32,207 bases of DNA from NCBI GenBank assembly GCA_947377275.1, contig CANCFV010000026.1, positions 1 to 32,207 of the forward strand. The letters run 5' to 3'. The notes below the pieces were generated by a model, which was not told where the DNA came from, made no database searches, and saw only the letters and a list, made by a program, of their open reading frames with translations. A program made the translations under genes and the position numbers. The stretch comes from Burkholderiales bacterium (GTDB lineage: Bacteria; Pseudomonadota; Gammaproteobacteria; Burkholderiales; Burkholderiaceae_C). Below are positions 1 to 32,207 of this stretch, in pieces (the stretch's first letter is position 1; every line of letters begins with the position of its first letter).

Positions 1-1
1 C

Positions 2-262
<261 letters not shown>

Positions 263-301
263 GACGGCGCGGCTCGGGCCTGACCCGGTGTTGCCGTGCT
301 C

Positions 302-320
302 GACATAGCTGGGCTATGTC
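302..320. repeat. Small palindrome between atpD and atpC
   Basis: GACATAGC (302-309) and GCTATGTC (313-320) are perfect 8-base inverted arms around TGG. The palindrome sits in the 168-bp gap between atpD and atpC, with no U-run after it, so it is not a classical terminator. It could be an mRNA stability or processing hairpin that sets AtpC level, or one copy of a dispersed intergenic palindrome. Only one copy was noticed in this window. Confidence 0.55.
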
Positions 321-430
321 TGTGCGCGGTGCCTGGGTTACGACCCGATCGCTTGCTTATTGCACCGCCGTGTTGCGTTGAATCATGCCCGACAGGGCGG
401 TGTCCTTTGAAACTGTTTTGAAAGCTCGAT

Positions 431-847
431 ATGTCCACCATTCACGTTGACGTTGTCTCCGCCGAAGAGTCGATCTTTTCGGGCGAAGCCACGCTGGTGT
501 CCCTGCCGGGCGAGGTGGGTGAGCTTGGCATTCTGCCGCGCCACACACCCTTGATCACCCGCATCAAGCCGGGCGCCGTGCGCATCCGGCGCGCCGACAA
601 CAAAGAAGAAGAGTTCGTCTTTGTGGCCGGTGGCATTCTGGAAGTGCAGCCTGGTTGCGTGACCGTCTTGGCCGACACCGCGATCCGCGGCAAAGACCTG
701 GACGAAGCCAAGGCCTCTGAAGCCAAGCGTTTGGCCGAAGAAGCGGTGCAGAACGCCAAGGGCGAACTGGATTTGGCCAAAGCCCAAAGCGAGCTGGCCA
801 CCATGGTTGCCCAGTTGGCCGCCATTGCGCGTCTTCGCAAAAATTGA
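431..847 (+). CDS. atpC: F0F1 ATP synthase subunit epsilon
   Basis: 138 residues, the normal length for bacterial epsilon. The N-terminal half (about 1-85) matches the beta-sandwich: [15 protein letters not shown] at the start, then [19 protein letters not shown]. The C-terminal part (about 88-138) is the alpha-helical hairpin rich in Ala, Glu and Lys that can inhibit ATP hydrolysis by inserting into F1. The protein is part of the central stalk with gamma and couples F0 rotation to F1. It is the last gene of the atp operon, followed at once by a UUCG hairpin and an intrinsic terminator. The ATG at 431 fits the conserved N-terminus; the ribosome binding site is weak (GAAAG about 8 bases upstream). 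Confidence 0.97.
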
Positions 848-861
848 TTTGACCTCTCATG

Positions 862-877
862 CAAGGCTTCGGCCTTG
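862..877 (+). other. UUCG-tetraloop hairpin after atpC
   Basis: CAAGGC-TTCG-GCCTTG forms a perfect 6-bp stem with the very stable UUCG tetraloop, 15 bases after the atpC stop and just before the intrinsic terminator. No U-run follows directly, so it is more likely a 3'-end stabilising hairpin than a terminator by itself. Confidence 0.5.
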
Positions 878-882
878 ACTAG

Positions 883-915
883 GCCCGCAGGTGCTTGGCA
901 TTTGCGGGCTTTTTT
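883..915 (+). terminator. Intrinsic terminator of the atp operon
   Basis: GCCCGCA (883-889) pairs with TGCGGGC (903-909) around a 13-base loop and is followed by six T (910-915). It lies 35 bases after the atpC stop, as expected for the end of the atp operon. Confidence 0.85.
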
Positions 916-1089
916 CATGCCGCCGTGCAATGCGTTGCGTGCACCTGGATGGGTGTCCATTCGCAATGTGAAATGCGCTGACAATGTCAGGCGAGGGCGA
1001 CTTTGGTCAGGCCAGTGCAGCGGCTTCTGCCCCGAAGCCACTGTGGACGTACCCTTGCCTTTCATGGACACGCAAAAGGGGCGAGATCA

Positions 1090-2373
1090 ATGGGCGCATC
1101 ACCCATGCGCGCGCAGGCATGGCGCGCCGAGGAAGAGAAGCAGCAAGACGCAGGGCCGGTCTGGCCCACGCGACATGGCGTTGACCTCGTTGCCTCGCGC
1201 GCATTGACCATGCGACTGCGCAGGGCGATCGACCGGGATCCTGAGCCCGACGATGCGCAATGGGCGGCGCTTGGGCAGGCCTTGAAGGTCGGGGACCCCT
1301 TGGCAGACGACGTGGCAGATTGGCTGCTCGACGTGGGGATGGCGACCGGATGGCCCGTGGTCGACCAATTTTTGTCCGACTGTCAGATGGACGTGGCGTT
1401 GGCCCCCGCGCCCCTGGCACGGCTGTTGCACGCTGTGCGCCATGACCCCCCTTGGCTGGACACCGCTTTGCTGGCCCGTGGCGCTCGCTTCATGCAGGGC
1501 ACTGGGGGGCATGGTCTGATGGTGTTGCGCGATGCTGGCCTCATGGCCGGATACCAGGCTTCTGCGATCAACCAGACCCTGATGGCTACGGGCGCATTGC
1601 ACCGAGGCACGGGGCGACGGGTGGCCGAAACCGGCCTGTGGTGGCTCGCGATCACGGCCGACGGCGGCCTGGACGTCGCGGCACCAGGTTTTGCTGCCAC
1701 CGTGAAGGTCCGCCTCATGCACGCGCTGGTGCGCCGCCGAGTGGAGGCCACAGACGAGTGGGACGCGGCCTATCTGGGCCGCCCAATCAACCAGACCGAT
1801 TTGCAGATCACTTACCTGGCTTTCAGCGTGGTGCAGATGCTCGGCCTGCGCATGTTGGGTACGCACATCAGGCCCGCTGAATCGAAAGCGGTCATGCACC
1901 TGTGGCGTTACGCGGGGTGGCTGATGGGCGTGCACGAACGCTTTTTGTGCGAGGACGAGATGCAAGGTCGCGTGGCCTTGTTCCAGAATCTGTTGGCGCA
2001 GGCACCACCCGATCACAGCAGCCAGGCCCTGGCACAGGCCTTGATGGCCGAGCCGTTCGAGCGCCATGGTGAGTCCGTCGGCCACTGGCGAAGGACGCTG
2101 GAGCGCGCTTGCCACCTCAGCGTGGCCCGTTGGTTTGTCGGCGCGGAGGGGCTGCGAGAGCTTGGCTTGCCTCAGGCTTGGCCTTGGTACCCATTGCTGG
2201 TGATGTTGCCCATGCGGGTGTGGACAGGCGTGGTGGCCAGGGTCCCAGGTTTGCGCGCTTGGGCCAGGCGGCGCGCGCGTGCCCGGCAGGAGTCCCATGT
2301 GCGTCGATTGGCTGCGGCGCACGTGTCGGGGCATGGTGCGCCAACTGCGCCGGGCGGGTGCCCTAGACTCTAG
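1090..2373 (+). CDS. MpaB/Lcp-family (DUF2236) oxygenase-like protein
   Basis: About 427 residues from the ATG at 1090; ATG 1105 and a TTG at 1003 are alternatives. GGGGCGAG just upstream favours 1090. The central region has family features: ARGARFMQGTGGHG near the start of the domain, GYQASAINQTLMATG, RRVAETG, then VRLMHALVRRRV, whose His (about residue 211) fits the conserved heme-region His. After it come GRPINQTDLQ, LGLRMLG and WRYAGWLMGV. Members of this family include the rubber oxygenase Lcp and the fungal oxygenase MpaB, b-type heme proteins. The substrate here is unknown. There is no clear signal peptide, and the C-terminus is Arg-rich. The gene stands alone between atpC and ilvA. 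Family assignment is fairly sure; heme binding and function are inferred. Confidence 0.75.
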   Translation: MGASPMRAQAWRAEEEKQQDAGPVWPTRHGVDLVASRALTMRLRRAIDRDPEPDDAQWAALGQALKVGDPLADDVADWLLDVGMATGWPVVDQFLSDCQMDVALAPAPLARLLHAVRHDPPWLDTALLARGARFMQGTGGHGLMVLRDAGLMAGYQASAINQTLMATGALHRGTGRRVAETGLWWLAITADGGLDVAAPGFAATVKVRLMHALVRRRVEATDEWDAAYLGRPINQTDLQITYLAFSVVQMLGLRMLGTHIRPAESKAVMHLWRYAGWLMGVHERFLCEDEMQGRVALFQNLLAQAPPDHSSQALAQALMAEPFERHGESVGHWRRTLERACHLSVARWFVGAEGLRELGLPQAWPWYPLLVMLPMRVWTGVVARVPGLRAWARRRARARQESHVRRLAAAHVSGHGAPTAPGGCPRL

Positions 2374-2394
2374 GGTTTGTGGCCCCCGTGGGCC
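2361..2394. other. Two palindromes between the MpaB-like gene and ilvA
   Basis: CCCTAGA-C-TCTAGGG (2361-2375) is a perfect 15-bp palindrome that contains the TAG stop of the upstream gene. It is followed by GGCCC-CCGT-GGGCC (2381-2394). No U-run follows either. They may act as operator and/or weak terminator in the 48-bp gap before ilvA. Confidence 0.35.
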
Positions 2395-2421
2395 TTGTCC
2401 TGATCCCGGAGCTTGATCCCC

Positions 2422-4050
2422 ATGTCCACCGCGCGCGATGCCGCCAGCCAAGGCAAAGCCTTGGCCCCAGCCAAGAAAGCCACGCGCACACCTTCGCGTG
2501 TTGCTGCCCCTCGCAAAGCCAAGCCCTTGGGCATACAGGATTACCTGCAAAAGATCCTGACCAGCCGCGTCTATGACGTGGCCATTGAAACACCCTTGGA
2601 CGAGGCGAAGGCCTTGTCGCGCAGGCTCGGGCACACCGTCTACCTCAAGCGCGAAGACAAGCAGCCCGTGTTCAGCTTCAAGCTGCGCGGCGCCTACAAC
2701 AAGATGGCGCAATTGAGCAAAGCCCAGCTGGCCAAAGGCGTGATCTGCGCTTCGGCGGGCAACCATGCGCAGGGTGTCGCCATGGGCGCGCGGCGATTGG
2801 GTTGCCAGGCCACCATCGTGATGCCCACGACCACGCCGCAGGTCAAGATCGATGCGGTGCGCCATTTCGGCGGCAGCAACGTGCAGATCGAATTGGTGGG
2901 CGAGAGCTACTCAGACGCCGCCTTGCACGCCAAGGCCTTGGAGCAGAAAAAGGGCATGACTTTCGTCCACCCTTTCGACGACCCCGATGTGATCGCCGGG
3001 CAGGGCACCGTGGCCATGGAGATCCTGCGTCAGCACGCTGGCCCGATTGATGCCGTGTTCGTGGCCATTGGTGGTGGCGGCTTGATCAGCGGCGTGGCAG
3101 CCTACATCAAGGCGGTGCGCCCCGAGATCAAAGTGATTGGGGTGCAGATGAGCGACTCCGATGCCATGGCCAAGTCGGTCAAGGCAGGCAAGCGCGTCAC
3201 GCTGGCCGATGTGGGGCTGTTCTCTGACGGCACCGCCGTCAAGCTGGTGGGTGAAGAGACCATGCGCCTGACCCGCGAGCTGGTCGATGAGTTCGTCATT
3301 GTCAACACCGATGCCGTGTGCGCTGCCATCAAGGACATCTACCAGGACACGCGCTCGATCGTCGAGCCCGCTGGCGCGCTGGGCGTGGCAGCTGTCAAGC
3401 AATACGCGCAGCGCCATGGCGGTCAAGGCAAGACCTACGTGGCCATCAACTGTGGCGCCAACATGAACTTCGACCGCTTGCGCTTTGTCGCCGAGCGCGC
3501 CGAGGTGGGGGAAGAGCGCGAGGCCTTGATGGCCGTGACCATTCCCGAAGAGCGCGGCTCGTTCAAGCGCTTTTGCGAGACCATTGGCCCGCGCAGCGTC
3601 ACCGAGTTCAACTACCGCATCTCGCACGAGGGCCAAGCCCATGTGTTTGTGGGCTTGAGCACCAGCCAGAAGGGCGAGTCGAAGAAGATCACCAAGCTGT
3701 TCGAGACCCAAGGCTTTGACACCGTGGACCTGACCCACGACGAACTCGCCAAGACGCACATCCGGCACATGGTGGGCGGGCGCTCGTCGCTGGCCGAGGG
3801 CGAGCGGCTTTACAGCTTCATCTTCCCTGAGCGCCCCGGTGCGTTGATGACCTTCTTGAGCACCTTGCCTCCCGGGTGGAACATCAGCTTGTTCCACTAC
3901 CGCAACCAAGGCGCTGACTATGGCCGCATCCTGGTGGGGCTGCAGGTGCCCAAGGCCGAGGTCAAGTCCATCAAGCCCTTCTTGAGTGGCCAGGGCTATG
4001 CCTATGTCGACGAGACGAACAACCCGGTGTACCGGCTGTTCTTGCGTTGA
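2422..4050 (+). CDS. ilvA: Threonine ammonia-lyase, biosynthetic (threonine dehydratase)
   Basis: 542 residues. It converts L-threonine to 2-oxobutanoate and ammonia, the first committed step of isoleucine synthesis, with PLP as cofactor in the cytoplasm. The PLP lysine lies in SFKLRGAYN (Lys about 87). SAGNHAQG and the glycine loop GGGGLISG for the PLP phosphate follow. The C-terminal third has two ACT-like regulatory domains (about 367-440 and 462-542), the arrangement of isoleucine-inhibited biosynthetic IlvA. A basic Ala/Lys/Pro-rich N-terminal extension of about 35 residues precedes the catalytic domain. ATG 2422 is chosen because GGAG sits 10 bases upstream. The stop is 7 bp from the end of the convergent gspC. 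Confidence 0.96.
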   Translation: MSTARDAASQGKALAPAKKATRTPSRVAAPRKAKPLGIQDYLQKILTSRVYDVAIETPLDEAKALSRRLGHTVYLKREDKQPVFSFKLRGAYNKMAQLSKAQLAKGVICASAGNHAQGVAMGARRLGCQATIVMPTTTPQVKIDAVRHFGGSNVQIELVGESYSDAALHAKALEQKKGMTFVHPFDDPDVIAGQGTVAMEILRQHAGPIDAVFVAIGGGGLISGVAAYIKAVRPEIKVIGVQMSDSDAMAKSVKAGKRVTLADVGLFSDGTAVKLVGEETMRLTRELVDEFVIVNTDAVCAAIKDIYQDTRSIVEPAGALGVAAVKQYAQRHGGQGKTYVAINCGANMNFDRLRFVAERAEVGEEREALMAVTIPEERGSFKRFCETIGPRSVTEFNYRISHEGQAHVFVGLSTSQKGESKKITKLFETQGFDTVDLTHDELAKTHIRHMVGGRSSLAEGERLYSFIFPERPGALMTFLSTLPPGWNISLFHYRNQGADYGRILVGLQVPKAEVKSIKPFLSGQGYAYVDETNNPVYRLFLR

Positions 4051-4057
4051 GCCTGGA

Positions 4058-4624
4058 TCAGATGCCAGTGCGCCGCGCTGGCATCCCCTGGGTTGACGGC
4101 GGCATGCCGCCAGACACTTGAGCGGGGACCATGCCCGCGGTGGTGCTCACGCCAGTGGGCGGGGGCAAGGCGCCGGTCGCCGGTGGCGGCAACAGGGGCA
4201 AGTCGAGCGTGACGGCGGCAGGTCCGCCTTGCGGGCCGATCTCGGCGCTGCGTTGGGTCAGGCCGGTGAGGACCAGTTCGCCCTCGACCACGCCGCCCAT
4301 GCGCACGGCGCGGGGCGGCTTGCCGTCAACCGACAGCAGGGCAACGCCGCCCGAATCACCCGCCCGCGGTGCGACCACACCGAGCAGCTTGAGGCGTGAC
4401 GCCAAAGCCGAGGCCGTCGAAGGATCGGCCTGAGCCGCGCCAGAAGCTGCTTTGCTTGGGCCTGCCAACAGCCGGCGCAGGTCGCCCTGCGCGCCACCTG
4501 ACAAGGAGACTGGCGTGGCGTTGGATGGCACACCGGTTGGGCGCGCCATCCAGCGAAGCCCCCAGTACGCCAAGCTCGCCGCGACGGCGGCCCAAATGAT
4601 GAGGGCGAAGATGCGTGATGCCAT
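4058..4624 (-). CDS. gspC: Type II secretion system protein GspC (short form, no PDZ)
   Basis: 188 residues from the ATG at 4624; GGGGCG lies shortly upstream. One transmembrane helix near the N-terminus (about 5-22) is followed by a periplasmic region with LKLLGVVAPRAG and VRMGGVVEGELVL. This is the homology-region domain that binds the N0 domain of the secretin GspD. A proline-rich tail ends the protein. The usual PDZ or coiled-coil domain is absent, so the protein is shorter than the classical enterobacterial GspC. It acts in the inner-membrane platform and links it to the outer-membrane secretin. It is divergent from gspG, with which it shares a 178-bp promoter region. Assignment rests on topology, HR-like sequence and context. 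Confidence 0.85.
   Translation of the reverse strand: MASRIFALIIWAAVAASLAYWGLRWMARPTGVPSNATPVSLSGGAQGDLRRLLAGPSKAASGAAQADPSTASALASRLKLLGVVAPRAGDSGGVALLSVDGKPPRAVRMGGVVEGELVLTGLTQRSAEIGPQGGPAAVTLDLPLLPPPATGALPPPTGVSTTAGMVPAQVSGGMPPSTQGMPARRTGI
4061..4085. other. Inverted repeat at the ilvA/gspC convergent junction
   Basis: GATGCCAG (4061-4068) and CTGGCATC (4078-4085) are perfect 8-base arms around a 9-base loop, 10 bases after the ilvA stop and inside the last codons of gspC. No T-run follows on either strand. It is a candidate bidirectional stop for transcription or a 3'-end protecting hairpin. Confidence 0.35.
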
Positions 4625-4802
4625 GATCGCCCCATTATGATGGCTGTTGCTCAGCGCACGCACTCGGAACTGACCCTGGAACCTCGGGTTGATCCCGCAT
4701 AGAACGCGCTGCGGTGTCGTGCATGCTTGCGCCCTCGGAACCAATGGCTGTGCAGCAGGTCATTCACCCATGGTTCTTTGACTGTATGTTTCGGAAATGG
4801 AC
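4625..4802. promoter_or_regulatory. Divergent gspC-gspG control region
   Basis: This 178-bp non-coding stretch must hold the promoters for gspC (minus) and the long gspG-F operon (plus). An exact direct repeat CTCGGAAC occurs at 4663-4670 and 4734-4741, 71 bp apart, and GTGCATG occurs at 4719-4725. I could not place a convincing -35/-10 pair. Confidence 0.4.
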
Positions 4803-5252
4803 ATGAAGATGTTTGCGCGAACCCCCCACCGGGCCGTTGCCGCCTTGCAACGTGGTTTCACCCTGATCGAGTTGATGGTGGTGTTGGTGATCATTGGTCT
4901 GCTGGCTGCCCTGATCGTCCCCAACGTGCTGGACCGTGCCGACGATGCGCGTGTGACGGCGGCTCGCACCGACGTGAGTAACCTGATGCAAGCGCTCAAG
5001 CTGTACAAGCTTGACAACCAGCGCTTCCCGACCGCCGAGCAAGGTTTGCAGGCTTTGGTGGCCAAGCCCACGGCGTCGCCCGTTCCTGGGAATTGGAAAC
5101 CGTACCTGGAAAAGTTGCCCAATGACCCTTGGGGTCGCTCATACCAATACGTCAACCCCGGCGTGAAGGGCGCGGTCGATGTCTTCAGCTTTGGTGCAGA
5201 TGGCCAAGCCGGTGGTGAAGGCCGGGATGCCGACGTCGGTTCCTGGCAGTAA
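4803..5252 (+). CDS. gspG: Type II secretion major pseudopilin GspG
   Basis: 149 residues. The type IV prepilin signature RG-FTLIELMVVLVIIG lies near the N-terminus, with cleavage and N-methylation expected at G|F by a prepilin peptidase not encoded here. The rest fits GspG: VTAARTDVSNLMQALKLYKLDN, then RFPTAEQGLQALV, the WGRSYQY region and a C-terminal FSFGADGQAGGEG loop with acidic residues that binds calcium in characterised GspG. It forms the periplasmic pseudopilus that pushes substrates through GspD. ATG 4803 is preferred over ATG 4797 because GGAA (4793-4796) leaves proper spacing only for 4803. First gene of the plus-strand gsp operon; its 3' end overlaps gspH. Confidence 0.96.
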   Translation: MKMFARTPHRAVAALQRGFTLIELMVVLVIIGLLAALIVPNVLDRADDARVTAARTDVSNLMQALKLYKLDNQRFPTAEQGLQALVAKPTASPVPGNWKPYLEKLPNDPWGRSYQYVNPGVKGAVDVFSFGADGQAGGEGRDADVGSWQ

Positions 5253-5739
5253 GTCGCGCCTCGCGCGGGGCTTCACCCTGCTGGAATTGATGGTGGTGGT
5301 TGCCATGATCGCCATCACCACGGCCGTGGTCTCGTTCGCCATTCCTGACACCTCCACCACACGGCTGGAGAGGGAAGCCGCGCGTCTGATTGCGTTGCTG
5401 GAGTCTGCGCGCACGCAGGCGCGATCGGGCGCCATGACCGTGCTGTGGGTGCCGCAGCCCAACGGCCAGGATGCCGACTACCAGTTCCTGGGTTTGCCCG
5501 CAGCGCTGATGCCCCCTTTGAAATGGATGGAGCGCGACACCCAAGCCGAAGTGGTGGGTGGTCGAAGCATTGTGTTGGGCCCTGAGCCTGTGATCGGCGC
5601 GCAAAGCGTGATCCTGCGGGTCGAAGACAAGCAAATCATCGTGGGCACCGATGGGCTGAGTCCATTTGACGTGTTGACCGGCGGTGCCTCGGGTGACGCG
5701 GTGGGCGACCTGCCCCAAGGAGCCCCTCGTGCGCCCTGA
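5227..5739 (+). CDS. gspH: Type II secretion minor pseudopilin GspH
   Basis: About 170 residues from ATG 5227, preceded by GAAGG; ATG 5179 is also possible. The prepilin motif is RG-FTLLELMVVVAMIAI with Glu at +5. Downstream residues such as TTRLEREAARLIALLESARTQARSGAMTV are typical of GspH/FimT-like pseudopilins. It is a minor component of the pseudopilus. It overlaps gspG by 26 bp and gspI by 11 bp, which points to translational coupling within the operon. Confidence 0.9.
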   Translation: MPTSVPGSKSRLARGFTLLELMVVVAMIAITTAVVSFAIPDTSTTRLEREAARLIALLESARTQARSGAMTVLWVPQPNGQDADYQFLGLPAALMPPLKWMERDTQAEVVGGRSIVLGPEPVIGAQSVILRVEDKQIIVGTDGLSPFDVLTGGASGDAVGDLPQGAPRAP

Positions 5740-6121
5740 TCCTTGCGCCCTGGCTTCGGCACGCGCAGGCGAGCGCGGCATGACCCTGATCGAGGTCTTG
5801 GTGGCCTTGGCCATCGTGGCCATCACGCTGGCCTCAGGCATCAAAGCGGCGGGTGGCTTGACGGTCAATGCCCAGCGCATGAGCGACCTGACCGCGGCGC
5901 AGTGGTGTGCGGAAAATCAGCTCACCGCACTGCGTTTGGGCAAGATATTTCCGCCCGTGGGCGACAGCGATTTCACTTGTCAGCAGATGGGGCGTGAGTT
6001 GCCCGGTCACATGGTGATCCGCCCGACCCCCAATCAAAACTTCCGTCGTGTGGACGCCCAAGTCATGGACGAGGCGCAGCAACCGATTGTCAAGATCTCG
6101 ACCGTCTTGCCACGCTTCTGA
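5729..6121 (+). CDS. gspI: Type II secretion minor pseudopilin GspI
   Basis: 130 residues. The start is read as GTG 5729 because AAGGAG (5717-5722) lies 6 bases upstream and the resulting leader leads into RG-MTLIEVLVALAIV. Met at +1 and Glu at +5 are the GspI prepilin signature. GspI forms the pseudopilus tip complex with GspJ and GspK. The body has the expected AQWCAENQL segment. It overlaps the end of gspH by 11 bp; the gspJ ATG follows its stop by one base. A longer reading from ATG 5684 would push back into gspH and lacks a ribosome binding site. Confidence 0.92.
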   Translation: MRPDPCALASARAGERGMTLIEVLVALAIVAITLASGIKAAGGLTVNAQRMSDLTAAQWCAENQLTALRLGKIFPPVGDSDFTCQQMGRELPGHMVIRPTPNQNFRRVDAQVMDEAQQPIVKISTVLPRF

Positions 6122-6122
6122 C

Positions 6123-6863
6123 ATGGTTGCAGCACGCCTTTCCGCTCCCCCACTGGTCGCTTCATGTCGCCATGGGCGCAGCATGGGCTTCACGCTCATT
6201 GAGGTCCTGGTGTCCTTGTTGATTCTGTCGGTGCTCGCCGCCACGGCCTGGAAAGGGGTCGATGCCATGAGTTCTGCCCGCCAGGTGGCGGACGGCAATC
6301 TGAAGCAGACGCTGCGTTTGCAGTCCGTGATGGCGCAGCTGGAAGCCGACCTGGCGCAGGTGATGGACACGATGGTGGTTGCCGGCATGCAGTTTGACGG
6401 GGCGAACCTGCGCATGACGCGGCGCAGCGGTGCCGGTGTGCAGGTGGTGGTGTGGTCGCTGAGGCAAGGCCGCTGGCAGCGATGGGCGAGCCCCGTCACC
6501 TCGAAGGTGGGGGAGCTGCAGGATTTTTGGGCCCGCTCCATGCAGTTGCAGGGCAAAGAAGCTGGCACGCTGACGGCCCTCCAAGGCGTCGAGCAGTGGC
6601 AGGTTTACTGTTTCCGCAGCGGGGCCATGAGCAATTGCCAGTCGACAGGCAACCTGGCGCAGGCCAATGCGGCTCAGGCGAAGCAGGCGGCCGCTGCGGC
6701 CACCACCACAGCGGCCGCCGCCGCGGCTGCCGCTGCGGCGAATTTGTCGAGAGAGCAGTTGCCCAGCGCCATTCGCTGCCGCTTGATCCTGGGTGAGGGC
6801 AGTGGCGTCTCTGGCATGGTCACCCGTGATCTGCTGCTGGCCCCCCAGCCCAACCAGAACTGA
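6123..6863 (+). CDS. gspJ: Type II secretion minor pseudopilin GspJ with poly-Ala insertion
   Basis: 246 residues. The prepilin motif MG-FTLIEVLVSLLILSVLA has Glu at +5. After it, AATAWKGVDAM and QLEADLAQV fit GspJ, the tip-complex partner of GspI and GspK. The odd feature is a low-complexity stretch at about residues 189-206 (five Ala, three Thr, ten Ala; 6687-6740), followed by a return to family-like sequence (LPSAIRCRLIL). It starts one base after the gspI stop (TGACATG), and its own stop is followed 8 bases later by the gspK start. Confidence 0.92.
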   Translation: MVAARLSAPPLVASCRHGRSMGFTLIEVLVSLLILSVLAATAWKGVDAMSSARQVADGNLKQTLRLQSVMAQLEADLAQVMDTMVVAGMQFDGANLRMTRRSGAGVQVVVWSLRQGRWQRWASPVTSKVGELQDFWARSMQLQGKEAGTLTALQGVEQWQVYCFRSGAMSNCQSTGNLAQANAAQAKQAAAAATTTAAAAAAAAAANLSREQLPSAIRCRLILGEGSGVSGMVTRDLLLAPQPNQN

Positions 6864-6871
6864 GGCCCGGC

Positions 6872-7903
6872 ATGACACCCAAAGGCAAGTGGCGATCACA
6901 AGGGGCGATTTCACGGCCACGTCAACATGGCGCGGCCTTGCTGATGGCCATGGTCATCGTGACGCTCGTGGCCACCCTGGCCTCGTCGATGGTCTGGCAG
7001 CAATGGCGCGCCGTGCAGATCGAAGGGGCTGAGCGGGTGCGCTCTCAGGCCAGTTGGGTGTTGATCGGTGCCCTCGACTGGGCTCGCTTGATTTTGCGCG
7101 AGGACCAGCGCAATGGAGGAGCCGATCATCTGGGTGAGCCCTGGGCCATTCCCTTGGCCGAGGCGCGCTTGTCGACGTTCCTGGCCTCCGATGCGAACAA
7201 CAACACCGAGTCGGACGACTCGCCCGAGGCGTTCTTGTCTGGCAAGGTCGAAGACGCCACGGCCAAGTACAACTTGCGCAATGTGCTGGGGCCGGACGGC
7301 GAGTTGATTCCGGATGAGGTGGCGGTGCTCAAGCGCATCTGTGAGCTGGCGAGCCAGTCTCCAGCCTTGGGCGATGGCATTGCCCAAGCGCTTCGCAAAG
7401 CCGCTTTGGCGGTGCAGGTCGGCGATGCGAGCGCCTTGGAGCGTTTGGGTGGCGAACCCGCTCGCTTGCAGGCGCCGCTCTTGCCCCAAACGATCGACCA
7501 GTTGACCTGGTTGGGCTTGGATGCGGGTACGGTCGAGCGGCTTCGCCCGTTCCTGACCTTGTTGCCTGAGCAGTCCAGGGTCAACGTCAACACCGCCTCC
7601 AAGGAGGTGATTGCCGCGGCCGAGGGCCTGGACCTGGCGCGTGCCGGACGCCTGGTGCAGGCCCGTCAGCGCAATCCGTTCAAGTCGGTGGACGAGTTGC
7701 GGGATGTGTTGGGCACACCCAACTGGACGCCGGTGCGCTTGAGTGTGCAATCCGATTTCTTCGAGGTGCGAGGCCGTTTGCGTTTCGAAGACAACGTGAT
7801 CGAGCAGCGGCACCTTGTCCAGCGCACGGGCGGGGATGTGGTGGTGCGCAACCAGTCTCGCTTTTCTGGTTTGGACCGGGGCGTGGCAGCCACTACCCCA
7901 TGA
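6872..7903 (+). CDS. gspK: Type II secretion minor pseudopilin GspK
   Basis: 343 residues, the large minor pseudopilin. The N-terminal helix begins HG-AALLMAMVIVTLVATLA and lacks Glu at +5, which is normal for GspK, the tip subunit. SWVLIGALDWARLIL and KYNLRNVLGPDGE follow, as in the family. Near the C-terminus VNVNTASKEVIAAA and NPFKSVDELRDVLG match the helix-hairpin-helix (SAM-like) region. ATG 6872 has GAGG upstream at the end of gspJ. It caps the pseudopilus with GspI and GspJ. A 124-bp gap then separates it from gspL, the largest gap inside the operon; it contains TACAAT at 7968-7973 but no well-spaced -35. Confidence 0.94.
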   Translation: MTPKGKWRSQGAISRPRQHGAALLMAMVIVTLVATLASSMVWQQWRAVQIEGAERVRSQASWVLIGALDWARLILREDQRNGGADHLGEPWAIPLAEARLSTFLASDANNNTESDDSPEAFLSGKVEDATAKYNLRNVLGPDGELIPDEVAVLKRICELASQSPALGDGIAQALRKAALAVQVGDASALERLGGEPARLQAPLLPQTIDQLTWLGLDAGTVERLRPFLTLLPEQSRVNVNTASKEVIAAAEGLDLARAGRLVQARQRNPFKSVDELRDVLGTPNWTPVRLSVQSDFFEVRGRLRFEDNVIEQRHLVQRTGGDVVVRNQSRFSGLDRGVAATTP

Positions 7904-8027
7904 ATCGGGCGTTTGCGCTCTGTGCAAACAGGTATCTATCCTTAAACGGGTGCTATTTCGGCGCTCCTACAATGCGGTGGCATCTATGCTGGGTGCTGCA
8001 ACACACTGACCATTTGACCGTCCGGGC

Positions 8028-9293
8028 ATGAGCATCCTCATCATCCAACTGCCAGCGCGCACGCGTTTGGGCGCCAATCAGGCCGCTGCCGAGGCAGGGG
8101 CCGCGGCAACGCCTGCCTCGCCCAAGGAGTACAGCTATGTGCTCAGCGCCGACGGGTTCTCTGCTTCACGGCAAGGCAGAGCCACTGCGGCTGCACTGCC
8201 CAAGGCGGACAGCGTCGTGGCGGTGATGGCGGCCACCGACATCAGCTGGCATCGCCTGACCGTGCCCAAGGCCCCACAAGCTCGCTTGCGCGCTGCGCTG
8301 GCCAGCATGCTCGAAGAGTCCTTGCTGGACGATCCGGACGACATGCACCTCGCGCTGGCACCCACCGCCAAAGCGGGTCAAGCCGGTTGGGTGGCTGCGT
8401 TGAACCACACTTGGGTGACCGCGCAGCTCATGGCCCTTGAAAAGGCCAAGGTGCGTGTGGAGCGTGTGGTGCCGGGCGTGTCGCCTGATGAGCCCGCATC
8501 GGCTTACTTTCACGAGGTGCATGACACCGGTGGCAGCGACGCCGAATCTGGCGCCGAGATGTTGCTGACCTGGTCCAGTGCCGATGGTGTTGCCACGTGG
8601 CCGGTGTCCGGCAGCTTGGCGCGCGGCTTGTTGCCCGACCCGCTGCCGGTGCAAGCCCGCTTTTTTGCAACGCCCCCAGTGGCCTCGCCTGCCGAGCGCT
8701 GGTTGGGGCGTGCGGTGACGGTTCAGAGCCAGCCAGAGCACATGCTGCTGGCCTCGCGGTCTTTGTGGAACCTGCTGCAGTTTGAGCTCACGCCGCGCAG
8801 CAAGGGCTTGTACGCCGTGACCGACCAATGGCGCCGCTTGATGAGCCCGCAGTGGCGCCCAGCGCGTGTGGGCCTGTTGGCGCTGGTCGCCTCCCAGGTC
8901 TTGGGGCTGAACCTGTGGGCTTGGCACGAGAAGCAGCAGGTCAAGGCCAAGCGCGCCGAGATGATCCAGGTGCTCCGGCAAGCGCACCCGCAGGTGGTGG
9001 CGGTGCTGGACGCACAGGTTCAAATGCAAAGGGAAACAGAAGCCTTGCGGGCGCAAGCTGGGCAGGCGGGTGACAACGACTTGGAGGCCCTGATGGCCGC
9101 CGTGGCGATCGCCTGGCCTCCAGCGCAGCCCGCCGCCGCATTGCAGTATGACGGCGCCAGTTTGATCCTGATGCCCCCCGCCACGTGGGGGCCAGCCGAG
9201 CTGGAGCAGATGCGCAACAGGCTCAGCGGATCAGGCGTGCAGATCGAGTTCGCTGATGGCCGTTTGTCGGTGCGGCGCGCCCCGCGTGGCTGA
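8028..9293 (+). CDS. gspL: Type II secretion inner-membrane protein GspL
   Basis: 421 residues. The cytoplasmic N-terminal part (about 1-275) corresponds to the actin-like fold that binds GspE; TDISWHRLTVPKAPQARLRAAL and EESLLDDPDDMHLAL are family-like. One transmembrane helix lies near residues 280-300 (VGLLALVASQVLGLNLWAW). The periplasmic ferredoxin-like part contains LEALMAAVAIAWPPAQ and ALQYDGASLIL. GspL recruits the ATPase GspE to the membrane and pairs with GspM. It is separated from gspK by 124 bp and from gspM by 23 bp. Confidence 0.93.
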   Translation: MSILIIQLPARTRLGANQAAAEAGAAATPASPKEYSYVLSADGFSASRQGRATAAALPKADSVVAVMAATDISWHRLTVPKAPQARLRAALASMLEESLLDDPDDMHLALAPTAKAGQAGWVAALNHTWVTAQLMALEKAKVRVERVVPGVSPDEPASAYFHEVHDTGGSDAESGAEMLLTWSSADGVATWPVSGSLARGLLPDPLPVQARFFATPPVASPAERWLGRAVTVQSQPEHMLLASRSLWNLLQFELTPRSKGLYAVTDQWRRLMSPQWRPARVGLLALVASQVLGLNLWAWHEKQQVKAKRAEMIQVLRQAHPQVVAVLDAQVQMQRETEALRAQAGQAGDNDLEALMAAVAIAWPPAQPAAALQYDGASLILMPPATWGPAELEQMRNRLSGSGVQIEFADGRLSVRRAPRG

Positions 9294-9316
9294 GACCTGA
9301 AACGGAAACAAGCAGC

Positions 9317-9832
9317 ATGAGCGAATCATCGGTATCCCTTCAGGCCTTTCGCCAAGAGTGGCAGTCCAAATGGGCCGCGCTGGCCCCGCGCGAGCGCCAA
9401 CTCGCCACCGCGGCTGCCTGGTTGTTCACCTTGGCTTTGCTGGTGCTGCTGGGCATTCGTCCGGCGTGGCGAACCTTGTCTGAAACCCCCACGCAGTTGC
9501 GTGAAGCCGATGCGCAGCTCGATGCCATGAGGCGCATGGCCGACGAAGTGCAGGCTTTGCGCCAACGCCCGCTAGTTCCACCTGCGCAAGCCGAGGCGGC
9601 ACTCAAAGCCGCCACCGATCGTTTGGGCTCAGGGGCTCGTTTGAGCGTGCAAGCCGATCGGGTCACGCTCACGGTCACCCAGGTGTCAGGTGATGCCTTG
9701 GCGACTTGGCTGGAGGACGTTCGCACGTCTGCGCGTGCGCGCCCCAGCGAGGCAGCCTTGCAGCAGGGCGAGCCTGGGCAGTATTCAGGCAGCATCTCTC
9801 TGGTCTTGGCGCCAGGCGCAGCCAACCGTTGA
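9317..9832 (+). CDS. gspM: Type II secretion inner-membrane protein GspM
   Basis: 171 residues with the layout of GspM: a short cytoplasmic head, one transmembrane helix (about 29-47, ATAAAWLFTLALLVLLGI), a heptad-like amphipathic region (LREADAQLDAMRRMADEVQALR) and a small periplasmic domain ending in GQYSGSISLVLAPG. It partners GspL in the assembly platform. The sequence is poorly conserved in this family, so the call relies on topology and on the place between gspL and gspN. GGAAA lies 10-14 bases before the ATG. Confidence 0.88.
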   Translation: MSESSVSLQAFRQEWQSKWAALAPRERQLATAAAWLFTLALLVLLGIRPAWRTLSETPTQLREADAQLDAMRRMADEVQALRQRPLVPPAQAEAALKAATDRLGSGARLSVQADRVTLTVTQVSGDALATWLEDVRTSARARPSEAALQQGEPGQYSGSISLVLAPGAANR

Positions 9833-9850
9833 GAAAGCACCGAGCCCACC

Positions 9851-10771
9851 ATGTCAGGTCCGTCTTTCTTCAACCGTCGCCCCGCCTGGATGCAGGGCGC
9901 TGGTGCCGTGACCACGCGGTGGCTGGAGTCCACGCTGGAGATGGCTCGGTGGGAGAACATGCGCAAAGCCGGTCGCCGCTGGGGCTGGTGGGGGGCTGGT
10001 GTGGGTGCCTTGATGGGCATCGTCATTTACGCCCCAGCGTGCTGGTTGGCCCAAGCCATCGTGGTGTTGACCGATCAGCGCTTGCTGCTGGCCGAGTCGC
10101 AGGGCACGATCTGGCGTGGCGATGCGGTGGCCGTATTGACGGGCGGTGCAGGCAGCCGCGATGCCCGGACCCTGCCTGGCCGTGTCAACTGGACCTTGCG
10201 CATGCAAGGGCTTTCTTTGCGCCTGACCCTGCAACACGATTGCTGCATGCCCACCCCGGTGGTGATCGCCATCAAGCCAGGCTGGCAGCGGGTGGAGGGG
10301 CGCTTGCTGTTGCAGCCTGAGCCTGATGCGGTGGCGCAAACGTCGGGTGAAATCGGTCGTTGGCCCGCCGCTTGGTTGGGCGGATTGGGCACCCCCTGGA
10401 ACACCTTGCAGCTCAGTGGCGCGCTGCGCCTGTCATCCTCTGATCTGGCATTTGAATGGGTGCAGGGGCGTCTGCGCGTGCAGGGGCAAGCTGCCGTGTT
10501 TTTGGATGACGTCGCGTCGCGTGTGACCACCTTGGACCGCCTGGGTTCGTACCGCATGGACGTGAGCACTGACCCCCAGGGGCAGGTTCAGTTGCGTTTG
10601 AGCACGCACGACGGCGCTTTGCAGCTCTCGGGTGAGGGCGGGGCCGGTGCCTCAGGCTTGCGATTCCGCGGCGAGGCGCGTGCCAGCGAGGCAGAGCGCG
10701 GCGCTTTGGACAATTTGTTGAACATCATCGGGCGCCGCGAGGGCGACCGATCAGTCATTTCGATCGGATAA
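9851..10771 (+). CDS. gspN: Type II secretion protein GspN
   Basis: 306 residues, one transmembrane helix near the N-terminus (about 44-66), then a periplasmic beta-rich domain. LLAESQGTIWRGDAV and LPGRVNWTLRMQG are characteristic of GspN, as are LSGALRLSS and the later GALQLSGEG. GspN is an accessory component present in only some type II systems and its exact role is not settled. The N-terminus up to residue 43 is unusually long and basic/aromatic. It lies 18 bp after gspM and only 3 bp before gspD. Confidence 0.9.
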   Translation: MSGPSFFNRRPAWMQGAGAVTTRWLESTLEMARWENMRKAGRRWGWWGAGVGALMGIVIYAPACWLAQAIVVLTDQRLLLAESQGTIWRGDAVAVLTGGAGSRDARTLPGRVNWTLRMQGLSLRLTLQHDCCMPTPVVIAIKPGWQRVEGRLLLQPEPDAVAQTSGEIGRWPAAWLGGLGTPWNTLQLSGALRLSSSDLAFEWVQGRLRVQGQAAVFLDDVASRVTTLDRLGSYRMDVSTDPQGQVQLRLSTHDGALQLSGEGGAGASGLRFRGEARASEAERGALDNLLNIIGRREGDRSVISIG

Positions 10772-10774
10772 GGC

Positions 10775-13015
10775 ATGAAGACCCATCCCCTGCTGACTCG
10801 TCCCCGCGCCACGGCGCTGGTCATGGCGCTGGCGCTCTCCTTTGGGCCCGGCGGCTTCTTGCCTGTGGGCTTGGCCTGGGCGGCGCCGGCGGTCAAACGG
10901 AGCGCACCCACGGTGACGCTCAATTTCGTGAACGCTGAAATCGAAGGTGTGGCTCGCGCGATGGCCGCCATCGTGGACCGCCAGATCCTGGTCGATCCGC
11001 GTGTGAAGGGGGCAGTCACGCTGTACAGCGATCAGCCCTTGACGCCCCGAGAGGCTTACCTGAATTTCCTGGCGGCCTTGCGCGGCCAGGGGTTCAGTGT
11101 GGTCGAGGTGGCTGGCTTGCTCAAGATCGTGCCCGAGGCCGAAGCCAAGCTGCAAACGGGCGTGGTGGACGTGGGTGCGGTCAAGCGCTCGGGTGACCAG
11201 GTGCTCACGCAGATCTTTCGATTGCAGTTTGAAAACGCCAACAACCTGGTGGCGGCGTTGCGGCCCTTGATCAGCCCGAACAACACGATCAACGCCAACG
11301 CGTCGACCAACACGCTGGTCATCACAGACTACGCAGACAACCTGCAGCGCATGGGCCAGATGATTGCCGCGTTGGACGTGCCCACGGCCACCGACATGGA
11401 GGCCATCCCGCTGCAATACGCCATCGCCGCCGATTTGGCCACCGTGGTGCAAAAGCTCGCCGATGGCAACACGACGGCAGGTGCACCCGGCGGCGCGGCA
11501 GGGCAGGGCACGCTGGTCATGTCTGACCCACGCACCAACACCTTGATGGTGCGCGCGCCCAACGCGGCTCGCATGTCTTTCATCCGCAGCCTGGTGCAGC
11601 GCCTGGATCGCCCTGGCACCTCGGGGCTGGGCGGCAGTGGCATCCACGTGGTCTACCTCAAGAACGCCGATGCGGTGAAGTTGGCGCAGGTGCTGCGGGC
11701 GTCATTCCCTGGCGCAGGCGGGTCCAACAGTGGTTCGGGCGGTTCTGGCTCGGGGGGCGCATCGGGCGGCGGCATGCCCAACAACGGCAACAGCGGTGGC
11801 CTGGCCAATGCCAGCGGCGGCACCTCGCAGCAGTCGACCTCGCCTGTGGCGGCTTCGGCGCAGCCTTCAACGGGCGGCTTCATCCAGGCCGACCCCAGCA
11901 CCAACTCACTGATCATCACGGCCACCGACGCGCTGTACAGGCAGCTGCGCGCTGTGATCGACCAACTCGACGGCCGCCGCGCGCAGGTCTACATCGAGGC
12001 CATGATCGTCGAGGTCAATGAGAACAAGCTGGCCGAGGCGGGCTTCCAGTGGGCCGCAGCGGCCGGCAACAACAACCTAGTCGGTGCGGGCACCAACCTG
12101 GCCAACGGCAACATTTCGGGCTTGTTCAGCCTGGCCAACGCTTCGCGCTCGACCGTGGCCGGCCTCAAAGGTTTCACGGTGGGCTTTGCACACAAGCTGG
12201 CCGATGGCACCTACAACCTGGGCGCCTTGGCCAGTTTCCTGGAAACCAATGCTGACGGCAATGTGCTGTCCAAGCCGAACATGATCGCGCTGGACAACGA
12301 AGAGGCCAAGATCGTGGTGGGGCAGAACGTGCCTTTCGTGACGGGCTCCTATTCGAATTCGGGCTCGACGACCAACGGCACGGTCAACCCCTTCACCACG
12401 GTGGAGCGCAAAGACGTGGGCCTGACCTTGCGCGTCAAACCGCAGGTGGGCGAGGGCGGCACGGTGCGCATGACGGTGTTCCAAGAGAACTCCTCGGTGG
12501 ACCCCGCCAGCAAAACGTCCACCAGTGGCTTGACCACCAACAAGAGCGCGATCGAGACCACGGTCGTGATCGACGATGGCCAAACCCTGGTGCTGGGCGG
12601 CCTGTTGACCGACTCTTACAACAGCGGCGACACGCAGGTGCCCCTGCTGGGTGACATTCCCATCTTGGGCAACCTGTTCAAGAGCCGCTCGCGCGAGCGC
12701 AACAAGAAGAACCTGATGGTGTTCTTGCGCCCGGTGGTCATGCGCACGCAAGAGGCCAGCACGGCCTTGACCCTGGACCGCTACGACTACATGCGCCAAC
12801 GTCAGGCCGAGGTGGCACCCCCGCCCAGCACGGTGCTGCAGGTCAATGATGCGCCCGCGCTCGACCCGCTCAAGCTCAGCAACCAGTTGACCATGCCCTC
12901 GGTGCGCCAGCCGCTCGACGACCCCAATGCGGCGCAGCCCAACGTCGTGATGCCCAAAGACTCCGGCTATGTGCCGCGCTTGACGCCGCAGGTTCAGCCT
13001 GCTGCCACGAAGTGA
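10775..13015 (+). CDS. gspD: Type II secretion secretin GspD
   Basis: 746 residues. A signal peptide with likely cleavage after AWA (about residue 36) is followed by the N0 domain ([17 protein letters not shown], about 45-120). N1-N3 domains follow, each with repeats such as LINPNNTINA-like and [11 protein letters not shown] segments. The third ring domain is interrupted by a Gly/Ser/Asn-rich insertion at about 312-368. The C-terminal secretin barrel (about 400-655) carries [17 protein letters not shown], the secretin signature. The protein forms the outer-membrane pore. No pilotin gene is seen in the window. GGATAAGG, overlapping the gspN stop, serves as its ribosome binding site. Confidence 0.97.
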
Positions 13016-13031
13016 TCGGGAAGCGTTGAAC

Positions 13032-14456
13032 ATGGCCATTCGCCACCCCCTTCCTTATGCCTTCGCCAAGGCCAACGGCATCTTGCTGGAGGCCGACGAT
13101 GAGCGCACCACCCTGTGGGCCAGCCAGAAGGTGTCGCCCTCGGCCCTGTCTGAGGTGATGCGACTGTACGTGGTCAACAGCATCGAGCACGAGGCCGATG
13201 AAACCCTGGGCCAGCGCATCGCCACAGCTTATGCCGGCGGTGGTGGCAGCGCCGCGGCGGTGGTCGGCGAGGTCGAAAGCGCGGTGGACTTGTCTCGCAT
13301 GATGCAAGACCTGCCTGCAGTGGAAGACTTGCTGGAAGCGTCGAACGACGCGCCCATCATCCGCATGCTCAATGCACTGCTGACGCAAGCTGCCAAAGAC
13401 GGCGCCTCTGACATCCACATTGAGCCCTACGAGCGCTCGTCTGCCGTGCGCTTTCGGGTGGACGGCACGCTGCGCGAGGTGGTGCAGCCCAACAAGGCTT
13501 TGCACGCCGCGCTGATCTCGCGCCTGAAGATCATGGCCGAGCTCGACATCTCTGAAAAGCGCTTGCCGCAAGACGGGCGCATCAGCCTGCGCATTGGCGG
13601 CCGTGCCGTTGACGTGCGGGTCTCGACCTTGCCGTCCAGCCATGGCGAACGCGCTGTGTTGCGGATCCTGGACAAGGGCGACGCGAACAAGTTCACCCTC
13701 GAGTCGCTGGGCATGAGCGGCGACTCACTCGACCGCTTCAAGCGCCTGCTGCGCCAGCCGCACGGCATCGTGCTGGTCACCGGCCCCACGGGCTCGGGCA
13801 AAACCACCACGCTGTATGCCGGCTTGAGCACCGTCGATGCCGCCACCACCAACGTCTTGACCGTGGAAGACCCGGTCGAGTACGAGCTGTCTGGCATCGG
13901 GCAGACACAGGTCAACCCCAAGATCGAGTTGACCTTTGCCAAGGCCTTGCGTGCCATCTTGCGACAAGACCCGGACGTCATCATGATCGGTGAAATCCGC
14001 GACTTCGAAACCGCGCAGATCGCTGTGCAGGCGTCGCTGACCGGTCACTTGGTGCTGGCCACGCTGCACACCAACGACGCGCCGAGCGCCGTCACCCGCT
14101 TGACCGACATGGGCATCGAGCCTTTCTTGCTGTCGTCGTCGCTGTTGGGCGTGTTGGCCCAGCGCCTGGTGCGCAAGCTGTGCCCGCATTGCAAACGCCA
14201 AGATGGCGGCGGCAAGTGGCACCCGGTGGGCTGCAGCGAGTGCGGCATGAGCGGCTACAAGGGCCGAACCGGCGTTTACGAGCTGATGGTGGCCGACGAC
14301 GACATTCGTGGACTGATCCACAGCCAGGCCGCCGAGTCGCGCTTGTTTGAAGTGGCCCAATTGGGCGGCATGAAGACCATGCGCGACGACGGCGACCGCT
14401 TGGTGGCCGAGGGCGTCACCTCGCTCGAAGAAGTGCTGCGGGTCACCCGCGAATAA
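13032..14456 (+). CDS. gspE: Type II secretion ATPase GspE
   Basis: 474 residues from ATG 13032, with GGGAAG 8 bases upstream; an in-frame TTG at 13026 is less likely. The N2E domain is followed by the RecA-like motor. Walker A is GPTGSGKT (251-258), the Asp box LTVEDPVEY, Walker [15 protein letters not shown] (about 311-324), and the His box [15 protein letters not shown] (339-353). A four-cysteine metal motif (Cys 384, 387, 401, 404) has only 13 residues between the two pairs. The protein powers pseudopilus assembly from the cytoplasmic side, bound to GspL and GspF. It sits between gspD and gspF, as in many T2SS loci. Confidence 0.96.
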
Positions 14457-14468
14457 GGCCCCACCGAC

Positions 14469-15689
14469 ATGCCTGCCTACCGTTTCGAAGCCCTGGACGT
14501 TGCCGGCAAGACCGTCAACGGACTGGTTGAGTCCGACAACCCCAAAGCCGCGCGCGCGCAGTTGCGCTTGCAGGCTTTGGTGCCCCTCAAGGTGGATACG
14601 GTGGCCAGCGCCGAAGGCGGCACGGTCGCGTCCAAGCAGTTGTTTGCGCGCAAGGTGTTCAACGCCACGGCCTTGTCCATTTGGACGCGGCAGTTGTCGG
14701 GGCTGGTGGTGGCTGGCTTGCCTCTGGAGCGTGCGCTCACGGCCTTGGCCGACGAGGCCGAAGACCCGCGCCAGCGCGAATTGGTCTCGCACTTGCGGGC
14801 CGAGGTGAATGCGGGCTCGCCTTTTGCCCGGGCCTTGTCAGGCTCGCCCAAAGAATTTGACGATGTCTACCGTGGCGTGGTGGCTGCGGGTGAGCAAAGC
14901 GGCCAGTTGGGCAATGTGCTCGACAAGCTGGCCAACGATTTGGAAGAGCAGCAAGCGCTCAAGTCCAAGCTGATTGGGGCCACGCTGTACCCAGCCATCG
15001 TGTCGCTGTTTGCCGTGATCATCGTGATCGCCTTGCTGGTGTTTGTGGTGCCGCAGGTGGCGCAGGTGTTCACCAGCAGCAAGCGGGCGCTGCCCATGCT
15101 GACCCAGGTGATGCTGGCGCTGAGCGCCTTCATGCGCAACTGGGGCTGGTTGCTGGCCCTCATCCTGATCGCGGGCACGGGGCTGCTGTTGTTCTCGCTG
15201 CGCAACGAAGAATTCCGCAAAAAGTTTGATGCCTTCTTCTTGGGGCTGCCGGTGATTGGCAAGCTGGCCCGGGGCTACAACGCCGCGCGCTTTGCTGGCA
15301 CGCTGGCCATGCTGGCTGGCTCGGGCGTGCCCATCTTGAAGGCCTTGCAGGCCGCAGCTGAAACCTTGTCCAACCGCGCCATGCGCGCCGACGCCATGGA
15401 GGCCTTGGTGCAGGTGCGCGAGGGGGCCCCGCTGGCCTCGGCGTTGGCTGCCAAAAAGCGCTTCCCCGGTTTGCTGTCGATGTTCGCGCGCCTGGGCGAG
15501 CAAACGGGCCAGTTGCCCGTGATGCTGCAGCGCGCCGCCAACCAGTTGGGCACCGAGGTGCAGCGCAAGGCCTTGGCCATTGCCACGGTGCTGGAGCCCC
15601 TGCTGATCGTGGTCATGGGCCTGCTGGTGATGCTGATCGTGATGTCGGTGATGATGCCGATCATGCAGATGAACACCTGGGTGAAGTGA
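14469..15689 (+). CDS. gspF: Type II secretion inner-membrane platform protein GspF
   Basis: 406 residues, standard length. It opens with YRFEALDVAGKTVNG and has the two repeated GspF cytoplasmic helical domains (LSIWTRQLSGLVVAGLPLE and AARFAGTLAMLAGSGVPIL). Three membrane helices are visible at about 180-205, 220-240 and 375-400. The conserved VAAGEQSGQLG and FARLGEQTGQLP segments are present. GspF is the polytopic centre of the assembly platform that couples GspE to pseudopilus growth. It is the last gene of the plus-strand operon, 12 bp after gspE. No intrinsic terminator with a U-run was found after it. Confidence 0.96.
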   Translation: MPAYRFEALDVAGKTVNGLVESDNPKAARAQLRLQALVPLKVDTVASAEGGTVASKQLFARKVFNATALSIWTRQLSGLVVAGLPLERALTALADEAEDPRQRELVSHLRAEVNAGSPFARALSGSPKEFDDVYRGVVAAGEQSGQLGNVLDKLANDLEEQQALKSKLIGATLYPAIVSLFAVIIVIALLVFVVPQVAQVFTSSKRALPMLTQVMLALSAFMRNWGWLLALILIAGTGLLLFSLRNEEFRKKFDAFFLGLPVIGKLARGYNAARFAGTLAMLAGSGVPILKALQAAAETLSNRAMRADAMEALVQVREGAPLASALAAKKRFPGLLSMFARLGEQTGQLPVMLQRAANQLGTEVQRKALAIATVLEPLLIVVMGLLVMLIVMSVMMPIMQMNTWVK

Positions 15690-15716
15690 TGCCGGTGGGG
15701 CATGCCACTCCATGTG

Positions 15717-15790
15717 GTGCATGAACCTGTGTGTTTTCGGCCCTGTGCATGAGTTCCTGCGCGGTACCATGCACGTAACGTTTTCGTTAC
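15717..15790. promoter_or_regulatory. Repeat-rich control region before the response regulator
   Basis: GTGCATGA occurs at 15717-15724 and again at 15745-15752, 28 bp apart. Its inverse CATGCAC is at 15768-15774. The last abuts a perfect inverted repeat GTAACG-TTTT-CGTTAC (15775-15790), which ends 12 bases before the start codon at 15803. There is no classical ribosome binding site between the repeat and the ATG. The layout suggests operators for one or two DNA-binding proteins, perhaps autoregulation by the downstream LuxR-type protein. Confidence 0.5.
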
Positions 15791-15802
15791 CTCCGTCTCC
15801 GC

Positions 15803-16513
15803 ATGAAGCTTTTGTTGATCGATGACCATGTGCTGTTTCGCGATGGATTGAGCCTGCTCATTTCCCATCGCCTGAAACTGCCTGGCGGCCAGGCGCTCGA
15901 CGTCCTGGAGGCGGGCCACCTCGCGCAGGCTCAGGAGGTGTTGAACATCCATCCCGATGTCGCCTTGGTTCTGTTGGACTTGGGTCTGCCAGACCAAAAG
16001 GGCCTGGGCACCTTGCGGCAGTGGCGCGCCATGGCGCCCAACACGCCGGTGGTGGTGATGTCTGCCGACGACCGGACCGAAACCATCGTCGACGCGATCG
16101 ACGGTGGTGCCGCGGGCTTCATCCCTAAAACGGTGTCGGCGCCGGTGATGCAGGAGGCCTTGCAGCACGTGTTGGCCGGTGGCGTGTACTTGCCGCCGCT
16201 GCCCGAGTCTCTGGGCCAACAAGACGACGAGCTCTGGATCGGTGGTGACACGGTCCCCACCGCCCTGGATGCAGACGAGAACTGGTCAAGTGCCGTGCTG
16301 GGCCTGTCGCCTCGCCAAGTGGACGTTTTGCGTTTGCTGGTGGATGGCAAGGCGAACAAGGAAATCTGCCGCCGCTTGAACCTGTCGGAGTCCACCATCA
16401 AGACGCACTTGACCGCGATTTTCCGCAAGCTCAAGGTCCACACCCGCACCCAGGCCGTGGTGGCTGTGGCGCAGGCGGGGGTCAGCCTGGGTGGGCTTCA
16501 ACCAAAAGGATGA
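15803..16513 (+). CDS. LuxR/NarL-family response regulator
   Basis: 236 residues. The N-terminal receiver domain has the acidic pair at Asp7-Asp8 (LLLIDDHVLFRDG), the phospho-acceptor Asp59 in LVLLDLGLPDQKG, and the switch residues MSADD and FIPKT. The C-terminal LuxR-type helix-turn-helix spans about residues 168-225: LSPRQVDVLRLLVDGKANK, then STIKTHLTAIFRKL. It is a cytoplasmic transcription regulator controlled by phosphorylation. It converges on a hybrid histidine kinase gene, its likely partner. It follows gspF by 113 bp, so read-through from the secretion operon is possible, but it has its own repeat-rich upstream region. Targets are unknown. Confidence 0.93.
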   Translation: MKLLLIDDHVLFRDGLSLLISHRLKLPGGQALDVLEAGHLAQAQEVLNIHPDVALVLLDLGLPDQKGLGTLRQWRAMAPNTPVVVMSADDRTETIVDAIDGGAAGFIPKTVSAPVMQEALQHVLAGGVYLPPLPESLGQQDDELWIGGDTVPTALDADENWSSAVLGLSPRQVDVLRLLVDGKANKEICRRLNLSESTIKTHLTAIFRKLKVHTRTQAVVAVAQAGVSLGGLQPKG

Positions 16514-16524
16514 TGTTCGGGGCG

Positions 16525-16606
16525 TCCGAATTTCTATAAGCTGTTCGGATAGAACGCTGTCATCACGTTGCTCGCTGTGGGGCCATGATCGAGTCGATCA
16601 TGGCCC
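16525..16606. other. Nested inverted repeats and 27-bp palindrome between convergent regulator and kinase genes
   Basis: Right after the regulator stop there are two overlapping alternative stems: TCCGAA (16525-16530) with TTCGGA (16544-16549), and TTCTAT (16532-16537) with ATAGAA (16549-16554). Then GGGCCATGATCGA (16580-16592) and TCGATCATGGCCC (16594-16606) form a perfect palindrome with 13-base arms around a single G, inside the last codons of the kinase gene. As RNA it gives a strong stem of about 11 bp with a 5-base loop on either strand. No U-run follows, so it may be a transcription roadblock or protein site rather than a classical terminator. Confidence 0.5.
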
Positions 16607-19034
16607 TCAGTGTTTCTGCCCTGAAGGGTTTATGCAGCACCGGCAGGCCGCTGTCTGCCAACTGGGTCAGGTTCTCGGGCAGGGTGTCGCCGGTGATGAT
16701 CAGGGCGGGCAGGTCGGGCTGGCTCTGGCGCAGGTGGTGGACCACGTCGCGGCCCGTGCCGTCTGACAGGCGGTGGTCCGAGATGACCAGGTCCCAGCGC
16801 TGAGGTGCTTGGGCGTGGGCCCAGGCCACATCGCCCCCAGACTGAACGCTCATGCCCCAGCTTTGCAGCACGCTGACCAGGGCGTGCCGGATGGCGGGCT
16901 CGTCTTCGATCACCAACACGTTCTGGGCCGTCGGGCCTGAGCGCGCGCGTTGCGCGGGGCTCAAGGGCGGCGCGGCTTGCGTCACGCGCTCTGTGTGACG
17001 CGGCACCGTGACGCCAAAGCACGAGCCTTGGCCCACCACCGTGTTGAGTTCCAGCGGGTGCGCCAGCACTTGGGTTGCTCGCCGCACAATGGCCAGGCCC
17101 AAGCCCAGGCCCTTGGTGCGGTCGCGGCCGGGGTTGCCCACCTGCACGAATTCTTCAAAGATGCGTTTGCGGTCTTGCTCTGCAATGCCGCTGCCCGTGT
17201 CCCACACCTGGATGCGCCACCCTGCCGCGGTGCCTCGCACGCCCACCAGCACGCCGCCTTGCGTGGTGTGGCGCACCGCATTGCCAATGAGGTTGCGCAA
17301 GATCTGCTCAAGCAAGATGGGGTCGGTGTGGGCCACAGCCTGTGTGGGGCGCACGCGCAGCGACAGGCCTTTGTGGTGGGCGTTCTCGGCCTCGTGGCTG
17401 GCGATCGACTCGAGCAAGGGCTGCAGTCGCACGCGTTGGCGTTGGATGTCGACGGTGCCGGAGTCCAAGCGAGACAGGTCCAGCAGGCCTTTGAGCAGGC
17501 TTTCCATAGAAGAGACCGCGCGCGTGAGCCGGTCGGTCAGGCCGCGCAAGGCGGGGTCGCTGAGCTGGCCCCGCAGCAGGTCGGTGATCAGCCCGATGGC
17601 GGCCACCGGCTGGCGCAGGTCGTGGCTGGCCGAGGCCAGGAAGTGGCTTTTGGCGGCATTGGCGGCAGCCAGCTGGCTGGTGCGTTCGGCCACCTTGGTT
17701 TCGAGGTTGGCGTTGACGCCCTCAATTTGGTTGAAGGCGCTGACCACGCGCGACATCACGATCACCGCGAACGCCGGCATGGCCATGGGCACGGCGGCCG
17801 TCAGCCACAGGCGGTGCGAGACCTCGCCCAGCAGGCGGATCCAGATGAAGTCGTGCACGCCGGCGATCAGCACGCCGCCCCAGCCCACGATCAGCCCGAC
17901 CGCGGCGTTGCGGTCCAGGCGGTCGCGGTGTTTGAGCACCCACCAGGGGCCGGGCAACATCAGCGGCAGCAGCAGGGCTTGCAGCACGTTGCGTGTGCGC
18001 TCCAACTCGTGGTCAAACGGCGCGGCCAGCAAACCGATCAGGCCAAAGCCAATCAGCACCACCCACAGCAGCCGGTTGAACCAACGCACATGCAGCCCCA
18101 AGATGGCCATCACGAACCAACCCTGGGTGCAGTCGGTGACCACGTGCGCCATGAAATACAGCCAGGCAGACACGGTCGTGTTGATGCCGAAGTCTTGCGT
18201 GACGAAATAGGCCGTGTTGCGCAGCGAGGCCACCAGCAACATGATGCCAAACAGGCCGGCGGTGCTTTCTTGGCGCCGCATGAGCCACAGGATGATCATG
18301 AAGGCCGCGAAGGTGGTGCTGGCCGTGTTCATGCCGATCAGCAGGTCGCGCCCGATCGCCTCATGCCACATGAACCCGGGCGTGAGGGTTTTGCGCAGGT
18401 TCAGCACCGGCTGTGACATGCCGCCCTGCTGCACGCAGTGCACCTCGATCACCAACTGGTTGTTGCCGGAAATGAGCAGGCCTTTGGGCAGGTCGACCAG
18501 CAAGCTGCTGGAGCCCGCCCGCCAGTCTGGCCGGGACACGGTGTTGCGCAGCAGGTAGCCATTGAGCCAGATGCGGTGCACGTGGCTGATGTGGTCAAAG
18601 CGGATGGCCCAGGCAGGGCTTTGGGCTTCAGACACCGCCGGGTGGTTCAGCACGAACTGGGTGGTGTAGCGCGCCACGCCGGACGAGGGCAGGCCTTGGC
18701 GCTTCCAGCTGTCGGGCAGCGACACGGCCTTGGGCTCACCCAGGGGGCGGATGTCGCTGTCGTCGTATTGCCAGAACTGCCGCTGGTGGCTGATCCATTG
18801 CACGTCAGCATGGGTACCAGGCAGGGGCTGGATCCACCAGATGGCCCACAGCAGCAACAGCAGCAAGCCCAGCGTGGCGCCCCACCAACGACGCAGCCAG
18901 GCCAGCGCGGGGTGCTTCGCCGCAGCGAGGGGCATCCTTGCTTCGGACGCAGCGGGTGACAGGGTGGACGTGGGCATGCGGGCGCGCGCAACAAAGGGTT
19001 CCGGTGCTGCATTGTGCGCACTTCGCCGCACCAT
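16563..19034 (-). CDS. Hybrid sensor histidine kinase with 7TM-type sensor and C-terminal receiver
   Basis: 823 residues from the ATG at 19034, which has AGGGGGA 9 bases upstream; ATG 18977 or 18935 are alternatives. A first membrane helix (about 51-67) is followed by a periplasmic beta-sandwich-like domain (about 70-230). A block of several membrane helices (about 235-430) follows, as in 7TMR-DISM sensors. A short coiled linker leads to the HisKA domain with FLASASHDLRQPVAA (His about 471). The HATPase domain has NLIGNAVRHT, DTGSGI and GLGLGLAIV. The end is a receiver domain (about 705-820) with phospho-acceptor Asp 753 in LVISDHRLSDG and a conserved HKPFR. It converges on the LuxR-type regulator at 15803. 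The signal sensed is unknown; a carbohydrate-like ligand would fit the sensor type but is only a guess. Confidence 0.92.
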   Translation of the reverse strand: MVRRSAHNAAPEPFVARARMPTSTLSPAASEARMPLAAAKHPALAWLRRWWGATLGLLLLLLWAIWWIQPLPGTHADVQWISHQRQFWQYDDSDIRPLGEPKAVSLPDSWKRQGLPSSGVARYTTQFVLNHPAVSEAQSPAWAIRFDHISHVHRIWLNGYLLRNTVSRPDWRAGSSSLLVDLPKGLLISGNNQLVIEVHCVQQGGMSQPVLNLRKTLTPGFMWHEAIGRDLLIGMNTASTTFAAFMIILWLMRRQESTAGLFGIMLLVASLRNTAYFVTQDFGINTTVSAWLYFMAHVVTDCTQGWFVMAILGLHVRWFNRLLWVVLIGFGLIGLLAAPFDHELERTRNVLQALLLPLMLPGPWWVLKHRDRLDRNAAVGLIVGWGGVLIAGVHDFIWIRLLGEVSHRLWLTAAVPMAMPAFAVIVMSRVVSAFNQIEGVNANLETKVAERTSQLAAANAAKSHFLASASHDLRQPVAAIGLITDLLRGQLSDPALRGLTDRLTRAVSSMESLLKGLLDLSRLDSGTVDIQRQRVRLQPLLESIASHEAENAHHKGLSLRVRPTQAVAHTDPILLEQILRNLIGNAVRHTTQGGVLVGVRGTAAGWRIQVWDTGSGIAEQDRKRIFEEFVQVGNPGRDRTKGLGLGLAIVRRATQVLAHPLELNTVVGQGSCFGVTVPRHTERVTQAAPPLSPAQRARSGPTAQNVLVIEDEPAIRHALVSVLQSWGMSVQSGGDVAWAHAQAPQRWDLVISDHRLSDGTGRDVVHHLRQSQPDLPALIITGDTLPENLTQLADSGLPVLHKPFRAETLRAMIDSIMAPQRAT

Positions 19035-19066
19035 CTGGCATGGTCCCCCTTTTCGGCGAGGGCAGT

Positions 19067-19091
19067 GGGTGATATGAACGGGGCATCACCC
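19067..19091. other. Inverted repeat between kinase gene and AAA ATPase gene
   Basis: GGGTGAT (19067-19073) and ATCACCC (19085-19091) are perfect 7-base arms around 11 bases, in the 132-bp divergent region between the kinase (minus) and the AAA ATPase (plus). It is a possible operator for either gene. Confidence 0.3.
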
Positions 19092-19166
19092 CCTTGTTCA
19101 CGGGCTCTTGCGCGAATCGCTTTGCTGCAATCATGGTGTGAACGTGTCCACTGCTGGAGGACTGAC

Positions 19167-20177
19167 ATGAGCCGCTGTACCGACCTCGTCCCTGTGCAAC
19201 GAGATGACTTCAGTGGGCGCATACCGATTGCGCACATGCGTTCTGTCTACCGGCTCGACGAGGTCGAGCTCAAGCTGGGCAAGTTGCCCCCGCGTGAACA
19301 CGAGTCGCTGCGCGCCACCTACGAGCGCATGATCGAAAAGGGTGCCGACCGCTTCCAGGTCAAGCCCTCGGGCCTGCCGGCCATGGACCACCTCTACGAC
19401 GAGCTGCCCAACTTCCACCCCGTGCTCAACGACCTGCGACGCCAATTGGCCTTGTGCAGCGACAGCCGCGATGCGCTGGAGATCACGCCCATGCTGCTGC
19501 TGGGACCGCCCGGGGTGGGCAAGACCCACTTTGCCCGTGAGGTGGCGCAGTTGCTGGGCACCGGCCTGGGTTTTGTCTCGATGAGTTCATTGACCGCCGG
19601 CTGGGTGCTGTCAGGCTCGTCCAGCCAGTGGAAGGGCGCACGCCCGGGCAAGGTGTTTGAAACGCTGGTCGACGGACAGTACGCCAACCCCGTGATGGTG
19701 GTGGACGAGATCGACAAGGCCGGGGGCGAGCACGCGTATGACCCCTTGGGCTCGCTTTACAGCCTGCTCGAGCACGACACGGCGGGCACCTTCACCGACG
19801 AGTTCGCCGAGGTGCCGGTAGACGCCAGCCAGGTGATCTGGGTGGCCACGGCCAACGACGCGCGCAGCATCCCCGACCCCATCCTCAACCGCATGAACGT
19901 GTTCGAGATCGACATGCCCGATGAGGCCGCTGCGCGCCAGATCGCCGCCAAGCTGTACCGCAGCATCCGCGCTGACCACGACTGGGGGAAGCGATTCGAC
20001 CCCGAGCTTGGCGAGGCCGCGCTCGATGCGCTCAGCCACAGCGCACCGCGCGAGATGCGTCGGGCCTTGATGACGGGCTTTGGCAACGCCAAGCTCGACG
20101 GCCGTTGCCGCATCGAGTTGCGCGATTTGCCCGACCCAGGCGCGGGCAAGCGCCAGCCGATCGGCTTCATGCAATGA
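19167..20177 (+). CDS. Stand-alone Lon-like AAA+ ATPase
   Basis: 336 residues from ATG 19167, with GGAGG 5 bases upstream. Walker A is GPPGVGKT (113-120) and Walker B is VMVVDE (176-181). The stretch DPLGSLYSLLEHDTAGTFTD, then EVPVDASQVIWVATAND, IPDPILNRMNVFEI, follows the ATPase module of Lon protease almost motif by motif, including sensor 1 Asn and the Arg of NRM. The Lon substrate-binding N-domain and the Ser-Lys protease domain are both absent; the first 105 residues are a helical region without a known motif. The protein is probably a cytoplasmic remodelling ATPase. Its partner is unknown; the next gene, 77 bp downstream, is a 5'-nucleotidase. Confidence 0.85.
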   Translation: MSRCTDLVPVQRDDFSGRIPIAHMRSVYRLDEVELKLGKLPPREHESLRATYERMIEKGADRFQVKPSGLPAMDHLYDELPNFHPVLNDLRRQLALCSDSRDALEITPMLLLGPPGVGKTHFAREVAQLLGTGLGFVSMSSLTAGWVLSGSSSQWKGARPGKVFETLVDGQYANPVMVVDEIDKAGGEHAYDPLGSLYSLLEHDTAGTFTDEFAEVPVDASQVIWVATANDARSIPDPILNRMNVFEIDMPDEAAARQIAAKLYRSIRADHDWGKRFDPELGEAALDALSHSAPREMRRALMTGFGNAKLDGRCRIELRDLPDPGAGKRQPIGFMQ

Positions 20178-20254
20178 GTGCGCGCTGGGGGTGCTTGGGC
20201 GGCGATACTGCCAAGGTGTGACACCGCCTGCGCCCCGCTTGGGGCACCCTTTGC

Positions 20255-21166
20255 ATGCCCGCCAGCCTCACCGGAAAGCTCGTCGTCGCGATCTCGTCGC
20301 GCGCGCTGTTTGACTTCGAAGAAGAGAACCGCCTCTTCGAGGGCGCCGACGACCGCGCCTACATGAAGCTGCAGCTCGCGCGGCTGGACATCCCCGCCCG
20401 CCCGGGCGTGGCGTTTTCGCTGGTGCGCAAGCTGTTGGCTTTCAACACGCCGGATCAGGCCCGGGTGGAGGTGGTCCTCCTTTCTCGCAACGACCCGGTG
20501 TCGGGCATGCGCGTGTTCCGCTCTGCCAAGCACTACGGCTTGCCGATCGAGCGCGGCGTGTTCACCCGCGGCGAGCCGCCGTGGCGTTACCTGCGCCCGC
20601 TGGGGGCCCACCTGTTTTTGTCGGCCAACGAGGCCGATGTGCGCCTGGCGCTGGCCGAGGGCGTGCCCGCCGCCCGTGTCTTGCCACACGCGGCCCGTGC
20701 GGGCCAAGCCCACCCCAACGAGGTGCGCATCGCTTTTGACGGCGATGCCGTGCTGTTTTCAGACGAGGCCGAGCAGGTTTTTCAAAGCTCGGGGCTCAAT
20801 GCCTTCCAGCAGCACGAGGTCGACCGGGCCGACACGCCCTTGCCCGGCGGCCCCTTCAAGCCTTTGCTGCAGGCCCTGCACGAGCTGCAGCAACACGCCT
20901 CGCAAAGCGAAGGCTCGGGCATGCGCATCCGCACCGCACTGGTCACCGCCCGCGGCGCGCCCGCGCACGAGCGGCCTTTGCGCACGCTGATGGACTGGGG
21001 CATTGCGGTGGACGAGGCCATGTTCTTGGGCGGCCTGCCCAAGGGCACCTTTTTGCGCGAGTTCGAGCCCGACTTTTTCTTCGATGACCAGACCGGCCAC
21101 GTCGACAACGCCGCGCAGCATGTGCCATCAGGCCACGTGGCTTCTGGCGTCACGAACGCCACGTGA
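20255..21166 (+). CDS. 5'-nucleotidase, cytosolic type-1-like family
   Basis: 303 residues. The whole protein fits the bacterial 5'-nucleotidase family related to eukaryotic cN-I (Pfam 5-nucleotidase). Features are LVVAISSRALFDFEEEN near the start, FSLVRKLLAFN, VEVVLLSRNDPVSGMRVF, then IAFDGDAVLFSDEAE, RTALVTARGAPAHER and FFFDDQTGHV. The DGDAVLF and FDDQ segments supply HAD-type acidic residues. Known relatives dephosphorylate nucleoside monophosphates in the cytoplasm; substrate choice here is not known. It lies 77 bp after the AAA ATPase, possibly in one transcript, and converges on the MOSC gene with an 18-bp gap. Confidence 0.88.
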   Translation: MPASLTGKLVVAISSRALFDFEEENRLFEGADDRAYMKLQLARLDIPARPGVAFSLVRKLLAFNTPDQARVEVVLLSRNDPVSGMRVFRSAKHYGLPIERGVFTRGEPPWRYLRPLGAHLFLSANEADVRLALAEGVPAARVLPHAARAGQAHPNEVRIAFDGDAVLFSDEAEQVFQSSGLNAFQQHEVDRADTPLPGGPFKPLLQALHELQQHASQSEGSGMRIRTALVTARGAPAHERPLRTLMDWGIAVDEAMFLGGLPKGTFLREFEPDFFFDDQTGHVDNAAQHVPSGHVASGVTNAT

Positions 21167-21168
21167 TG

Positions 21169-21192
21169 GCCGCCTGAGGCGCCCTCAGCGGC
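21169..21192. terminator. Candidate bidirectional hairpin between convergent genes
   Basis: CTGAGG (21174-21179) pairs with CCTCAG (21183-21188) around CGC. The stem is extended by GCCG/CGGC with one bulged C. It spans the junction between the 5'-nucleotidase stop and the MOSC gene stop. No clear U-run follows on either side, so efficiency as an intrinsic terminator is doubtful. Confidence 0.35.
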
Positions 21193-21829
21193 GCTTCATC
21201 TTGGTCTTGAACAGCTCTGCGATGCTGACCTCGCGCGGCCCCGGGATGAGTTCGTAAGACTCGCCCGCAGCGATGGTGCCCGGGGTGCGCACCGCCAGGT
21301 AAAAGCCGCAGTAACCCGACTGGGCCATCATCTTGACGGCCTGCGCAAAGCCCATGACGTGCGCGAATTTGTAGCAAGGTTGGCGTGGCTCGCTGATGGC
21401 CAGCGTGCAATCAGGGAACTGCAGCACATCGCCGATGTGCGCGTCGGCCTCGAGCAAACCGGTGATCGTCAGGTTCTCGCCCAGCATGCCGTGCGGCAGC
21501 GCCTCGTCCCACGGCTGCGCGCCCGCCTGGCTGCGCACCGTTTGCCAAAAGGGGTAGTGCTGCTGCGGGTAGGCGTAAACGGCCTTGCTCAAGCCGCCGT
21601 GCACGGTGGGGTCGGCTTGATCATCGCCTTCGAGGCCCATGGCCTTCACGGCGATGCGGGTGGGCTGCGCCAGCGTGCTCACTGGGCGCTTGCCGATGGC
21701 CGTCAGGATGCGGTGTCCCTCGATCATCACGTGCTCTGCCTGGGCCACATTGACCGAAAGCAGTTGGCGGGTGGTGCTGACCGGGGGCGTGGGGGTGGGG
21801 GCTGGCGCGCTTGACATGTCCATCAGCAT
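21185..21829 (-). CDS. MOSC domain protein (YiiM-like)
   Basis: 214 residues from ATG 21829, with AAGG 5 bases upstream. MOSC features are present: GLEGDDQADPTVHGGLSKAV, then YPQQHYPFW, GMLGENLTITGL and the conserved Cys 152 in SEPRQPCYK, the expected sulfur-carrying residue. The tail SGYCGFYLAV with the segment after it matches the 3-alpha region of YiiM. MOSC proteins act with molybdenum-cofactor enzymes or as sulfur carriers; E. coli YiiM takes part in detoxifying N-hydroxylated base analogues. It starts 34 bp after the end of the modC-like gene on the same strand, so it is probably the fourth gene of the transporter operon. Confidence 0.88.
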   Translation of the reverse strand: MLMDMSSAPAPTPTPPVSTTRQLLSVNVAQAEHVMIEGHRILTAIGKRPVSTLAQPTRIAVKAMGLEGDDQADPTVHGGLSKAVYAYPQQHYPFWQTVRSQAGAQPWDEALPHGMLGENLTITGLLEADAHIGDVLQFPDCTLAISEPRQPCYKFAHVMGFAQAVKMMAQSGYCGFYLAVRTPGTIAAGESYELIPGPREVSIAELFKTKMKRR

Positions 21830-21863
21830 AGCCGCCTTGGCAAGGGTTTGTGCTGCTGTGGGG

Positions 21864-23012
21864 CTATCGCCAGGCGCTCACCGTGGTGGCCATGGGCTCA
21901 AAACCCACCACGCAGGCCTGCCCGGGCGCCCATGCCATTTGCTGGATGGCGCGCCGGGTCGTCAGTGCCCAAAGCGTGGACTTGCTGGGCTGGCGGGGGT
22001 CTGAGTGGTCGTGCACTTGGTCGAGGGCCACGCCCACGGCGCCGTAGGTGCCGTGTTCACCGGCCAGCATGATTTGCGTGATGCGCCCGCGCAGGTGGTT
22101 GGTGGCGCTTGTGTCTTGCGGGACCTCGCGGTGCAGCGTCAGGTCACGCGCGCGCAGCTTGATGCGCACCTTGGCTTTGACGGGGTGCAGCATGGCGGGC
22201 ACCATCAGGCGCTGGCCGCTGACGTCGACCTCGCTGAGCAGCCAGGCGATGTCGTGGCGTTTGACCTCACCCTCGAGCACGCTGCCGGCGTGCACGCCTT
22301 CGAGGAACGTGGCCAAAGACACGTCAGACAAAATCTGCGCTGCGGGGCCGGCCGTGGCCATGCGCCCCTCGTGCAGGATCACCACCTCGTCGGCCAGGCG
22401 GATGACCTCGTTCATGCGGGGGCTCACGAACACCACGGGCAGCCCAAAGCGCGTGGTGGCATCGGCCAGCAGGTCGAGTTCGGCCTCGATGTCGCTCGTC
22501 GGGATCTCGGCGAATGGGTCGTCGAACAGCAGCGCGTTGGGTGCCGACAGCACGGCGCGGCCCAGCGCCACGCGCCAACGCTGCGTGGCGTTGAGCTGTT
22601 CAGGGTGGTGGTTCAGCACCCCGGCCAGGTCCAACCAGTTGACGATGCGCTCGAACGTGGGCCCCGGGCGGGTGGCGCGCAGGCCCACCGTGCCGTATTG
22701 CAGGTTGGCGCGCACGTTCAGGTGCGGGAACAGGTGACCATGGGCGTCGATCCAGGCCAAGCGGCGTTCATGGGCGGGCTTGTTGATGCGCGCGGTGGCG
22801 TCAAACAGGGCCTCGTTGCCCAGGGCCACACGCCCGCCCTTGGCCGGGATCAGGCCGGCGGCGGCTTGCAGCATCGCGCTTTTGCCCGAGCCAGACCGGC
22901 CCAGCAGCGCGCACACTTTGCCAGGCAGGGCGCGGAACTGCGCTTGCACGTCCAGCCCGGGCTGTTGCAGGCGCAGCTCAATGCTCAAGGCCCGTGGCAG
23001 GGGGCGGCTCAT
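21864..23012 (-). CDS. ModC-like ABC transporter ATP-binding protein with degenerate catalytic motifs
   Basis: 382 residues with the overall plan of ModC, the molybdate importer ATPase. An N-terminal nucleotide-binding domain is followed by a C-terminal Mod-type beta domain (KAKVRIKLRARDLTLH, then LRGRITQIML). Walker A is intact (GRSGSGKS, 38-45). Aligned to canonical ModC, the Q-loop Gln is Ala90 (WIDAHGHLFPHL). The LSGGQ signature reads LNATQ (140-144). The Walker B Glu is Asp165 (LLFDDP). The D-loop Asp is Pro171 and the switch His is Pro198 (FVSPRMNEV). The remaining fold-defining sequence is well kept, so this is not random decay. The ModB-like permease gene lies 10 bp upstream. It may be a weak or regulatory ATPase. 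Confidence 0.85.
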   Translation of the reverse strand: MSRPLPRALSIELRLQQPGLDVQAQFRALPGKVCALLGRSGSGKSAMLQAAAGLIPAKGGRVALGNEALFDATARINKPAHERRLAWIDAHGHLFPHLNVRANLQYGTVGLRATRPGPTFERIVNWLDLAGVLNHHPEQLNATQRWRVALGRAVLSAPNALLFDDPFAEIPTSDIEAELDLLADATTRFGLPVVFVSPRMNEVIRLADEVVILHEGRMATAGPAAQILSDVSLATFLEGVHAGSVLEGEVKRHDIAWLLSEVDVSGQRLMVPAMLHPVKAKVRIKLRARDLTLHREVPQDTSATNHLRGRITQIMLAGEHGTYGAVGVALDQVHDHSDPRQPSKSTLWALTTRRAIQQMAWAPGQACVVGFEPMATTVSAWR

Positions 23013-23022
23013 GGCGCGGGCC

Positions 23023-23745
23023 TCATGTGGGTTTGACCCCCAGCCCGATGGGCTTGAGCCGCGCCTGCCAGCGGCGGCGCCAGCGCTGGCGGCCCCACTC
23101 GCTCAGGGTCACAGCGGCCAGGGCCACCAGCAGCGACACCCACGCGATGTGCCAGGCGGTGTCCAGGCCATGGGGCTCTTGTTGCAGCGCTTTCACCAAG
23201 GCCACCGGCGCGGTGGTGTCTCCCAAGGCTTGGGGCTGGAGGGCGGCGGCCAGCACAAGGGTGGCGCCAGCCTCGCCCCAGGCGGCGGCCAGGCCCAAGG
23301 CCATGGCCGAGCCGACCGCGGGCCAGGCCAGTGGCAAGGTCACCGTCCACCAGCCCTGCCAGCGTGACGCACCCAAGGTGCGGGCCACGGGCAGCAGCAA
23401 GGTGTCGGTGGCCTCGAAGGCGGGGCGCAACACCCGCACCATCAAGGGCAGGGTCATCAGGCTGGCCGCGAAGATGGCGCCGCTCGGGAAAAAGCTGAGC
23501 TGAGTGCCAGTGAGTTCATGCAGCCAGCCGCCTGAACTACCGAGCCCCGTCAACAAGGCCAGGCCGATCACGGCGGGCGGCAGGCCCATGGGCAGCAAGA
23601 TGAGGGTGTCGAGCGCCAGCTTGCCGCGCCATCGCGTGCGCGCCATCACGGTGGCCAGCACCACGGCCAAGGGCGTGCTGATCAGCACCGTGCCCAGGGC
23701 CACTTGCAGGCTCAGCCAGAGGGCTTGGAGTTCGAAGTCGGACAT
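23023..23745 (-). CDS. ModB-like ABC transporter permease
   Basis: 240 residues from ATG 23745 (MSDFELQALWLSL). Five or more membrane helices are visible. LILLPMGLPPAVIGLALL, SLMTLPLMVRVLRPAFE and the coupling loop ARTLGASRWQGWWTVTLP match ModB permeases of the molybdate importer. The motif GEFGAT of ModB appears as GEAGAT. The protein would form the membrane channel as a homodimer with the ModC-like ATPase. The gene lies 5 bp downstream of the binding-protein gene and 10 bp upstream of the ATPase gene. A longer N-terminal reading is possible but would run deep into the upstream gene. Confidence 0.9.
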   Translation of the reverse strand: MSDFELQALWLSLQVALGTVLISTPLAVVLATVMARTRWRGKLALDTLILLPMGLPPAVIGLALLTGLGSSGGWLHELTGTQLSFFPSGAIFAASLMTLPLMVRVLRPAFEATDTLLLPVARTLGASRWQGWWTVTLPLAWPAVGSAMALGLAAAWGEAGATLVLAAALQPQALGDTTAPVALVKALQQEPHGLDTAWHIAWVSLLVALAAVTLSEWGRQRWRRRWQARLKPIGLGVKPT

Positions 23746-23750
23746 CGTGT

Positions 23751-24554
23751 TCAGCCCTTGACCACTTGCCACGCCGAACCACCGCTTAGCAGCGCGCGGG
23801 TGCCAATCGGGCCTTGCAGCCAGTTCATCAACAAGGGGGCGCCTGCGTGCTTGGCCCGGAAGGAGCGAGCCACCTGCAGCTTGAGCGACAGGCGCGCATC
23901 GCCTTGCAGCCACACTTTCAGGCCCGACCGCATGGCGTTGGGCGCGCTCCAAGCGGCCAGCGTGGTCAAGCGGTACGGCAGGGTTGAGGTGGTGGGCGCC
24001 GCTTTGCCGGGCGCGGGTGCCAGGCCTTTGCTGGCCAGCCCCTGGGTGAGCTGGTCGGCCAGAGCGGCCAGGGCCGAGCCCGCAGGGCCTGCACGCCAAA
24101 GGGCAGCGCCGGCGGCGTGCGCGGCCAGCACCTGGCGCAAGGCTTGGGCCGCGTCACGCTCGGCGCGGATACCGGCCGGGTCATCGGCTGGGCCGACCAA
24201 CATGACGTCGGTGCGCGCCAGCGTGCGGCGGTCGTGGATGAGGCCCTCGCGGTCGAGCCGATCGGCTTCGGGGTGTGACAAGAAGATGCCGGCGTCCACG
24301 GCACCCGCTTCCAGCTGAGACAGCAGGGCCGCGTCATCCAGCGGCTCCCACCGGGCCGCCCAGCCCAGGTCTCGCTTCATGGCCGTGGCCCAGCGCGCGG
24401 CCAGCCCGCTGTCGCCCACCACGGTGGCGGTGCCCACGTGAGGGCTATCGGCCCGTGCCGGCAAAGGCCGTGTCGCCCAAGCCGAACCCGCGACCCCACC
24501 CAGGGCCCAGGCCCCAGACCAGGTCAGACAGGATCGGCGTTGCGCGTTGTGCAT
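23751..24554 (-). CDS. TupA-like periplasmic substrate-binding protein, divergent
   Basis: 267 residues. The N-terminus has a signal peptide with a twin-arginine pair (QRRSCLTWSGAW) and a likely cleavage after AWA, about residue 27. The mature part resembles tungstate-binding TupA: GDSGLAARW, EAGAVDAGIFLSHPEAD, then ARTDVMLVGPADDPAGI, the last close to the FVIVGPKDDPA segment of TupA. The N-terminal TTTS oxyanion motif is replaced by TATV (42-45), and the usual SGTH loop reads PAGSA. The protein feeds the ModB/ModC-like transporter encoded directly downstream. The ligand may be an anion other than tungstate or molybdate. First gene of the minus-strand operon. Confidence 0.82.
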   Translation of the reverse strand: MHNAQRRSCLTWSGAWALGGVAGSAWATRPLPARADSPHVGTATVVGDSGLAARWATAMKRDLGWAARWEPLDDAALLSQLEAGAVDAGIFLSHPEADRLDREGLIHDRRTLARTDVMLVGPADDPAGIRAERDAAQALRQVLAAHAAGAALWRAGPAGSALAALADQLTQGLASKGLAPAPGKAAPTTSTLPYRLTTLAAWSAPNAMRSGLKVWLQGDARLSLKLQVARSFRAKHAGAPLLMNWLQGPIGTRALLSGGSAWQVVKG

Positions 24555-24574
24555 GTGTGGTGAAGCGGACTGAG

Positions 24575-24590
24575 CGTGAGCGATGTCACG
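24575..24590. promoter_or_regulatory. CRP-like palindrome upstream of the transporter operon
   Basis: CGTGA-GCGATG-TCACG is a perfect 5-6-5 palindrome, close to the CRP/FNR-superfamily pattern TGTGA-N6-TCACA. It lies 21-36 bases before the start codon of the binding-protein gene, where a bound protein would probably block transcription. A second site of the same form is at 26939-26954. Confidence 0.45.
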
Positions 24591-24637
24591 AGTTTGCCCC
24601 GCGCACCCCTCAGCCCCCCGAAAGTCGTGCGTGAAGG

Positions 24638-24651
24638 TGTATCAGGATACA
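24638..24651. promoter_or_regulatory. TGTATC-AG-GATACA palindrome
   Basis: This is a perfect 14-bp palindrome with 6-base arms, 84-97 bases upstream of the binding-protein start codon. It could be an operator of a dimeric regulator (for example GntR-like), or overlap the promoter of the transporter operon. It does not match the known ModE operator. Confidence 0.35.
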
Positions 24652-24963
24652 AAAACGTGGCCCATCCGTGACCCTGTGCTCACCCTGATTGGGGTCAGTC
24701 CTCGGTCCCCCTGGGTCTGGGGGGGAGCCCAAGCTGGGCCGGGTGGACTAAACTACACGGCTCCTGTTGTCACACACGGACGCTGGCCGAACTGGGTCAG
24801 AGCCAATGTGTCAGCGTGAGGCTGTAGAGACCCGGCAGGGTGTCGACAGCGCCGCAAGTGCTTGATTCTGCATGGGTTTGTGCCGCCAACGGTGCGCCAT
24901 CATGCGCCCATCCAAGCCGCGACGTTGCCGAGACCTTGTTTTTTACTTTTTGGAGCTTTTGTC

Positions 24964-26829
24964 ATGACCCAAACCGCCGCTGCGGCACAGGTGAACGCAC
25001 CTGCCTACGTCAAAAATACCCAGCTGATCGCCTGGGTGGCCGAAATGGCCGCCCTGACGCAGCCCAAAGACATCTACTGGTGCGATGGCAGCACCGAAGA
25101 GTACGACCGCCTGTGCGCCCAACTCGTGGCTGCCGGCTCTTTCAAAAAGCTCAACCCCGAGCTGCGCCCCAACAGCTTCCTGGCCATCACCGACCCATCG
25201 GACGTGGCCCGCGTGGAAGACCGCACCTTCATTTGCTCTGAGCGCAAAGAAGACGCCGGCCCCACCAACAACTGGTGTGAGCCCGCCGAAATGCGCGCCA
25301 AGCTGCAATCGGGCGAAGGCGCCTTGTTCAAGGGCTGCATGAAGGGCCGCACCATGTTCGTGGTGCCTTTCAGCATGGGCCCGCTGGGCTCCAACATCGC
25401 TCACATCGGCGTTGAGCTGTCTGACAGCGCCTACGTTGCCGTCAACATGAAGCTCATGACCCGCATGGGCAAGGGCGTGATCGACGTGCTGGGCGCCGAT
25501 GGCGAGTTCGTGCCTTGCATGCACACCGTGGGCGCACCGCTCGAAGCCGGTCAAGCCGACGTGCAATGGCCTTGCAACCCCACCGTCAAGTACATCGTTC
25601 ACTACCCCACCACGCGTGAAATCTGGTCTTACGGCTCTGGCTACGGCGGCAACGCTTTGCTGGGCAAGAAGTGCTTTGCCCTGCGCATCGCCTCCAACAT
25701 GGGCCGCGAACAAGGCTGGTTGGCCGAGCACATGCTGCTCTTGGGCGTGACCAACCCCCAAGGCCAGAAGTTCCACGTGGCAGCGGCTTTCCCCAGCGCT
25801 TGCGGCAAGACCAACTTCTCCATGCTGATCCCGCCAGAGGGTTACAACGGCTGGAAGGTCACCACCATCGGTGACGACATCGCCTGGATCAAGCCTGCGG
25901 CCGACGGCAAGCTCTACGCCATCAACCCAGAAGCGGGCTACTTTGGCGTGGCCCCTGGCACGAACGACAAGACCAACCACAACTGCATGTTGTCGGTGCG
26001 CAGCGACGTGATCTTCACGAACGTGGCCCTGACCGACGACGGCGACGTGTGGTGGGAAGGCATGACCGACGCCGCCCCAGCCCACCTGATCGACTGGCAA
26101 GGCAAGGACTGGACGCCCGCCATCGCCAAGGAAACGGGCGCCAAGGCCGCTCACCCCAACGCCCGGTTCACGGTGCCAGCCACCAACAACCCCGCCCTCG
26201 ACCCCGAGTGGGACAACCCCGCTGGCGTGGCGATCGATGCCTTCATCTTCGGCGGCCGTCGCTCGACCACCGTGCCCTTGGTGGCCGAAGCCCGCGACTG
26301 GACGGAAGGCGTTTACATGGCCGCGACCATGGGCTCTGAAACCACCGCGGCTGCCTTTGGCGCCCAAGGCGTGGTTCGCCGTGACCCGTTCGCCATGCTG
26401 CCTTTCATGGGCTACAACATGAGCGACTACTTCCAGCACTGGCTGGACATGGGCGCCAAGCTCAAGGCCGCTGGCCACGCTGTGCCACCCGTGTACTGCG
26501 TGAACTGGTTCCGCAAGGGCGCTGACGGCAAGTTCGTCTGGCCTGGCTACGGCGACAACATGCGCGTGCTGGAATGGATCCTGGGTCGCATCCAAGGCAC
26601 TGCCAAGGCCACCGAAAACGCCTTCGGCCTGAGCCCTGAGTACGAAGACCTGAACTGGAACGGCCTGAACTTCACCAAGGAACAGTTCCAGTCGGTGATC
26701 GGCGTGGACACGGCTTCGTGGACCCAAGAGCTGAAGTTGCACGAAGAACTCTTCACGCAACTGGCCTACCACCTGCCTGCTGAAATGCCAGCCACGAAGG
26801 CCAAGATCGAACAGCGCCTGGCTGCTTGA
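24964..26829 (+). CDS. pckG: Phosphoenolpyruvate carboxykinase (GTP)
   Basis: 621 residues, standard for GTP-dependent PEPCK. It converts oxaloacetate and GTP to PEP, CO2 and GDP, the entry step of gluconeogenesis, in the cytoplasm. The P-loop region [16 protein letters not shown] holds the hyperreactive Cys (280) and the lysine of the kinase-1a motif. EGMTDAAP, then [12 protein letters not shown] and the lid/guanine-binding region [12 protein letters not shown] are all typical. ATG 24964 is chosen because GGAG lies 8 bases upstream. An in-frame ATG farther upstream (24862) has no such site and adds unrelated residues. Codon choice is strongly biased toward C-ending codons, which suggests high expression. 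An intrinsic terminator follows. Confidence 0.97.
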
Positions 26830-26878
26830 GTGCTGATTTAAGCGCTTGATGTGAGTCTGCGCGACGTCTGCTGCATCC

Positions 26879-26905
26879 AAAAGGCCCTTCGGGGCCTTTT
26901 TTTTT
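26879..26905 (+). terminator. Intrinsic terminator of pckG
   Basis: AAGGCCC (26881-26887) pairs with GGGCCTT (26892-26898) around the UUCG tetraloop. The stem is extended by A-T pairs, and the T-run covers 26897-26905. It is a textbook terminator, 50 bases after the pckG stop. Confidence 0.92.
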
Positions 26906-26936
26906 GATGGTGAGCGTTGAGAACGGTGCTCGCCAT

Positions 26937-26956
26937 TTCGTGACAGATATCACGAA
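26937..26956. promoter_or_regulatory. CRP-like palindrome upstream of the PEP-CTERM gene
   Basis: TTCGTGA (26937-26943) and TCACGAA (26950-26956) are perfect 7-base arms around CAGATA. The core CGTGA-N6-TCACG is the same as at 24575-24590. It lies about 200 bp upstream of the PEP-CTERM start codon, just after the pckG terminator. Confidence 0.45.
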
Positions 26957-27044
26957 TTTGAGCGGACGCACTTTTTTGGGGGCACCGAAGCCAGGGGGAT
27001 GCAGCACCTGGCACGCACTGAAGGGGTTGTGGGCGGGTGTGGAT

Positions 27045-27060
27045 GTAACTTAAAGTAACT
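27045..27060. repeat. GTAACT direct repeat in the PEP-CTERM upstream region
   Basis: GTAACT-TAAA-GTAACT repeats with a 10-bp period (one helical turn), about 100 bases before the start codon at 27159. An inverted GTTAC follows at 27088-27092. The spacing suits tandem binding of a regulator. The half-site resembles the GTAACG arms before the response regulator gene. Confidence 0.35.
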
Positions 27061-27158
27061 CCATCAGATCCTGTCACGGCAGCAACGGTTACGAAACTTG
27101 CTACTTGGTTCTGACTGCTGCCCACTTCACTTCTTCACCCTTTCATTTGGGGTTCATC

Positions 27159-27626
27159 ATGAAATTCAAGTCTTTTGCCAAGAGCCTTCTGGTCTCGGCC
27201 GCGTTTGTGGCTGCTGGTGCTGCTTCGGCTGCGCCGTTCACTGTTAACGTTGCTTCGGGCGTCGTCAGTGCATACGTTGAGTCGTACACCATTGACGCAG
27301 CCTTTACAGGCGATATCAGTGGCACGCTTTCTGGCACCGGCGGCGTAACGTCACTGCAATTGGTCGCACTTGACGGTGATGTGTTGGACGGTCAAGGCCC
27401 GACAAATTTTTCGTTCACTGGGCTGACAGCAGGCACCTACGAGTTGTATGCCTACTTCAAGAAGACAAAGGTGGCTGGCGCGTTGACAGCTGACGTCACG
27501 CTGACGACCTTTGCCACCATGCCCAACCCACCAACACCATCTGTTCCAGAACCAGAATCAATCGCTCTGGTGATGGCTGGCCTGGCTGTGGTGGGCTTCA
27601 CCGCACGTCGCCGTCGCGCCGTCTGA
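27159..27626 (+). CDS. PEP-CTERM sorting domain protein, small, secreted
   Basis: 155 residues. A signal peptide (MKFKSFAKSLLVSAAFVAAG) with cleavage after ASA (about 24) is followed by a small beta-rich domain with little Lys or Cys. NFSFTGLTAGTYELYAY lies near its end, similar to the FxDxF-type group of PEP-CTERM proteins. The C-terminus has VPEPE (129-133), a hydrophobic helix (135-148) and RRRR (150-153), the complete PEP-CTERM sorting signal. Such proteins are exported, then processed by exosortase at the cell envelope, often in exopolysaccharide-producing bacteria. ATG 27159 is chosen because the signal peptide starts there. No exosortase gene is in the window. A terminator follows. Confidence 0.9.
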   Translation: MKFKSFAKSLLVSAAFVAAGAASAAPFTVNVASGVVSAYVESYTIDAAFTGDISGTLSGTGGVTSLQLVALDGDVLDGQGPTNFSFTGLTAGTYELYAYFKKTKVAGALTADVTLTTFATMPNPPTPSVPEPESIALVMAGLAVVGFTARRRRAV

Positions 27627-27668
27627 TCTTGGGCTGCTGAGCAGCACCTCGCAGGTCGACGCCAAGGC

Positions 27669-27694
27669 AAAGCGGGCCCTCGAGCCCGCTTTTT
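27669..27694 (+). terminator. Intrinsic terminator of the PEP-CTERM gene
   Basis: AGCGGGC (27671-27677) pairs with GCCCGCT (27684-27690) around CCTCGA, flanked by AA and a run of five T. It lies 43 bases after the stop. Confidence 0.88.
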
Positions 27695-27726
27695 CACGTC
27701 TGCGCGGCTTCAATGCCCCGCGGCGT

Positions 27727-28522
27727 TCAGAGGATCAGCGCCGCCAAAGCGTCTGCAAACCAGTCGTTGAGCAACACCCGCTGGGCGCTCGGGTTGGCCT
27801 CGTGAGCGCGCATGACGGGGCGGGTGCCGTCGAGCAGGTCATCCACAAAGCGGCCGACCGAGTTCAGGCCCTGTTCCGCGATGCTGGTGCCGCCAAAGGT
27901 GACGATGATCAAGCGGTGTGAGCTGTTCATGTCGGGCCGGTTGGGCACGTAGCAGCCTGCGTTTTTCAGGCCCCCCAGCTGGGCCAGCCAGGGCTTGAGC
28001 TCCTGGCGTCACTTGGCGTTGAGCAGGGCGCGGCGCGCGGTGGTGTCGGCCGTGCCCGCGCCGGGGGACTGCGTGATCAGTTGCGTGACCAGGCATCTTT
28101 GCCGTCCAGGCCCCATACGTCTCGGTTCTTGTTGTGCAGCAGCACCGAGGGCACTTCTGCAAGGGGTGCAGGCGCAGGGTGAAGGGCGTGACCAGGCCGA
28201 GGTGGGCCTGGCGGTTGAAATCGGTCATGTTGTTGGCGCGGATGCCGTCGGCATTGACCGCGTCTAGCTGGGTGCCGCCTTTGCAGGCACCTTGGTCCCA
28301 GCAAGCGCCGCCGCCCTCGAACATCACCACGGTTTTGCTTGTGAGTGGGGGGCGGTTGACGAAGAAGCGGTAGGGCGTGCCATTGCTGCAGCTGGCTCCC
28401 ATGGCCTGGGACAAGGCCTTGAACAGGGATGGGCGACGGGGCATGCCGACGCCAGTGTGCACCCTCTGCGGGGCAATGGGATCAGTCTGGCCTTTTGGGG
28501 CATGGCCGTCTCTGGGTGGCAA
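27727..28522 (-). pseudogene. Decayed pectinacetylesterase-like hydrolase
   Basis: The coding sense is spread over all three minus-strand frames. Frame one (down to about 28150) reads CSNGTPYRFFVNRPPL, then VVMFEGGGACWDQGACKGG and PFTLRLHPLQK, as in pectinacetylesterase/VtpJ-type proteins with a GGGACW oxyanion segment. A second frame gives VLLHNKNRDVWGLDGKDA (to about 28090). A third gives LVTQLITQSPGAGTADTTA, an in-frame TGA at 28009-28011, and then the C-terminal part (LGGLKNAGCYVPNRPDMN, SIAEQGLNSVGRFVDDLL). The expected Gly-x-Ser-x-Gly nucleophile region is missing, and the total is shorter than an intact member. At least two frameshifts, one stop and an internal deletion make it non-functional. 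The family call is from motif memory. Confidence 0.7.
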
Positions 28523-28642
28523 ACCCAGTGGCGCCTGCCATCACCCCCGTAGATGGGTTTTTTCATGCCAAACGAACGGCGCTTGTCGGTCGCCGCTCAT
28601 CGGGTTGTCACCCATGGGGTGTGTTGGCGCTGGCCGAACGCC

Positions 28643-31459
28643 TCAATAGGTCTCGGTCGGCACCCGGCGTTGCAGCACGCCAATGGGCGGTGCCCAGCGT
28701 GCGCCCTCGGGTTTTTTGGCCGTCACCAGGGTCACATCAGCCGGCTCGAACACCTCGACGTTGTGCGTGATCGGGGTGGTCAGCACGTACTGCGCGCGCG
28801 TGGAGCGCAGGAAGTGGCCGACCAGCTGGATGTTGCGCACGTCCAGGTGGGCGAAGGGCTCGTCGATGAAGACGAAGCCGCCCGTGCTTTCGTCGTCCTT
28901 CATCAGGCCCACCAGCAGGATCAATGACTTGATGACCTGTTGGCCGCCTGAGGCTTCGCCGTCGTTGAGGCCAATGCTGCCCTTGCCGTCGAAATTGAAG
29001 TGCACCTTCAGCTCGGCTTGGCGCAGGCCCGTGTCGTCGGCATCAAGGTGCGGCAGCTCGGCGTTCACCTCGACGCCAGCCAACTGGCCCAGCTCGATGA
29101 TGTTTTTGCGGTAGCGGCGCACGGTGACCTTGAGCACGTCGGTGTAGCGCTCGCGGGCGTTGTTGACGGCGATTGCTGCGGCGGCGTTGCTGCCCTTGCG
29201 TTGGCCGAGCTCGTCTTCTTGGCGCACCACGTTGGCGTTCATGAGCGTGAGCTGCTCGGTCACGGTGCCATCGGTTTCCCACTTGCCTTCGTTGAGCTCG
29301 CGCTCCACGCTTTCAGCTCGCAAGCGGGCCTGGGTGACGTTGCCGTACTTGGCCTGCATCTCGGCGATGCGCGCGGGTTCACGCCAGCGGCGGGGCAATT
29401 GCAGCTTGACTTCGCGCGACATCACGGCCTGCGCGATGGTGTCGTCAAAGCGGGTTTGCCATTCTCGCTCGTGCTGGGCGCTGCGTTGTTCGATGTGGGC
29501 CAGTCGCTCTTGCGCTTGCTTGTAGGCGTGCTGCGCGTTGGTCTGTTCGACCACGGCGCGCTTGAGCTGCGCTTCCAGCTGCTGCCAGCGCTCGCCGGCC
29601 TCGACGCGGGCTTGCTTGAGCACGGGCAAGTGGCGGCGGGCTTCGTTGAACTCGGCCTCGCGCTCGGCCAGCTCAGAGGCAGCGGTGAAGCCTTGGGCGG
29701 CCTTGCGGGCGTCTTGCAGTTGGCGGTCAAAGAAGGCCTGGTCGCGCACGACGCGGGTCATCTCTTCGTCGAGCTGGGCCAGTCGCTGGTCGATCGAGTC
29801 GCGGCGTGTGGCCACGGCTGAGGCGCCGAACTGGTGCTGGCCGGGGTCGACCCAGACGCTGCGGCCACCACGGCCATCGCGGTGGTAGGCCTCTGGGGTG
29901 ATCCACTCGCCGCCAACCTTGACGCCTTCTTCGGTGCTGTTCACGCGGCGGATGTTGCCGAGTTGGCGCAGCAGCCAGCGCGGGGCCGGTGCCGAGAAGC
30001 TCAGCACGCTCAAGAGGCTGTGTTTGTCGGCGTTGGCGGGCGCCTCTTCTGCGTCGGCCACCACGTAGTGGCGGAAGCGTTCTTTCTCGGCCAGGGCCAG
30101 GGCTTGCGCTTCTTGGCCCGCTTTGCCCAGCACCACGACCCAGCGGCTGCCGCGCAGCACGCCTTCGCAGGCGGCACGCCAGCGCTCGTCGGTGATCTCG
30201 ATGATGTCGGCGATCAGGTGATGATTGATGCCAGCCTCGTCCAGCGTGCGGCGAAAGCGCGTCACGTCGGGTGGGGGCGGCGCGGCGCGTTGCCCCTTGA
30301 GCGCGTCCATGGCCTTTTGGGCCTCGTCGCGCTGGTCTTTGAGGCGCTGCCATTGGGCCGACAGCTTTTGCTTGTGTTCGCTCAGCTCGCTGATGCGCAG
30401 GGTGAGCTTGTCGGCATCACCTTCGACCACGGCCAGGCCTTGCAGCTCGTCGGCGCGCTTGACGATGACCTCAATCGGGCGTTCGGCGTCGCGCGCTTCT
30501 TCTTGCACGCGCCGGGCGCTGCGCACCTGGGCTTCCAGTTGCTCGACCCGTTCAGCGGCGGTGCTTTGGTCTTGCAGGCGTTGCAGCAGGTCAGACTTGA
30601 CCTGGCCGTGCTGGCGGCGGTCTTCACTCGACTGCAGGCGCTGCTTGTGCAGCTCGCGCAGCTTGTTGCCCAGCACGCGGCGTGTCTCGTGGTTGCTCAG
30701 CACGGGCACCACTTCGGTGGCCAGCGTTTCGCGCTCTTGGCATTTGAGTTCGTACTGGCGGTAGCTGTTGACGCGGGCCTCCAGCTCGGCACGCTGGGCC
30801 TTGCCGTGCGAGAGCTCACGCTCGGCGGCTTCGACCTCTTGCGTGAGCTGGCGCTGGTGGTTGCGCGCTTCGTCGTAGCGGTCGAGCACGTCCTGGTCCC
30901 CGAACACATCGAAGACGAGTTTGAGCAGCTCTTTGGGCGAGTACTCGCACAGGCGATCGGTCTGGCCTTGCTCCAGCGCGAGCACCTTGGCAATGGCGCG
31001 GCTCAGTCCCGCACCTTCGAGGCGCTTGCGCCAGTTGTCGATGCCCAGCCAGTCTTTGTCGTTGCGCTCGATGAGCTGCTCGATGCTCACGTCGCCTTCG
31101 ACCATGGTGTAGCGGCGCTGCCAGTCGCCGCCGTTGCGGTCGATGCGGCACACCAGCGTCACCACGTCGGAATACAGCAGGCAGCGCGCAAAGGGGCGGT
31201 TGCTGGACTGGCGGTTGCGTGGGCGGTTGTCGACCGTGGCGCGCAGCCAGGCGCTGTCGGCGTTGGCGTGCCTGGCGTAGGTCTTGTAGTTGCGCCCGCC
31301 CGAGCAATCCAGGCCCAGCAGGGTGCGCATGGCGTCGAGCAGGGTGGTTTTGCCGGAGCCATTGGGGCCGGCCACGGTGATGATGGCGCCGTCCAGCGGC
31401 AGGGTCAGGCGCTGGCAGTAGTCCCAGTGCAGCAGTTCGAGGCTTTGCAGGTGAAACAT
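28643..31459 (-). CDS. SMC-like condensin ATPase (MksB/JetC-like)
   Basis: 938 residues. Head-coil-hinge-coil-head layout: Walker A GPNGSGKT (31-38) in the N-terminal head, long charged coiled coils at about 190-390 and 540-740, and a hinge-like section at about 400-530 (IIEITDERWRAACEGVL). The C-terminal head has signature SGGQ (837-840) and Walker B FVFIDEPFAHLD with catalytic Glu 867. All ATPase motifs are intact. Length and order with a small partner upstream fit MksB of the MukBEF-like Mks complexes, or JetC of Wadjet. Such complexes extrude DNA loops for chromosome organisation or restrict plasmids. GAGG, 9 bases before the ATG, lies in the end of the upstream gene (4-bp gap). It is not a RecN or Smc proper. 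Confidence 0.82.
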   Translation of the reverse strand: MFHLQSLELLHWDYCQRLTLPLDGAIITVAGPNGSGKTTLLDAMRTLLGLDCSGGRNYKTYARHANADSAWLRATVDNRPRNRQSSNRPFARCLLYSDVVTLVCRIDRNGGDWQRRYTMVEGDVSIEQLIERNDKDWLGIDNWRKRLEGAGLSRAIAKVLALEQGQTDRLCEYSPKELLKLVFDVFGDQDVLDRYDEARNHQRQLTQEVEAAERELSHGKAQRAELEARVNSYRQYELKCQERETLATEVVPVLSNHETRRVLGNKLRELHKQRLQSSEDRRQHGQVKSDLLQRLQDQSTAAERVEQLEAQVRSARRVQEEARDAERPIEVIVKRADELQGLAVVEGDADKLTLRISELSEHKQKLSAQWQRLKDQRDEAQKAMDALKGQRAAPPPPDVTRFRRTLDEAGINHHLIADIIEITDERWRAACEGVLRGSRWVVVLGKAGQEAQALALAEKERFRHYVVADAEEAPANADKHSLLSVLSFSAPAPRWLLRQLGNIRRVNSTEEGVKVGGEWITPEAYHRDGRGGRSVWVDPGQHQFGASAVATRRDSIDQRLAQLDEEMTRVVRDQAFFDRQLQDARKAAQGFTAASELAEREAEFNEARRHLPVLKQARVEAGERWQQLEAQLKRAVVEQTNAQHAYKQAQERLAHIEQRSAQHEREWQTRFDDTIAQAVMSREVKLQLPRRWREPARIAEMQAKYGNVTQARLRAESVERELNEGKWETDGTVTEQLTLMNANVVRQEDELGQRKGSNAAAAIAVNNARERYTDVLKVTVRRYRKNIIELGQLAGVEVNAELPHLDADDTGLRQAELKVHFNFDGKGSIGLNDGEASGGQQVIKSLILLVGLMKDDESTGGFVFIDEPFAHLDVRNIQLVGHFLRSTRAQYVLTTPITHNVEVFEPADVTLVTAKKPEGARWAPPIGVLQRRVPTETY

Positions 31460-31463
31460 GGGA

Positions 31464-32198
31464 TCAGGCCTCGTCGCTTTCGCTCAGGTCTTCAGGGATG
31501 TCTTCGATTTCTTCGAGCTCAGGCTGGGTCAAGGCCAGGGGCAGGTTGCCCACCAGCTCTTTGGCCTGGGCCAGCACATCGCCCAGGGCGCCTTGCAGGA
31601 TGCGGGGGGCGAGGGCGTCGTAGTCGAGCAGCAAGTCGAGCAGCGGGCCTTCCTGGATGTCTTCGCCCTTGCGGGTGATGAAGCCGTGGTTTTCCAGGCG
31701 CTTGAGGTTGGTGTCCAGCCGGGTCTTCTTGCCCAGTTGCACGCCAAAGTCGGCCAGCAGGGCGCGGTAAGGCACCAAAGGGCTCACGCTGGCGGCGGTG
31801 GGCAGCGGGCGCTCTTTGCCGAACATGTCGTTCTGGGACTCGCCTTCGGCGTTGGCCGCGCGGGCGGCTTGGCGTTCGCGTTTGGGCAAGATGATCAGCG
31901 CCCACAGTACCACCAGCAGCGAGACCGCATCGCGCGGCAGGTCGATGTTGTTGTTGCTGTTCAGGCCGGCTTCGCCAAACACCGAGGTTTCGGCGCCGCG
32001 CAGCAGGGCAACGCTGACGTGGTCGGCATACAGGTTGTCGATCAGGCGCAGGCCGACCTGGGCCAGGCGGTCTTGCGTGGCGGCCCACAGGTCGGCGTCG
32101 ATCAGGGCGCGTTTGACCTTGGGGTGTTGGCGTGGCAGCCAGCGGCGCGCCAGCAGTTCGGCGGCCAGCAGGGCCGCGTCGTCCAGGTGGTTGCTCAT
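31464..32198 (-). CDS. Small condensin subunit (MksE/JetB-like)
   Basis: 244 residues. No enzyme motif. The body is helical with hydrophobic segments (VSLLVVLWALIILPKRERQ) and a likely winged-helix part (YRALLADFGVQLGKK, then LKRLENHGFI). The tail is very acidic (ELEEIEDIPEDLSESDEA). Size, acidic tail and tight position directly before an SMC-like ATPase gene fit the MksE/JetB kleisin-binding subunit. The start ATG at 32198 is part of ATGA, so an upstream gene ending with TGA could overlap by 4 bases; that gene (MksF/JetA expected) is outside the window. Assignment rests mainly on context. Confidence 0.72.
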   Translation of the reverse strand: MSNHLDDAALLAAELLARRWLPRQHPKVKRALIDADLWAATQDRLAQVGLRLIDNLYADHVSVALLRGAETSVFGEAGLNSNNNIDLPRDAVSLLVVLWALIILPKRERQAARAANAEGESQNDMFGKERPLPTAASVSPLVPYRALLADFGVQLGKKTRLDTNLKRLENHGFITRKGEDIQEGPLLDLLLDYDALAPRILQGALGDVLAQAKELVGNLPLALTQPELEEIEDIPEDLSESDEA

Positions 32199-32207
32199 GC
32201 TCGTTTG

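Follow-up and report, generated by a model that had tools for sequence, protein, structure and literature searches.

ABC ATPases are usually judged by their motifs. The locus described here raises the question of what a ModC-like protein does, and why it is kept, once most of the residues on which such a judgement rests have been replaced. The window (the whole stretch of DNA that was analysed, 32,207 nucleotides) is one of the 221 contigs of a Burkholderiales genome, which is 86.9% complete and 6.2% contaminated. Its ModC-like gene, whose product we call pseudo-ModC (pModC), has the features given below, with motif residues read in the translation and in an alignment with canonical ModCs, and residue counts given for 36 orthologs.

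21864..23012, minus strand: pModC, 382 aa, with an ABC_tran domain and a putative TOBE-type C-terminal region
22878..22901, minus strand: Walker A GRSGSGKS (residues 38-45), intact in the window; Lys44 in 28 of the 36 orthologs, Gln in 8
22743..22745, minus strand: former Q-loop Gln, now Ala90 (Ala in 18, Gly in 17, Ser in 1)
22581..22595, minus strand: former signature LSGGQ/E, now LNATQ (residues 140-144); Gly142 in none of the 36, Gly143 in 1
22518..22523, minus strand: end of Walker B, Asp164-Asp165, with Glu changed to Asp at 165 (165: Asp in 30, Asn in 5, Gln in 1; 164: Asp in 32, Arg in 2, Ser in 1, Phe in 1)
22500..22502, minus strand: former D-loop Asp, now Pro171 (Pro in 33, His in 2, Ala in 1)
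22419..22421, minus strand: former switch His, now Pro198 (Pro in 35, Asp in 1), with Arg199 in 34 and Met200 in 33
21867..22316, minus strand: C-terminal region (residues 233-382), including a putative TOBE-type domain at about 301-372

The window copy has a single ABC domain (PF00005 ABC_tran, 67.3 bits); among curated models it matches that of ModC best (TIGR02142, 245.8 bits), with a score below the family cut-off of 285.05. The scores of all 36 pModCs against this model range from 227.6 to 269.1 bits, every one below the cut-off. The best PDB relative is also a ModC (3D31), matched with an E value of 4e-37 over residues 27-379 by a profile of 35 orthologs that leaves out L046. The codon composition of the gene, with a GC3 of 0.88 and a GC2 of 0.47, fits an ordinary coding sequence. 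An AlphaFold2 model of the window copy, built from an alignment with the distant relatives L031 and L032, was set aside (mean pLDDT 44.2, pTM 0.48, below 50 in the C-terminal region). Translation and alignment confirmed the coordinates and the replaced residues (Ala90, LNATQ, Asp165, Pro171 and Pro198) of the original prediction, which had been made from the DNA alone and described a ModC-like ATPase that keeps Walker A and has lost all other motifs. GRSGSGKS is indeed intact and five other motifs are replaced, but the Walker B Asp164 is retained. Nor is Walker A retention a defining feature of the group, since its Lys is gone in 8 of the 36 orthologs.

Of the 42 genomes of the genus, the window's own included, 36 encode a pModC ortholog, with identities of 53-72% when the window's copy itself is set aside. 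None of the 36 has the Q-loop Gln, the catalytic Glu, the D-loop Asp or the switch His. As for the signature, its first Gly is missing in 36 and its second in 35, and no ortholog has an intact one. The same columns hold the Gln, both signature Gly, the Asp and the His in every one of the 21 ModC paralogs that the genus has and of the 27 homologs from other genera; the catalytic Glu is present in all 27 of the latter and in 20 of the 21 paralogs. The exception, L090 (G219:C19), is the main ModC of a genome without pModC; it has Gly for the catalytic Glu (LLLLDGP), its other motifs being canonical. The changes, for which chance does not account, are concentrated at ATPase positions, as had been predicted, and the shared substitutions bear out the proposal of a selected subfamily. 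The replacing residues are partly fixed (Pro198 in 35, Pro171 in 33, Asp165 in 30 and Ala or Gly at 90 in 35 of 36), and the former signature is variable among the 36 orthologs.

A quick maximum-likelihood tree was built from 69 proteins, its program warning that long branches meet. In it, the 36 pModCs make up one side of a branch with an SH-aLRT support of 100 and a stem of 1.16 changes per column. Nearest to this clade are four canonical ModCs from other genera (L101-L103 and L116), whose loci have the same ModB-ModC-MOSC gene order as the operon of the genus. Two of these four loci, L101 and G371 (L116/L127), also have the TupA-like solute-binding protein (SBP) and the PEPCK neighbour. No degenerate copy was seen outside the genus: the 27 homologs in the motif alignment are all canonical, as are, by motif, 11 non-genus matches among 399 genomes of the family (E up to 1e-65) and two non-own matches among 399 genomes of the order (E up to 1e-75), these sets sharing some loci. 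Of the 49 genomes matched in one search, the examination covers 30. Since the pModCs form a single clade and only canonical copies were seen outside the genus, the catalytic set would most simply have been lost once, on the stem of the clade and before the sampled species diverged.

Purifying selection on the degenerate protein is evident in close comparisons. In 14 close pairs, which were hand-picked and partly overlap, G159/G217/G218 and G209 occurring more than once, the dN/dS of pModC is 0.049-0.153 (Nei-Gojobori), and the check put forward with the original prediction thus gave no sign of relaxed selection. In the seven pairs for which the canonical ModCs of both genomes were fetched, the latter have values of 0.084-0.240, and pModC is lower in six. 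When all 571 pairs with a dS under 1 are taken together, pModC averages 0.38; the higher dN/dS of deep pairs is tentatively ascribed to saturated dS. A few values for neighbouring genes are unusable (ModB of G224/G213, 2.13; MOSC of G209/G221, not a number) or odd (ModB of G205/G235, with a dS of 0.525 where that of pModC is 0.039), and were taken for fragments from tblastn. Pseudogene features are likewise absent from the reading frames, which are open in all 36 pModCs (377-417 aa, as cut by script).

Constraint has also shifted along the protein. Across the same 19 genomes, the mean pair identity of pModC is 0.634 in the ATPase domain and 0.688 in the C-terminal region, compared with 0.690 and 0.541 for canonical ModC. 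In 149 of 171 pModC pairs, against three of 171 pairs of canonical paralogs, the ATPase domain is the less conserved part and the C-terminal region the more conserved one. From canonical ModC to pModC, identity falls from about 0.87 to 0.62 at residues 141-180 (signature to D-loop) and rises from about 0.47 to 0.77 at residues 221-280. In that C-terminal region, 35 of 35 scanned orthologs match the TOBE domain (PF03459) at E up to 1, the best at 4.9e-11; the window copy's own match, with an E value of 0.061, is below the Pfam cut-off. The putative oxyanion-site residues are largely kept in the 36 pModCs (Ser302 in 32, Asn305 in 36, Thr352 in 36, Arg353 in 36 and Lys372 in 30); in TOBE/Mop domains, residues of this sort bind oxyanion. 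The window copy alone among the 36 has Glu372 and Pro373 for the usual Lys and Ala, which is either real or an assembly error. Because of Glu372 and the sub-cut-off TOBE match, oxyanion binding would be least secure in the window's own genome. A separate Mop-type match above cut-off is found in 24 of the 42 genomes, including that of the window, and pModC is therefore not the sole candidate molybdate binder; the idea that it replaces all molybdate sensing was dropped on the same count.

The genes around pModC in its operon are the following.

23023..23745, minus strand: ModB-like permease without the EAA-motif Glu (PF00528, 56 bits; PRK09421, 164.1 bits, below cut-off; start codon inferred)
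23751..24554, minus strand: TupA-like SBP without the TTTS motif; best PDB relative the tungstate-binding protein 3LR1 (E 5.5e-6)
21185..21829, minus strand: MOSC protein, YiiM-like, of a Moco enzyme family (PF03473, 97.7 bits), downstream of pModC

The most constant of these neighbours is the MOSC gene, which lies directly downstream of pModC on the same strand at 36 of 36 loci, with the Cys of its xPC[YF]K motif retained in all. The adjacency is ancestral, being shared by canonical operons of other genera. The MOSC protein resembles YiiM-type MOSC reductases, which bear on pModC as a neighbour only, and the titles and abstract openings of the open-licence papers that a search turned up reveal no link to a pseudo-ATPase. 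The SBP matches TupA by sequence (3LR1 and 5MY5, E values of 5.5e-6 and 2.2e-4), but unlike TupA it has no TTTS in any of the 22 aligned sequences (one from an outgroup and 21 from genus loci, the latter matched to TupA-like SBP only). According to a TupA study (PMC5517513), TTTS belongs to the TupA site. A TupA-like SBP without TTTS is already present in a genus with canonical ModC (L101:4983-5885), beside a gene that by eye reads like ModA, and the N-termini of these SBPs, also by eye, often resemble twin-arginine signals (RRxFL).

Elsewhere in the window, a Lon-like AAA ATPase domain protein is encoded at 19014-20177 on the plus strand (TIGR00763 matches 154 residues with 116.8 bits, well short of its cut-off), with no protease match; its gene adjoins the operon in most loci of the genus. 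Type II secretion genes occupy 6048-14456 on the plus strand, with K, L, N, secretin D and ATPase E in that order (Pfam). Three long reading frames at 1099-5880 on the minus strand (588, 332 and 231 aa) have a GC3 of 0.61-0.70, lower than the rest, and no Pfam match at E 1e-5. An Rfam scan of the window gave zero matches, so there is no known Moco riboswitch in it.

Together, the motif losses and substitution rates make it very probable that pModC is a pseudo-ATPase under selection, which would no longer act as the motor of an ATP-driven pump. The genus has probably given it a new, ATP-free job. We propose that ATP turnover was lost a single time, in the ancestor of the sampled species, from the ModC belonging to a second molybdate-type importer operon linked to MOSC, and that purifying selection has since then maintained the protein in an ATP-independent capacity. 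The working part would be the C-terminal TOBE domain. In the cytoplasm it would bind molybdate or tungstate, or else some other ligand, and serve the Moco-type MOSC enzyme encoded next door as its holder, sensor or partner. The dead ATPase fold could serve as a dimer scaffold and, where ModB remains, as a docking platform for it. That MOSC is always the neighbour suggests molybdenum-cofactor chemistry, even though the arrangement is ancestral, and the role of pModC as an oxyanion-binding partner of the MOSC enzyme is for now a tentative assignment, somewhat less probable than not. To this explanation as a whole, a pseudo-ATPase that purifying selection maintains for an ATP-independent purpose and that has the suggested TOBE/MOSC role, we assign a probability of about one half. 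In different lineages, pModC has persisted without Walker A, without the permease or without the binding protein.

The main rival is that SBP, ModB and pModC form a de-energised membrane complex, an ATP-free receptor or passive oxyanion channel in which pModC serves ModB as a subunit, be it structural or signalling. All three genes are kept at 29 of the 36 loci, and ModB has a low dN/dS in most pairs. Moreover, 31 of the 32 species that have ModB retain Pro96, beside the Q-loop, and none of the four that lack ModB does. The vicinity of the Q-loop is where the permease docks, and this pattern suggests that the docking face of pModC is still in use where ModB is present. Against such a complex, the EAA-motif Glu, through which the permease docks onto the ATPase, has disappeared, by a count made by eye, from all 32 ModB partners of pModC and is kept in 21 of 21 paralogous and three of three outgroup ModBs. 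In addition, ModB is absent beside four of the 36 pModCs, the SBP then lying directly before pModC. In this clade (L042, L043, L045 and L046, from G209, G221, G229 and G222, respectively) Walker A has turned into GREPA/STQS-like sequences. The SBP is absent beside three pModCs of a different clade. Purifying selection on pModC persists in these lineages, with a dN/dS still at 0.097-0.153 in three pairs without adjacent ModB. On balance, we consider a membrane complex as the reason for keeping pModC rather unlikely.

Next comes an ATP-binding sensor, one of the possibilities raised by the original prediction, in which pModC would bind ATP without turnover and signal. The Lys of Walker A and the Asp of Walker B occur together in 25 of the 36 orthologs, the window copy among them. 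However, the Lys is lost in eight species and the Asp in four, one or both in 11, and the Walker A losses fall in two separate clades of the tree, with no visible relaxed selection in close pairs. ATP binding is therefore not the reason for keeping all pModCs, and this deprives the sensor of support as a general explanation; we regard it as improbable.

Slow decay, in which the operon is being lost piecemeal and pModC is a late relic, has little probability. Pieces are indeed missing by lineage: ModB in four, the SBP in three, ModB and pModC in three, and all but MOSC in one. In G219, G226 and G228 (L137, L134 and L135), the SBP, likewise without TTTS, adjoins MOSC at a distance of 67-172 bp between PEPCK and 5'-nucleotidase genes, and no ModB or ModC match lies between the latter two. 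In G212, the 12.5 kb examined contain MOSC but neither the SBP nor pModC. pModC is thus dispensable in these four genomes and can be lost. No MOSC match was found in G234 and G237, which are 82% and 53% complete. Where pModC is present, though, its open frames and low dN/dS speak against decay, as does the conservation of the replacing residues themselves, Pro171, Pro198, Arg199 and Met200 each being kept in at least 33 of 36 orthologs. Simple decay had also been linked to canonical motifs in the orthologs of close relatives; canonical orthologs occur only in other genera, and all 36 of this genus are degenerate.

The original prediction had further asked for a second, canonical ModC in the same genome, and one is encoded there (G000:C152, 400.8 bits, above the TIGR02142 cut-off). 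Such a ModC is found above cut-off in 33 of the 42 genomes, including 29 of the 36 with pModC. It was not found above cut-off in the other seven, one of which, G201, carries a fragment of it where a contig ends, and pModC is therefore not strictly dependent on one. Within the operon no partner subunit that could complement pModC was found, there being one ModC-like gene per operon at the 23 genus loci with flanks. An ABC site takes Walker A and B, Q and His from one subunit and the signature from the other, and pModC would thus spoil both sites even in a heterodimer. That the operon still encodes an ATP-driven importer, by an altered mechanism or energised through a second ATPase, is consequently very improbable: despite the intact Walker A of the window copy and the canonical ModC elsewhere in its genome, not all pModC genomes have such a ModC above cut-off, both sites would be spoiled and, with the EAA Glu lost in every ModB partner and the permease missing beside four pModCs, a pump that needs another ATPase is unlikely.

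How does the pseudo-ATPase compare with known systems? With the ModC of ModABC (TIGR02142; 3D31) it shares ancestry, domain order, a whole-length profile match and its ModB and MOSC neighbours; it differs in that its catalytic set is replaced and it scores under the family cut-off. Judged from its sequence, pModC is a ModC by ancestry and, by the defining features tested, is predicted not to be a functional one. Degenerate sites are familiar from ABC exporters. Excerpts from the exporter literature (PMC7756269) describe for TM287/288, TAP, CFTR and MRP1 a degenerate site with altered Walker B Glu, switch His and signature, and for such asymmetric exporters one degenerate site out of two, a second working site remaining. 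Going by these excerpts, pModC resembles the exporters in the three elements changed and differs from their asymmetric pairs in that it bears both halves of the lesion, has no pseudo-partner in its operon and is of importer origin. Like molbindins and ModE among the Mop/TOBE proteins, it has a C-terminal domain of putative TOBE type, but this putative oxyanion binder is still fused to a whole ABC fold. The open-licence papers that the searches turned up describe, in their titles and abstract openings, no fully degenerate ModC or importer ATPase family.

An important implication of these findings is that both halves of the ATPase site can be gone from a single subunit of an importer family, as in the 36 species with pModC, with no relaxed selection in close pairs. 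It is possible, if doubtful, that an importer motor has here been turned into an ATP-free protein of the molybdenum pathway, an oxyanion sensor or cofactor partner of a Moco enzyme; in species that still have SBP and ModB, the entire importer would then be a de-energised transmembrane receptor. The finding also carries a warning, namely that an operon annotated as modABC is not necessarily a molybdate transporter. Walker A, the permease and the SBP have each gone missing, singly, in some of the related species, which allows the function of pModC to be tested part by part. The pModC family represents a natural experiment that separates ATP turnover from an ABC fold and the regulatory domain attached to it.
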